From the NCBI GenBank assembly GCA_021786375.1, contig JAJYNL010000076.1, positions 1 through 50,831 of the forward strand: 50,831 nt of DNA, in the 5' to 3' direction. This stretch comes from Actinomycetes bacterium. GTDB taxonomy: Bacteria; Actinomycetota; Acidimicrobiia; Acidimicrobiales; Acidimicrobiaceae. Position 1 is the stretch's first letter; each line of letters starts with the position of its first letter. Positions 1 through 50,831 of this stretch are shown here, piece by piece. The translations under genes were made by a program, and so were the position numbers. The notes beneath the pieces are model-generated. The model saw only the letters and a list, made by a program, of their open reading frames with translations. It did not search any database and was not told the origin of the DNA.

Positions 1-256
1 TGGCGGGTGGGCTATCCGTTGCTGAGCGGCACCTCGATGAGGTCGATGACGCTCCCGTCCTTTGCCGAGAGATCAAAGACCCTGAGTGTGAGGGTTCCTG
101 TTGATCTTGGGTTGGCGGTTGGCCCTCTTGGCTTCGCGCCAGCCGGAATGCGGGTGTGACGCTTGCGTCCTTGGGTGTTTGGCCGCGTCTGTCCGTACTC
201 ATGCGCTTATCGGGCCAACCCAGTGCGGCCCTCGATCTGTTTCTGTTTCCTGCTGG

Positions 257-2083
257 TTATGGAAGCGCGTATGGGAGTGGTTTGGGTGCGGGAACTTCCT
301 GGAATCGAGCATCCTTCCAGGTTGCGTTCGGTGGGATCGGGAAGCCGAGTGGGCTAAGCGTGGTGAGCCTGCTGTCGTAGTAGAAGTGCATGTTGAAGCT
401 GCTTCCGCAGTTTGTGGCGCTGGACGGAAGGCCGTCGATCCCGCCGTAGTTCTGGGCGATCGAGCCCACGAAGTACAGGGTGCCCAGTTTGCCGCCCGAG
501 GCGCTGCATGTCGGGTCCTGGAAGGTGAAGGAGCCGTTGATAGCCATCAGTGCCCCCATCAGCACCGCGTCGTTGCTGTGTACGGAACTTGGGAGCCAGG
601 TTGCTCCCTGGCAGTAAGTGTTCACCGGGGTGGAGGTCCAGGTGGTGTTGGCTACTTCGATGTTCTGGCCTGCGACGAGGCCGAGCACGTCGGTGGTGTT
701 GGAGGGATTGGCGCAGCTCGTGTAATAGGTGTTTCCATTGATTATCAGGTTGTTCTGTGCATAGATGGTGATGTTGCCGGTCTCCTGGCCCTGCACGATG
801 GCGTCACCTTCGGAGCAGGGGTAGGAATTTGTGTTGGCGGCATTGACGAATACGGCGGAAATGGCAGTCGAGGTGGCCGGGATTTGGACAGACGTAGAAC
901 AGGCCAAGGTGTCACCGGAGGGAGGCGCCACGACGGTTATCTCCGCTAGGTCGGGGTAGGTGCTGAGCGGCAGATCAGGACCGGTCGGGCAGGTGAGGGT
1001 GGACGCCGTCTCCGGGCTGTAGATGTTGAGCGTCGGCGCGGGATTCCCGGTCGGGCTTGAGGGGAAGGGATAGCTGCCGAAGATGATGTAGGTGGGTCCG
1101 TAATAGGTGCAGCCCGCCCCCGAGTTGATCGTACCGGCCGGCCAGTTGACCACGGGTGCCGAAGTCGGAGGGTTGTTTCCGGTAGTTCTCGGGCATTTGG
1201 CGGTTGAGCTGTTGTTGGTGATGTAAAGGATCCCGGTGGCGCAGCCACTATTGGAGGAGTAGAGGGGCGTGCTGATGTTGTTGGCATTGTTCAGGTAGTA
1301 GACGTCGTTGGTGTAGATGTCCGGCAGGAAGTTGGTGCTCCCATTGGGGACGTTGTTGAGATCGAAAAGGTACTTTGCGCAGTTGTTGTTGTTGATGTAG
1401 GTGGTATTGAATACCCCGTTGGGCGGCGTGTTGTTCGGATTATCGGTGTATTGCCCGTACTGGTAGAGGCAGTAATAGGGTGTGCTGGTGCCGGTCGCCA
1501 CGTAGCCCAGCGAAGGGGCCATAACGTTGGTGTTGGTCAGCAGAGGGTAGGTGGGGTACCCCTTGATATTTAGTGCGACCTGTACCGAGCGGCTGTAGGT
1601 CTGGGCGCCGTTGTAGCCGTGAAGCGCGATTCCGGTCGAGGTGAGCAGCGGTCCGCCGGTGGTGGAGCCGGTCGGGTTTATCGAGTAGGTGAAGTATTCG
1701 CTGCTCGCTGAACCGTTGGTCGCCTGCGGGATGTTCACCCAGCTCGTGAAGGCCGGATTGGGTGCCGAGGCAGGGGGATTGTTGCCGTAGGCGGCGTAGT
1801 TGATGCCGTTGGCTGCCGCCTGGTTGAGGTGGTTCACGTAGTCGGCCACACCGGCCTCGGCCGCTGCCAACGCGCTTTGGTAGTCCTGGTTCCCACGCGA
1901 AAGCGGGAGAAGATTGGTGCTTGAGGCATAGGCCGCGATGGGGATCAGTACGAGCAGAACCACTGCGAATACCGCGATTACCACCGCCAGGTCGCCACGC
2001 TCGGACTCTCCAGCGCGCAGCAAGCGCGTTGGCCGGCTAAGAGACTTGGCCAGGTGCCGTTTTATCGATCTCAGCTGCTGCAT
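257..2083 (-). CDS. PilX-like pilus assembly protein (608 aa)
   Basis: Large secreted or pilus-associated protein, third gene of a minus-strand pilin-like cluster. A short basic N-terminus is followed by one hydrophobic segment at about residues 32-53 and then by a helix rich in Ala/Glu (QSALAAAEAGVADYVNHL). That is the layout of PilX/GspK-type minor pilins, although there is no clear GFTLxE prepilin motif. The remaining ~500 residues are rich in Asn, Thr, Ser, Pro and Tyr with scattered Cys, as in extracellular beta-rich domains. The ATG at 2083 has a GAGG ribosome site a few bases upstream. It lies 37 bp after the PilW-like gene and is probably co-transcribed with it. The exact role is inferred from the neighbours and the N-terminus; the C-terminal domain was not recognised. 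Confidence 0.7.
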   Translation of the reverse strand: MQQLRSIKRHLAKSLSRPTRLLRAGESERGDLAVVIAVFAVVLLVLIPIAAYASSTNLLPLSRGNQDYQSALAAAEAGVADYVNHLNQAAANGINYAAYGNNPPASAPNPAFTSWVNIPQATNGSASSEYFTYSINPTGSTTGGPLLTSTGIALHGYNGAQTYSRSVQVALNIKGYPTYPLLTNTNVMAPSLGYVATGTSTPYYCLYQYGQYTDNPNNTPPNGVFNTTYINNNNCAKYLFDLNNVPNGSTNFLPDIYTNDVYYLNNANNISTPLYSSNSGCATGILYITNNSSTAKCPRTTGNNPPTSAPVVNWPAGTINSGAGCTYYGPTYIIFGSYPFPSSPTGNPAPTLNIYSPETASTLTCPTGPDLPLSTYPDLAEITVVAPPSGDTLACSTSVQIPATSTAISAVFVNAANTNSYPCSEGDAIVQGQETGNITIYAQNNLIINGNTYYTSCANPSNTTDVLGLVAGQNIEVANTTWTSTPVNTYCQGATWLPSSVHSNDAVLMGALMAINGSFTFQDPTCSASGGKLGTLYFVGSIAQNYGGIDGLPSSATNCGSSFNMHFYYDSRLTTLSPLGFPIPPNATWKDARFQEVPAPKPLPYALP

Positions 2084-2120
2084 TCCATCCTCGGTTCGTA
2101 GAGGAAATCAAGTACACGCC

Positions 2121-2759
2121 TCACGGCGTGCTGTTGGCAAGGTTTCGCATCAGCACCGTGTTTGTCGCGTTCACAATTGGGCCGTTCGTGTTTGGCTGTA
2201 CGGATAGTGAAACAATTACCGATTCGATGGTCAGGGGGCTCGGATCGGTTACTCCCGTTGTTGGTACCGACGTGGTGGTCGCAATCGTTCCACCGCTGGG
2301 TACCGGCAGGTAGCTAAAGACGTTCTGGCTGACGAGATTGGAAATGGAAGTCCTAATCACACCCGTGCCGACCACGGTCTCGGTGAGCGAGCACGGGCAG
2401 GTGCCGGTTGTACCCGGAGAGGCCTGGGCGTTGACTTCGATCACTTTGCCAGTGCCGTCGGTGGTGTAGAACTCGAGCTGCGTCGGCGAGGCGAGCACAA
2501 TAGGGCTCACTTGGTTGATCCCGGTCGGGATCAATGCGTCGCGGATGTCCTTGGTCAGGACATTCATGGACAACAGAGCCGAGGTTGTTCCTCGGGCCCT
2601 GGCGCTCACGTTGCTCTGGGTTCCTTGGAAGTTGTAGATCGTCACTGCAACCGCCCCGAAGATGACCATGAATATGGCCATCGCAATGAGCAGTTCGACG
2701 AGGCTGAATCCCCTGTCTGCCAACTCTTGTTTGGCCTGGCGATCGTGGTGCTGGTTCAT
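2121..2759 (-). CDS. Prepilin with N-terminal methylation motif (PilW/GspJ-like, 212 aa)
   Basis: Type IV pilin-like minor subunit. After a short polar leader comes the class III signal DRGFSLVELLIAMAIFMVIF at about residues 15-34. A prepilin peptidase would cut after the Gly, leaving Phe at position +1 and the conserved Glu at +5. The hydrophobic helix runs on to about residue 45 and is followed by a pilin-like beta domain. Cys-Pro-Cys near residues 124-126 could form a disulfide. The length fits PilW/GspJ-type minor pilins. It sits between a PilV-like gene (21 bp upstream) and the PilX-like gene (37 bp downstream), so the three probably form one operon that primes a pilus or pseudopilus. 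The upstream ribosome site is weak. No prepilin peptidase or assembly ATPase is present in the window. Confidence 0.85.
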   Translation of the reverse strand: MNQHHDRQAKQELADRGFSLVELLIAMAIFMVIFGAVAVTIYNFQGTQSNVSARARGTTSALLSMNVLTKDIRDALIPTGINQVSPIVLASPTQLEFYTTDGTGKVIEVNAQASPGTTGTCPCSLTETVVGTGVIRTSISNLVSQNVFSYLPVPSGGTIATTTSVPTTGVTDPSPLTIESVIVSLSVQPNTNGPIVNATNTVLMRNLANSTP

Positions 2760-2780
2760 TGGCGCAGGGTGCTCTTGTGG

Positions 2781-4232
2781 CTAGAAGCTGATCGTGACGG
2801 TGGCAAGGGGTTGCGATGCCGAAAGAAAGGTCAGCGCTGAACCGAGAATCGTTCCGCTCGAGTTGACGACCTCGACGTTGAAGTATCCATAGGGAGCGTA
2901 GGGCGTTGCGGCCGCGACGCTCGCGTCGCCGAGGTTCGAGACCGCGGTTACCGCCGACTGTGGGTTGGGGCAGGCGGCGCCTGATCCGTTGTCCACCGGT
3001 TGGAGCAACAAGGCGTCACCACTAAGGGACGGAGAGGTGGTCGAGGGCGAAGTTGTATCGACCACCGTCGCCGAGATCTGGCCATAGTACGGGATTATCT
3101 GAGTGGTGGTTTGGGGAGCGGATGGCGCATACGCCGGCGAGGGAGTTGTGAAGGGGTATTGGGATGTGCTCGTGTTGATGAAACAAGTGCCATACCAATA
3201 CGTGTATCCGCCCGTGTAGGGGTAAAGAGAGCCCACCGAAGAGGTCGCGGAAAAGGTGGAGGCGGGATAGGTGAGCACGCCGCTCGTTTTAGTCAGGTTC
3301 GGATTTGAGAGCGTGAGCCCGAATTCCTGGGCCACCTGCATCGAGTTGTTGTCACTTGTGGGCAGCTGGACGGAGAAACCCTGGTCGTACTGGAACTGAG
3401 CCGGCGTTGTCGTGCCGGCCGTCACCTGCCATGTGGGAGCATACGGAGCCGAGGCTGAGGTTTGCGGAGTCGACTGCGCAAGAACGTAGCCCTCGTAGCT
3501 CAGGTCGACGTTGTAATTGCCCACCGGGAGGTTGGCGAAGAAGGCGCAGCCGTTTACGTCGGTCGAGGCGGCCTCAACTCCCTGCACCATGGCGCCCGTA
3601 GAGGAGTATCCCGAGATGCTCACTTGCACGTTCGGGTCACCGTTGCCGGCCGCGTTCTGCACCAGCACTGAGAGATTGCCGGTCTGGGTGTTGTACGCAC
3701 CGTACGGCGGGTTTATTACTCCGCTTTCGGTGACCGGGGTCGCCAGCCTTTGGTTGGTCCAAGTGACGGTGACCGTGGTCTGGATGACCGGGTTGAGGTT
3801 GGGGGCGTTTTCCGCGGCCGAAGCCGCACAGGACCCACTCGAGAAGGTTCCTGCACTCCAGCGCATGTTGGTGGCGATTGTGTAAGTGACCCCGCCAACC
3901 TTCTGGGTACTGGTGACGGTATTTCCGACATATTGTTGCGCCATGGCGTTGAAATTGGTGGTGCTGTTCGAGAGCGAGCGCAGGTTCTCCAGCTGGGCGG
4001 TGGCAAGGTTTGCCGCCACGACCCTATTGCGGTTGTCGCCGCTGACACGGACTGTGGCCTCGAGGAGGGCTGCGGCCGGGATAAGTGCGAGCAAAAGCAT
4101 CACGGAGGCGACGACAACCCCGACGATGGTGAACCCGTCGTCTGAGCGCCTAGCTACTCTCACTCCATCATGCTCCGGCACGTGATTAATTTCGACCCCC
4201 AGACCGCGAACCTTGAGTCGATCATCTTCCAT
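2781..4232 (-). CDS. PilV-like prepilin with carboxypeptidase-regulatory-like domain (483 aa)
   Basis: First gene of the pilin-like cluster. Residues ~32-55 contain a prepilin-type segment (DGFTIVGVVVASVMLLLALI). The position usually held by Glu+5 is Gly/Val here, so processing may be atypical. A pilin helix follows (AANLATAQLENLRSL). Residues ~185-255 look like a carboxypeptidase regulatory-like or CnaB-like beta sandwich: a Gly-Asp-Pro-Asn-Val turn, then TDVNGCAFFANLPVGNYNV and a YEGYV strand. Such domains are common in surface adhesins. The long tail is Ser/Thr/Tyr-rich. The start is uncertain: the ATG at 4232 has only a modest GAGCGGG upstream, and later GTG codons would give a shorter, more usual pilin leader. 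It is probably the tip or adhesin-bearing subunit of the fibre (inference). Confidence 0.75.
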   Translation of the reverse strand: MEDDRLKVRGLGVEINHVPEHDGVRVARRSDDGFTIVGVVVASVMLLLALIPAAALLEATVRVSGDNRNRVVAANLATAQLENLRSLSNSTTNFNAMAQQYVGNTVTSTQKVGGVTYTIATNMRWSAGTFSSGSCAASAAENAPNLNPVIQTTVTVTWTNQRLATPVTESGVINPPYGAYNTQTGNLSVLVQNAAGNGDPNVQVSISGYSSTGAMVQGVEAASTDVNGCAFFANLPVGNYNVDLSYEGYVLAQSTPQTSASAPYAPTWQVTAGTTTPAQFQYDQGFSVQLPTSDNNSMQVAQEFGLTLSNPNLTKTSGVLTYPASTFSATSSVGSLYPYTGGYTYWYGTCFINTSTSQYPFTTPSPAYAPSAPQTTTQIIPYYGQISATVVDTTSPSTTSPSLSGDALLLQPVDNGSGAACPNPQSAVTAVSNLGDASVAAATPYAPYGYFNVEVVNSSGTILGSALTFLSASQPLATVTISF

Positions 4233-4827
4233 GATGCCCGCTCTAAGCAGGTGTCGTTGCAGTGGCCAAGCCTAGCGTGTGCTGGTGCGCCCGCGCGGGC
4301 AGTTGGGCTGGCCATTTTCTCCACGCTCAAAGCACGGCCCGTCGCGTTTCTTAACCTTTCCGATTCCCCTGAAGGGGACCGCCTTATCGCCCGTAGTCCG
4401 CGCGCGACAACGCCCGGTCTTGACTTGGCGGTGTATGGATCACAAGGCGCTCACCAGCATCAATGATGCGTGTGAACTTATACTCGAGATTAAATACCTT
4501 CGGTCGTGGCGGCAAGTGTGCGCACGGCAGTCTTCGTCCCTCAGCACTCATTCCAGCCGACGGAGCGCGACAATGAGGGATGCCGCCCGGGAACTTTTGT
4601 ACGACGTTTCCCGCATGGGCTGGACTGGAAATTAATCTCTGCAACTGGGCACGGCATAGCGAGGCCGATCTTGGGCCGAGTCCCCATTGGAGCTATCTCC
4701 CATGGTTCACCTCGTTTGCCTTGCGAGCCCGTTATGAGGGCCCGCGTAATCTGAGGTGGAGAGGCGTAGGGTGGCTTCGGGGCCGCCTCGGAGTGAGGCG
4801 GGGTACGCCCAAGTGAGAGGGGGAGCC
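4233..4827. other. Intergenic region, no gene recognised
   Basis: About 595 bp between the divergent pilin-like cluster and carbonic anhydrase. It should hold the promoters of both units. A short palindrome, tcccctgaagggga, lies near 4366 on the minus-strand leader side. Short open frames here have no ribosome sites or recognisable products. No tRNA-like structure was seen. Confidence 0.5.
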
Positions 4828-5322
4828 TTGGCTGTACTTGAACCCGTGATTGATCATGCCTTTCACTATCGGGAGAGATTCGACGGCGCCGGGCTGCCAC
4901 TTACCCCGCGACTGAAGCTTGCCGTCTTGACCTGCATGGACTCGCGCATCGACGTCTTCGACATTCTCGGCCTACAGGTCGGCGATGCGCATGTCCTTCG
5001 CAACGCGGGGGGCGCCGCCACCGACGACGCGATCCGCTCCCTGGCCATCTCCCAGCGGGCGATCGGCACGCAAGAGATTCTTGTTTTGCACCACTCGGAT
5101 TGCGGGATGCTCAAGTTGAAGATGGAGGACTTCGTCTCCGAGTTGGAGAGCGAGACCGGTTATAGGCCGAGCTGGCTTGACGAGGGCTTCTCCGACCTCG
5201 GTGCTGATGTCGCGCGAAGCGTGGCGGCGCTTCGCCGCTCGCCGTTCCTGCGCCCGGGTACGCCGATCAGGGGCGTCTTTTACGACGTGGCCACGGGCCG
5301 GGTAACAGAGCCGTGCTCCTGA
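4828..5322 (+). CDS. Beta-carbonic anhydrase (164 aa)
   Basis: Cytoplasmic zinc enzyme that interconverts CO2 and bicarbonate. The zinc ligands are visible: Cys36 in LTCMDSRIDV, then His89 and Cys92 in LHHSDCGML; Asp38-Arg40 form the Asp/Arg pair of the beta class. The short single-domain form, with RNAGGAATDDAIRSLAIS after the first motif and DVATG near the end, resembles mycobacterial Rv1284-type enzymes. The TTG at 4828 is chosen because AGAGGGGGAG lies directly upstream; it gives a family-typical ~164 residues, whereas an earlier in-frame start only adds a low-complexity leader. It is a single gene. The ~410 bp after it hold no convincing gene. Confidence 0.92.
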   Translation: MAVLEPVIDHAFHYRERFDGAGLPLTPRLKLAVLTCMDSRIDVFDILGLQVGDAHVLRNAGGAATDDAIRSLAISQRAIGTQEILVLHHSDCGMLKLKMEDFVSELESETGYRPSWLDEGFSDLGADVARSVAALRRSPFLRPGTPIRGVFYDVATGRVTEPCS

Positions 5323-5732
5323 CGTGGCTGCAAGCTCGGGCTCTTACGGAGCAGGCCTTACCCTGAGCCGACTCGGCGCCAGTCACCCTTTCTGCGATGA
5401 AGCGTGCGCCGGCGACAAGACTCGTCGCCAATACATCCATCGCCACGTAAAGCTTTTGGAGATCATCCTGGGCGGCGGTACCATATAGCAAGTTTGCCCC
5501 GGCACGCCGCGGTCCGGAGGCAGTGGGACCGATCTGGCAGCTTTAACGGTGAGAACCTGTGGTGGATCGATTCCGGGAGTCAGCCGGCACGAGCATTCCG
5601 GCTGCGACCCCTGCGAGTGCGGCGGCCCGGTCCGGGTAGAATGTTTTAGTTTGCCCGGCGCGGGAAAAGTCCAGTCTTTCTGCATGGCGCATTGATTGCG
5701 CCGCTCCGCTCCGTTGGTTTATCAGATTTGGA
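5323..5732. other. Intergenic region, no gene recognised
   Basis: About 410 bp between carbonic anhydrase and the repeat/TPR gene. A minus-strand TTG frame (up to 5491) gives a 74-residue peptide, but it runs into the end of carbonic anhydrase and lacks a ribosome site, so it is not called. The stretch near 5640-5690 is less GC-rich and may hold the promoter of the next gene. No RNA gene was seen. Confidence 0.45.
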
Positions 5733-7178
5733 GTGGTTGTGGAAGAAGCATCTGCAGGGTCGAACCCTGAGCGCAAGCGAGCGCCAAGGGGAGATCGCCC
5801 CTATCGCCCCCGTGAGTCCGGTGGTTTCGAGGGCGAGCGCCGAGGCCGGGGTGACTCCGGTTATCCCGACCGCGGAGAGCGCAACTTCGGCCCGCGCCGC
5901 GAATTCCGGCCAAAGACCGGTGGCGGCCGCAACTTCGAGCGCCGTGGAGAAGGCGGAGATCGCCCCTATCGCCCCCGTGAGTCCGGTGGTTTCGAGGGCG
6001 AGCGCCGAGGCCGGGGTGACTCCGGTTATCCCGACCGCGGAGAGCGCAACTTCGGCCCGCGCCGCGAATTCCGGCCAAAGACCGGTGGCGGCCGCAACTT
6101 CGAGCGCCGTGGAGAAGGCGGAGATCGCCCCTATCGCCCCCGTGAGTCCGGTGGTTTCGAGGGCGAGCGCCCCGAGGAGCGCGGACCCAGGCGCAGACCA
6201 TACGTACCCGGCTCTGGTTTTGGTTCGGAGCGAGGTCATCGGGACGGTTACGCCCCACGCACGGGCCAAGGCCGGGCTCGCAAGCCACGAGGTTCGGAGC
6301 CCGGGAGGGAGGCCCCCCAGGGCGACCGCGGATACGGGCAGGGTGTGCAGCGGAAAGGCTGGGGAGCACTCACCGCCAAAGGAGCTGCGCGGATACGTCC
6401 ATTTGACGGAGCCCGCAGGTACGTGGGTGGGGACGAGGCGGAGCACCGGCACACGGGCGCCGCGCCCATGGATGAGTGGGTGGCCGACCCGAAGACTGAA
6501 GGCACTGCGACCAAGGCGCCCACACGTCGACGTGACCGGACCGGTTACTCGGTGGAGGCGATACTGCGCGAGGAAGTTCCACGAGGCTTGTCGGCCTACA
6601 AGACCGATGCGTTGCGAAAAGAGCTCACCGAGGCGATTCACGCCTACGAGGTGGATCGTTATCGCGATGCGAAGCGTTATCTGGATGCGGCGACGCGCTT
6701 TGCCAATGCCTCTCCGAGCATCACCGAACTGCTCGGGCTTACCCACTACCGGTTGGGCAACTGGTCCGCTGCCATTGGCTACCTCGAGTCGGCTTCCGAG
6801 ATGAGCGGCTCGCTCGACCAGGGCCCGGTGATGGCGGACTGCTATCGTGCACTTGGCAGGCATGACCGCGTCAAGGAGATCTACGAGGAGGTGGGCCGCG
6901 TGTCGCCCTCCCCAGAGGTCATGGCCGAGGCTCGCATCGTCTACGCCGGCTCGCTGTCGGATCAGAAGGAGTATGCGGACGCGATAAAGCTGCTCTCCCG
7001 CTTCGAGAAGCCGAATCGCACCAAGCCTCGCCTAATCGACTTGCGCCAGTGGTACATGCTCGGCGACCTGTACGAGAAGGTGGGCGAGATTGAGCATGCC
7101 CGACGGCTCTTTGGCCTGGTGGCCAAAGAGGATCCGAGCCTCTACGACGTCGCCGAGCGCCTGGCTGATCTGCGCTAG
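5733..7178 (+). CDS. Arg/Gly-rich tandem-repeat protein with C-terminal TPR-like domain (481 aa)
   Basis: Two-part protein of unknown function. Residues 21-130 are two identical 55-residue units (beginning [20 protein letters not shown]) and a third partial unit reaches about residue 147. They are rich in Arg, Gly, Glu, Phe and Tyr, like RGG-type disordered tails that bind RNA or drive condensation. A linker rich in Arg/Gly/Pro follows to ~residue 265. Residues ~285-480 form helical pairs of TPR type, for example [40 protein letters not shown] and [20 protein letters not shown]. The GTG at 5733 is the furthest upstream start, and its ribosome site is poor. TPR domains bind proteins, so an RNA-linked scaffold is a fair guess. 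It precedes fructose-bisphosphate aldolase by 65 bp. Confidence 0.8.
5790..6171 (+). repeat. Exact 165-bp tandem repeat (2.3 copies) inside a coding gene
   Basis: Copy 1 starts at 5790/5791, copy 2 at 5956 and a partial copy 3 at 6121, which stops matching after 6171. The period is exactly 165 bp (55 codons), so copy number can change without a frameshift. The two full copies appear identical base for base, third codon positions included, which points to recent duplication or gene conversion. Because the period is a multiple of three, other frames on both strands also stay open; these are shadows. Confidence 0.95.
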
Positions 7179-7243
7179 GGTCTAATCGTCAACGGTGCGG
7201 TCTCTGGCCGCACCCCTGCATCGATTCCCCTAAGGAGCATGCG

Positions 7244-8299
7244 ATGGCAAAGAATATCGAAGCCCTCTTGGGCGACCAGGCCGAATCGTTGTTAAATCAC
7301 AAATGCCTCGGCATTCCCAAGGAGAGCCTGCATCATCCGGGCCCGGGGGTGGTTGACGAGATATTTGCCTACTCGGATCGCAATCCGCAGGTGATGCGCT
7401 CGCTGCAGTCGCTCTACGGGCACGGACGACTGGCCAACACCGGTTACCTCTCTATCCTTCCGGTCGACCAGGGTATAGAGCACTCAGGGGCTGCCAGCTT
7501 CGCTAAGAATCCGGCCTATTTCGATCCTCAGGAAATCGTTGGGTTGGCGATGGATGCGGGATGCTCGGGTGTGGCCACGACACTGGGCGGCCTCGGAATC
7601 GTGTCACGCAAGTTTGCGCACAAGATTCCGATGATCGTGAAGCTCAACCACAACGAGCTGCTCACCTATCCCGCTAATGCCGACCAGGTCATGTTCGGTC
7701 AAGTACGCCAGGCGTGGGACCTGGGTGCGGCGGGAATCGGGGCGACGATCTACTTCGGCTCCGCCGGCGCCACCCGTCAGATTCAGGAGGTGTCAGCCGC
7801 GTTTGCCGAGGCGCACCGGCTGGGGATGTTCACAATCCTTTGGTGCTACCTCCGCAATCCTGCCTTCAAGACCGCCGAGGCCGATTACCACGTCTCGGCC
7901 GATCTCACCGGGCAGGCCAACCATCTCGGGGTCACGATCGAAGCGGATGTGATCAAGCAGAAGCTTCCCGAGAACAACGGTGGCTACATCAAGATCGGTT
8001 TCGGGCGGACAGATCCGCTGGTATACGAGAGGCTTACCACTGAACACCCGATCGATCTGACCCGTTGGCAGGTCATCAACTGCTATTCGGGCCGGATCGG
8101 ACTCATCAACTCCGGCGGCGAATCCAAGGGATCGAGCGACATGGCGGACGCGGTCCGCACCGCGGTGGTGAACAAGCGCGCCGGGGGTTCGGGCCTCATC
8201 GTCGGCCGCAAGGCGTTCCAGCGTCCGCGCGAGGAGGGCGTTGCGCTGCTCAACGCGGTTCAGGACGTTTATCTCGACTCCGCAATTGACATTGCCTAG
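7244..8299 (+). CDS. fbaB: Class I fructose-bisphosphate aldolase, DhnA/FbaB type (351 aa)
   Basis: Splits fructose 1,6-bisphosphate to dihydroxyacetone phosphate and glyceraldehyde 3-phosphate (and the reverse) in glycolysis and gluconeogenesis. The 351 residues match the length of the E. coli FbaB family. Family stretches include [13 protein letters not shown] (~70-82), [12 protein letters not shown] and [15 protein letters not shown]. Lys238 in EADVIKQK is the likely Schiff-base lysine by comparison with DhnA aldolases, and GGYIKIGFG follows it. The ATG at 7244 has AAGGAG upstream. It stands apart from the other sugar-phosphate genes at 28-31 kb but would feed the same pool. Confidence 0.93.
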
Positions 8300-8323
8300 C
8301 GGGGCAGTGTCTTCGCACCTCGA

Positions 8324-9103
8324 GTGGACCGGGTGAGCCTTCACCTGGTCCAGTTTCTCTTCCTGGTCGGTGCGGCGATCCTGGCGGGCGTCGTGAATTC
8401 CGTTGCGGGGGGCGGCTCGCTGATCTCGTTTCCGGCCCTTCTTGCGGTGGGCCTGCCACCGGTGGTTGCCAACGTGACCAACTCGGTGGCCTCCTGGCCC
8501 GGCTACCTGGGTGGAACGCTCGGCTACAGACAGCTGCTGGGCCACCAGCGCTCCAAGATTGTTCATACCGGCGTTGCGGCCATCTTCGGCTCACTGGCGG
8601 GTACCGCCGTGCTGCTGCTCTCGCCGGCATCGGTGTTCAAGGCAGTCGTGCCCTTCCTAGTGCTGGGCAGCTGCGCCCTGCTGGCGTTTCGCGGCCACGT
8701 GGCCGCCCTCTTTGCCATGCTGCGCCGCAAGGAGGGGTCCGAGGTCGGCCTAATTGCCGCAGTGGGGATCGCGGCGGTGTACGGCTCGTACTTCGGAGCG
8801 GGACTGGGGATCATCCTGCTAGCCCTTCTCTCCATCTTCGCCGAGGGCAGCCTGCAGGAGCATAACGCCGTCAAGGTGGCCCTCTCGCTTGTGATCGCCA
8901 CCGCCGGCGATCTGGTCTTCGTCGTCTTCGCACACGTGTCCTACCTCAGTGTGGTGGTTATGGCGGGAGGATTCCTGATCGGCGGTCTCGCCGGTGCCAA
9001 GGTTGCCAGGAAGATGCCGGCCGGCCTGCTGCGCGGGCTCGTAATCGGCTACGGCACCATCATCGGCCTGGTTCTGCTCTACCAGAACCTTCACGCAAAC
9101 TGA
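8324..9103 (+). CDS. TauE/SafE-family (TSUP) membrane transporter (259 aa)
   Basis: Integral membrane protein of the sulfite exporter TauE/SafE superfamily. Members carry sulfite, sulfoacetate or related small anions; the substrate here is unknown. There are about seven to eight hydrophobic segments. The family signature ILAGVVNSVAGGGSLISFPA (~20-39) is followed by LPPVVANVTNSVASWPGYLGG, and the half-repeat GSYFGAGLGIILLALLS comes in the second half. The start is the GTG at 8324, shortly after the aldolase stop, so the two could be co-transcribed. The length is normal. Confidence 0.9.
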   Translation: MDRVSLHLVQFLFLVGAAILAGVVNSVAGGGSLISFPALLAVGLPPVVANVTNSVASWPGYLGGTLGYRQLLGHQRSKIVHTGVAAIFGSLAGTAVLLLSPASVFKAVVPFLVLGSCALLAFRGHVAALFAMLRRKEGSEVGLIAAVGIAAVYGSYFGAGLGIILLALLSIFAEGSLQEHNAVKVALSLVIATAGDLVFVVFAHVSYLSVVVMAGGFLIGGLAGAKVARKMPAGLLRGLVIGYGTIIGLVLLYQNLHAN

Positions 9104-9106
9104 GTG

Positions 9107-10111
9107 TCAGCTCAGTGAAGGCGCTTCGCCAAGGATAAGAGAGGTGAAGGGCCGGGGATGCAGGAGTTTCGCCAGCGGCTCCAGTTGAAGCCCAAGGCGC
9201 GCGGCCGCAACGATCTGCTCCACCGGGAGCGCGGGGCAGGTCATGGCCACCGCCTCAGCCGACCTTGCCGCGATCTCGAGGCGCCCGGTAGCGTCCGTGC
9301 GCTCCACCAATACGCCGTCATTGCCGGCGAAGTAAGTTTCCATCTGCGCGACTGTTTCCCAAGTGCGTTTGCCGACCGGAACCCATGTACTGCGGCCACG
9401 GAAGTGGAGCGTCAAGTGAGCTTCCGCCGGAGGCTCCGCCAGAGTGGTGGAGGAACCCGCCAACGCGTCAAATGCCCGGCCGACGCCGTGGCCGCGGAAG
9501 ATGCGATGCACCGGGCGCACGAGCGCGAAGAGGTCCTTGGCCTGACAGACAAACGCGAGAATCTCCGCTCCCGGCGTCACATCCACATCTGCGAACCCCG
9601 CCCCAAGCAGGGCGGGCTGGACGTCCTCCACCGCCTTGCGGACCATATCTATCGCGGCCGGCTGCACAAGCGCGTATAAGCGGTGGGCCACGCCTTCTGC
9701 GTCACTTATCCGGGCGATTGGACCGATGCGATATGGGTTGACCTGGTCGATGACATCGGTCTCCACTATTGCCCAGGTGGCCTCGACCTGGGTTGGCATT
9801 CCGCCGGCCTCCGCCGCGCCCTTGCCGGACGACGGAGGCGGCTCCGGTCCGGAGCGCTGAGGGGCCACCCACTTCGCGGGAGCGGCAGGGCGGCGCCCGC
9901 CTTGGGATCCGAGCGCAAGGACCCCGATTGCGCCGACGACCCGTAGCGGGTGGCCGTTCCGGCTCCAGCGGGCCATCTCGTAGAGGTATAGGCCGGTTTC
10001 CTCGTCCTCCACCAACTCGCCCGGGTCGAAACCCCCGGACCGTAGCTCTTGGATCGTGCCCACCACCTCGGTGTCGACGCGTAAGGCGCGGAAATCCCTT
10101 AACGTGTGCAT
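9107..10111 (-). CDS. Conserved-looking protein of unknown function (334 aa)
   Basis: Soluble protein with no recognised family. An N-terminal segment (~1-60, RALRVDTEVVGTIQELRSGG and LYLYEMARW) leads to a Pro/Ala-rich linker (~75-105), then a long alpha/beta region up to residue 334 with no membrane segments or metal motifs. The frame covers 1005 bp with codon use like the neighbouring genes, which supports a real gene. The ATG at 10111 lies 89 bp from the divergent HAD phosphatase start, so the two probably share a promoter region. Its stop is 3 bp from that of the TSUP gene (convergent). No function is proposed. Confidence 0.6.
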   Translation of the reverse strand: MHTLRDFRALRVDTEVVGTIQELRSGGFDPGELVEDEETGLYLYEMARWSRNGHPLRVVGAIGVLALGSQGGRRPAAPAKWVAPQRSGPEPPPSSGKGAAEAGGMPTQVEATWAIVETDVIDQVNPYRIGPIARISDAEGVAHRLYALVQPAAIDMVRKAVEDVQPALLGAGFADVDVTPGAEILAFVCQAKDLFALVRPVHRIFRGHGVGRAFDALAGSSTTLAEPPAEAHLTLHFRGRSTWVPVGKRTWETVAQMETYFAGNDGVLVERTDATGRLEIAARSAEAVAMTCPALPVEQIVAAARLGLQLEPLAKLLHPRPFTSLILGEAPSLS

Positions 10112-10200
10112 TGCACCCCCAATCTACGGCGCCCTTCCGGTGCGATCGGGCATGCTCTGTAGAATTGAACCTTGCATCTATGTGTGGCCGGGGAGGATCT

Positions 10201-10959
10201 TTGAGCGCGCGTCAAAGCTGGGTAATCGACTTGGACGGGGTCCTGTGGCTGATGGACGACCCTATCGACGGTTCGGTGGAGGCCATAGGTCGGCTGCTGG
10301 AGGCGGGCGTGGAGGTGACCTTCGCGACCAATAACGGGTTGCTTACCAAGGCCGAGTACTCGGCCAAGCTCGAGCGCATCGGTGTGGACTCGGCTCGCGT
10401 GAAGCTGGTCAGCTCCGCGGGTGCCGCGGCGAGCCTGGTGGAGCCGGGGGAGCGCGCCTACGTAATAGGCGGCGCCGGGGTAATCGAAGCCCTTGGCGAG
10501 CGGGGCGTGGAAGTAGTGGACAGCTCGGACGTCGACGTGGTGGTGGCGGGCTGGGACCGGGAGATCAGCTATTCCAAGCTGGCGCGGGCCTGCCGCGCGC
10601 TTCGCACCAAAGGCGCCCGCTTGGTTGCAACCAATTCCGACCCGATATACCCGACCCCCCATGGCCCGCTGCCCGGCGCGGGTTCGATAATTGCGGCGGT
10701 GATAGCCGCAGGAGGGGTAACGCCAACCTGGGCGGGCAAGCCCGAGGCGCCTATGGCCGACGCGGTTCGGACCCTGGTCGGCGACCCGACCCTCATGGTC
10801 GGCGACCGGCTGGAGACGGACGGGGCCTTCGCGCGCCAGCTGGGGTGTGATTTCGCCCTGGTGATGTCGGGCGTCACCAAGGATACGCCAGGCGAGGAGG
10901 ACCGTGTCGCCCACGTATCCGATGACCTGGCTTTGCTGGTGGAGAAGCTGATCGGCTGA
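10201..10959 (+). CDS. HAD-superfamily phosphatase, NagD/HAD-IIA type (252 aa)
   Basis: Cytoplasmic Mg-dependent phosphohydrolase. Motif I is VIDLDGVLW with nucleophile Asp10 and acid/base Asp12. Motif II is FATNNG, the conserved Lys lies in TWAGKPEAP and motif IV is LMVGDRLETD. The large cap between motifs II and III fits the NagD or 4-nitrophenylphosphatase-like subclass, which acts on small phosphoesters. The TTG at 10201 is chosen because GGGGAGGA sits 3 bases upstream of it; an in-frame ATG at 10180 lies inside that leader and has no ribosome site of its own. The stop is 4 bp from that of the convergent ureohydrolase gene. Confidence 0.88.
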   Translation: MSARQSWVIDLDGVLWLMDDPIDGSVEAIGRLLEAGVEVTFATNNGLLTKAEYSAKLERIGVDSARVKLVSSAGAAASLVEPGERAYVIGGAGVIEALGERGVEVVDSSDVDVVVAGWDREISYSKLARACRALRTKGARLVATNSDPIYPTPHGPLPGAGSIIAAVIAAGGVTPTWAGKPEAPMADAVRTLVGDPTLMVGDRLETDGAFARQLGCDFALVMSGVTKDTPGEEDRVAHVSDDLALLVEKLIG

Positions 10960-10963
10960 GGCG

Positions 10964-11962
10964 TTACGACCTGGCGGCATCGAGCTTGCGCATGGCCAGG
11001 CCGGCGATCGCCTCGAGGCCGACGCGATGGGCGTTGTTGATGGTCAGCTCGGCCCAGTCGTAGGCGGGCGCGACTTCGACGATGTCGACGGCCAGGACTT
11101 TGACATGGCGGGTGATCCGCCGGATTGCGCGGAGCAGGTCTACCGGTGCGATCCCGCCCGGCTCGGGAGTGCCGGTCCCCGGGGCGAAACCCGGATCCAG
11201 AACGTCTATGTCGACTGAGAGATAGATTCCCTTGGGCGAGGCGGTCGCCTCCTCGATGGCATCGTCGATGACGGCGGCGAGCCCTCGCTCGTAAACCTCG
11301 TTCATAGTGTGCCAGCGCATCTCCTGCTCCGCCATCCACTCGAACGTCTCGGCGGGTGGCCAGTAGCCGCGCAGTCCGACTTGAACGAAGTGGCGCCCCA
11401 TCACTGCGCCAGATTCGATCAGCCGCCGCATCGGGGTTCCGTGGCTGGCATAGTTGCCACCGATCTCCTCAGCGGTGTCCGCGTGGGCGTCGAAGTGGAT
11501 GATGCCGATCTCCCCCCATCCGGCTGCGTCGGCTACTGCGCTCGCCGACGGCCAGGTGATCGAGTGATCGCCTCCTATGACCAGCGGGATGATTCCTCGC
11601 CGCGCGACTTCACCGACACGGTCCCTGATGGCCTTGGCGGATGGCTCCCACATACCGTGGGTGCAGATGGCATCCCCGAAATCGACCACTTCGAGCTCGT
11701 CGAAGATCTCGATCCCGTAGTCCATGTGGTAGGTGCCCGGCCCGTAGGCCAGTGCCCGCAGCGCCCGCGGCGCGAAGCGCGCCCCCGGACGGTTGGTGGT
11801 GGAGTCGTCCCAGGGCGCGCCGACCACCGCCACATCGGGCCGCCATTCGTCCAGCTGCTCCGGCTCGGTGAGGAGGGGTCGCTGGGCAAAGGTGGCCATA
11901 CCTTGATAGGAGGCTGTGTCAAGCTGGGATTGCATGCCCGGTGGAATCTGTCGCTTTGGCAT
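10964..11962 (-). CDS. Ureohydrolase: agmatinase/arginase family (332 aa)
   Basis: Binuclear-metal amidinohydrolase that releases urea from a guanidino compound. The metal ligands are visible: His133 in IGGDHSI, Asp158/His160/Asp162 in FDAHADT, and Asp251/Asp253 in SVDIDVLDP. The length and the N-terminal VVGAPWDDSTTNRPGARFAP fit the agmatinase-like branch, which also contains guanidinobutyrase and guanidine hydrolases, so the substrate is open. The ATG at 11962 follows AGGAAGAG; a longer frame upstream to 12094 is low-complexity and is not used. It is divergent from the reductase gene at 12144, with a ~180-bp shared upstream region. Confidence 0.9.
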   Translation of the reverse strand: MPKRQIPPGMQSQLDTASYQGMATFAQRPLLTEPEQLDEWRPDVAVVGAPWDDSTTNRPGARFAPRALRALAYGPGTYHMDYGIEIFDELEVVDFGDAICTHGMWEPSAKAIRDRVGEVARRGIIPLVIGGDHSITWPSASAVADAAGWGEIGIIHFDAHADTAEEIGGNYASHGTPMRRLIESGAVMGRHFVQVGLRGYWPPAETFEWMAEQEMRWHTMNEVYERGLAAVIDDAIEEATASPKGIYLSVDIDVLDPGFAPGTGTPEPGGIAPVDLLRAIRRITRHVKVLAVDIVEVAPAYDWAELTINNAHRVGLEAIAGLAMRKLDAARS

Positions 11963-12143
11963 CGCGTGCTCTTCCTGAAGCGGTATACGAACAGCTGAGC
12001 CTATCCGGGCCGGGGCGGCCGGGTAAAGGGGTGTCGGGCTCGCGGAGTGGTGGCAGGTGTGCAAAGATGAGGGGAGAGGGCCCGCTCCGCGCACCGGGTG
12101 CTCACTCTTTGTTCCTCGCTTCTTCGCCGGAGGTCACCGCCCT

Positions 12144-13139
12144 ATGCAGGCACGCCAGATTACGCTCGCTTCGAGGCCCGTGGGAATGCCCACTGCCGAG
12201 ACGTTTGGTTCGCGAGTTGTGGAGGTTGGCCCGCCGGCCGATGGGGAGGTGCTGGTTCGCTGGCGCTTCCTGTCGGTGGATCCGTACATGCGGGGGCGCA
12301 TGAACGCCGCCCGCAGCTACGTCCCCCCTTTCGAAGTCGGTGAGCCCCTGATCGGTTCGGCGGTCGGGGAGGTGCTCGAGTCCAATTCGCCGTCAGTGGC
12401 GGTAGGCGACCTGGTGCTTTCCATGGCCAGCTGGTCGGACTACGAGGTTAAGCCGGCACACTCGCTTCGTCGCCTCGAGCCGGTTGAAGGTGTTTCGCCC
12501 AGTGCCTACCTCGGGGTGCTCGGAATGCCGGGCTTCACTGCCTACATCGGCCTAACCCGTTTCGCAGAACCGAAGTCGGGCGAGGTTCTTTTCGTCTCCG
12601 GAGCCGCGGGTGCCGTTGGCTCCGCCGTAGGGCAGATCGCCAAGATAATGGGCCTCAGGGTTATTGGAAGCGCCGGTGGTGCGGCCAAGGCTACACGGCT
12701 GGGTGAGCTCGGCTTCGACATCGGGATCGACTACCGCGCGGGCGACATCGTTCACCTGCTCGCCGAGGCGGCTCCCGACGGCATTGACCTCTACTTCGAC
12801 AACGTTGGTGGCAGCCATCTCGTAGCGGCGCTGGAGGCTTCGCGCGACTACGCACGCTTCGTCATGTGTGGCTCGATTTCCGGATATAACGCAAGCGCCC
12901 GCGAACCCGGTCCCTGGAACCTATTCCGCGTCGTGCAACGGCGGCTCACCTTGCGGGGCTTCATCGTCAGCGATCACGGTGCCGCGCTAGGGGAGTTCGC
13001 CGAGAAAATGACCGGCTGGATAAGGGCCGGTCAGGTCAAGTATGACGAGACGGTGGTGAAGGGTCTCGATAACGCCCCCGAGGCTTTCCTGGGCCTGTTC
13101 TCGGGGGCGAACCTGGGCAAGATGGTCGTCGAACTCTGA
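12144..13139 (+). CDS. NADP-dependent oxidoreductase, zinc-free MDR type (331 aa)
   Basis: Medium-chain reductase of the CurA/PTGR (leukotriene B4 dehydrogenase-like) branch, which reduces the double bond of alpha,beta-unsaturated carbonyl compounds with NADPH. Family features are RFLSVDPYMRGRMN near residue 45, the absence of zinc-binding Cys, the nucleotide motif VSGAAGAVGSAVGQIAKIMG, YFDNVGG, and SGYN followed by RRLTLRGFIVSDH. The ATG at 12144 follows GGAGG with a 10-base spacer; an upstream GTG extension to 12057 looks spurious. It is a single gene, followed by ~170 bp before the two-component operon. Confidence 0.9.
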   Translation: MQARQITLASRPVGMPTAETFGSRVVEVGPPADGEVLVRWRFLSVDPYMRGRMNAARSYVPPFEVGEPLIGSAVGEVLESNSPSVAVGDLVLSMASWSDYEVKPAHSLRRLEPVEGVSPSAYLGVLGMPGFTAYIGLTRFAEPKSGEVLFVSGAAGAVGSAVGQIAKIMGLRVIGSAGGAAKATRLGELGFDIGIDYRAGDIVHLLAEAAPDGIDLYFDNVGGSHLVAALEASRDYARFVMCGSISGYNASAREPGPWNLFRVVQRRLTLRGFIVSDHGAALGEFAEKMTGWIRAGQVKYDETVVKGLDNAPEAFLGLFSGANLGKMVVEL

Positions 13140-13308
13140 GGCACGCGCTTTCTAAGAACACTCTAATGTTGATTTAATACTCTGTTCCCAAGGGTCATGA
13201 AGGCTCATACGCGGGTCAGCTGATCGGGTTCGCGGTATTTCACCGACGCACCCGCGGAAGCCTGCAGAGGTTGCGTGGCTCCGGTGCAGGCATGCAGGAG
13301 AGGCGCGC

Positions 13309-13821
13309 ATGAGGGACTCCAAGTCACTCTCTGCCACCTTGGGCAGGGTCTTGGGCATAGGGGTGCCGATGGTGGTGGGCGGGGTCATAACGGCCGCCTA
13401 CCTCCAACTCGGCGTGCCCCGCTCACCCGGCGTCGCCATTCCCAAGGCGGTAGAGGTGGTTGCGCCATCCTCCTCGGTGCCGAGTACGCCGGGGTCCGGT
13501 GTCACGACTACCTCCGAGGACCGTGGTTCCTCCGACGCAGGCAAGCTGATCGTGGTTTCGCCAACGAATCCGGTGCTCGCGTACGAGTCTGGCTCGTCGT
13601 CACCGGTCGAGATAAATCCCGAGGCCAACCCGGAGGGTGGCGACAAGAGTTCCTCCGGCTCCGAGGCCACGACCACCACAACCAGCGCTGCCACGACCAC
13701 CACAACCATGGCCACCACCACCACGGCCGAGTCGACGAATTCGAACCAGCCTTCCAGCGATGGTGGCTCGGGTACCACAACCACCGCCAAGTCGTCCGAC
13801 TCGTCGGGCGGCGACAATTGA
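13309..13821 (+). CDS. Membrane-anchored Ser/Thr-rich protein, unknown function (170 aa)
   Basis: Small protein with a cytoplasmic N-terminus, one hydrophobic segment (~12-34, LGRVLGIGVPMVVGGVITAA) and an extracytoplasmic tail of low complexity. The tail contains runs of Thr separated by Ala/Met (about 115-145) and is rich in Ser, Gly and Pro, as in cell-wall-spanning stalks of actinobacteria. There is no enzymatic motif. Its TGA overlaps the ATG of the following histidine kinase (TGATG), so translation is coupled and the protein may act in the same signalling pathway. The AT-rich stretch near 13165-13185 (containing taatact) is a candidate promoter for the operon; this is not proven. Confidence 0.75.
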   Translation: MRDSKSLSATLGRVLGIGVPMVVGGVITAAYLQLGVPRSPGVAIPKAVEVVAPSSSVPSTPGSGVTTTSEDRGSSDAGKLIVVSPTNPVLAYESGSSSPVEINPEANPEGGDKSSSGSEATTTTTSAATTTTTMATTTTAESTNSNQPSSDGGSGTTTTAKSSDSSGGDN

Positions 13822-15368
13822 TGGCCCCGCCAGGTGGCGCGGAGGTGCCACTCGAGCTGACGGCCCTCGGCCCGGAACCCCCGGCCCCAGAGAGTGTCGA
13901 GGCGCTTGCCCCGCAAGCACGGGGTAGGCGGCGCCTAGGGCCGGCGCGACGGATGGGGCGCTGGAAGATCGGAACTGTGCCGCGGCTGATAGCGGGTCTA
14001 TCCATCGTCACGGCTGCCGTTTTCGGCCTGGTGGCGGTACAGGTGGCCCAAACCTTCAAGTCGCACGCCACGGCAATCACGCGCGGAATACTCGTGGATG
14101 ATCTCGGGGAATATAGCCGCGCATTGGAAGCCAGCCCCGGCTCGTCCATCTTCGGGACCACCTCCAGGTATCTGGCCAGCCACCAGGTCGATGCCTCTCG
14201 GGCGATCATGGTCGGGATATCCGGAGGCGCCACGCTTGGCTCCCGCGGCTCTCAGCAGCTACTGCAATCCAGCCAGGTCAAGGCGTGGCTTGCGCACGCC
14301 CCGGCCGCCACGACAATTCAAGGCCTGCCTGCGGGGCAGAAGCAGTACCTCATCCTTGCTTCGCCGATCAGGCAGGGCACCAAGGTGGTGGGGGTCTTCA
14401 TTGTGGCGGCTGATGAGACCAGCTTGCTTGCCGAGAGCCGGCAGGTGATGCTGCTTGCCATAGCCGAGGCCGCGATCGCGGTGGCCTTCACCGTGGGCAG
14501 CGGGTATCTGCTTTTGCGGCGGGTGCTCGGAATGGTCGGCGGGATAACCCGGACGGCGGCGGGGATTGCCGAGGGTGATTTGAGCAGGCGCCTCGATTAC
14601 CGCGGTCCCGACGACGAGATGGGCACCATGGCCAAGACCTTCGACCAGATGATCGATCGCCTGGATGCGACCATGGAGGAGCAGCGCCGGCTGCTGTCGG
14701 ACGTTTCCCACCAGCTCAAGACCCCTTTGACCATAGTGCGCGGGAATCTGGAGCTGATCGAGAGGTTGGGTGAGCCGCTGAGCCCCGAGAACCAGGAGGG
14801 CCTCCAGTACGCTCTGGATGAGATTTCCTATATGAGCCGCCTGATCGACCAGCTCCTCATGCTGGGCAGGACCATGGAGCGTGACTTCCTGCAGCCCGAG
14901 CCCGTGGACCTGCGCGCCTTCATGGCCGACGTTTTTGCGGCGGCTTCGGTTATGGCGCCACGTGCATGGCGCTACGTCGAGCCTCCTGATCTGGTCTTGC
15001 TCATCGACGCGCCCAAGTTGCGCGGAGCAATCCTCAATCTGGTCGAGAATGCGGTCAAGGCCACCGGTGAAGGGGACGAGATTGAGGTTGCGGCCCGTGC
15101 CGACCAACACCTGCTAACGATATCGGTCGCTGATTCAGGTCCTGGCGTACCGCCTGGAATGGAGGCGGCAATCTTCAGGCGCTTCGAGAGGGGATCACGG
15201 ACCTATGCCAAGGGAGCGGGACTTGGGTTGTCCATCGTCGATGCGGTGGCAAGAGCGCACTCCGGTGCGGCCCTCGTCGGCCGCTCGCACCTCGGAGGGG
15301 CGGAGTTTTCCGTGGTTCTCCCGCTCAGTCTGGCAAACGGCTACGGCCAGACCGAGAGTCGGGTTTGA
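13821..15368 (+). CDS. Sensor histidine kinase, HAMP-HisKA-HATPase (515 aa)
   Basis: Membrane sensor that phosphorylates the response regulator encoded next to it. Order: basic/Pro-rich cytoplasmic start, membrane segment 1 (~55-77), extracytoplasmic sensor (~78-215), membrane segment 2 (~216-240) and HAMP. The HisKA domain follows with phospho-acceptor His297 in SDVSHQLKTPLT. The ATPase has an N box (LVENAVKAT), a G1 box (DSGPGVP) and a G2 box (AKGAGLGLSIV). The ATG at 13821 overlaps the stop of the Ser/Thr-rich gene by one base; a longer upstream frame is that gene's shadow. The regulator gene starts 49 bp downstream. Confidence 0.93.
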   Translation: MAPPGGAEVPLELTALGPEPPAPESVEALAPQARGRRRLGPARRMGRWKIGTVPRLIAGLSIVTAAVFGLVAVQVAQTFKSHATAITRGILVDDLGEYSRALEASPGSSIFGTTSRYLASHQVDASRAIMVGISGGATLGSRGSQQLLQSSQVKAWLAHAPAATTIQGLPAGQKQYLILASPIRQGTKVVGVFIVAADETSLLAESRQVMLLAIAEAAIAVAFTVGSGYLLLRRVLGMVGGITRTAAGIAEGDLSRRLDYRGPDDEMGTMAKTFDQMIDRLDATMEEQRRLLSDVSHQLKTPLTIVRGNLELIERLGEPLSPENQEGLQYALDEISYMSRLIDQLLMLGRTMERDFLQPEPVDLRAFMADVFAAASVMAPRAWRYVEPPDLVLLIDAPKLRGAILNLVENAVKATGEGDEIEVAARADQHLLTISVADSGPGVPPGMEAAIFRRFERGSRTYAKGAGLGLSIVDAVARAHSGAALVGRSHLGGAEFSVVLPLSLANGYGQTESRV

Positions 15369-15417
15369 AGGTCGGGTGGCCGTGGTTGGGCAGCCCTGAG
15401 CTGATCAAGGAGCAAAG

Positions 15418-16110
15418 ATGAACATCGTCATAGTGGAGGATGATCCACAGATCGCCAGCTTCCTTTCGCGTGGACTTCGCGCGGAGGGCTACGCGACCAG
15501 CATCATCTCCGACGGCGAGTCGGCGGCGCGCGCCGTTCCCACCATGGCCGACGACATCGACCTGGTCCTGCTGGACCTTGGCCTACCGCTCCGCGACGGC
15601 AAGTCCGTGCTTTCCCAGTGGAGGGCGGAAAAGTTCGTCAAGCCGGTCATAATCCTCACCGCGCGCGACGAGGTGGCGGAGAAGGTGAAGGGCCTGAACG
15701 CCGGCGCGACCGACTACGTCACCAAGCCGTTCTCTTTCGATGAGCTCCTGGCGCGAATTCGCGCGGCGCTGCGGACCTACGATTCAGCGTCGCTCACCAC
15801 GCTCGAGGTTGCCGACGTAACCTTCGACATGCTCTCGAAAGTCGCATTCCGCGGCGGCAAGCGTATCGAGCTGGCTCAGCGAGAGTGGTCGCTGCTGGAG
15901 CTCTTCATGCGCAATCCGCACCAAGTGCTTTCCCGGATCCAGATCTTGAACCATGTGTGGGACTACTCCTTCGATCCCGGATCGAACATCGTCGATGTCT
16001 ACGTTGGCTACCTGCGCAAGAAGATAAACATCACGGGGCACGAGCCTCTGATCCAGACGGTGCGGGGGGCAGGCTACCGCTTCATACCCCCATCGTCAAA
16101 GTTCAGCTGA
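15418..16110 (+). CDS. Response regulator, OmpR/PhoB family (230 aa)
   Basis: DNA-binding partner of the preceding kinase. The receiver domain (1-120) has acidic residues EDD at 7-9, phosphorylation site Asp53 in LVLLDLGLPLRDG, the Thr of ILTAR and the Lys of VTKPFSFDEL. The winged-helix output domain (~130-228) shows RIELAQREWSLLELFMRNP, VLSRIQILNHVW and the IQTVRGAGYRF wing. The ATG at 15418 follows AAGGAG. Its TGA lies inside the 8-bp palindrome TCAGCTGA, which also holds the stop of the convergent ferritin-like gene. Targets are unknown; self-regulation of the operon is usual for this family. Confidence 0.95.
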   Translation: MNIVIVEDDPQIASFLSRGLRAEGYATSIISDGESAARAVPTMADDIDLVLLDLGLPLRDGKSVLSQWRAEKFVKPVIILTARDEVAEKVKGLNAGATDYVTKPFSFDELLARIRAALRTYDSASLTTLEVADVTFDMLSKVAFRGGKRIELAQREWSLLELFMRNPHQVLSRIQILNHVWDYSFDPGSNIVDVYVGYLRKKINITGHEPLIQTVRGAGYRFIPPSSKFS

Positions 16111-17197
16111 GGTGCTCTTGGTCCTCCATCGCGGCGCGGATGGAGGACGACACCTCCGCCTGGCGGGCCTCGTCGATCTCGGTCGCCACACGCTCGTCGT
16201 CAGCCATAAGCGCGTCGAGGTCGGTATCGGCGAAGCCGAGCACGCCCATCTTCTCGAACGCGGAGCGCATGGTCTCCCCAAACAGGCCGATGTCCTGTAA
16301 GACCGGAACGATACGGGTGAAGAGCAGGTTCCGGAAGGCCTGTTGTGTCTCCGAGCGCTCCACCCATTCCAGGCACTCGTCGGTGCCCAGACCCAGGGTG
16401 TCCCACACCTCCTGGGCCAGGAAGCGGCTGCGCATTAGGTTGCAGGCCTCCGCGCAGAACTCCTCGCGTTCCTTCCGCTCGTGCTCCGAGAGCCGCGGAT
16501 AGTAATCACGTAGTGCGTTTCGCCCAAAGGCCACATGCCTTGCCTCGTCCTGCATCACGTAGGCGGTTAGCTCCCGGGCCAGCTGGTTGCCGGTAAGATT
16601 GCGGATCATCCCGAAGGCCGCCAGCGCCAAGCCCTCGATCAACACCTGCATGCCCAGATAGGTCATATCCCAACGCGAGTCGCTGAGCACCTGGTCCAAG
16701 ATGCTGCGCAGGTTCGGATTTATGGGATAGGCAAGCTCCAGCTTGTTCAAGAAGGTGGAGTACACTTCGACATGGCGTGCCTCGTCCATAACCTGGGTGG
16801 CGGCATAGAACTTGGAGTCCATGTCCGGGACGTTCTGCACTATCTTCGCGGCGCAGATCAGCGCACCCTGCTCCCCGTGCAGGAATTGGGAGAATTGCCA
16901 GGATGCCAGGTGGAGCTTCAACTCGCCGCGCGCGGCTGGGTCCATGCGCTCCCATACCGGCGAGCCGTAGATCGGTACGTAATAGTCCTCGCTGCCCAGC
17001 GGGTTTTCCAGATCGACTTGGTGTTGCCAGTCGATGCGGACCTTGGCGTCCCATTGGCGGCGCTTGCCCTTGTCGTACAAGGAAAGCAGCTTCTCCCGGC
17101 CCGAGTCGTAGTCCCAGCTGAACTGCACGGCACCGGTGTTGTCCTGGGTCTTCCAGCCGGTCAGCTCCGCCGGAACGGCATATCGCTTAACGCCCAT
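16103..17197 (-). CDS. Ferritin-like di-iron protein, possible oxygenase (364 aa)
   Basis: Soluble helical protein with two E/DEARH pairs typical of carboxylate-bridged di-iron enzymes. Ligands in order: Glu109 (LHGEQGAL), Glu139 and His142 (MDEARHVE), Glu188 (LIEGLALAAFG), Glu218 and His221 (QDEARHVAFG). This is the R2-like/ferritin-like four-helix arrangement; the substrate is unknown, and oxidases, N-oxygenases and desaturases share this core. The ATG at 17197 follows AGGGGGAAT; a TTG at 17215 is possible but has no ribosome site. The 3' end overlaps the response regulator by 8 bp on the opposite strand. A decayed copy of its 5' end occurs at about 23.3-23.6 kb. Confidence 0.85.
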   Translation of the reverse strand: MGVKRYAVPAELTGWKTQDNTGAVQFSWDYDSGREKLLSLYDKGKRRQWDAKVRIDWQHQVDLENPLGSEDYYVPIYGSPVWERMDPAARGELKLHLASWQFSQFLHGEQGALICAAKIVQNVPDMDSKFYAATQVMDEARHVEVYSTFLNKLELAYPINPNLRSILDQVLSDSRWDMTYLGMQVLIEGLALAAFGMIRNLTGNQLARELTAYVMQDEARHVAFGRNALRDYYPRLSEHERKEREEFCAEACNLMRSRFLAQEVWDTLGLGTDECLEWVERSETQQAFRNLLFTRIVPVLQDIGLFGETMRSAFEKMGVLGFADTDLDALMADDERVATEIDEARQAEVSSSIRAAMEDQEHLS

Positions 17198-17460
17198 TGC
17201 ATTCCCCCTGGGCAAAAGCTAGCACAGGGCCTGCTGTTCGCTAATGCCCCTTCCAGCGCCGGTCAGCTCTCGCTGGACGCGTCCCCGCGGGGCGTGATCC
17301 AGATGCGTGAATGTGCAAGCCCGGGTGGGCCACCCGGGCCAGGATCAGGCATAGGAAGATCCCAAATAGTTGGGCCGGGGCCCCAAGACGGTCGGATCCC
17401 ATGGAAGCTATGTCCAGGCCGGCCATGGTGCCGCCCGGTTCGGGCTGGACCAGCGGGAGA
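16950..17460 (+). repeat. Left copy of a diverged ~0.5-kb direct repeat
   Basis: Covers the 5' end of the ferritin-like gene, the upstream spacer and the 3' end of the zinc-ribbon pseudogene. It matches 23330-23850 in the same orientation with mismatches and small indels. Strong shared blocks are tgtcgtacaaggaaagcagc versus tgtcgtccaaggaaagcggc, gtcagctctcgctgga, gggtgggccacccgggccag and agacggtcggatcccatgga. The match weakens at both ends, so the borders are approximate. Confidence 0.8.
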
Positions 17461-17725
17461 CCTCCTCGAGTCGGTACTGGACCTGCGGTCCGGTAGTGGC
17501 GTCGACGAACGCGATCCTTACCTGCGGGCTGGTTCGCCTGCATCCGCCTGTCCCCCGCACCGCGGTTCCCCGCGCCACCCGGCTCTGCGCCTTGGCCAGG
17601 GCACGGGGTCGAGCGGATCGATTCGCTTTGGAAAGGTACGATCCTCGGCACGCACCTGGACAGTTCGGTTGGGGCGAGGTGGCACTCCAGCCCGCACTCC
17701 CGCTTGGATTCTCCACCCTCGACAC
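17241..17725 (-). pseudogene. Decayed copy of the zinc-ribbon protein gene at 23660-24280
   Basis: One minus-strand frame encodes GTMAGLDIASMGSDRLGAPA and AQLFGIFLCLILARVAHPG, nearly identical to the C-terminus of the intact 206-residue protein. Further upstream a second frame gives VRIAFVDATTGPQVQYRLEE, which aligns with VRTSMVIYTDGPTGLHMVNR of that protein. The gene is therefore frameshifted in the middle. Its tail also differs after AHPG through a frame change, and no zinc-ribbon N-terminus (CxxC pairs) can be found. No intact product is expected. The upstream limit is approximate. Confidence 0.75.
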
Positions 17726-17938
17726 CGTTCATCGGCGATTAGCTTGGTGTGCTCGAAATCCGCGTGGTGACGGCGTGGTCATGTAAGAGTTCGCGTACGA
17801 GTTTGGCGCTGGCGAGAAGGCCGGGCGGAACTCCTCGGGCATGTGACGCGGGCCTCCCCGAGGCGTGGTCCGAGAGGCCATGCTGGAACCATGATCTGGC
17901 GACCTTGGAGCCCAGTCCGATTGCGTGCCGGTGGATGC
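17726..17938. other. Spacer downstream of the LuxR-type regulator gene
   Basis: About 210 bp between the decayed zinc-ribbon copy and the regulator stop. It contains no convincing frame or clear terminator hairpin with a T tract. Confidence 0.4.
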
Positions 17939-18685
17939 TCACGGTTGGTGCGGGCGAGGTGGTTGTGCTCCGCACTGCCAAACACCCCGTTCCGCGGCCT
18001 CGGCCAGCCTTATCGCCTCGCGCTGGGAATGCACGCCGAGTTTCACCAGTATCCAGTGGATGTGGCTGCGTACCGTATGGATCGAGAGGTAGGTCTCGCG
18101 CGCGATCTGTTCGGCGTCCAGTCCCATTCTCAGTTTTGCAAGCACCGTCCCCTCAGCGGCGGTGAGGTGCGAGAGGCTCTGACGCAGCTTTGTGACCTGG
18201 TCCAGATGCGCCTGCAGTTCACGCAACATCAGATCGCGTTCGGCAATCGAGACTGCGCACTCGCCCGCAGCAATGGTATCGATCATTCCCATCAGCTCGC
18301 GGAAGGGTCTTGTCTTGTTGAAGATGGCTGCAGCGCCGTCAGCCAGGCAGCGGGCCAGACGGATTCGGTCGGATACGCCGGTCAGGACGACCACCTGGTA
18401 TCCGACCTGCATAAGCGGCGACACCAGATCTGCACCATCGAGGTCCGCACTCAGGTTGAGGTCGAGAAGTGCAAAGTGGCTAAAGGTGGGTCGATTCGCG
18501 ACGAACGCGTCGGCCTCGGCAAGCACGCCCGCGGCACTCAGCGGCCTCTGGACTGCGACGCCCACTTCGATCGACTGGGCGTGCAATAAGCTGGCAAGGC
18601 TGCTGGTAACCAGGTCATGGTTGTCAATGAGCAGGGCAAAAATCCCCTGCCGTTTCAGTCCCGCCGCCGGGCGTGCGGCCAGCAT
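17939..18685 (-). CDS. Response regulator, NarL/LuxR family (248 aa)
   Basis: Two-domain transcription regulator. Receiver domain at ~15-135: acidic pair Asp21/Asp24 in LLIDNHDLV, phosphorylation site Asp75 in FALLDLNLSADLDG, Thr in VVLTGVSD and Lys in IFNKTRPF. After a linker, the LuxR-type HTH lies at ~172-232 with LTAAEGTVLAKLRMGLDAEQ and YLSIHTVRSHIHWILVKLGV. It is the last gene of a five-gene minus-strand unit, 14 bp after the histidine kinase that presumably phosphorylates it. Likely targets are the export genes upstream in the same unit (inference). The start is the furthest upstream codon, with overlap-free spacing. Confidence 0.9.
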   Translation of the reverse strand: MLAARPAAGLKRQGIFALLIDNHDLVTSSLASLLHAQSIEVGVAVQRPLSAAGVLAEADAFVANRPTFSHFALLDLNLSADLDGADLVSPLMQVGYQVVVLTGVSDRIRLARCLADGAAAIFNKTRPFRELMGMIDTIAAGECAVSIAERDLMLRELQAHLDQVTKLRQSLSHLTAAEGTVLAKLRMGLDAEQIARETYLSIHTVRSHIHWILVKLGVHSQREAIRLAEAAERGVWQCGAQPPRPHQP

Positions 18686-18699
18686 GGTCAGTCCCGCCC

Positions 18700-20286
18700 T
18701 CAGGCCTGGAGTTCGCGGGCTTGCGAAGGAGCCATAGCCGCCGGAGGAACGGTGTAAGGCGCAGGAGCGGCGACAAGGTGCATCTCGAATCGGGCTCCAC
18801 CTCCTGGTGCGGTCCCGGCGATCAACTCTCCCCCTTGATTGTCCAGCAATGCCCGGGCGATCGCCAAGCCCAGACCGTGGCCGGGGGACTGGGTGTGAGG
18901 GCTACCCCGCCCTGGATTCACGCCTATCGGTGTGTGCTCATGTCCGCTGCCAGGACCATTGTCGCAAATCCGGACGACAACCTCGGACCCGCATTTTTCC
19001 ACCTCCACCACCGCAGTGCAGCCTGGGGCATGGATGCGCGCGTTGTCCAGGAGAACTCTCAGCGCCCGTGCAGTAGCCGCCTGGTCTCCGCGGGCGATGA
19101 CCTCGTCCCCTCCGGCGATCAACTCCACGTCGAGTCCAAGCGCACGTGCGTTGGATACCTCGACGTTTGCGGTCTCGACCGCGTCGAAGTTCCCTTCGGT
19201 TGTCTCGGCGGCCAGAACCACCCCTGCCAGCGCCTCAGCTCCGCGATGGACAAGCCTTACCGCCTCACGGGCCTTCGCCTCATCCTGGAAGGACTTCTCG
19301 CTGGCATGGAGGAGCTCAACGCCCGCCTCGACGACAAGCAGCACCGATCTGAGCTCGTGATTGGAGTTGCGCAGCCTCGCCTTCTCCTCTTCCAGCTCGT
19401 GCTCGAGCTTGCTGGCCGCCAAATCCGCCTCGTGGGCCGCTTTGTCACGCTCGGCGGCTCGCCGGCGGAATTCGAGCGCCAGGCCGATGCAGAGACAGGC
19501 CAGGGCGATGAAGCGCAGCAGTGATGCCGCAAGGGGCCCGCTGGCGAGCGGGGGCCGGATCGCGGCTCCGGCGACTCCTGCCTGGGCCAGCCCAAGCAGC
19601 GAGACGGAGATGTAGGCGTCAACCTGTTCGTGCTTTATCCACCAGGCACTTGCGTAGCCGACCGCCCCGGCCACACAAACGCTTGCTGCCACCGCTCCTG
19701 CTGCGGTCGCGCTCAGGAGCCCGCCCCTGAAGAACAGTTCGATCAGGACGATGACTCCGGCAGCTTCAGCCGCAAGCGTCGCCGCCTGCCAACTGCGCAA
19801 TCGTGAGGCGTTCGGGCGGCTAAGAAGTGTCCAGAGGGACGGCAGGCCCATGAGCGAAACCCCGGTTGCCAGGCAGGCGAAGGACACGAGGGATATGCCT
19901 GGGCGCCCGGCGATGCCCCTTGCAAAGCTTTGTACGAGGTACCAGGCCTGAAACGAGCCAAGCAGGAGCAAGCCGACTCCAGCCACGAGCCAGCGCGGGG
20001 ATTCGCCCTCGCTCTGCCATAGAACAAGGCATCCCGTGGTTGCGGCAAAGGCCAGTGCGAGCGTGGCGAGAGCGACAAACTGGGCGATTTGGCTGTTCTG
20101 CGTGTCGCCGAGCGCCGGAAGCCGTACCTGCAGGAACCAGATCGCCAGTGCCGGGAGTACGCCGGTGGCGACGGCCCCCCAAATCCCCGGTCGCGCGCGC
20201 CGCCTTGAGCCGACCCTGCTGGAACCCCAAAGGCGCCCGCTCCTGGCGTGCCGAAGCGTGCTATTGATCGTCGCAGTATTGCGCAC
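18700..20286 (-). CDS. Membrane sensor histidine kinase (528 aa)
   Basis: The N-terminal half holds about seven to eight hydrophobic segments (~35-265), a membrane-embedded sensor without a large outside domain. A coiled-coil-like stretch (~275-305, rich in Glu/Lys/Ala) leads to the phospho-acceptor His310 in NSNHELRSVLLVVEAGVELL. The ATPase domain follows with N box LLDNARIHAPG, G1 CDNGPGSG and G2 PGHGLGLAIARALL. The C-terminal ~25 residues are Pro/Ala-rich. The GTG at 20286 is chosen because AGGTGA lies 5 bases upstream; a frame running to 20475 encodes an unlikely Cys/Trp/Gly-rich leader. The LuxR-type regulator follows 14 bp later. Confidence 0.88.
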   Translation of the reverse strand: MRNTATINSTLRHARSGRLWGSSRVGSRRRARPGIWGAVATGVLPALAIWFLQVRLPALGDTQNSQIAQFVALATLALAFAATTGCLVLWQSEGESPRWLVAGVGLLLLGSFQAWYLVQSFARGIAGRPGISLVSFACLATGVSLMGLPSLWTLLSRPNASRLRSWQAATLAAEAAGVIVLIELFFRGGLLSATAAGAVAASVCVAGAVGYASAWWIKHEQVDAYISVSLLGLAQAGVAGAAIRPPLASGPLAASLLRFIALACLCIGLALEFRRRAAERDKAAHEADLAASKLEHELEEEKARLRNSNHELRSVLLVVEAGVELLHASEKSFQDEAKAREAVRLVHRGAEALAGVVLAAETTEGNFDAVETANVEVSNARALGLDVELIAGGDEVIARGDQAATARALRVLLDNARIHAPGCTAVVEVEKCGSEVVVRICDNGPGSGHEHTPIGVNPGRGSPHTQSPGHGLGLAIARALLDNQGGELIAGTAPGGGARFEMHLVAAPAPYTVPPAAMAPSQARELQA

Positions 20287-20513
20287 TCCCCTCACCTCGT
20301 TTCGGGCGGCCAAGCCGTCCCTGGAGCCGCTATCCACCCCACAGCAAAGATTCCCGGTCGCCCCGCTGGCGGTGAAGCGCGAATGTCCGCACCAGGCAGG
20401 ACCCGCTTGCCAGCGCAGCTCGCCGGCGCAAGTGTCCCAACCGGCCGGATTCGGCACTGTCTGGGAACTTCCCACGGTTTCCGGGAGACAGGTGCACGCA
20501 GGGTCATGAACTG

Positions 20514-21671
20514 TCAGCTGGCTTCCGGACTGGCTGTCGTGGCCGTAGCGCTCACGGCTGGTGCGTTCTGCCGGTGGCTGATCCCCGCCTTGGATCTGCG
20601 AGCCGGCGCTGCCACGATGGTGGCGAAACGGGCCGTGTACCTGTAGCCCACGAGTCCGTCGAGAACCAGGTAAGAGGTGGTGTCTCCCACGTCCAGCTGC
20701 AGGATCGGCACCTCAAGCCGCTTGGCCAGCCTGGCCAATGCCGGCATCGAATCGACCTCCACCACCCTGAAGTCACCACCGGGCCATCGCTCTATCTTGA
20801 TCAGGCTTCCCTGATGCTGCCAGGCGATCTGTAGCCGCACGTCGTGCCGAAGCTTTCCCCTCAGGCGCGATGTCAGGAGTGCGGCGATCGCCGCTAGCAC
20901 AGTGAAGCCCGCTAAACCGATGTCGCGGGCGGAGGAGACAGGCAGCATGGCCGGCCCCACTCCGATCCTGGACTGGACTGGCGTGGTTGAGAGAACCTCC
21001 TGCGTTGCGCTTTGAACGAACGACGCCGGCGACACACCGGTGGCGCTCACCGTGCCGCCAGCCTGGGTGGGGACGATTGAGGTGGCGCTGGCCTGGAAGG
21101 CATAGGGGGAGCCAAAGTGCAGCTTGAGAGGCTGGCCACCCGCGATACCTTTCAGCTGCACTTGCGGTTCGACCGCGAGAGTGTAGAGCCCTGGCCCAAG
21201 CGCTGCATCGAGCTCTCCGATTCGCTCCTGATATGCGGCCAATGGCAGCTCGATCTGGATGGCGGCGTTGGGGCCATTGAAGTGCTGTGGCCCCATGCTG
21301 GCGATGATGCGGCTGATGCCCTGGTCCTCGACCGCCAGCACCAGGCTGATGGTGCCGGCAAGATCCTCGTTGCTTCCTCCGGCAAGCCGGTAGCGATAGT
21401 CAAAGCGAACCGCGCTGAGCTGGGAGATGAAAAGCGGCATGCCGCTCGTCGCTCCTCCGGTTCCATAGATCGAGTTCGAATCCGGAGTGCCGGTATAGGA
21501 AAGCACGCCCCGGCTGGTGTAGACGGTTGGGCGCCCGGCCAAGCTGTGTACCGGCCGCAATAGAGCGGCGCCGCCAAGTAACCCGAAGGTGAGAACTCCG
21601 ATCATGCACAGGCCCGCAACCGTGGCAAGCGTACGCAACCCGTGCAGTTGGCCGGCGGCATCAACTCCCAT
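20514..21671 (-). CDS. DUF5305-like membrane protein (385 aa)
   Basis: Protein with a signal anchor (~14-37, TLATVAGLCMIGVLTFGLLG), an extracytoplasmic beta-rich domain (~45-240) and a second membrane segment (~247-268). The cytoplasmic tail (~270-385) contains KIERWPGGDFRVVEVDSMPA and LDVGDTTSYLVLDGLVGYRY. This layout and its place beside an ER-type signal peptidase match the DUF5305 family known from archaea and actinobacteria; I assign the family from memory of its layout, not from a search. The ATG at 21671 follows AGGAGGT and overlaps the end of the signal peptidase gene by 11 bp, so translation is coupled. Its function is unknown, perhaps as a partner or substrate of the peptidase. Confidence 0.7.
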   Translation of the reverse strand: MGVDAAGQLHGLRTLATVAGLCMIGVLTFGLLGGAALLRPVHSLAGRPTVYTSRGVLSYTGTPDSNSIYGTGGATSGMPLFISQLSAVRFDYRYRLAGGSNEDLAGTISLVLAVEDQGISRIIASMGPQHFNGPNAAIQIELPLAAYQERIGELDAALGPGLYTLAVEPQVQLKGIAGGQPLKLHFGSPYAFQASATSIVPTQAGGTVSATGVSPASFVQSATQEVLSTTPVQSRIGVGPAMLPVSSARDIGLAGFTVLAAIAALLTSRLRGKLRHDVRLQIAWQHQGSLIKIERWPGGDFRVVEVDSMPALARLAKRLEVPILQLDVGDTTSYLVLDGLVGYRYTARFATIVAAPARRSKAGISHRQNAPAVSATATTASPEAS

Positions 21672-22155
21672 AGCCGTACCTCCTCAGACGCGTGCGCCGC
21701 AGCTTTCGCTTCGGCCAGAACACATACATTCCTGAGGTGCCCAGAATCGTAGCGCCGACGGCCGGCTCGCGCCAGAATTTCACGACTTTCCCAAACTGAC
21801 CCAGGTCAAGCCACAGCCGGCCGACGATCTCGGAGGCGCCGGGACGCGAGGGGTCGACAAAGGTGTTGTTCTCGCCTTTGAAGATATACCTGCCTGCCTC
21901 CTTGCCGATTATCCGGTGGAAGATCGGGGCCTTGAGTTGAGGGGTTGTGTAGGCGGCGATGGCTCCCACCGGGTATGTGGCACTCTTCCTGACAACCACC
22001 AGGTCGCCGGTTCTGAAGGCGGGAAGCATGCTGGTTCCCGAAAGGAATATGTAGGTGTCCTGACCGCCAATGGCGGTTGGCGCAAAGCCCCACCAACCCA
22101 GAGCGGTGATAGTTGCGGCGAGGATCAGGCGCCGCATGGCTCGGAAGGGGTTCAT
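21661..22155 (-). CDS. Signal peptidase I, SipW/ER type (164 aa)
   Basis: Membrane protease that removes signal peptides. An N-terminal membrane segment (~9-29) is followed by the catalytic box FLSGTSMLPAFRTGDLVVV with Ser42. The general base is His80 in APIFHRIIG, where bacterial LepB has Lys; this Ser/His pair marks the SipW/archaeal/ER branch. Box D/E-like residues follow (FKGENNTFVDPSR), and there is a second hydrophobic segment (~135-152) before a basic tail. The ATG at 22155 is preceded by GGAGA; a TTG at 22191 could add 12 residues. It lies between a small exported protein gene and the DUF5305-like gene, so a dedicated substrate nearby is likely. The window also encodes a bacterial-type LepB at 40.5 kb. 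Confidence 0.88.
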   Translation of the reverse strand: MNPFRAMRRLILAATITALGWWGFAPTAIGGQDTYIFLSGTSMLPAFRTGDLVVVRKSATYPVGAIAAYTTPQLKAPIFHRIIGKEAGRYIFKGENNTFVDPSRPGASEIVGRLWLDLGQFGKVVKFWREPAVGATILGTSGMYVFWPKRKLRRTRLRRYGYGS

Positions 22156-22184
22156 CTCTTCTCCGGCTTTCGAGAGACACCGGT

Positions 22185-22217
22185 GCGGCAAGTACCCGCC
22201 AAGTGGGTACTTGCCGC
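22185..22217 (-). promoter_or_regulatory. Perfect 13-bp inverted repeat between exported-protein gene and signal peptidase gene
   Basis: gcggcaagtaccc (22185-22197) pairs fully with gggtacttgccgc (22205-22217) around a 7-nt loop. It lies 38 bp past the stop of the small exported protein gene and ahead of the signal peptidase start. No T tract follows on the minus strand, so it is more likely an mRNA stabiliser, processing site or partial attenuator than a full terminator. It could let the upstream gene be made in excess over the peptidase. It could also be an operator; the sequence alone does not decide. Confidence 0.75.
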
Positions 22218-22254
22218 CCTCAACGAGGACACGCTCGGCGTGTAGCGGTGAGGA

Positions 22255-22731
22255 TTACTGGTTGACCTCGATCTGGAGGCTGTCGATCCACCCTTGGTTC
22301 GCCGGACCGGGGCCGTTCACGGGAACGGCGGGGTTAAGCGTGCAGGTGAAATCGGTGGTGTAGGAGTTGGGGTAAGCCGATATCGCGCACCCACTCCAAG
22401 CCATCAGCGGCATCCCTCCCGGAGGAGGTGGCGGATCCAGCCTGACGAAGCCTTGCTGCGCCCGCAGCTCACCACTCCACGTCGTGGTCGCACGAAAACT
22501 GACCGAGACCACGCTCAAGTGGCTGGGCGCGATCGGACCGTCGTCGACCAGAGGCCCTGGCGGCACAGCCACGTTATAGTGGATGTTGCTGATGGCATAC
22601 CCGTCGACCACCTGATTGGATACACCCTCACCGGATACCGGCTGTGAGTTGGTCGCCAGGAAAGCGGTTCCACCTCCGGCCAGCAAGGCGCCGGCGACGA
22701 GCGGTGTTAGAAGCCGTCTGCGAAAGATCAT
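22255..22731 (-). CDS. Small exported protein, possible SipW-type substrate (158 aa)
   Basis: First gene of the five-gene unit. The N-terminus is MIFRRRLLTPLVAG followed by ALLAGGGTAFLATNSQPVSG: an Arg-rich start, a hydrophobic core and a GGGTAF(x)ATN-like end that recalls signal peptides cut by SipW in TasA/camelysin proteins. The mature part (~115 residues) is beta-rich, has one Cys pair (SGCAIS, FTCTL) and a Pro run, and ends in SLQIEVNQ. The ATG at 22731 follows AAGGAGGG with a 5-base spacer; the longer frame upstream is not used. It is probably a surface or matrix protein, but TasA homology is suggested only by the signal peptide and the neighbouring peptidase. Confidence 0.7.
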   Translation of the reverse strand: MIFRRRLLTPLVAGALLAGGGTAFLATNSQPVSGEGVSNQVVDGYAISNIHYNVAVPPGPLVDDGPIAPSHLSVVSVSFRATTTWSGELRAQQGFVRLDPPPPPGGMPLMAWSGCAISAYPNSYTTDFTCTLNPAVPVNGPGPANQGWIDSLQIEVNQ

Positions 22732-23300
22732 TGTTCCCTCCTTGTCCGGAGCCCGCCCTGGCCGCTTTGAACCAGCTGTACAAGCTCGTCGGAGAGGCGC
22801 CGGGCTTACCAGATCCTGGTGGAGTCGATGGAGACGACCGACCCTCCCCGCGAATTGCGGCGAAGCCGCACTTCGGGAAAAAAAGATACGGAATTGCTGC
22901 CGAAGTGGCATCCACAACTTTGATGGTCTTTTGGTGGCTTCCCGTAAACCCGTGTCCCGTTGACTGGTTTGCGGTCGCTGGATCGAGAGCGAGGTGCCGT
23001 CGCAGCCGTGGGGTGGCCTGGAGGACCTGGAGCCGGCTAATCGCGCAAAGGCGCGCGCGGATTTGTCGGCCGGAGATGTATTCCGCGTCTTTTGGAACCA
23101 TTCCCCGCCGTGAGCGGCGGCTCCGATACTCAGGTGACCATTTGTTGCGAGCTCGGCGTATCCCTGGCTGCAGAGAAGCCCCCCGGTGGCCAGGACAAAA
23201 AGGGCTCATTTGAACCGGGCTGTGGCCTGCACAGCGGTTTCCCGGGTGATGATCGCCGGCTCGCCATTCCCGGTTGCAAGGCGCGTGGTCAGGTAGGTGT
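22732..23300. other. Upstream region of the export unit, no intact gene
   Basis: About 570 bp. It should carry the promoter of the five-gene minus-strand unit. Towards 23300 it grades into sequence that may be strongly decayed ferritin-like gene, but the match is too weak to draw a border. No RNA gene was seen. Confidence 0.4.
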
Positions 23301-23610
23301 CCATGAGCCTCGCCTTCCCGGCATGGTCTGTCACGGTAGAGCACAAGCGCACATGATTGGAGAGCAAGGCACCGTCCTTGCCGAGCGGGCCTTCAGTTCG
23401 GCTTCTTGTGGTCAGTCGGTGTGGACCATGGTGCCCTCTTGGCAGCCCTTGCCTTTGTCGTCCAAGGAAAGCGGCTTCTCCCGACCCGGGTCATAGTCCA
23501 AACTGAACTTCACCTCCCGGGCGTTGCGCGGTGAAGTCCGGGGTTTTCCGGCCGGCCTGCTTCAGCGGAGCGGAAAATGCCCAATGCCCATTGTGTGCCC
23601 TGTTTTGGCA
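23300..23610 (-). pseudogene. 5' remnant of a ferritin-like di-iron gene
   Basis: Minus-strand reading gives KFSLDYDPGREKPLSLDDKG, which aligns with QFSWDYDSGREKLLSLYDKG at residues 25-44 of the intact protein at 16103-17197. The frame stops shortly after, at a TGA where the intact gene has the Trp codon of RIDWQ, and it is out of frame with any start on the 5' side. Nucleotide similarity continues to about 23310 with indels. None of the di-iron ligands is encoded in a readable frame. It is a dead fragment left by the duplication. Confidence 0.75.
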
Positions 23611-23850
23611 ACAGGTGGCGCGCCCTGCCGCTTTCCACGGACGCCCATGCCAGTGCCGGTCAGCTCTCGCTGGATGCGTCCAGGCAGATGTGATCCAGAT
23701 CCGTGAATGTGCAACCCGGGTGGGCCACCCGGGCCAGGATCAGGGATAGGAAGATCCCAAACAGTTGGGCCGGCGCGGCAAGACGGTCGGATCCCATGGA
23801 AGCTATATCCAGTCCGGCCATGGCGCCGCCCGCTCTAGGCGAGGCAAGCG
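23330..23850 (+). repeat. Right copy of the diverged ~0.5-kb direct repeat
   Basis: Same orientation as 16950-17460. It spans the ferritin-like remnant, a rearranged spacer and the 3' end of the intact zinc-ribbon gene. Together the copies bracket the 17.9-22.7 kb unit. The spacer between the two gene ends is the least conserved part. Borders are approximate. Confidence 0.8.
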
Positions 23851-24280
23851 CGACGACGTCGCCAAGACGGTTCACCATATGCAGGCCGGTAGGGCCGTCG
23901 GTATAGATGACCATCGAGGTCCGGACGTCGTCGTTGACCGCGGCCAGAAGGCGCTCGGGAGCACCTGGCTCGACACGTGTGCGCACAACTACGGTGGCGG
24001 CGCGAGCCATGCCCTCATCCAGGAGCGCGACGCTGTAACGGCCTTGGCGCAGCATGGGGAGCAGGGACAGCCGTGGCTCACTGGAGCCACGTTCATAGAT
24101 GCGCCAGACCCCTCGTTCCAGCCTTGCATCCGCGAGCGCCGCGCCGGGCGCGCTGAAGGCAAAGTGCGTGGAGTGGGGGGTCAGCTCGTAGGTTCCGGCC
24201 CCCTGAAGCTCCTTGCCGCAGAACGCGCACCGGGTCATGGATACGGCGGCCGGAAGGCCGCAGGACTGACAGGTTTTCAC
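23660..24280 (-). CDS. Zinc-ribbon protein of unknown function (206 aa)
   Basis: Starts MKTCQSCGLPAAVSMTRCAF, and the CxxC pairs (residues 4/7 and 18/21) form a zinc ribbon. The middle (~25-150) is a mixed beta region without known motifs: WRIYERGSSEPRLSLLPMLR, VYTDGPTGLH-type turns and NRLGDVVALASPRAG. The C-terminus has a hydrophobic stretch (LAAPAQLFGIFLSLILARVA). The GTG at 24280 overlaps the stop of the LOG-type gene (GTGA), so the two are translationally coupled. A frameshifted paralogue lies at 17241-17725. The function is unknown; coupling to a LOG-type nucleosidase is the only context clue. Confidence 0.7.
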   Translation of the reverse strand: MKTCQSCGLPAAVSMTRCAFCGKELQGAGTYELTPHSTHFAFSAPGAALADARLERGVWRIYERGSSEPRLSLLPMLRQGRYSVALLDEGMARAATVVVRTRVEPGAPERLLAAVNDDVRTSMVIYTDGPTGLHMVNRLGDVVALASPRAGGAMAGLDIASMGSDRLAAPAQLFGIFLSLILARVAHPGCTFTDLDHICLDASSES

Positions 24281-25380
24281 CCCTGATTTATCGACTCCCC
24301 CGAGGGTGGTCTTGAAAGGTTGTTTAGGTCGTCTATGAGGCGGCGCAGGGCGCCGTGAGAGGAGCGGTTGAAGCGGAGCGCCACCCTTTGCAGATCCAGG
24401 CCATCCTTGTCCCCCTTCTCGGCACTGGTAATGGGGATGGACTCGATCATGCCCGAGGCGCAGATCCTCCCGTAGCGGTGGTTGAGGGACTCGAGCTCCT
24501 CTTCGGTCGGCCCACGCCTGACCCTTAGGACCAGCAGGTCACCCACCCAGCGCAGCGAGTCGAAGTTGGCGTAGAAGCCCTCGAATTCCCGTACGGCCTC
24601 CCCGAGGTCGGAGGTGATGAGAAAGAGGCTTTCGTCTTCGTCACTGACGTAGCCGCCCTCGAAAAGCCTCCCGCGCATGAAGACCTCCCACTCCTTCCAG
24701 AAGGTGTTCTCGGGCGAGGAGTAAAGCACGATCGGCGCAGGCTGGGACTTGCCGGTCTGCATCAGTGTGAGCAGCTCGAAAGCCTCATCCATGGTTCCGA
24801 ATCCGCCCGGCAGGACCAGGAATGCGTGGGACTCCCGGGTGAAGATCAGCTTGCGCGTGAAGAAGTATTTCATCTCCACGAGCTTCGGGTCTTCCTCTAT
24901 GAAGAGGTTTGCCCGCTGTTCGAAGGGCAGCTTTATGTTCACCCCGAAAGAGTTCTCGCGCCCGGCTCCTTCGATTCCCGCTGCCATGATGCCGGGCCCG
25001 GCACCGGTGATGATCATCCAGCCGCACTCGCGCATTGCCCTGGCCACCTCTACGGTGGCGAGGTAGTCGGGGTGGCCCTCCGGCGTGCGCGCGGAGCCGA
25101 AGATTGTGAGCTTGCGCCGACTGGCCCAGGGCTGGAAGGTGGTGAACGCCTGGTGCATCTCGGTAAGTGCCCCGGTGGCAATTTTGAGGTCAAGGCGGTC
25201 CAAGTCGGCACTGGCGAAGTTGACGACGACGTTCAACAGCTGGGTGACCAGGTCCCTGTTCTGCAGCGGTGCCATCTTCTCGACCAGGGCCGTCAACTCG
25301 TCTTGCAAGAGGGTCGATTCGTGTGGCTTGACTTCGAATCTGGACCGATGTTTGCCGGAAGCCCGAGTGCCACCGTTCAT
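24277..25380 (-). CDS. LOG/TIGR00730-family nucleotide phosphoribohydrolase-like protein (367 aa)
   Basis: Rossmann-type protein of the LOG ('lysine decarboxylase-like') family. Members cleave nucleoside 5'-monophosphates to base and ribose 5-phosphate, as in cytokinin activation by LOG or PpnN. Family motifs are LTIFGSARTPEG, MIITGAGPGIMAAGIEGAG and the catalytic PGGFGTMDEAFE with Arg ahead of it. It is longer than the core, with an N-terminal helical segment (~1-75) and a C-terminal region (~250-367). The ATG at 25380 has GAAGGA 7 bases upstream; a longer frame to 25629 overlaps fbiC and is not used. It starts 11 bp after fbiC and overlaps the zinc-ribbon gene. Confidence 0.88.
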   Translation of the reverse strand: MNGGTRASGKHRSRFEVKPHESTLLQDELTALVEKMAPLQNRDLVTQLLNVVVNFASADLDRLDLKIATGALTEMHQAFTTFQPWASRRKLTIFGSARTPEGHPDYLATVEVARAMRECGWMIITGAGPGIMAAGIEGAGRENSFGVNIKLPFEQRANLFIEEDPKLVEMKYFFTRKLIFTRESHAFLVLPGGFGTMDEAFELLTLMQTGKSQPAPIVLYSSPENTFWKEWEVFMRGRLFEGGYVSDEDESLFLITSDLGEAVREFEGFYANFDSLRWVGDLLVLRVRRGPTEEELESLNHRYGRICASGMIESIPITSAEKGDKDGLDLQRVALRFNRSSHGALRRLIDDLNNLSRPPSGESINQG

Positions 25381-25391
25381 GCGCGCGTCCT

Positions 25392-27707
25392 TCACCCTAT
25401 GTCCGTGCCCGGGGCGGAGAAGCTGCGGAGGTGACCGTAAAGCGTGGAGCGCTGCACCAGACGGCGGCCGAGAGGCGATGTTATTGACAGGAAATCCTCC
25501 ATGCCGAGTGCCTGCCCGTGCGAGGCGCCGGCGGCACGGGAGATGTTCTCCTCCATGAGTGTGCCACCGAGGTCGTTCGCTCCCGATCGCAGAAGTTCCT
25601 GAGCACCCGCCACTCCCATCTTTACCCACGATGCCTGGATGTTGGGAATCGTCGAGGCATATGCGATGCGCCCGACCGCGTGCATGAGCACCGCTTCGCG
25701 GAAAGTTGGGCCCCGCCGAGCCAGCTTGCGCATGTAGATCGGGGTGGCCATGTGCACGAAGGGGAGTGGAACGAACTCGGTGAAGCCGCCTGTCCTCTTC
25801 TGCAGGTCGCGCGTCAGCGTCATGTGCTTGGCCCAGGAAGCCGGACGCTCAAGCGAACCGAACATGATGGTGACATTGGAGTTCAACCCCACCGAATGTG
25901 CGGCTCGGTGTACCTCCAGCCAGGTCTCCGTGCGGATCTTGTCGGGACACAATACCTCGCGCACCTCGTCATCCAGGATCTCTGCCGCCGTGCCCGGCAG
26001 GGTGCGCAGGCCGGCTTCCTTGAGGAGGCGGAGATAATCCTCCAGTTCCAGCCCCGCACGACGAGCGCCTTCGTAGACCTCCAGCGCGCTGAAGGCGTGA
26101 ACATGCATCGCCGGTACCGCGGCTTTCACGGTGCGCACAACTTCCAGGTAGTACTCCGCGTCGAAGTCGGGATGGATGCCTCCCTGCAGGCACACTTCCG
26201 TTGCACCCGCCTCGGCCGCCTCGGTGACGCGCTGGGCCAGATCGTCCATGGTGAGGGTGTAGGGCGCACCTCTGAGGTTGAGCGAGAGCGGTCCCTTGGA
26301 GAAGGCGCAGAAGCGGCAGCGGAAGGTGCAGATGTTTGTGTAGTTGATGTTGCGGTTTACCACGAAGGTCACGTCGTCGCCGACGATTCGTTCGCGCAGG
26401 GTGTCGGCGACCTCGGCGATGCGCCGCACGTCGTTCCCCCGCGCGGCGAACAGCGCCCCGATCTGGGTGCTGTCGGGCTCATGCCCGGCCTCGACCGCCT
26501 CGAGAAGCTCGGCCAGCGCGCCTGCTCCGGTACCGGTTCGTGGCCGGAAGATGGCCAGGCTGGTGGGCAGGGGGCGGTCTTCGAAGAGCGACGGCGCAGG
26601 AGCGTCCCCTCCCGAGACCCAACGGTCCTCGCGCGCATAACCGGCGGCATCCGTGTGGTCGAGCACCGGGAAGCGTGCCTCCTCGGCAAGCCAGCGCCGG
26701 GGGTCGGTTGCGAACTCAGGGTAAATCGGCAGTCTGGGGACAAGGTTGAAGCCCAGTCCCTCAACCTGGCGGGCGAGTTTGTCAAGATGCGGCCAGGGGC
26801 GTTCCGGGTTGACGTGGTCGATGGTGACCGGCGAGATTCCGCCCAGGTCGTCGATTCCCGCCGCCACGAGCTCGTCTATGTCGTCACTCAGATTCGGCGG
26901 TGCCTGCAGGTGCACGCCGGGTGGCAATACGAGGCGCGCAAGGGCGATGGTGCGAAGGAAGGACTCCCTTTCTGCGGGCGGTGCCGAGGCGAGGCGGGTC
27001 CGCGGCTTGGGCAGGAAGTTCTGGATGATGACCTCCTGGACGTGGCCGTACTCCTCGGCCAGCTCCGCAAGTGCGCGCAGGGCGCCAACTCGATCCTGCT
27101 CCGTATCCCCTATGCCGACCAGAAGGCCGGTGGTGAAGGGGATCGACAACTCTCCTGCGGCTTTGATCGTTGCCAGGCGGCGCTCCGGAGACTTGTCCGG
27201 CGCGGCCCGATGAGCCTCGAGGTCAGACCGGATGCTTTCCAACATCATTCCTTGCGAGACCGAGGCAGGACGCAGCACCGCGAGCTCGTCCTTGGTCAGT
27301 GCCCCCGCGTTCAAGTGGGGTAGTAGGCCGAACTCGGTCATGGTGCGGGCGGCCACCGAGGCAAGGTAGTCAACCGTGGAGGCGTGGCCGTTTGCCTCCA
27401 GCCACTTCCTTGCCTCCGCCCAGCGGTTCTCGGGCCTCTCGCCCAGCGTGAAGAGGGCTTCGTGGCAGTTGGCGTCAACCCCGGCCTCGGCAATCGCCCG
27501 CACCTCGTCAGCGGAGAGAAAGGGTGATTCCACCTGGCTGGGTCGTCGAACGAAGGTGCAGTACCCGCAGGCGTCGTTGCAGAGCCTGGTGAGGGGGATG
27601 AAGACTTTGGGGCTGAAAGTCAGGTAGCGCCCGGCACGCGAGTCGCGTGCCTTGGCAGCCCGCGACATCAGCTCGGAGGTCGACAAAGCCGTGAGATCAG
27701 AATCCAT
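25392..27707 (-). CDS. fbiC: FO synthase FbiC (fused CofG-CofH, 771 aa)
   Basis: Makes 7,8-didemethyl-8-hydroxy-5-deazariboflavin (FO), the chromophore of coenzyme F420, from tyrosine and 5-amino-6-ribitylaminouracil. Two radical-SAM domains are fused, as usual in actinobacteria. The N-terminal CofG-like half has Cys43/47/50 in CNDACGYC. The C-terminal CofH-like half has Cys460/464/467 in CTFRCRFC, followed by AFSKGP and CLQGGIHPDF. The length is typical. It lies in a minus-strand run after pgl, pgi and tal. This ties F420 supply to sugar-phosphate metabolism and suggests an F420-dependent glucose-6-phosphate dehydrogenase elsewhere in the genome (inference). Confidence 0.96.
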   Translation of the reverse strand: MDSDLTALSTSELMSRAAKARDSRAGRYLTFSPKVFIPLTRLCNDACGYCTFVRRPSQVESPFLSADEVRAIAEAGVDANCHEALFTLGERPENRWAEARKWLEANGHASTVDYLASVAARTMTEFGLLPHLNAGALTKDELAVLRPASVSQGMMLESIRSDLEAHRAAPDKSPERRLATIKAAGELSIPFTTGLLVGIGDTEQDRVGALRALAELAEEYGHVQEVIIQNFLPKPRTRLASAPPAERESFLRTIALARLVLPPGVHLQAPPNLSDDIDELVAAGIDDLGGISPVTIDHVNPERPWPHLDKLARQVEGLGFNLVPRLPIYPEFATDPRRWLAEEARFPVLDHTDAAGYAREDRWVSGGDAPAPSLFEDRPLPTSLAIFRPRTGTGAGALAELLEAVEAGHEPDSTQIGALFAARGNDVRRIAEVADTLRERIVGDDVTFVVNRNINYTNICTFRCRFCAFSKGPLSLNLRGAPYTLTMDDLAQRVTEAAEAGATEVCLQGGIHPDFDAEYYLEVVRTVKAAVPAMHVHAFSALEVYEGARRAGLELEDYLRLLKEAGLRTLPGTAAEILDDEVREVLCPDKIRTETWLEVHRAAHSVGLNSNVTIMFGSLERPASWAKHMTLTRDLQKRTGGFTEFVPLPFVHMATPIYMRKLARRGPTFREAVLMHAVGRIAYASTIPNIQASWVKMGVAGAQELLRSGANDLGGTLMEENISRAAGASHGQALGMEDFLSITSPLGRRLVQRSTLYGHLRSFSAPGTDIG

Positions 27708-27769
27708 ACGCCAACTTTAGGCCGCCCGTGGGGTTGTGGGCGAGAGCGCCGCCCTGCGGGCGCGGGCGA

Positions 27770-28510
27770 TCACGCCATTGCCGCCTGTGCCTCGCGGTCA
27801 ACGACCACCACAAGGCGCTTGGGTTGGAGATGACCGGCGGGGTAGGAGGCGGGGTCTTCGAGCACCGCCTTTAGCACTTGCCCCTTGGGGGCACCGGTGG
27901 CGCCAAGGATGACGAGGTCCGCCTGGTCGATGTAATCCATCGTTACCGAAAGCCTGAGATGGTGGTTAAGGCCGGTGGCGTCCAAGGAGACCTGACATTC
28001 GGGGGTGGCGAGTGCGAGATCCGCCGGATGCGGGAAGATCGAGGCCACATGTCCGTCCGGGCCTAGTCCGAGGTGTACGATTCGCGGCCGCGGCGCCGCC
28101 AGAAGCTCCAGGCCCCACCAAACGAGAATCTCCCCGAGGGCCTGTTCAGAGGGGATCTCGCCCTGGGCGGCCGAGGTGCGGAGTTCGTCCGCGAAGGCCC
28201 GAACCGGGGAGAGAATCTCGCCCGTGCCTTTTGGTGCCCCCGCGATGGCGTCCAGCATCGACGTATTCGAATCGGGATCACCGAGTGGCACAACGCGCTC
28301 ATCCCCCACGTACAGGCGAAGGCGCGACAGCGCGGGTTCGCTTGCAATCGCCGGAAAGAGCCTTGGGTATACCAGTTTGGCCTGGGATCCGCCAGTGACA
28401 AGGAGCGAGGCGGGTGCCCCGCGGGCGACTTCGGCGATCAGGCCCAACACTTCTCCTGCAGGGTCGTCACTGGTAATCAGCTCGAAGCTCTCGGATCCCG
28501 CCTTAACCAC
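27770..28510 (-). CDS. pgl: 6-phosphogluconolactonase (246 aa)
   Basis: Hydrolyses 6-phosphogluconolactone to 6-phosphogluconate in the oxidative pentose phosphate pathway. It belongs to the NagB/RpiA/DevB-like fold: LLVTGGSQAKLVYPRL, YVGDERVVPLGDPDSNTSML and VHLGLGPDGHVASIFPH carry the family's substrate residues. The GTG at 28510 follows CTAAGG and lies 9 bp after the pgi stop, so co-translation is likely. No glucose-6-phosphate dehydrogenase gene (zwf/opcA) lies beside it, unlike the common tal-pgi-zwf-opcA-pgl order of actinobacteria. Confidence 0.93.
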   Translation of the reverse strand: MVKAGSESFELITSDDPAGEVLGLIAEVARGAPASLLVTGGSQAKLVYPRLFPAIASEPALSRLRLYVGDERVVPLGDPDSNTSMLDAIAGAPKGTGEILSPVRAFADELRTSAAQGEIPSEQALGEILVWWGLELLAAPRPRIVHLGLGPDGHVASIFPHPADLALATPECQVSLDATGLNHHLRLSVTMDYIDQADLVILGATGAPKGQVLKAVLEDPASYPAGHLQPKRLVVVVDREAQAAMA

Positions 28511-28519
28511 TTTGGCGCC

Positions 28520-29872
28520 TTAGTCCAGAACCACGCGGGTGACTCGCTGGCCGCGCTCGGCGAGTGCAACCGCGTCACCGTCCGCCTGTGCGCGAATGAG
28601 GGTGTTGAAGTTGGTGCCCAGATCCGGAATGGGCACGCTGGCACCGTAGTCTGCCGAGACGATCTGCACCACGTGCGCGAGCTTTGGCCCGCCCTTTTGG
28701 AGCTGACCGGTCGAGTGCAAGTGCCTGGGGGCCAGTCCGGCGGTCACCGGGTGGAGTGGGAGTCGAGCGGCGATGCCGTCGCGAAGCCGGTACAGCTCGT
28801 CCTCCCAGTGCAGCGGCTGGTAGGCGCTGATAGCCACGTACTGGCCTTGGGAAAGTTCGCTCTCCAGGTACCCCGCCAGATCCTCGATACCCGTGCTCGG
28901 CAGCTTGGGATCGAACTTCTCGCCGGCGAGGATGCGCCTGGTGATGGCCTTGGAAACACCAACGTCGGGCTCGTTGAAGGGGTCGATGCCCAGCACGTGG
29001 CCCGCGGCGGCGATCGCCACCTCCATCCCGAAGATGTGCGAGGCGAGCTCGGAGATCCCCTTGGCGGCCACCGGGAGCGTGGAACGCGGATAATCGCCCT
29101 CCTTCGCGGCCACAGGGACCGGAAGAAGCCCCTTGCCCTCCTTGCCGGTGCTCTCGGCCAGTATCTGCTCCGTCCACATTCCAAGGGCGCGATCCTGTTC
29201 GCTCCTGATCAGCTGGACGGGGATGGTTCCGGTCAGCGCTGCCTCCGCTATCTCCGTACCCAGGTCGGCCCAGTGGCTGTGGTCCACCTTGGCCAGCGCC
29301 TCGAACAGTGCTACCAGGTCTATCCCGGCCAGGGCCGCGGGCACAATGCCAAAGTAGGTGAGTGCGGAGAAGCGGCCGCCGACATCCTCGGGAGTGGAGA
29401 AGATTCGCTTGAAGCCGAGTTCGATGGCCGCCTCCGCTAGTGGCGTGCCCGGGTCCGTGATGGCGTAGAAGCGATCAGGGCGGCGCAGCCGTTCGAAGAA
29501 GAAGCGCCTGTACGCCTCGGTCTCGACGGTCGTGCCCGATTTGGATGAGACGATCACTGCGGTATCGGTCAAGGGGATGTCCGCGACCGATCGAGGGTCG
29601 GTGGAATCGATGATCGTCACCTGTCGTTGCGCTCCGCCGTGGTTGGCCAGGAATTCCGCGAAAACCCGGGGGCCGAGACTCGAGCCACCCATGCCGAGTA
29701 CGAGGATGTGTGATTGGTCGACCGATTCCGCCCAGCGGTGCAGGTCGTCGAGCTCCTCCTGAGTCGTCTCGGGGGCTCTCAGCCAGCCGAGCCGATTTGG
29801 CGCCACGCTCGTGTCAACCCATAGCTTTGCGTCACCTTCGAGGATGCGCGTCGCAATATCGCTTGTAGCCAT
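28520..29872 (-). CDS. pgi: Glucose-6-phosphate isomerase, short form (450 aa)
   Basis: Interconverts glucose 6-phosphate and fructose 6-phosphate. Two SIS domains are present. Family stretches are ILVLGMGGSSLGPRVFAEFL (~55-74), VIVSSKSGTTVETEAYRRFF (phosphate loop), EDVGGRFSALTYFG (a divergent form of the GGRFS motif) and GIDPFNEPDVGVSK near the end. At 450 residues it belongs to the shorter bacterial type rather than the ~550-residue form. The ATG at 29872 follows GGGAGAG-type sequence. It is the middle gene of tal-pgi-pgl. Confidence 0.93.
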   Translation of the reverse strand: MATSDIATRILEGDAKLWVDTSVAPNRLGWLRAPETTQEELDDLHRWAESVDQSHILVLGMGGSSLGPRVFAEFLANHGGAQRQVTIIDSTDPRSVADIPLTDTAVIVSSKSGTTVETEAYRRFFFERLRRPDRFYAITDPGTPLAEAAIELGFKRIFSTPEDVGGRFSALTYFGIVPAALAGIDLVALFEALAKVDHSHWADLGTEIAEAALTGTIPVQLIRSEQDRALGMWTEQILAESTGKEGKGLLPVPVAAKEGDYPRSTLPVAAKGISELASHIFGMEVAIAAAGHVLGIDPFNEPDVGVSKAITRRILAGEKFDPKLPSTGIEDLAGYLESELSQGQYVAISAYQPLHWEDELYRLRDGIAARLPLHPVTAGLAPRHLHSTGQLQKGGPKLAHVVQIVSADYGASVPIPDLGTNFNTLIRAQADGDAVALAERGQRVTRVVLD

Positions 29873-29917
29873 GACAGGCTCTCCCTTTCTATGGCCATTG
29901 GCCGCGCGCCGGATGCG

Positions 29918-31033
29918 TTAGGCCCGCGCGCCGGCCTTCTTCTCGATTTCGGACATCAAGCCGGCCCAGGACTTCGAGAAAGCCTCAACCCCTGCCACCT
30001 CGAGCTCGGATGTGACGGCTGAAAGATCGACACCGGCGGCGGGAAGCTGCTCCTCGATCAGGCGGCGAGCCTCAGTGACACTTTCGGTGACCGTCTGTCG
30101 GCGTGGGTCGCCGGAGGCGAGCATCTCCTCCACCGTGGCCAGTGGCATCGTGTTCACGGTGTCGGGGCCGAGGAGATTCTCGACATAGAGGAGTTTCGGA
30201 TAGGCGGGGTTCTTGGTGGAGGTCGAGGCGAAGAGGGGCCGCTGCGGACGGAGCCCGCGTGCGAAGGCCTCGGCGGCCTCGGGCATGGCCGCCATCTCGC
30301 GGAAGGCCACGTAGGCCAGCTTGGCCTGCGCGACGGCGGCCATGCCGGCCAGGTCTCCCCGTCCCGCCTGCACCAGCAGCGGATCGATGGCGGTGTCCAA
30401 TCGAGACACGAAGAACGAGGCCACACTTCCCAGCCGAGAGGGGTCGCCACCGCTTTCCAGAAAGCGCGTGGCGCCCCTAAGGAAGGCCGCGAAGACCTCA
30501 CGGTAGCGCTCGATCGAGAAGATCAGTGTGACGTTTACGCTGACACCCTCGGAAATTGCCTCCTCGATGGGGCCGAGGCCATCGGGGGTGGCGGGGATCT
30601 TGATCATGACGTTTGGTTCCGAGATTGCCTTACGCATCGCCCGCACCGCCGACATCGTCTCTTGCGCCTGGTAGGCAAGGTCGGGATCGACCTCTATCGA
30701 GGCCCAGCCGTCCTTGTGCCCGGTCGCTTCAAAGACCGGCGCCAGGACTTGGGCGGCCTGGGAGATGTCCGACTTCGCCAGTTCGAGCGCGATGGACCGC
30801 GAGTTCATCCCTTGTTCCGAGAGCCGCTTGATCTGCGCGTCGTACAGCTCGGTCGAGGCGATGGCGGCGGCAAAGATAGCGGGGTTGGATGTGAGTCCCA
30901 CGATGCCCTGGGAGACGAGCTCGGCCAGCTTCCCGTTTTCGAACCAGTCGCGGGTGATGTTGTCGATCCAGGGAGACGTTCCCAGTTCGGCCATGCGGAC
31001 CAGGTTTGTGCGATTGGGGACGGATTCTGCCAC
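29918..31033 (-). CDS. tal: Transaldolase (371 aa)
   Basis: Transfers a dihydroxyacetone unit between sugar phosphates in the non-oxidative pentose phosphate pathway. The Schiff-base residue is Lys145 in NVMIKIPATPDG. Other signatures are SPWIDNITRD near residue 20, GIVGLTSNPAIFAAAI (~43-58), SVNVTLIFSIERYREVFAAF and RPLFASTSTKNPAYP. The length fits the ~370-residue actinobacterial subfamily. The ATG at 31033 follows AGGAGGA. It is the first gene of the minus-strand unit; the divergent thioesterase gene starts 131 bp away, so the promoters lie in that gap. Confidence 0.95.
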   Translation of the reverse strand: MAESVPNRTNLVRMAELGTSPWIDNITRDWFENGKLAELVSQGIVGLTSNPAIFAAAIASTELYDAQIKRLSEQGMNSRSIALELAKSDISQAAQVLAPVFEATGHKDGWASIEVDPDLAYQAQETMSAVRAMRKAISEPNVMIKIPATPDGLGPIEEAISEGVSVNVTLIFSIERYREVFAAFLRGATRFLESGGDPSRLGSVASFFVSRLDTAIDPLLVQAGRGDLAGMAAVAQAKLAYVAFREMAAMPEAAEAFARGLRPQRPLFASTSTKNPAYPKLLYVENLLGPDTVNTMPLATVEEMLASGDPRRQTVTESVTEARRLIEEQLPAAGVDLSAVTSELEVAGVEAFSKSWAGLMSEIEKKAGARA

Positions 31034-31164
31034 GGGCGTTCCTCCTGAACTATGCCCACCATCCTACCCCGGCCTCAGGCCCTGGTTGTTTTGACCCTGA
31101 TGCGCAGGGGCGCAATCGCCGATCGCCCCGTTCTGGCCGCGGCGGACCCGCTAATGTGTGGCCT

Positions 31165-31581
31165 ATGCCCGGCTCCCAGCAGCAAGAGCGCGCGACGATC
31201 CAAGTACCCCCGGCTTGCGATCTCACGCTCGGCATGGAGTGTGTCGACAAGTCGGCGCCCGGGGTTTCGGTCTGGCGGATGCGGGCCCACGAGCGTTTCG
31301 CAAACCCTGCGGGCGTGATGCAGGGCGGGTTCATCGCCGCCTTCGTCGACTCGTCCATGGGTGCGGCCACGATCACCTACGCAGGACGCAAGGTCATCTC
31401 CTCCAATACCAACCTTTCTCTCAGCTTCCTAAGGGCGGCGCTCATTGGCTCTGAGCTCGTCTGCACGGCGCGGGTCGTCTCCGGGGGCCAGGCCATTCTC
31501 TTCGTGGAGGCAGAGGTGGTTGACGATGCAGGCCGGCTGGTGGCCAAGGGCCAATCCACCTACTACCTGCGTCCCCGCTGA
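31165..31581 (+). CDS. Hotdog-fold thioesterase, PaaI-like (138 aa)
   Basis: Small acyl-CoA thioesterase of the PaaI/4-hydroxybenzoyl-CoA thioesterase group. The hotdog helix motif NPAGVMQGGFIAAFVDSSMG contains the conserved Asn/Gly/Asp region, and a strand with NTNLSLSFLRAAL and a C-terminal GRLVAKGQSTYYL follow. The ATG at 31165 is chosen to give the normal domain length; its ribosome site is poor, and GTG at 31156 is an alternative. A longer upstream frame reaches into the tal promoter region and is not used. The substrate is unknown. Confidence 0.85.
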   Translation: MPGSQQQERATIQVPPACDLTLGMECVDKSAPGVSVWRMRAHERFANPAGVMQGGFIAAFVDSSMGAATITYAGRKVISSNTNLSLSFLRAALIGSELVCTARVVSGGQAILFVEAEVVDDAGRLVAKGQSTYYLRPR

Positions 31582-31677
31582 GTCGGCTTCGCATCGGTGC
31601 AGGTTGTTGGCTGTCTCCCTTCTGCGGCCGGGCTATTGTGCTTTGGGTAAGGACTACGGAGCAAGGGGCGTGGCGGC

Positions 31678-32010
31678 GTGGCACTCCAGGACCTGTTCAA
31701 GACCAAGAGCCCGTTCGACGAGTTGCGAGCCACCGTCATTGCTTATGTGAAGCAGGAGACGCTGGGGCCCGCAAAGGCGCTTGGCCGTTACCTGGCCTTT
31801 GGCGTGGCCGGGGCAATCACGATCCTTGTCGGCGTATCGCTCCTGCTACTGGCGCTGCTCAGGCTGCTCCAGACCGAAACCGGAACCGCAATGACCGGCA
31901 ACCTGAGCTGGATTCCCTACCTGGTGGTTGCGATCGTCGGGGCTCTGGTCGCAGTCACATCCTTTACGGCGGCGCGGCGTAAGGCGTCCGCGAAGGAGCT
32001 AATGAAATGA
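31678..32010 (+). CDS. Small two-helix membrane protein, phage-holin-like/DUF1469 type (110 aa)
   Basis: Starts with an amphipathic helix (FDELRATVIAYVKQET), then two hydrophobic segments at ~40-62 and ~77-97 joined by a short polar loop, and a basic tail ending RKASAKELMK. This layout matches actinobacterial 'phage holin family' (DUF1469/YqjE-like) proteins, which are not phage genes. The start is the GTG at 31678, about 95 bp after the thioesterase. It leads a row of three small proteins before trmI; together they recall YqjE/YqjD-type sets linked to membrane or ribosome control (inference). Confidence 0.75.
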   Translation: MALQDLFKTKSPFDELRATVIAYVKQETLGPAKALGRYLAFGVAGAITILVGVSLLLLALLRLLQTETGTAMTGNLSWIPYLVVAIVGALVAVTSFTAARRKASAKELMK

Positions 32011-32050
32011 GCGGTCCCGGATTGGCGGCCGCGCGTTGGAGAGGGTTGTG

Positions 32051-32257
32051 ATGGCTGAAACCAAGGTCACCAAGCAAGACCTGCGCGAGAAGTTCTCCCA
32101 GCTCGAGGGGGGCCTGGGGAAGGCACGGGAAGCGGCTGCGCCGTCGCTGCCCATGGTGGCGGTTGGCCTTGGCGTCGCCGTTTTCGTGGTTGGGATGCTG
32201 CTCGGCTTCCGCATGGGCCACAAGAGGAGCGCAATTGTCGAAATCAAGCGCATCTGA
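32051..32257 (+). CDS. Small single-helix membrane protein (68 aa)
   Basis: A charged N-terminus (KVTKQDLREKFSQLEGGLGK) is followed by one membrane segment, roughly residues 33-53 (MVAVGLGVAVFVVGMLLGF), and a short basic tail. The ATG at 32051 follows GGAGAGGG. Its 3' end overlaps the next gene by 23 bp. The layout resembles DUF3618/YqjD-like tail-anchored proteins, which would fit the DUF1469-like neighbour; the family assignment is tentative. Confidence 0.7.
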   Translation: MAETKVTKQDLREKFSQLEGGLGKAREAAAPSLPMVAVGLGVAVFVVGMLLGFRMGHKRSAIVEIKRI

Positions 32258-32471
32258 GAACAAGCGCATTTCGCGCTTCTCCCGCCTGCTGGGAGCTAGC
32301 GCGCAGAAGTTGGCCGCGGGCACCCTTGCGCGCTACTCGCCCGCGGTTCGCTACATCGCTATCGGAGTTTGGGTCTATCGCAAGCTGAAGAAGCGGTCAA
32401 TTGGCCAGAGCACAAAGATCACCTTGAAACCCGGCGACGCCTTTGAAATTCGCAGCAAGCTGCGCAAATGA
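32235..32471 (+). CDS. Small basic protein, unknown function (78 aa)
   Basis: A Lys/Arg/Ser-rich peptide with a weakly hydrophobic middle (SPAVRYIAIGVWVYRKLKKR) and a C-terminal KITLKPGDAFEIRSKLRK. The TTG at 32235 is chosen because AGGAGC precedes it by 4 bases; it overlaps the previous gene by 23 bp. Its TGA overlaps the ATG of trmI (ATGA), which supports real translation and coupling. No family is recognised. Confidence 0.65.
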   Translation: MSKSSASENKRISRFSRLLGASAQKLAAGTLARYSPAVRYIAIGVWVYRKLKKRSIGQSTKITLKPGDAFEIRSKLRK

Positions 32472-33325
32472 ACCAAGTACCTAGCGGGGGGCAGGTCGCC
32501 TCCCCAGGCGGCGCCGACGGCCCCGGGTCCCTTGATGCCGGCCCCGCCACCGAGGCGCCATTCAAGGCGGGTGAGCGCGTTCTCGCCTTTGACGAGAGGC
32601 GCCGTAGCCAACTCATAGTTCTTGTCGCGGGCTCCAAGACGTCCACTCACCTCGGCGCGATCAGCCATGACGACATAATCGGTGCACCGCCCGGCTCGCG
32701 AGTCCGGTCGGGCAAGGAGAAGAATTTCGTCGTGGTCCGTCCGACCTTGGCGGAGGGGATCGAGGCGATGCCGCGTGGCGCCCAGGTGATCTACCCGAAG
32801 GACCTGGGACAGATCCTGATGGCGGCGGACATCAGGCCCGGCCAGCGGGTTCTGGAGTCCGGGGTGGGCTCTGGCGCGCTCTCGATGGCGCTCCTAAACG
32901 CGGGCACATTGGTCACCGGGTTCGAGCTGCGCGAAGACTTCGCCAATCGCGCCCGCAACAACGTGGGAGCGTACCTCGGAGCCCCGGCACTAGCCCGTTA
33001 TGCGGTCCAGCTCCGCGACATCTACGAAGGGGTCGACGGCGGGCCCTACGACCGGGTGCTTCTGGACCTGCCCGAGCCATGGGAAGTGCTCGGCCACCTC
33101 CGGGGCCAGCTTGCGGTGGGGGGAATAGTCCTTGCCTACCAGACGAGCGTCGGCCAGCTGGAGCAGTTCCGGAACCGCTTGCGCGAGCTGGGGTTCATTC
33201 TTCCGCGGACCGTCGAGGTCCTGACGCGAAGCTGGTTCCACTCGGCTCAGGCCTTAAGGCCGGAGCACTCGATGGTGGGGCACACGGGCTTTCTGACCTG
33301 GGCTAGGATGCCTCCGGCCGGGTGA
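32468..33325 (+). CDS. trmI: tRNA (adenine-N1)-methyltransferase TrmI (285 aa)
   Basis: SAM-dependent enzyme that makes m1A in the T loop of tRNA (position 58). An N-terminal ~45-residue Gly/Ala/Pro-rich extension precedes the small beta domain (~30-100). The linker signature is AQVIYPKDLGQILMAADI. The Rossmann motif I is VLESGVGSGALSMALL, and the motif IV-like LLDLPEPWEVL follows. The ATG at 32468 overlaps the stop of the small basic protein gene. Its place just ahead of the Pup-proteasome genes is the usual actinobacterial arrangement (Rv2118c-like). Confidence 0.95.
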   Translation: MNQVPSGGQVASPGGADGPGSLDAGPATEAPFKAGERVLAFDERRRSQLIVLVAGSKTSTHLGAISHDDIIGAPPGSRVRSGKEKNFVVVRPTLAEGIEAMPRGAQVIYPKDLGQILMAADIRPGQRVLESGVGSGALSMALLNAGTLVTGFELREDFANRARNNVGAYLGAPALARYAVQLRDIYEGVDGGPYDRVLLDLPEPWEVLGHLRGQLAVGGIVLAYQTSVGQLEQFRNRLRELGFILPRTVEVLTRSWFHSAQALRPEHSMVGHTGFLTWARMPPAG

Positions 33326-33355
33326 ACCGGAGGGCTGGGTGATGCCCGCCCCGGC

Positions 33356-33592
33356 TCAGTCGTTCTCCACGAAGATGCACTCGCCCGGGCACTCCTCGGA
33401 GGCCTCCACGACCGCGTCCTCGAACTCGGCGGGAACGACGGCCATCTGGGCCGAACCGCCGGGGTTGTTGAAGACGTCGCTGCCGTCCTTCACGTAGGCG
33501 AGCCCATCGTCTTGGAGCGTGAAAACGGAAGGACAGATCTCCTCGCAGAGGCCGTCCCCAGTGCAGAGATCCTGGTCGATCCAGACTTTCAT
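33356..33592 (-). CDS. Single-cluster ferredoxin with Asp ligand position (78 aa)
   Basis: Small electron carrier. The cluster motif is Cys10-x2-Asp13-x2-Cys16-x3-Cys20-Pro with a distant Cys68 (ECPGEC); a further Cys72 is present. Asp in the second ligand position is the pattern of Pyrococcus furiosus-type ferredoxin, which can hold [4Fe-4S] with Asp as a ligand or convert to [3Fe-4S]. The ATG at 33592 has GGAAG upstream. The gene is transcribed against trmI and ARC, and its 5' end shares a ~210-bp spacer with ARC. A partner is not evident here; P450s and the F420 or radical-SAM enzymes are possibilities. Confidence 0.9.
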   Translation of the reverse strand: MKVWIDQDLCTGDGLCEEICPSVFTLQDDGLAYVKDGSDVFNNPGGSAQMAVVPAEFEDAVVEASEECPGECIFVEND

Positions 33593-33804
33593 TTACGCTT
33601 CCTTCTAATTCCTGGGCTCTTGGCGCCAATGCCGACCGAGCCATACGAGGCGGTTCAGGCATATCCGGCCTATGTCACTTAAAACTTAGGGGCGCACCCC
33701 GCAGAAGAGGACACCTTTGTTATTTTCAGGGGCGGGAGTCGGTTTTCACACCCCTTAGCGAGGCGTCGCTTGGGCTGCGCCTGGGTGTAGCGTGAAGTCA
33801 GGAG

Positions 33805-35568
33805 GTGGTCTCTACGACTAGCAACGACAAGTTTTCAGACCAGCCGACCGGTTCCGAGGCGGGCGCCGAGGAGCGAATTGCCATGCTCCAGTCCGAGATC
33901 GCGGAGCTGCGGCGTACTGTTCAGGACGCCCCCCTGCGGGTGCGCGCACTCGAGGAGAAGCTCCTCGAAGTCAGCGGCCAGCTGGCACAAGCAGTCTCGC
34001 GTAACGAGAAGCTGACGGTCACTCTCGGCCAGGCCCGCGAGCATATCGCCACGCTGCGGGAGGAAGTGGAAAAGCTGACCCAGCCCCCCAGTGCCTACGG
34101 GATAGTCGTCGATGTCAACGAAGACGGTACCGCTGACGTTGTCAGCTCGGGCCGCAAGGTGCGGGTCTCGATTCACCCCGCAATCGAGGTCTCCGACCTC
34201 ACCATCGGGCAGGAGGTCGCTCTCAACGAATCTCTGGCGATCATCCTTGCCCGCGAGCCGGATGCCGTCGGCGAGGTGGTCACGGTGAAGGACCTGCTCG
34301 ACTCAAAGCGCGTGCTCACCGTGGGACGAGGCGATGAGGAGAGGGTGGCGGAACTCTCCGATGCCATGGCCGGCGAGCGGCTGCGCGCCGGGGACTCGAT
34401 CCTGGTCGACATGCGGACCAACCTCGTACTTGAGAAGCTCCCGCGACCCGAAGTGGAGGAGCTGGTCCTGGAGGAGGTTCCTGACGTTTCCTACGAGGAC
34501 GTCGGTGGCCTGGACTCCCAGATAGAGGAGATCACCGATGCGGTCGAGCTGCCGTTCCTCTATCGATCCCTCTTCCATGAGTACAAGCTGCCGGCGCCCA
34601 AGGGGATCCTGCTCTACGGCCCGCCCGGCTGCGGCAAGACCCTCATCGCCAAGGCGGTGGCGAACTCGCTTGCCAAGAAGGTGGCGGCTATCAACGGCGA
34701 CGAAAAGGGCCGTAGCTACTTCCTCAACATCAAGGGCCCTGAGCTACTTAACAAATACGTTGGCGAGACGGAACGCCAGATACGCCTGATCTTCCAGCGC
34801 GCGCGGGAGAAGTCCGAGGAGGGGTTCCCCGTCATCGTCTTCTTCGACGAGATGGACTCGCTCTTCCGCACAAGAGGAACCGGCATCAGCTCGGACATGG
34901 AGTCGACCATCGTTCCCCAGCTGCTGGCCGAGATCGACGGGGTGGAGACCCTGAAGAACGTGATCGTCATCGGCGCCTCCAACCGCGAGGACCTCATCGA
35001 CCCTGCCATCCTGCGCCCAGGGCGTCTCGACGTGAAGATCAAGATCGAGAGGCCCGACGAGGATGCCGCGGCGCAGATCTTCTCGCGCTACCTTACGCCC
35101 GACCTTCCGCTGGATGCCAGGGAGGTGGCCGATCTCGGCGGTAACGACCCCGCCAAGGCTGTGGCTGTGATGATCGAGCGCACCGTGGCCGAGATGTACC
35201 GGACCGACGAGGAGAACCGCTTCCTGGAGGTCACTTATCAAAACGGTGACAAGGAGATCCTTTTCTACAAGGACTTCGCCTCGGGCGCAATGATCGAGAA
35301 CATCGTCCGGCGCGCCAAGAAGCTGGCGATAAAGAGGGCCATTGCCCACCAGGAGGGTGGAATCCGCGTCGAGGACCTCGTTCGATCGATCGCCAAGGAA
35401 TACAAGGAGCACGAGGATCTGCCCAACACGACCAACCCGGATGACTGGGCCAAGATCTCCGGCAAGAAGGGTGAGCGCATCGTCTACGTGCGCACCCTGG
35501 TCTCCGAGGGCAAGCAGACAACGGGTGGCCGGGCAATAGAGAAGGTGGGTACCGGCCAGTATCTGTAG
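33805..35568 (+). CDS. arc: Proteasome-associated AAA ATPase ARC/Mpa (587 aa)
   Basis: Hexameric unfoldase that recognises Pup-tagged proteins and feeds them into the 20S core. Order: disordered start, coiled coil (~22-95, rich in Glu/Leu) that binds Pup, two OB domains (~95-235), then the AAA domain. Walker A is GPPGCGKT (272-279), Walker [11 protein letters not shown] (~343) and the arginine-finger region [11 protein letters not shown]. The C-terminal GQYL provides the penultimate Tyr that docks in the proteasome alpha ring. The GTG at 33805 is the only usual start, but AGGAGGT overlaps it instead of standing 5-9 bases upstream, so the exact start is unsure. It is followed by dop 27 bp later. 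Confidence 0.96.
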
Positions 35569-35595
35569 CCGGTCGGGCCCGGGGGAGGAGCGCCA

Positions 35596-37089
35596 GTGGC
35601 AATCATCAAGGTGTGCGGAGTTGAGACGGAGTACGGCATCCAGATGCTGGGAGTGCCTGACCCCAATCCGATAACCGCCTCCTCGCTGTTGGTCAACGCC
35701 TATCTATCGCTTGTGTCCAAGAAGGTGGGCTGGGACTTCGTCGATGAATCACCCATGGTGGACGCCCGCGGATTCACCCGGGATTTCCAACTCGCGCCCG
35801 AGGTGGAGACCCACCTGATAAACACGGTGCTGTCCAATGGCGCCCGCTACTACGTGGACCACGCCCATCCGGAGTACTCGAGCCCCGAGTGCTACACCCC
35901 TCGCGAGGCCCTGTTGTACGACAAGGCCGGCGAGGAGGTGCTCCGGCGGTCCATGGAGGGTGCGGCGCGCGTCTTGGGTCCGGGGCAGTCGGTGGTGGTC
36001 TACAAGAACAACTCCGACCGCAAGGGCAACTCCTACGGCTGCCACGAGAACTACATGATGGACCGGGCTGTTCCCTTCGGCAAGATCGTCTCCCAGGTGA
36101 TGCCGTTCTTCGTCACCAGGCAGATCTTCGCCGGCGCGGGCAAGGTGGGGACGGAGATGGCCTATCTGCCCAAGGAGCAGGTGCCGTTCCAGATCTCCCA
36201 GCGAGCGGACTTCTTCGAGGAGGAGGTCGGACTGGAGACCACCCTGAAGCGTCCGATCGTCAACACGCGCGACGAGCCCCACGCGGACGCGGCCCGTTTC
36301 AGGCGGCTGCACGTGATTCTGGGCGATGCGAACATGAGCGAGTACTCGACCTTCCTCAAGGTGGGCACGACCGCCATCGTCCTCTCCATGATCGAAGACG
36401 GCTTCCTTGACGGCCTCGACACGACACTCGAGACTCCGGTGCCCTCGCTACGGGCCGTCTCCTACGACCTGACCCTGAAGCGCCCGCTTCCGCTCGCCGA
36501 CGGCGGTACGGCGACCGCCCTGGAAGTCCAGGGGATGTTTCTCGAGGCGGCCAAGGAATACGCCGCCGCCGGTGGGCTTGCCTCCATCGGCGACGAGGCC
36601 GAGGGCAAGGAGATCCTGCGCCTCTGGGAGGAGGTGCTCTCGGACCTTGAGGTCGACCCGATGCGCCTTGCCGACAGGCTCGACTGGGTGGCCAAGTACC
36701 GGCTCGTGACCGGATACAGGGAACGCCACGACGTCGGCTGGGACGACTCGCGCCTGGCTGCGATCGATTTGCAGTTCCACGACATACGCAAGAGCAAGTC
36801 GCTGTTCTATAGATTGGGACAGGAAAGACTGTTGGCAGACGACGAGATAGAGATCGCAGTCACTGAGCCGCCGCGACGGACGAGGGCCTACTTCCGAGGC
36901 AAGTGCCTGGCAAAGTACGCTTCCAACGTGGCTGCGGCCAACTGGGACTCGATGATTTTTGACTTAGGCGAGGACCCGTTGCGCCGGGTTCCGATGATGG
37001 ATCCGCTTAGGGGGACCGCGGACCACGTCGATGAACTGATCGAAAGCTGCGACACGGCCGCTGAGCTTCTGCGGGCGCTCGGGTCCTAG
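35596..37089 (+). CDS. dop: Pup deamidase/depupylase Dop (497 aa)
   Basis: Converts the C-terminal Gln of Pup to Glu so that it can be ligated, and removes Pup from tagged proteins. It has the carboxylate-amine ligase/glutamine-synthetase-like fold. The N-terminal KVCGVETEYGI provides the metal Glu. NGARYYVDHAHPEYSSPEC carries the catalytic Asp88. [19 protein letters not shown] and [18 protein letters not shown] line the ATP site. The region NPITASSLLVNAYL (~24-37) sits where Dop proteins have their extra loop, which distinguishes it from PafA. The GTG at 35596 follows GGGGGAGGAG. Pup is encoded directly after it. Confidence 0.96.
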   Translation: MAIIKVCGVETEYGIQMLGVPDPNPITASSLLVNAYLSLVSKKVGWDFVDESPMVDARGFTRDFQLAPEVETHLINTVLSNGARYYVDHAHPEYSSPECYTPREALLYDKAGEEVLRRSMEGAARVLGPGQSVVVYKNNSDRKGNSYGCHENYMMDRAVPFGKIVSQVMPFFVTRQIFAGAGKVGTEMAYLPKEQVPFQISQRADFFEEEVGLETTLKRPIVNTRDEPHADAARFRRLHVILGDANMSEYSTFLKVGTTAIVLSMIEDGFLDGLDTTLETPVPSLRAVSYDLTLKRPLPLADGGTATALEVQGMFLEAAKEYAAAGGLASIGDEAEGKEILRLWEEVLSDLEVDPMRLADRLDWVAKYRLVTGYRERHDVGWDDSRLAAIDLQFHDIRKSKSLFYRLGQERLLADDEIEIAVTEPPRRTRAYFRGKCLAKYASNVAAANWDSMIFDLGEDPLRRVPMMDPLRGTADHVDELIESCDTAAELLRALGS

Positions 37090-37102
37090 AATGGAGACTG
37101 CT

Positions 37103-37303
37103 ATGGCAGAGCGTGAGATGGTCCGCAAGACGACTTCGAGCCGCTCCACCGAGACGGTGGAGGAAGAGGCCAAGAGTGCTTCGACCGAAAAGTCGGAGAA
37201 ACTCAAGGCCGAACTCGACGACCTCCTCGACGAGATCGACGAGGTACTGGAAGACAACGCAGAGGAGTTTGTTCGCAACTACGTCCAAAAGGGCGGGCAA
37301 TAG
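37103..37303 (+). CDS. pup: Prokaryotic ubiquitin-like protein Pup, Gln-ending (66 aa)
   Basis: Small disordered protein tag attached to lysines of target proteins by PafA. Charged N-terminal half, then a helix-forming region (KLKAELDDLLDEIDEVLEDN) that binds the ARC coiled coil, and a C-terminus FVRNYVQKGGQ. The terminal Gln means Dop must deamidate it before ligation. The ATG at 37103 is chosen because GGAGA lies 6 bases upstream; an ATG at 37091, just after the dop stop, would add four residues and lacks a ribosome site. The dop-pup spacing suggests coupled expression. Confidence 0.96.
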   Translation: MAEREMVRKTTSSRSTETVEEEAKSASTEKSEKLKAELDDLLDEIDEVLEDNAEEFVRNYVQKGGQ

Positions 37304-37373
37304 CTCCTTGCAGAGTGCCGGCCGGGGCGCCCGGCCCGGCGCCCAGAGTGTGCGGCCAAGGCCCATCTGGCGG

Positions 37374-37396
37374 CGCCGCCCCCCATAGGGGCGGCG
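37374..37396 (+). terminator. GC-rich hairpin between pup and prcB
   Basis: cgccgcccc (37374-37382) pairs perfectly with ggggcggcg (37388-37396) around loop ccata. Only a short ttcgcatt follows, so it is a weak intrinsic terminator at most. More GC-rich dyads lie at 37312-37345. It could reduce read-through from pup into prcBA or protect the short pup mRNA end. A separate prcB start of transcription between 37397 and 37480 is plausible. Confidence 0.55.
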
Positions 37397-37488
37397 TTCG
37401 CATTGCCGGGCGCTCGGCGCCTATCTAAGCTGCAATGTGACGGAACCAAGGGCAGCGCCGGTTGCAGGCGTTGCCAGGAGAGCTGAAA

Positions 37489-38295
37489 GTGAACCTGCCA
37501 ATCTTCAACCCGGTGGAAGATCCGGGACCCAGTTTCTTCGCGACCCTGGAGCGGCTCGGCATGTCGCCGTTCCGCCGCCTCGAGTCCTCACTGGCGGAAT
37601 CCATATCCCTGCCCCACGGAACCACGATCCTCGCCTTCAAGTACGCGGACGGCGTGGTCATGGCCGGCGACCGCCGTGCGACCGAGGGGAACTTCATTGC
37701 CCATCGGCGCATCGAGAAGGTTTTTGCCGCCGACCGCTACTCCGGAGTCGCCATTGCCGGTGCGGCGGGGCCCGCAGTCGAGATGGTACGCCTGTTCCAG
37801 ACCCAGCTCGAACACTACGAGAAGGTCGAAGGGGTCGTGCTCTCCCTGGAAGGCAAGGCCAACCAGCTCGCCCAGATGATTCGCGCGAACCTGCCGATGG
37901 CCATGCAGGGGCTGGCCGTGGTTCCGCTCTTTGCCGGCTGGGACCAGATTCGCTCCAGTGGGAGGATCTTCACCTACGACCTCACGGGAGGCAAGTACGA
38001 GGAGGTGGCCTTCCAGACCACCGGTTCCGGTGGACGAGACGCCAAAGGCACCATCAAGGCTGGACTCAAAGGTGCGCCCCTCGAGCGCCGGCAGGCGCTG
38101 GAGCTTGCCGTGTCGGCCCTGGTGGAGGCTTCGGAGGAGGATTCGGCCACTGGTGGACCTGACCTTAACCGCGGAATCTTCCCCGTGGTCGCCACAATCA
38201 CCGGGGAAGGTTTCGCCTTCGCTTCCGAGGAGGAGCTCGAGGAGATTACCCGCAACGTTATCGAGGCGCGGAAAGGGATCGGAGGAGGCCAGTAA
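37489..38295 (+). CDS. prcB: 20S proteasome beta subunit PrcB (268 aa)
   Basis: Catalytic subunit of the 20S core. It is made with a ~44-residue propeptide that is cut after LPHG to expose Thr45 (TTILAFKYADGVVMAGDRRAT), the N-terminal nucleophile; Asp and Lys of the catalytic set lie in AGDRRAT and IEKVF. The family's SGSGGRDAKG-like turn is GSGGRDAKGTIKAG. The GTG at 37489 is chosen for AGGAGAG with a 6-base spacer; a TTG at 37462 is an alternative. Its TAA overlaps the ATG of prcA (TAATG), giving balanced synthesis of the two subunits. Confidence 0.95.
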   Translation: MNLPIFNPVEDPGPSFFATLERLGMSPFRRLESSLAESISLPHGTTILAFKYADGVVMAGDRRATEGNFIAHRRIEKVFAADRYSGVAIAGAAGPAVEMVRLFQTQLEHYEKVEGVVLSLEGKANQLAQMIRANLPMAMQGLAVVPLFAGWDQIRSSGRIFTYDLTGGKYEEVAFQTTGSGGRDAKGTIKAGLKGAPLERRQALELAVSALVEASEEDSATGGPDLNRGIFPVVATITGEGFAFASEEELEEITRNVIEARKGIGGGQ

Positions 38296-38978
38296 TGTCG
38301 ATGCCTTTCTATGTGGCGCCCGAGCAGGTAATGAAGGATCGGGCGGATTATGCACGCAAAGGGATCGCCAGAGGGCGCAGCCTCATCGGCTGTATCTATT
38401 CCGGCGGTATCTTGCTTTGTGCGGAAAATCCCTCAAAGTCACTCCACAAGATTTCCGAGATCTACGACCGTATCGCCTTTGCCGGGGTGGGCAAGTACAA
38501 CGAGTTTGATCAGTTGCGCGTTGCCGGCGTGAGGCATGCCGACACCAAGGGGTACGCCTACTCCCGCGACGACGTCGACGCTCGCTCGCTCGCCAATGTT
38601 TACGCCTCCTATCTGGGCCAGGTCTTCACCCATGAGATGAAGCCACTTGAGGTCGAGATCCTCGTGGCCGAGCTAGGCCGCAACCACCAGGGTCATAGCC
38701 AGCTCTTCCATATTCTCTACGACGGGACGGTGATGGACGAGAGCCACTTCACGGTTCTCGGCGGCGACTCCGAGGCAATCTCGCGCAGGTTCGGTGACGC
38801 CTATTCGGAGGAGATGTCGCTTTCCGCGGCACTCAAGGCGGCGGTTTCCGCCTTGGCCGGGCCCGAGCGGTCAATCTCCGCAGGCGACGTGGAGGCGGCG
38901 GTGCTGGAGGATTCGAACGGAAGGCGGACCTTTAGGCGGCTAGGGCCTTCTGAGCTGACCGAGCTGCTGGCCGGGTAG
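38295..38978 (+). CDS. prcA: 20S proteasome alpha subunit PrcA (227 aa)
   Basis: Forms the outer gating rings that receive substrates from ARC. It starts MSMPFYVAPEQVMKDRADYA, the actinobacterial alpha N-terminus that closes the gate, followed by RKGIARGRSLIG and FAGVGKYNEFDQLRVAG. There is no N-terminal Thr nucleophile, as expected for alpha. The ATG at 38295 overlaps the prcB stop by one base. pafA starts 65 bp downstream. Confidence 0.95.
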   Translation: MSMPFYVAPEQVMKDRADYARKGIARGRSLIGCIYSGGILLCAENPSKSLHKISEIYDRIAFAGVGKYNEFDQLRVAGVRHADTKGYAYSRDDVDARSLANVYASYLGQVFTHEMKPLEVEILVAELGRNHQGHSQLFHILYDGTVMDESHFTVLGGDSEAISRRFGDAYSEEMSLSAALKAAVSALAGPERSISAGDVEAAVLEDSNGRRTFRRLGPSELTELLAG

Positions 38979-39043
38979 GCCTGCAGCCGTCAGCGGGCTC
39001 CTGTCAGCTAGATTGCGGCTAAACGAGCGTCTAAGGCGGCAAA

Positions 39044-40408
39044 GTGGAACTTCAGCGGAGAATATTCGGGCTGGAGAACGAGTACGGCGTGACCTGCACA
39101 TTGCGTGGTCAGCGCCGCCTGAGCCCGGATGAGGTGGCACGCTACCTTTTCCGGCGGGTGGTTTCCTGGGGCCGATCTTCGAACGTCTTCCTCGAGAACG
39201 GCGCCCGGCTCTACTTGGACGTCGGCTCTCATCCCGAGTACGCCACCCCTGAGTGCGATTCCCTCGCCGACCTCGTTGCGCACGACAAGGCGGGCGAGCG
39301 CATCCTGGAGGGGCTCGTCTTCTCCGCGGAGGCGCGCATGCGCGAAGAGGGCATTCGCGGCGTCGTCTACCTGTTCAAGAACAACACGGATTCAGCGGGC
39401 AACTCTTATGGCTGCCACGAGAACTACCTGACCACCAGGGCTGACGACTTCGCCCGCTATACCGAAGTGCTCATACCCTTCCTGGTCTCCCGGCAGATCT
39501 TCACCGGCGCCGGTAAGGTGCTTCAGACGGCCAGGGGCCCGGTCTTTTCCATCTCCCAGCGCGCTGAGCATATTTGGGAGGGAGTGTCCTCGGCCACGAC
39601 CAGAAGCCGCCCGATAATCAACTCGAGGGACGAGCCCCACGCGGACGCCGAGCAGTACCGGCGCCTTCACGTGATCGTGGGCGACTCGAACATGAGCGAG
39701 TACACGACCTTTCTCAAGGTCGGGACCACGGCGATCATGCTGAGGATGCTTGAGGATCCAACTGTTGTGCTTCGGGATTTCAGTATCGAGAACCCAATCA
39801 GGGCCATACGGGAGATCTCGCATGATCTGACCTGTGCGCGCCGGGTGCGGTTGGCGAACGGGCGAGAGCTCTCGGCTCTGGAAATCCAGTCCGAATACTG
39901 CGATCGCGCCCACAAGTATCGTGAGCAGCAAGGCCTTCCACCGGAGGAGAGCCGGGTGCTCGACATGTGGACCTATGTCCTGGACCGCCTGCGGCAGGAC
40001 CCCTTCAGCCTCGATCGCGAGGTTGATTGGGTGATCAAGCATCGCCTGATCGAGTCCTACATGGCCAAGAACCAGGTGAGCCTGGGCCATCCTCAAATCG
40101 CCCTTATTGACCTCCAGTACCACGACGTTTCCCGCGAGCGGGGAATCTTCTATCGCATGCAAAAGCGCAACCTGGTGGAGCGCATCGTCGATGATGGCGC
40201 CATAGACAAGGCGATGGAGGTGCCACCGCAAACGACACGTGCCAGACTGCGTGGGGAGTTCATCAAGCGGGCGAAGGAGAAGCGCAGGGATTTTACGGTC
40301 GACTGGGTGCACCTCAAGCTCAACGACCAGGCGCAGCGCACAGTCCTGCTGAAGGACCCTTTCCGCTCGGAGGACGACCGGGTGGATAAGCTGATAGAGA
40401 GCCTTTAG
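39044..40408 (+). CDS. pafA: Pup ligase PafA (454 aa)
   Basis: ATP-dependent ligase that joins the gamma-carboxylate of Pup's C-terminal Glu to lysines of target proteins. It is homologous to Dop but lacks the Dop loop. [14 protein letters not shown] gives the metal-binding Glu, and [20 protein letters not shown] holds the catalytic Asp59, matching the catalytic Asp of known PafA proteins. [19 protein letters not shown] and [20 protein letters not shown] complete the site. The GTG at 39044 has AAGGCGG upstream. In most actinobacteria pafBC follows; here signal peptidase I comes next. Confidence 0.96.
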
Positions 40409-40455
40409 GCGGCGCTCCACCCGGTGCCTGCCCGGGCCGCGGAGGGAGTCAGCGC

Positions 40456-41034
40456 TTGACGATCGAGGAGACTGCGCAGGATTCGGGGTCCGTCGCGATG
40501 CGCAGGCGTGGGTTTCGCCGCATCATCGGGCCGAACCTGGTTGCCGTCGTCATCTCGGTCGCTATCGCGATCCTTATCCGGCTCTTCGTCTTCCAGTCCT
40601 TCTACATACCCTCGGGATCCATGATCCCCACGCTTCAGATCGGCGACCGTATCGTGGTCTCCAAGCTCTCCTTCGCCATCGAAGGCGTCCACCGTGGGGA
40701 CATCGTGGTATTCCGCCGGCCGGCTGCCGACACGGTGGATCCCAGCATCGAGGACTTGGTAAAACGGGTTATTGGGCTCCCGGGCGAGACGATCTGGTCG
40801 AGCAAGGGGCATGTCTATATCAACGGCAAGATGCTCTCTGAGCCATACCTTCCCCCAGGAGATCTCACCTATCACCTCAAGCGCCAGACGATTCCCAAGG
40901 GGGACTACTTCCTGATGGGAGACAACCGGGGCGATTCTTATGATTCGCGCTACTTCGGCCCGGTGCCGGGGAGCCTCTTCATCGGCAAGGTTGTCCTTCG
41001 CTTCTATCCTTTCAGCCGCTTCGCAGTCCTTTAG
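40456..41034 (+). CDS. lepB: Signal peptidase I, bacterial LepB type (192 aa)
   Basis: Membrane protease that removes Sec and Tat signal peptides. A cytoplasmic N-terminus is followed by one membrane segment (~26-48, PNLVAVVISVAIAILIRLFV). The nucleophile Ser55 lies in FYIPSGSMIPTLQIGD and the general base Lys103 in LVKRVIGLPGE; box E is FLMGDNRGDSYDSR. The TTG at 40456 follows GGAGGGAG. The Ser/Lys dyad sets it apart from the Ser/His enzyme at 21.7-22.2 kb. It sits between pafA and a zinc-ribbon gene, near the Tat genes whose exported products it would process. Confidence 0.94.
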   Translation: MTIEETAQDSGSVAMRRRGFRRIIGPNLVAVVISVAIAILIRLFVFQSFYIPSGSMIPTLQIGDRIVVSKLSFAIEGVHRGDIVVFRRPAADTVDPSIEDLVKRVIGLPGETIWSSKGHVYINGKMLSEPYLPPGDLTYHLKRQTIPKGDYFLMGDNRGDSYDSRYFGPVPGSLFIGKVVLRFYPFSRFAVL

Positions 41035-41141
41035 TCCGCCACGCCGCGCTCAAGTCGCTCACTAAGAGTGTCGATGAGTTAATGACGGCAAGTGGCTGCC
41101 TGCACCACCTCGTTCGATGCAGTGCATGGAAAGGACTCCTG

Positions 41142-41480
41142 ATGCCGCTTATCAAAGCGAGCTGCCCCACGTGCGGGGACGTCGAGCTGACTCTGGACCA
41201 GATACGGGTGCTGGTCTGTTCAAGTGATGGACAGGCGTCCTACAACTTCCGCTGCCCTACTTGCGCAGTTCGGGTGTCCAAGCCGGCTGAGAAGGCGGTA
41301 GTCGACATCCTGGTCTCCGCCGGTGTCGCCCTCAGCTTCTGGCGGATGCCTTCGGAGCTGGAAGAGGAGCACGCCGGCGATCCGATTTCCTATGACGAGC
41401 TGATGCAGTTCCACTACGACCTGGCTGATGGCTCGTTCTTCGAGTGGCTCAGCGAGTCCGCGCGCAAGCGCGAGGAGTAG
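41142..41480 (+). CDS. Zinc-ribbon protein of unknown function (112 aa)
   Basis: The N-terminal ~45 residues hold two Cys pairs, CPTCGDVELTLDQIRVLVC and FRCPTCAVRVSKPAEKA, forming a zinc ribbon. The rest is helical and acidic (MPSELEEEHAGDPISYDELM, SFFEWLSESARKREE). The ATG at 41142 follows AAGGA with a 7-base spacer; an upstream start at 41082 adds a Cys/His-rich leader without a ribosome site. Small proteins of this type are frequent in actinobacteria, but the role is not known to me. The stop is 15 bp from that of the convergent histidine phosphatase. Confidence 0.75.
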   Translation: MPLIKASCPTCGDVELTLDQIRVLVCSSDGQASYNFRCPTCAVRVSKPAEKAVVDILVSAGVALSFWRMPSELEEEHAGDPISYDELMQFHYDLADGSFFEWLSESARKREE

Positions 41481-41495
41481 AAGGTCAACCGCTCT

Positions 41496-42143
41496 TCAGC
41501 GGTAGGTCAGGAGCTTCTCGGCACGACCAAGCAAGTGGGCGTGGTCGTTGTAGCTGAGCAGGTTTTTTCCACTCGAGCCCGCCACCAGCACCGTGATCGA
41601 GGCGTTGACGGCCATCCGGTTGAGCGCGACGAACGAGTTAGGTGTTGCGGCGATCGCGCGCATGCACAAAGCGGCTATCACGCCGCCCGAGGTAACGATC
41701 ACCACGTCTCGCCCCGGGCCGGCGCGGGAGATCACTTCGTCTAGCGCACCGACCGCACCTGCTACGAAGGATTCCCATTCTCCACCGGCATCGGCGATCC
41801 AGGCGGTCAGAGCTTGATCCAGCGCGGCCTGAACCTCTCGATTGTCCCTTCCTCCGAGCGCTCGCTTCTCCGAGTGGGCCGAAAGTATCGCCTGGTGATC
41901 GAATTCGTTGAAGCCAGGCTCGGCGGGGGCGGAGAGCTTTATGCCTGTTACCAAGGAAATGATGGCCGCCGTGTCGAGTTGGCGCCTGAGGGCCCCGGTT
42001 ATCAACACGGGCATGCGCAGTCCTCTCCGCTGCAACTCCGCGGCCGCCGCCTCGGCCTGTCGCTCGCCGAGTTCGGTTATTCCAGGATCGCCCTCCGCGA
42101 GGCCACCAGTCTGACCGTGACGCACCAGATAGATGGCCGGCAT
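41496..42143 (-). CDS. Histidine phosphatase-family protein (215 aa)
   Basis: Member of the phosphoglycerate mutase/histidine phosphatase superfamily. The N-terminal LVRHGQTGG carries the catalytic His9 and Arg8. ITELGERQAEAAAAEL follows, ALRRQLDTAAII holds the second Arg, GFNEFDH is the acid/base region and IVTSGGVIAALC stands where the second catalytic His is expected. Here that His appears to be replaced by Gly (TSGGV versus the usual SHGGV), so activity may be reduced or altered. The ATG at 42143 lies 117 bp from the divergent tatB-like gene. The substrate is unknown. Confidence 0.82.
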   Translation of the reverse strand: MPAIYLVRHGQTGGLAEGDPGITELGERQAEAAAAELQRRGLRMPVLITGALRRQLDTAAIISLVTGIKLSAPAEPGFNEFDHQAILSAHSEKRALGGRDNREVQAALDQALTAWIADAGGEWESFVAGAVGALDEVISRAGPGRDVVIVTSGGVIAALCMRAIAATPNSFVALNRMAVNASITVLVAGSSGKNLLSYNDHAHLLGRAEKLLTYR

Positions 42144-42260
42144 TCATTCTCCATCTTGGCAGCTTTCCGTTCCCAGGCTAGCCGGACCCCACAAGCCGCT
42201 ACCTGCGCATCCTTGATAGTGTCGGGACTGGTCCTGCGCTGAGGCCCAGGGTGAATTATC

Positions 42261-42704
42261 GTGGAGGGTATGTTCAACCTCGACCCCACCAAATTCCTCA
42301 TCGTGGTGGCGGTGGCCCTCGTTGTGCTGGGCCCGGATAAGGTTCCCGCCGCTGCGCGGAGCATGGGCAAGTACTGGAGTGAGTTCCAGCGGATCCGGGG
42401 GCGTCTCCAGGCGGAGATGAACGGCGCACTTAGCACCATCACCGATGCCGTAGGGCCCGTCGGTGACGTCATCAACATGGGCATGACCCAAGTCAAGGGG
42501 CCGATCGGCATGGTCGGGTCGATACTGGCCGGCTCACCTCAGGCCCCGCTGGGTGCCCAGCCGGCTACGCCGGCTCCCGCACCGCCTGCGGTCTATCCCT
42601 CCGCTACGGCGCCGGCGGCGGGAGCATGGGATGCCGGCGGCGTCTGGTCGACCGTGGATGGGGTCCCCCATCCGCCGGTGGATTCGGATCCGTATCTCAA
42701 TTGA
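42261..42704 (+). CDS. Tat translocase subunit, TatB/TatA-like (147 aa)
   Basis: Part of the twin-arginine translocase that exports folded proteins. The short outside end FNLDPTKF is followed by one membrane helix (LIVVAVALVVLGPDKVPAAA) with the family's GP hinge (usually FGPxKLP), then an amphipathic helix (MGKYWSEFQRIRGRLQAEMN). The long Pro/Ala-rich tail ending DPYLN is more like TatB than TatA. The start is the GTG at 42261 with AGGGTGA upstream; ATG at 42270 is possible. tatC follows 28 bp later. A separate TatA may lie elsewhere. Confidence 0.85.
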   Translation: MEGMFNLDPTKFLIVVAVALVVLGPDKVPAAARSMGKYWSEFQRIRGRLQAEMNGALSTITDAVGPVGDVINMGMTQVKGPIGMVGSILAGSPQAPLGAQPATPAPAPPAVYPSATAPAAGAWDAGGVWSTVDGVPHPPVDSDPYLN

Positions 42705-42732
42705 CTCCTGAGCCAGACGAGGATCGGTCGGC

Positions 42733-43521
42733 GTGAAGTTGCCAAGGCTGCAGCGCAAGGAAGCTAGTGCCACCACCACCGGCGGGAGCATGACCCTGCT
42801 CGAGCACTTGGCCGAACTTCGTGGCAGGATCGTGAAGGCGGCAGTCGCCGTCACCATCGGTGCAATCGCCGCGTACTTTTTGTACGGCCACATACTCAAT
42901 TTCTTCACCGAGCCCTACTGCCAGGTTTCAGGCAAGTCTGATTGCGCCCTATATGTCACCGGCCCGCTTGAAGGGTTTGCGCTGAGAATCAAGATTGCCG
43001 GTTATGGCGGCGCGCTGCTCGCCTCGCCCGTGATCCTTTATCAACTCTGGCGTTTCGTCACACCCGGCCTGAACCCGCGTGAGAAGCGATATGCGATCCC
43101 TTTCGTGCTCTCATCGCTAATTCTTTTCCTGGCAGGTGCTCTGGTCGCGTACATCACCTTCCCGCACGCGCTTCACTTCCTTCAGTCGGCGGGAGGCAGC
43201 CAGCTGCACCCTATCTACACACCTAACAGCTACCTAAACCTGATCTTCCTGCTCATGATCGCTTTTGGGGTGTCATTCGAGTTCCCTGTGTTGCTCGTCG
43301 CACTGGAGATCGCCGGCGTGGTGACGCCCAAGAAGCTCTCCGCCTTCAGGCGTTGGGCGATTGTCATCATCTTTACGGTGGTCGCAGTTTTCATTCCGAG
43401 TTCGGACCCGTTCTCCATGTTCGCCATGGCCATTCCCCTGGTCGTCTTCTACGAGGCCTCGATCCTGATCGGGAGGATGGTGACGCGCAAGCGTGCGCGG
43501 GCGGAAGCTTCGGCCCAATAA
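42733..43521 (+). CDS. tatC: Sec-independent protein translocase TatC (262 aa)
   Basis: Receptor for twin-arginine signal peptides. Six membrane segments. Signature stretches are MTLLEHLAELRGRIVKAAVA (the conserved LxELRxR region, ~20-39), ASPVILYQLWRFVTPGLNPREKR (~97-119), and FGVSFEFPVLLVAL plus PSSDPFSMFAMAIPLVVFYE near the end, with the conserved Phe/Glu and Pro/Asp residues. The start is the GTG at 42733. It is translated with the TatB-like gene upstream, and the HelY-type helicase follows, an order common in actinobacteria. Confidence 0.95.
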   Translation: MKLPRLQRKEASATTTGGSMTLLEHLAELRGRIVKAAVAVTIGAIAAYFLYGHILNFFTEPYCQVSGKSDCALYVTGPLEGFALRIKIAGYGGALLASPVILYQLWRFVTPGLNPREKRYAIPFVLSSLILFLAGALVAYITFPHALHFLQSAGGSQLHPIYTPNSYLNLIFLLMIAFGVSFEFPVLLVALEIAGVVTPKKLSAFRRWAIVIIFTVVAVFIPSSDPFSMFAMAIPLVVFYEASILIGRMVTRKRARAEASAQ

Positions 43522-43569
43522 CCGGGGCCCTTCATTTACCGCAGCAGGCGGTGCCAGTTAGGATGAACG

Positions 43570-46260
43570 TTGGAAGCCTCACCTGTGTCTAACCCTGAGC
43601 TGAAAGAGATCGGCCACGCCTCGTTCATCGAGCGGATCGGCCTCTCGCCCGACCCATTCCAGCTGAAAGCATTCGCAGCGATCGATATGGATCGCTCGGT
43701 GCTGGTGGCGGCGCCGACGGGAAGCGGCAAGACACTGGTTGCTCAATACGCCGTTGACCGCTCCCTTTCCCTAGGTTGGCGCTCCTTCTACACCACGCCG
43801 CTCAAGGCGCTCTCCAACCAGAAGTTTCAGGAGTTTACGGAGATCTACGGCGAACGGCGCGTTGGCTTGCTGACCGGTGACAACGTCATCAACCCCGGGG
43901 CCGACGTGGTGGTAATGACCACCGAGGTGCTGCGCAACATGCTCTACGAAGGGGCATCGGACCTCTCCCACCTTGGATACGTGATCATGGACGAGGTCCA
44001 CTATCTGCAGAACCCTTACCGGGGGGCGGTGTGGGAAGAGGTGATCATCCACCTGCCCGAGACCGTCTCCTTGGTGTGCCTGTCGGCGACCGTCTCCAAC
44101 TCCGATGAGTTCGGGGACTGGATTCGCACAGTACGCGGGCCGACCGACGTGATCGTCGAGACCGAGCGTCCCGTGGAGCTGGTCCACCTGTATGGGGTCG
44201 GAGATGGCCGCGGTCGTGATCTTCGAGTGTTCGAAGCGATCGTCGATGACCGGCCAAACCCGGATTGTGCGCGCTACGACGATCCTCGGGCAGCGGGGGC
44301 GTTCGCGCGTAAGCGTGCCGTGGGCAGGGCAGCGACCCCGCGTCGGTTGGATGTGCTGGATTACCTTCGAGAAGGCTCGATGCTGCCCGCGGTCTTCTTC
44401 ATCTTCTCGCGCCAGGGCTGTGACCTTGCCGTGGAGCACATGGTGCGCTCGGGAGTCCGTCTAACCAGTTCCCATGAGCGGGCTGAGATACGCGCGATCG
44501 TGGACGAGACCATCACAAGCCTTTCCACGCGCGATCTGGATGCGCTCGGATTCTCGTCCTTCATCGCCGGGCTGGAGGCGGGTGTGGCGGCACACCACGC
44601 GGGGATGGTGCCACCACTCAAGGAGGCGGTGGAGAAGTGCTTCGCACGAGCACTGGTGAAGGTCGTCTTCGCCACCGAGACGCTTTCGCTGGGGATCAAC
44701 ATGCCCGCACGAACCGTGGTGATCGAGAAGCTGACCAAGTTCAACGGTGAGTCCCACGAGATGCTTACCCCGGGCGAGTACACGCAGCTCGCGGGAAGGG
44801 CCGGGCGTAGAGGGATCGACGAAATTGGCTACAGCCTCGCGCTGTGGTCGCCGTTCGTCCCCTTCGAGCAGGTCGCCCACCTGATGGCCACCCGCTCCTA
44901 CCCCCTGACCTCCTCGTTCCGACCCACTTACAATATGGCCGCCAACCTCGTCAAGAGCTTCGATCCCGAAGTTGCCAGGAACCTCCTTAACCTCTCTTTC
45001 GCTCAGTTCCGCTCTGATGCAGAGGTGGTGCATTTGGAGGCACGCCTGGCCAAGCTGCGGAGCGAGGAAGAGGGCTTGCTCGACCAGGCGCACTGCGAGT
45101 TCGGCGACGTAGGGGCGCTTTGGGCGTTGACCAAGCGTGATGGCGAGAGGTCCGAGCCTCTGGCTACAGCCCCGAGCGAGCGCAACATCCGTTTCCATGC
45201 TGCGCGCCTGCGCCCGGGTGACGTCCTTTGCGTGCCTGCCGCCAATGATTCCGGACTGCCCACCAGGGTCGTGGTGGTGGCGACCTCACGCAAGAAGGGC
45301 GGACGGATTGTCGTCTGGGTGGTGACGGCCGCAGGTGAAAAGCTTGCCATGCGCGGAAATCAAATCGACTTCATCCCCAAGCCCGCTGCGCGCCTGGATG
45401 TGGGAGTGGAGTACAACCCCCGTGAGCCCTCCTACTTGAGCGCCATGGCCGAGGCTCTTCGGGAGATTCGCATAGCCAACTGCTCGACCGACGAGCCGCG
45501 ATTCAGCCGCCAGCCGGGGGCCGCGTCCCGCCCAAGCGTCTCCAAGGCGGAGGTGGCCGAGCTACGCGAAAAGTTAAGGCAGTGTCCGGATTTCAACCGC
45601 CACCTGAATGCGGTCAAGCGCCTGGAGCGAATCGCAGAGTCGAGCGCCAAGATCAAGGAGTCGGTGAAGCGCCAGACGGAATCGCTGGCGCGGCAGTTCG
45701 ACCGGGTGTTGGCGGTGCTCTCGGAGCTTGGCTTTGTCGACGGGTGGGAGCTGACACCGTCCGGGGAGCGCCTCGCGGGCCTCTTCCACGAGTCGGACCT
45801 GCTGGTGGCTTTGGCTCTCGAGCGCGGAGTCTTCGACGGGCTCGAGCCGGAGGAGCTTGCCTCTCTGATTTCGGCATTTGTGTATGAGCCGCGAAATTCG
45901 GCGCCCGGCTCCGACCACTTCCCGTCCTTGCGGCTGGAGGAGCGCTTTCGCGAGATCGCGGCGCTCCGAATCGAGCTGGTCAAGGCCGAGGGGAGGCTGC
46001 GTATTCCTGCCACCAGGCCGGTGGAGTCCGGATTCATGGTGTATGCCAGTGCGTGGGGCCGTGGAAGGGATCTGGAGACGGTCCTGGGGGATCGGGGGAT
46101 GCCAGGAGGCGACTTCGTGCGCAACGTCAAGCAGATAATCGACTTGGCGCGCCAACTCGGCAACGTGGTTTCGGACCCGGAGATGGCCAGGAGGTTCCAT
46201 GCCGTGGACAAGCTCATGTGCCGCGGGGTCGTCGAGGCCTCCATTCGCGTGAATCGCTGA
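43570..46260 (+). CDS. helY: Superfamily 2 helicase, HelY/Mtr4-Ski2-like (896 aa)
   Basis: ATP-dependent RNA (or DNA) helicase. Motif I is APTGSGKT (48-55), motif II DEVHYL (141-146, a DEVH box), motif III VCLSATVSN and motif VI QLAGRAGRRGIDEIG. SLGINMPARTVVIEKLTKF is typical of the Ski2/Mtr4 group. The C-terminal third (~700-896) looks like a DSHCT domain. The TTG at 43570 is used because the reading frame and N-terminus fit; GGATG precedes it. Its position after tatC matches mycobacterial helY (Rv2092c). A role in RNA turnover is likely but not proven. Confidence 0.93.
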   Translation: MEASPVSNPELKEIGHASFIERIGLSPDPFQLKAFAAIDMDRSVLVAAPTGSGKTLVAQYAVDRSLSLGWRSFYTTPLKALSNQKFQEFTEIYGERRVGLLTGDNVINPGADVVVMTTEVLRNMLYEGASDLSHLGYVIMDEVHYLQNPYRGAVWEEVIIHLPETVSLVCLSATVSNSDEFGDWIRTVRGPTDVIVETERPVELVHLYGVGDGRGRDLRVFEAIVDDRPNPDCARYDDPRAAGAFARKRAVGRAATPRRLDVLDYLREGSMLPAVFFIFSRQGCDLAVEHMVRSGVRLTSSHERAEIRAIVDETITSLSTRDLDALGFSSFIAGLEAGVAAHHAGMVPPLKEAVEKCFARALVKVVFATETLSLGINMPARTVVIEKLTKFNGESHEMLTPGEYTQLAGRAGRRGIDEIGYSLALWSPFVPFEQVAHLMATRSYPLTSSFRPTYNMAANLVKSFDPEVARNLLNLSFAQFRSDAEVVHLEARLAKLRSEEEGLLDQAHCEFGDVGALWALTKRDGERSEPLATAPSERNIRFHAARLRPGDVLCVPAANDSGLPTRVVVVATSRKKGGRIVVWVVTAAGEKLAMRGNQIDFIPKPAARLDVGVEYNPREPSYLSAMAEALREIRIANCSTDEPRFSRQPGAASRPSVSKAEVAELREKLRQCPDFNRHLNAVKRLERIAESSAKIKESVKRQTESLARQFDRVLAVLSELGFVDGWELTPSGERLAGLFHESDLLVALALERGVFDGLEPEELASLISAFVYEPRNSAPGSDHFPSLRLEERFREIAALRIELVKAEGRLRIPATRPVESGFMVYASAWGRGRDLETVLGDRGMPGGDFVRNVKQIIDLARQLGNVVSDPEMARRFHAVDKLMCRGVVEASIRVNR

Positions 46261-46330
46261 AAGGGCCTCAGTCTCCGAAAGCCTTGGCGCAGTGCCACCG
46301 ACATCGGCAAGCCCTGTAGTTTGTTTGCCA

Positions 46331-47989
46331 ATGAGCCCTGAATTCACGGCCGAGGAGCGAGAGGTACTCTCGCGGCACTTCTCCAACCTCGACAGTCCCG
46401 TATACACCTTGACCGACCTGCCGGACGTGACCAAGGCGGCCCTGTTTGCCCGCTATTCGCGCTCGCCAAAGTCTTTGCGTCGCCTGTTTCTAGACGAGTT
46501 CTGCTCAAGCGGGGATGCCGAGCCTGCCAGAGGAACCGACCAGGGCGTCGCTCGTTCGGAGGCACTCTTCTCCCGAGTGCTCGCCGACTACGGGGACGAT
46601 TCGGTTGCACAGCTTGCAGGGGTGCATGTCGCGCTGGAGGGGATTTCCAACCTGGCCACCAAGGTGGTCGAAAGGCCGAGGCTTGCGGCGTATCTGGAGC
46701 AGTCGACCCGCTACATCCCCTATGACTTCCGGGATGCGCTGGGTCGTTATCGCTATGTGCGCCCACCCGAATTGCAGGGGAGTGACCTCGATCGCTTTGA
46801 GAGCGAGATGGACGGCCTTTTCGAGTCCTACTCCTATTTGACGGCGCGCGTCACCGATCGTCTCTTCGCCGCCTCCGGCGGAGTGGAAGCGTTGCCGTCG
46901 GCAATGCGCGCAACTCTCCGCGCCTTCGCGCTCGACGCGACTCGCGGGCTGCTTCCGGCGGCGACCGCATCAAATGTGGGCGTCTTCGCCTCCGCCCAGG
47001 CATTGGAGCAGCTTGTGCTGCACCTCGCTGCGCATCCTTTGGGCGAGATGCGCCTGCTGGGGGATCAGCTCCAGCGCGAGCTGGAACGGGAGATTCCCTC
47101 CATGGTCACGAGGTTGTCCCGCCCCGAGCGCCGCGATCCCTGGGTTGAGTACTTGCGTGCCACCAGGCACGGCCTGGGCGGTCTGGCGAAGGAGATCGCG
47201 GCGGCGCATGCCGGCGCCGAGCCGCTGGGCTCACATCCCCTGACGGGGCCGCTGGGTTCGTCGGTTGCCCTTGTCGGCTGGGACTCCGACGCCGAGTCCC
47301 GCGTCGGTGCTGCGATTATGGCCGAGACGCTGGGCATTGGTGCCGCTGAAGCGGCAGGGCTAGTGGCGTCGATGAGCGAAGCCGAGCTGGACAAGCTTTT
47401 CGGTGCCTATTGCGGGCAGCGTGAGAATCGTCGCCATCGTCCCGGAAGAGCCTTTGAACGTACCAGGTATCACTTCTCCATCGAGGCGGATTACGGAGCC
47501 TTCCGCGACCTGCAGAGGCACAGGATGCTCTCCATCTTCTGGGCCGACCTGGGATGTGAAATGGGTTACTTCACTTCGCCAAAGCTCACGGAAGATGAAG
47601 CGGATGCGTATGCTTCCTCGCTGGAGCGAGCTGCGGAGTATCATCGAGAGCTCCGCCTATCGCACGGTGCCAAGGTGGCCGCGTACGCCGTGCCCATGGC
47701 GTACCGGATCCACTTCGACATCGAGCTGAACGCGCGCGAAGGGACACACCTTATAGAGCTCCGATCTGCGCCGCAGGGCCACGAAAGCTACCGAGAAGTG
47801 GCACAACTGATGTACCGATGCATTGCCGAGGTTGCCCGCCATCGGCGCATTGCGGAGGCCATGACGCATGTGGACATGAGTGCCGGCGAGAGTGGCCGTC
47901 TCACCTCGATCCAGCGACAGGAGCACAAGAAGCCGGAAGGACCCGGGGCTTCCAAAGCGGACGGCGCGAGTGAAGGTGTCGGTCGCTAG
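46331..47989 (+). CDS. Tandem ThyX-like protein (552 aa)
   Basis: Two ThyX-type halves in one chain. The first half has the remnant AAYLEQSTRYIPYDF (Ser-Thr-Arg-Tyr, ~125-140) and the second has DLQRHRMLSIFWADLG with Arg396-His397-Arg398, matching the start of the ThyX signature RHRxxSxNxxSxR. The later Asn/Ser/Arg of that signature are not kept (FWADLG), so flavin-dependent dUMP methylation cannot be assumed. Canonical ThyX is ~220-250 residues. The C-terminal ~40 residues are Lys/Gly/Ser-rich. The ATG at 46331 gives a clean N-terminus; GTG at 46292 would add 13 residues, and neither start has a strong ribosome site. Confidence 0.75.
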   Translation: MSPEFTAEEREVLSRHFSNLDSPVYTLTDLPDVTKAALFARYSRSPKSLRRLFLDEFCSSGDAEPARGTDQGVARSEALFSRVLADYGDDSVAQLAGVHVALEGISNLATKVVERPRLAAYLEQSTRYIPYDFRDALGRYRYVRPPELQGSDLDRFESEMDGLFESYSYLTARVTDRLFAASGGVEALPSAMRATLRAFALDATRGLLPAATASNVGVFASAQALEQLVLHLAAHPLGEMRLLGDQLQRELEREIPSMVTRLSRPERRDPWVEYLRATRHGLGGLAKEIAAAHAGAEPLGSHPLTGPLGSSVALVGWDSDAESRVGAAIMAETLGIGAAEAAGLVASMSEAELDKLFGAYCGQRENRRHRPGRAFERTRYHFSIEADYGAFRDLQRHRMLSIFWADLGCEMGYFTSPKLTEDEADAYASSLERAAEYHRELRLSHGAKVAAYAVPMAYRIHFDIELNAREGTHLIELRSAPQGHESYREVAQLMYRCIAEVARHRRIAEAMTHVDMSAGESGRLTSIQRQEHKKPEGPGASKADGASEGVGR

Positions 47990-48103
47990 AGTTTTGCGGG
48001 AACAAAGCGGCTCCGGAAGTTGATTCAATTGGGCGACAAGCCGCGAATGGTTTTTTGATGCGTCTGGGGGACGGGTGACGCCCCCGGCGGAAGGGAATGT
48101 TTG

Positions 48104-48640
48104 ATGCCTAGGAAGAAGGCGAACGACGGCGATGATGTGGTCAGCGCCGAGGATATGCAGGAGTCGGTCGACGACGAGTCGTTCGAGGACTTCGAGGATC
48201 CTGAGTTCGAAGAGGAAGAGGAACTCGACGAGGAGGAAGACCTCGCAGATCTCGAGGTGGACGAGTTAGAGGATCTCGAGGAGCTCGAAGACATCGACGA
48301 ACTCGACGAGGAGGAAGACCTCGAGGTGCTCGAGACCGAGGAGGAGACCGAGGAAGAGGTCGAGGTCGAGGTCGAGGTCGAAGAGGAAGCCGAAGAGGAA
48401 GAGGAGGAGCTCGACGAAGAGGTCGAGGCCAGTCTCGATGACATTCTCAAGGAACGCCTTGTCGTACTGGACGAGGAGGAGGAGAACTACGACGAGGACG
48501 AACTCGACGAGCGCTCCGACATCGCCTTGACTGTGCTTCCCAAGCAGCCGGACGAGTTTGTTTGCCAGAGCTGCTTCCTGGTCAAGAAGCTGACTCAGCT
48601 CGCTGACAAGGAGCGTAGCTACTGTAGGGACTGTGTGTAA
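48104..48640 (+). CDS. Highly acidic protein with C-terminal zinc ribbon, DUF4193-like (178 aa)
   Basis: Residues ~10-140 are dominated by Glu/Asp with Leu/Val spacing (blocks such as EEVEVEVEVEEEAEEEEEEL), probably disordered or coiled. The C-terminus EFVCQSCFLVKKLTQLADKE followed by RSYCRDCV holds two CxxC pairs, a zinc ribbon as in actinobacterial DUF4193 proteins. The acidic section is longer than in the family members I recall. The ATG at 48104 follows AGGGAA; a TTG one codon earlier is possible. The role is unknown. The opposite strand is open through this region only because of the GAG/GAC codon bias. Confidence 0.8.
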   Translation: MPRKKANDGDDVVSAEDMQESVDDESFEDFEDPEFEEEEELDEEEDLADLEVDELEDLEELEDIDELDEEEDLEVLETEEETEEEVEVEVEVEEEAEEEEEELDEEVEASLDDILKERLVVLDEEEENYDEDELDERSDIALTVLPKQPDEFVCQSCFLVKKLTQLADKERSYCRDCV

Positions 48641-48688
48641 TATCCGTTCCGTATCGGGGCCAAGGCCTCGCGGGCGCCGGGAGGGTTG

Positions 48689-49240
48689 ATGGACGACGGC
48701 GATCTGAAAAAGCTCATTGATTATGCGGTCTACGCGCCCGTTGGGATCATCCACTCGATTGCCGAGGCATTGCCGCGTGCGGTGGAGGAAGGTCGGTCGG
48801 TCGTCGAGTCCCGAGCGGCAGCCGCTCGATTCATCGGCCGGATGGCCGTTGGCATGGCGGAGACCAAGGCGCAGGCGCAACTCGCCGAGGTCCGCAAGCA
48901 GGCTGAAGGACTGATCGACCTGGTGCTTCCTGAACCTTGGGCCGATTTGGCCCACATGGTCCTGGGTGACCAACGCGAGGAGCAGGCGTCCCCTGCCGCG
49001 CGGGAGGAAGACTTTTCCCCAACCGTACCGGCGGAGAGTGCGATCCCCAAGGCGCCTCGCATTCAGGTCGACCTCGCGGAAGTCGAGGCCGTGATACCCA
49101 ACTACGCCACTCTCTCGGCCACCCAGATAACGGCGAAGATGGACCTTCTGTCCAAGCGTGAGCTCAGGCTTGTCTACGAATACGAACTGGGCCATAGGGG
49201 GCGCAAGACAATTCTTGCCAGGGCCGAGAAACTCCTGTAA
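48689..49240 (+). CDS. Conserved-looking protein of unknown function (183 aa)
   Basis: Soluble, helical protein. The N-terminal half (LIDYAVYAPVGIIHSIAEAL then PRAVEEGRSVVESRAAAARF) looks amphipathic. A linker (~95-120) is rich in Glu/Ala/Pro, and the C-terminal ~55 residues (IPNYATLSATQITAKMDLLS, YEYELGHRGRKTILARAEKL) form a compact helical module resembling SAP-like or helix-hairpin segments seen in actinobacterial DUFs. The ATG at 48689 follows GGGAGG. The GNAT gene starts 5 bp after its stop, so they are co-transcribed. The function is unknown. Confidence 0.65.
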   Translation: MDDGDLKKLIDYAVYAPVGIIHSIAEALPRAVEEGRSVVESRAAAARFIGRMAVGMAETKAQAQLAEVRKQAEGLIDLVLPEPWADLAHMVLGDQREEQASPAAREEDFSPTVPAESAIPKAPRIQVDLAEVEAVIPNYATLSATQITAKMDLLSKRELRLVYEYELGHRGRKTILARAEKLL

Positions 49241-49245
49241 GCGCT

Positions 49246-49767
49246 ATGGCGACCTCTGAGTCGCGGGGCGCTCGTGCGCCGGTCGAATTCGAGCTGAAGG
49301 TGCTGGAGGCCCCGGAATGCGATGCCGCCGTAGCCCTGGCGATTGCGGCCTACGAAGAGCTTTGCGCATTCAAAGGTGGCGACGAGATTGCTCGAGCTAT
49401 GTGGACTGCCCTCATGGCCGCGCTTCGTAGCGCGTCATCGGGACTTGAGGCTATCCGAAGTTCGGCGGGGCGCAGCGTGGCGTTCGAATTCAAGGATGGA
49501 CCGGCCGTCATCGGCTTGGGGGTCTTGACACTGGAGCCGGTGGCCCGGGAAGAGGAGGCTGAAGCCTTTATCTATCTCCGCGCCGACCAACGAGGGCGGG
49601 GGGCCGGCTCCGCGCTGCTAAAGATGCTCGACTCGTGGGCGCGTTCCCAGGGCGCGTCCGGTGTCTTCTTCCGTGTTCCACCTGGATCGCGAGAGGGGAA
49701 GAACCTGGGCGAGCGCAACGGCTATCGAGCGAGGTCGCTGAAGATGAGGCGCGCGGAATCCACTTGA
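49246..49767 (+). CDS. GNAT-family N-acetyltransferase (173 aa)
   Basis: Acetyl-CoA-dependent transferase of unknown substrate. Motif A is visible as AFIYLRADQRGRGAGSALLK (~112-131), where Q/R-x-x-G-x-G/A binds the CoA pyrophosphate. Upstream strands (VIGLGVLTLEPVAREEEAEA) and the C-terminal FFRVPPGSREGKNLGERNGY complete the fold. The ATG at 49246 lies 5 bp after the previous stop. The stop is 9 bp from that of the convergent enoyl-CoA hydratase. Confidence 0.85.
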   Translation: MATSESRGARAPVEFELKVLEAPECDAAVALAIAAYEELCAFKGGDEIARAMWTALMAALRSASSGLEAIRSSAGRSVAFEFKDGPAVIGLGVLTLEPVAREEEAEAFIYLRADQRGRGAGSALLKMLDSWARSQGASGVFFRVPPGSREGKNLGERNGYRARSLKMRRAEST

Positions 49768-49776
49768 GTTGGGTTA

Positions 49777-50544
49777 TTAGCGGCCCTGCCAATGGGGATC
49801 GCGCTTCTCAATGAAAGCTCGTGGCCCTTCCTGAAAGTCCTCGGTAGTCGCAAGGCGTGCCATCGCATCCCCGCTGAGCGCGAAGAGGTGGTCTTCGGAG
49901 GCGGAGAAGGCCTGGTTGCTAATGGCTAGCGCCTCGCGCACCGCGAGCGGGGCATTCGCGGCGATCCTCATCGCCAATACGGTCGCTGCTTCCTCGAGTT
50001 CGGATTCGTCGCATAGCACATTGACCATTCCGAACTCGTGGGCACGCTCAGCTGAAATCGGGTCCCCGGTCAAGATGACCTCGGTGGCGAGATTGCGCGG
50101 TAGAACGCGAGGCAGCCTGAACAGCCCGCCTGCGGCAGCCACCAGAGAGCGCTTGACTTCCGGGAGACCGAATTTTGCCCCCCGGGATGCAACGATGAGG
50201 TCGCAGGCCATGGCAATCTCGCATCCGCCGGCCAGCGCCGAACCATGCACGGCCGCGATGATCGGCTTGACCCGCTTGCGGGCCACGATCCCGGCAAACC
50301 CTCCTCGCGCCGTGCGAAGGGAAGCTACGTTACCGGCGGCTATCTCCTTTAGGTCGGCTCCGGCAGAGAAGTTCGTGCCGGTTCCCGACAGGATCGCCAC
50401 CCATGCTGATTGGTCGGATTCGAATTCATCGATCGCGGCTTCCATTTCCGCGGCGACAGCACCATTAACCGCGTTTCGAGCCTCGGGCCGATCGATCTTG
50501 ATTCCGAAGATGTGGTCGGTGATTCGGTGGGTGATGACGGCCAT
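49777..50544 (-). CDS. Enoyl-CoA hydratase/isomerase family protein (255 aa)
   Basis: Crotonase-fold enzyme acting on acyl-CoA thioesters, probably in fatty-acid or branched-chain breakdown. Oxyanion-hole regions are FSAGADLKEIAAGN (~65-78) and AAVHGSALAGGCEIAMACDL (~100-119). VAAAGGLFRLPRVLPRNLAT (~138-157) and DPISAERAHEFGMVN follow, the place of the second catalytic acid. The ATG at 50544 has AGGAG upstream. It is a single gene downstream of a terminator-like hairpin. Confidence 0.92.
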   Translation of the reverse strand: MAVITHRITDHIFGIKIDRPEARNAVNGAVAAEMEAAIDEFESDQSAWVAILSGTGTNFSAGADLKEIAAGNVASLRTARGGFAGIVARKRVKPIIAAVHGSALAGGCEIAMACDLIVASRGAKFGLPEVKRSLVAAAGGLFRLPRVLPRNLATEVILTGDPISAERAHEFGMVNVLCDESELEEAATVLAMRIAANAPLAVREALAISNQAFSASEDHLFALSGDAMARLATTEDFQEGPRAFIEKRDPHWQGR

Positions 50545-50640
50545 CTAATACTCCTGGGGTTGCTCGGTGTTCCGAAGCCCGCTGCGTTTCGGAGGCAAGC
50601 TTAGCCTTGTGGATAGGGTCGACGAGGGAGAATATGCAGA

Positions 50641-50666
50641 ACGGCCAGCCATCTCTGGCTGGCCGT
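50641..50666 (-). terminator. Rho-independent terminator-like hairpin after the truncated gene
   Basis: A perfect 10-bp stem, acggccagcc / ggctggccgt, with a 6-nt loop (atctct), placed 30 bp after the stop of the minus-strand gene at the window end. On the minus strand it is followed by tctgcatattct, only moderately T-rich. It separates that gene from the enoyl-CoA hydratase gene, which starts about 100 bp further on. Confidence 0.7.
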
Positions 50667-50695
50667 CGCGATGTAACAAGCGCTGCGCAGTCGCT

Positions 50696-50831
50696 CTAGC
50701 TTTGGTCAGCCTCTGTAGCGGGAGCTTCTTCGGCCACGGCCTCAGCCTCTGTAGCGGGAGCTTCTTCGGCCACGGCCTCAGCCTCTGTAGCGGGAGCTTC
50801 TTCGGCCACGGCCTCAGCCTCTGTAGCGGGA
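50696..50831 (-). CDS. C-terminal end of a protein with Pro/Ala/Glu repeats (partial)
   Basis: Only the last 44 residues lie in the window. They consist of the 12-residue unit PATEAEAVAEEA repeated head to tail, ending PATEADQS then TAG. The rest of the gene lies beyond 50831. Such acidic Ala/Glu tails occur on several actinobacterial ribosomal and structural proteins, but the identity cannot be judged from the tail. The downstream hairpin supports this being the true 3' end. Confidence 0.8.
   Translation of the reverse strand, partial: PATEAEAVAEEAPATEAEAVAEEAPATEAEAVAEEAPATEADQS
50707..50831 (-). repeat. 36-bp exact tandem repeat (3.5 copies) at the window edge
   Basis: Units start at 50707, 50743, 50779 and 50815 and look identical. 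The period equals 12 codons, so unit number can vary without frameshift. The array continues past the window end. It is coding (PATEAEAVAEEA), not a CRISPR array: no spacers separate the units. Confidence 0.95.

Follow-up and report, generated by a model that had tools for sequence, protein, structure and literature searches.

SipW-dependent TasA and BsaA filaments are the precedents for the locus described here (PMC9674648, PMC7395162). In C. perfringens, a β-rich secreted filament protein needs SipW, and the sipW-bsaABCRSD operon couples SipW and the filament protein with a two-component system, BsaRS, that is required for sipW operon expression (PMC7395162). The tapA-sipW-tasA operon of Bacillus subtilis has three genes, which encode a SEC11-like peptidase, its β-sandwich substrate and an accessory protein (PMC9674648, PMC10151520); both sources also cite the archaeal bundling pili. 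Like the C. perfringens operon, the present locus holds a SipW-type peptidase, an exported protein and a kinase with its regulator. It differs in the DUF5305 partner, of which the description in PMC7395162 makes no mention (BsaD is termed a putative secreted protein), and in gene order, since the C. perfringens genes form one operon whereas the kinase-regulator pair is convergent in five relatives of the locus. The claim of the preliminary description that no described system has this full set is therefore too strong; going by the description of the C. perfringens operon, what the present locus adds is the DUF5305 partner alone. As in B. subtilis, a dedicated SEC11-like peptidase lies beside a β-sandwich export product and an accessory protein, but two-component genes are present and a DUF5305 protein with two transmembrane helices replaces TapA. 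In contrast to TasA itself, the exported protein is matched by no TasA family model. New here are the presence of the genes as a single block between direct repeats and a candidate operator.

The window is a stretch of 50,831 nt from a relative of acidophilic iron bacteria. The five minus-strand genes reported at 17939-22731 were all found at those positions. They encode the exported protein (22255..22731, a called gene of 158 aa), a SEC11/SipW-type signal peptidase (21661..22155, 164 aa), a DUF5305-family membrane protein (20514..21671, 385 aa), a membrane histidine kinase (18700..20286, 528 aa) and a NarL/LuxR-type response regulator (17939..18685, 248 aa). The short spacers or overlaps noted earlier hold for three junctions (99 nt, an 11 nt overlap and 14 nt) but not for the fourth. 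The kinase starts at a conserved GTG at 20286 rather than at the longest-frame start at 20475, thus leaving 227 nt between the DUF5305 stop and the kinase. Comparison of three congeneric genomes gave dN/dS values of 0.09-0.41 for all five genes (the last 519 codons for the kinase) and of 0.12-0.18 for the exported gene. Judged from these sequences, the five genes are real and under purifying selection. Predicted sigma-70 promoters and terminators showed no excess over chance. The unit was to be given up if the five genes co-occurred in no other genome; they do co-occur in others, the set being found in 8 loci with the window counted, and the proposal therefore stands.

Together, the genes probably form a self-contained cassette for the regulated export of a surface protein, most likely of a matrix or pilus-like kind, a reading held on balance. 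It is supported by the fused or adjacent peptidase and DUF5305 in 22 of 24 loci, the linkage of the kinase and regulator, the promoter motif, the empty sites and the SipW precedents. The exported protein would leave by Sec with a SipW-type signal and would be cut by the SEC11-type peptidase in the GG[TSA]-AF region, where AF occupies residues 23-24. The DUF5305 protein may help on the outer face by substrate-holding, anchoring or assembly. The freed β-sandwich subunits would then probably polymerise through their new N terminus, as TasA does, and the linked kinase and LuxR-type regulator would control the cassette through the sequence CCACAA-N3-TTGTGGATG. No description of regulated SipW-type surface-protein systems was found for this lineage in the literature searched, and the cassette would extend such systems to this actinobacterial lineage.

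The Ser/His dyad claimed for the peptidase is borne out by Ser42 and His80, which are invariant in nine homologues; Asp101 is also invariant. The dyad takes the place of the Ser/Lys of S26 peptidases, and the peptidase profile aligns with SEC11A (E 2.6e-16) and SEC11C. The peptidase falls just under the cut-off of TIGR02228 (50.9 bits, E 1.5e-13, against 51.85), which the peptidases of L015, L016, L021 and L047 pass and that of L014 does not. It does not pass the Bacillus SipW equivalog NF046067 (16.4 bits against a cut-off of 190). A hydropathy scan showed no membrane segment over threshold.

The exported protein has a hydrophobic signal segment at residues 7-25 by hydropathy, and the GGGTAF(x)ATN signal end noted before is present as GGGTAFLATN. 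Its mature part is predicted to be a six-stranded β-sandwich, and cysteines 115 and 130 are conserved. AF2 modelling had moderate confidence (65.9 and 65.6). The family matched in seven of 198 genomes of the order, the carrier's own included. With E up to 1, the SipW-cognate signal model TIGR04088 matched none of the 12 family members searched; it matched two haloarchaeal proteins. Among the Pfam matches obtained at E up to 10 for 12 proteins of the family, none bore the name camelysin, a family that Pfam presumably models. The predicted fold is a generic β-sandwich without a significant PDB match. A TasA/camelysin identity was set aside because no usable match came from searches by Pfam, NCBIfam, PDB profile and fold; in the fold search, the match to TapA (8aif) reached no better than E 0.68. 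The unit of peptidase, exported protein, DUF5305 and two-component system is upheld as conserved; the TasA/camelysin nature and the fibre proposed with it are putative.

Fibre formation by the exported protein is thus far an inference only, and the strongest alternative, which we hold unlikely yet worth serious weight, is that it works in the envelope as a monomer, such as a β-sandwich binding a metal or ligand, and uses SipW-type processing without building a fibre. Its best structural neighbour by VIA is CrdA (Z 6.2, rmsd 3.2, 89 residues), with the copper proteins FtrA/P19 lower, at Z ~5 among sugar-enzyme domains. CrdA of H. pylori is under two-component control, and most loci have a single exported gene. 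However, a Z below 8 may reflect merely a common arrangement, and no Met/His ligand set is conserved; only His51 among the ligand candidates is kept in the closest seven exported proteins, and it is lost in the wider family. A copper-protein reading (CrdA, P19) was ranked low on both counts. Two exported paralogues in L047 and three in L021 would fit major and minor subunits, as expected of the fibre-forming cassette.

Neighbourhood comparisons covered 24 related loci in 23 genomes, L018 and L051 sharing one. The peptidase is fused to DUF5305 in 14 loci and lies directly upstream of it in 8, and contig ends cut the other two. An exported-family gene is present in 21 of the 22 loci with a fused or adjacent pair; the remaining one is at a contig start. 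Exported protein, SEC11/SipW-type peptidase and DUF5305 thereby appear as a near-obligate set. These tallies are lower bounds because the genome profile searches scored a subset of the first-look candidates, four per genome in two of the searches. The profiles were trained partly on the same loci, and those rows match by construction; the peptidase profile was trained without L020, L046-L056 and L065-L068. Among 30 loci found with a SipW profile (window included), the five with DUF5305 are the same five that carry the exported family, four of these five having been used to train that profile. The pairwise identities of the exported protein and of the regulator rank alike (rho 0.89) and DUF5305 shows the weakest agreement with the other four (rho 0.40-0.53), with L053 excluded from this comparison. 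L022 was dropped as a cassette locus when its weak match found no confirmation from the profile, and weak partial class matches in G235 and G255 stand outside the tally.

The kinase has seven hydrophobic segments by hydropathy and an HATPase_c domain over the cut-off. Its His310 and the D74 of the regulator are invariant in four rows; the receiver Asp D74 and Lys K123 (247-aa numbering) are both invariant in the regulator. The GerE HTH of the regulator is over the cut-off (E 1.5e-10), and its receiver domain is under it (26.7 against 30.2 bits). With a phosphoacceptor His, an ATPase domain, a receiver Asp and an HTH in place, the two proteins are by their motifs a two-component system. The pair accompanies the unfused form in seven of its eight loci, which upholds the linkage claimed for it; in five relatives it lies on the opposite strand and converges on the cassette, so that it reads as a linked module and not always as one operon with the export genes. 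In the eighth unfused locus (L048), a different reading frame follows DUF5305 and the contig then ends, so the pair is not shown there. The 14 fused loci gave no strong match to the kinase (L065 just E 1.4e-4), and the regulator profile matched in the fused loci L017, L021 and L065.

The cassette occupies one block of ~5.9 kb between direct repeats of ~0.5 kb, and seven relatives keep an uninterrupted site without it. Copy A (16993..17504) comprises a decayed 3' end of the zinc-ribbon gene and an intact 5' end of the AurF-like gene, and copy B (23379..23900) the 3' end of the zinc-ribbon gene and a decayed 5' end of the AurF-like gene. The copies are 76% identical over 528 columns. Part of copy B is also visible in L054. 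An adjacent OmpR-type system (13275-16110) was rejected as a cassette part, its regulator adjoining the AurF gene in six of seven cassette-free regions too.

A candidate operator, CCATCAAAGTTGTGGATG, lies at 22909..22926 on the minus strand, with its core TGTGGATG beginning 185 nt upstream of the exported gene. The shared 8-mer core, a motif found post hoc, occurs in 7 of 12 promoters of exported and kinase/regulator genes, whereas across 500 shuffles no 8-mer occurred in more than 6, a value reached once. This control included L015 and the window kinase promoter, both omitted from an earlier one on nine promoters (7/9, maximum 4 in 300 shuffles); the window, L053 and L054 were taken together in the count, and homology placed the start of the L055 kinase at ~9225. 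A search for 12-mer motifs with two mismatches allowed did not rise above shuffled sequences. The candidate operator is the sole match to the extended pattern with 0-1 mismatches in the 2.83 Mb genome, and relatives carry the palindromic CCACAA-N3-TTGTGG. In L055-L057, whose pair has a promoter of its own, the motif precedes the kinase; in the window, L053 and L054, with the pair behind the cassette, that position lacks it. L058 (Aciditerrimonas ferrireducens MV1) and L015 lack the motif despite having the same genes, as do the 12 other promoters of exported genes that were searched, including L048.

These observations bear on whether the pair is a mere neighbour with other targets that leaves the export genes outside its control. 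The opposite orientation in five relatives, the 227 nt gap in the window, the fused loci lacking a strong kinase match, L048, and the loci missing the motif would all suit such a neighbour. It is nevertheless improbable, as the pair is kept in seven of eight unfused loci, lies inside the block absent from relatives, and shares with the export genes a promoter motif that exceeds the shuffle control and is near-unique in the genome. Slighter still is the prospect that the motif is a DnaA-box-like element (ATCCACA core) tying the cassette to replication or growth state rather than an operator for the regulator. CATCCACA has seven bases in common with TTATCCACA, which we take to be a DnaA box; yet L056 and L057 carry perfect palindromes (CCACAACAGTTGTGG and CCACAATAGTTGTGG) with identical CCACAA/TTGTGG arms ahead of the kinase, and the C before ATCCACA is fixed in the seven sites, though these were chosen by that 8-mer. 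The proposed control of the cassette by its linked regulator could be tested directly, as it involves a single palindrome, a single regulator and a single target cassette.

Hydropathy and the AF2 model predict that the DUF5305 protein spans the membrane at residues 15-33 and 250-268, with an extracytosolic Ig/FN3-like β domain at ~49-232 and a small cytosolic α/β domain at ~287-348. The family search supports the DUF5305-like assignment at the level of the family, six of nine members matching PF17231 at E up to 1 (best 3.7e-12), whereas the window protein alone scores 18.8 bits, below the Pfam cut-off of 29. A PF17231 search of the carrier's own genome gave nothing at 0.01. Foldseek returned six matches at E up to 0.001, namely five streptococcal serine-protease chains and Af_0446. 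By VIA, transglutaminase 2 was best (Z 8.2), followed by chains of the Sec61-TRAP translocon, presumably TRAP-alpha, at up to 7.8 and Af_0446 at 7.4. Many Ig/FN3-like domains tie, and no fold family can therefore be named. That the protein is instead a reporter, sensing export outside and signalling through its cytosolic domain, is very doubtful, for although the PF17231-matching residues 256-345 take in both membrane helix 2 and the predicted domain in the cytosol, and this domain is aligned across the whole family, 14 loci carry DUF5305 as a fusion with the peptidase and have no strong linked-kinase match.

The eukaryotic signal peptidase complex combines SEC11 with accessory subunits. The predicted DUF5305 arrangement resembles it in pairing a SEC11-type catalytic subunit with a membrane-bound β-domain partner; a PDB sequence search with DUF5305 gave one match only, a ribosomal protein (E 0.29), and none to the eukaryotic accessory subunits. 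A broader proposal, put forward tentatively and less probable than the export cassette itself, is that DUF5305 is a general and so far unassigned subunit of bacterial SEC11-type peptidases, a membrane-tethered β-domain that would receive the cut subunits and assemble the fibre, so that cleavage and polymerisation would be one machine switched by a travelling two-component system with a single target. If the partnership is physical, an archaeal- and eukaryote-like peptidase with a β-domain partner bears on the origin of accessory subunits. The name DUF5305 was not found in the literature searched, and its near-obligate and frequently fused pairing with SEC11-type peptidases in this group of actinobacteria would be its first functional context. 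The resemblance to archaeal arrangements suggested for the DUF5305 coupling was not borne out, as profile and hhalign searches found no DUF5305 in two haloarchaeal SipW-type loci (L063 and L064) and a plasmid tblastn with one DUF5305 region gave no match. The likeness to these SipW-dependent haloarchaeal loci lies instead in the SipW-type peptidase, which adjoins exported proteins there as it does here.

The window locus is a real, conserved SipW-type export cassette. Five minus-strand genes are present at 17939-22731, as the preliminary description claimed, encoding an exported protein (22255-22731), a SEC11/SipW-type peptidase (21661-22155), a DUF5305-like protein (20514-21671), a histidine kinase (18700-20286) and a LuxR-type response regulator (17939-18685). 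The short spacers claimed between them are contradicted at one junction, since comparison of congeneric genomes places the start of the kinase at a conserved GTG (20286), thus leaving 227 nt between the DUF5305 gene and the kinase. All five genes have dN/dS values of 0.09-0.41 among the three congeneric genomes compared. The exported protein has no Pfam or NCBIfam match at E up to 1, and TIGR04088, the one formal family model for SipW-cognate exported proteins checked, matches none of 12 family members at this E. The model nearest to the peptidase is the archaeal-type TIGR02228 (50.9 bits, cut-off 51.85), and the best solved relatives of the peptidase profile are SEC11A and SEC11C. Ser42, His80 and Asp101 are invariant in 9 of 9 aligned rows. 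An ordinary signal peptidase I (TIGR02227, 160 bits) is encoded in the same window at 40456-41034.

A search of the contigs of named genomes with the peptidase yielded six loci, including that of Aciditerrimonas ferrireducens MV1 (L058), and the same five genes, sought outside the window, form a complete set in all six. The DUF5305-like protein has a match in 11 of 198 genomes of the order by sequence search, and its nine-row profile in at least 14 of 395 genomes of the class and at least 6 of 396 of the phylum (own genome included in each count). Profiles were scanned over 24 related loci other than the window, after removal of duplicates (L057 = L014, L058 = L013) and of the unconfirmed match L022. 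Peptidase and DUF5305 are fused in one reading frame in 14 of the 24 loci, directly adjacent in 8 and cut by a contig end in 2. The exported family accompanies them in 21 of the 22 loci where both are intact; the exception, L066, begins at a contig end. Strong kinase and regulator matches occur in seven loci (L013, L014, L015, L053, L054, L055 and L056), every one unfused. In the one remaining unfused locus, L048, a different reading frame comes directly behind DUF5305 and the contig stops 308 nt downstream. Among the fused loci, L017, L021 and L065 match the regulator profile without a convincing kinase of the cassette family (L065 kinase, E 1.4e-4). SEC11-type peptidases are found at E up to 1e-8 in 36 of 198 class genomes. 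Among the 30 of 41 matches whose flanks of up to 1.5 kb were scanned, the window's included, DUF5305 and the exported family are found together in 5 and are both missing from the other 25; this co-occurrence is favoured by the training of the exported-family profile on four of the five. The near-obligate partnership of DUF5305 with the peptidase is new.

The cassette block has an AurF-like gene on one side and a zinc-ribbon gene on the other, and is bracketed by a 0.5 kb direct repeat of 76% identity, between whose copies the five cassette genes are the only long genes called. Each copy (16993-17504 and 23379-23900) carries parts of two neighbouring genes, and the half that is decayed in one copy is intact in the other. 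The repeats are probably the footprint of an insertion with target duplication. The congeneric locus L054 also shows both copies, one cut by the contig end, and L053, of the same genus, begins too late to show the second. The AurF gene occurs in 16 of 30 family genomes, own included. Comparison of eight AurF regions, one from the L054 genome, five from the same genus and two from the same family, showed that the cassette is absent from the site in all seven regions other than that of L054, the flanking genes there being direct neighbours. The cassette was apparently acquired in one piece, the simplest reading being one gain of ~5.9 kb with target duplication, e.g. by single-crossover integration. 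Such a gain suggests that the export genes travelled with those of the two-component system. To the left of the cassette is another two-component system, of OmpR type (13275-16110). Its regulator adjoins the AurF-like gene in six of the seven regions without the cassette and is thus an old neighbour.

The export cassette is probably self-regulated. Kinase and regulator lie downstream of the cassette and are codirectional with it in the window, L053 and L054, and are convergent with it in L055-L058 and L015; the window genes could therefore share a single transcript, but this is not the general arrangement. The word TGTGGATG is conserved upstream of the exported gene in the window and in L053, L054, L055, L056 and L057. 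Upstream of the kinase in L056 and L057, where this gene has its own separate promoter region, the same word builds palindromes whose arms match perfectly (CCACAACAGTTGTGG, CCACAATAGTTGTGG). The site upstream of the L055 kinase is reversed and has two mismatches. The 8-mer occurs in seven of 12 promoters, each taken as 300 nt (six of exported genes and six of kinase/regulator genes, with the genus trio counted once); the best of any 8-mer in 500 dinucleotide shuffles was 6 once and 5 in 22. This wider promoter set remains above its shuffles. The 8-mer is absent from L058, L015, the window's kinase promoter and 12 further exported-gene promoters, and the window holds a single additional copy of the bare 8-mer, at 9580. 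Across the own 2.83 Mb genome, the extended pattern is matched once exactly, never with one mismatch and 18 times with two, a total of 19 vs. 28 for the reversed control. The L058 regulator deviates around the TVRS helix; the L056 regulator shares one of these changes yet retains the site. This candidate dedicated operator is new. Over seven loci, pairwise identities of the exported protein rank like those of the regulator (rho 0.89) and the kinase (rho 0.76), and DUF5305 fits the other four proteins least (rho 0.40-0.53), although values of this size also arise from common descent alone. A haloarchaeal SipW-type locus (L064, 7427-10318) has genes for a PAS kinase and a response regulator close by, and may be a parallel to the regulatory linkage of the window cassette.

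The cassette product is likely a surface or matrix protein. In the exported protein model (seven sequences, pLDDT 65.9), the predicted mature part contains six strands that are each at least five residues long. The model has no Foldseek match at E up to 0.001; its top VIA Z of 6.2 may, by the tool's note, reflect just a common arrangement. The DUF5305 protein is predicted to comprise a transmembrane segment, a beta-sandwich ectodomain, a second transmembrane segment and a cytosolic alpha/beta domain (pLDDT 65.6). The ectodomain model has six Foldseek matches at E up to 0.001 and VIA Z up to 8.2, and resembles many Ig/FN3-like domains, a likeness without discriminating power. The sipW-bsaABCRSD operon of C. 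perfringens encodes SipW, BsaA as the filament protein and the two-component system BsaRS. Mutants of sipW, bsaA, bsaR and bsaS lose the pellicle biofilm, and those of bsaR and bsaS lose sipW transcripts (PMC7395162). TasA of B. subtilis assembles through donor-strand exchange of the N-terminus (PMC9674648), with TapA as its starter (PMC10151520), and archaeal threads are described in PMC9715654. By analogy with such SipW precedents, the exported protein may form fibres. The name DUF5305 was not found in the literature searched, and no such SipW system in actinobacteria or archaea appeared, judged by title, among the matches listed.

Elsewhere in the window, two of three genes at 257-4232 have, by eye, prepilin-like N-termini (GFSLVELLIAMAIF, GFTIVGVVVASVMLL), which suggests a type IV pilin-like minor pilin cluster. 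A 165-bp tandem repeat (5786-6171, 2.3 copies, 99% match) lies within a long basic reading frame. A perfect 36-bp tandem repeat of 3.5 copies (50706-50831) reaches the contig end, within a reading frame in which the peptide PLQRLRPWPKK recurs.
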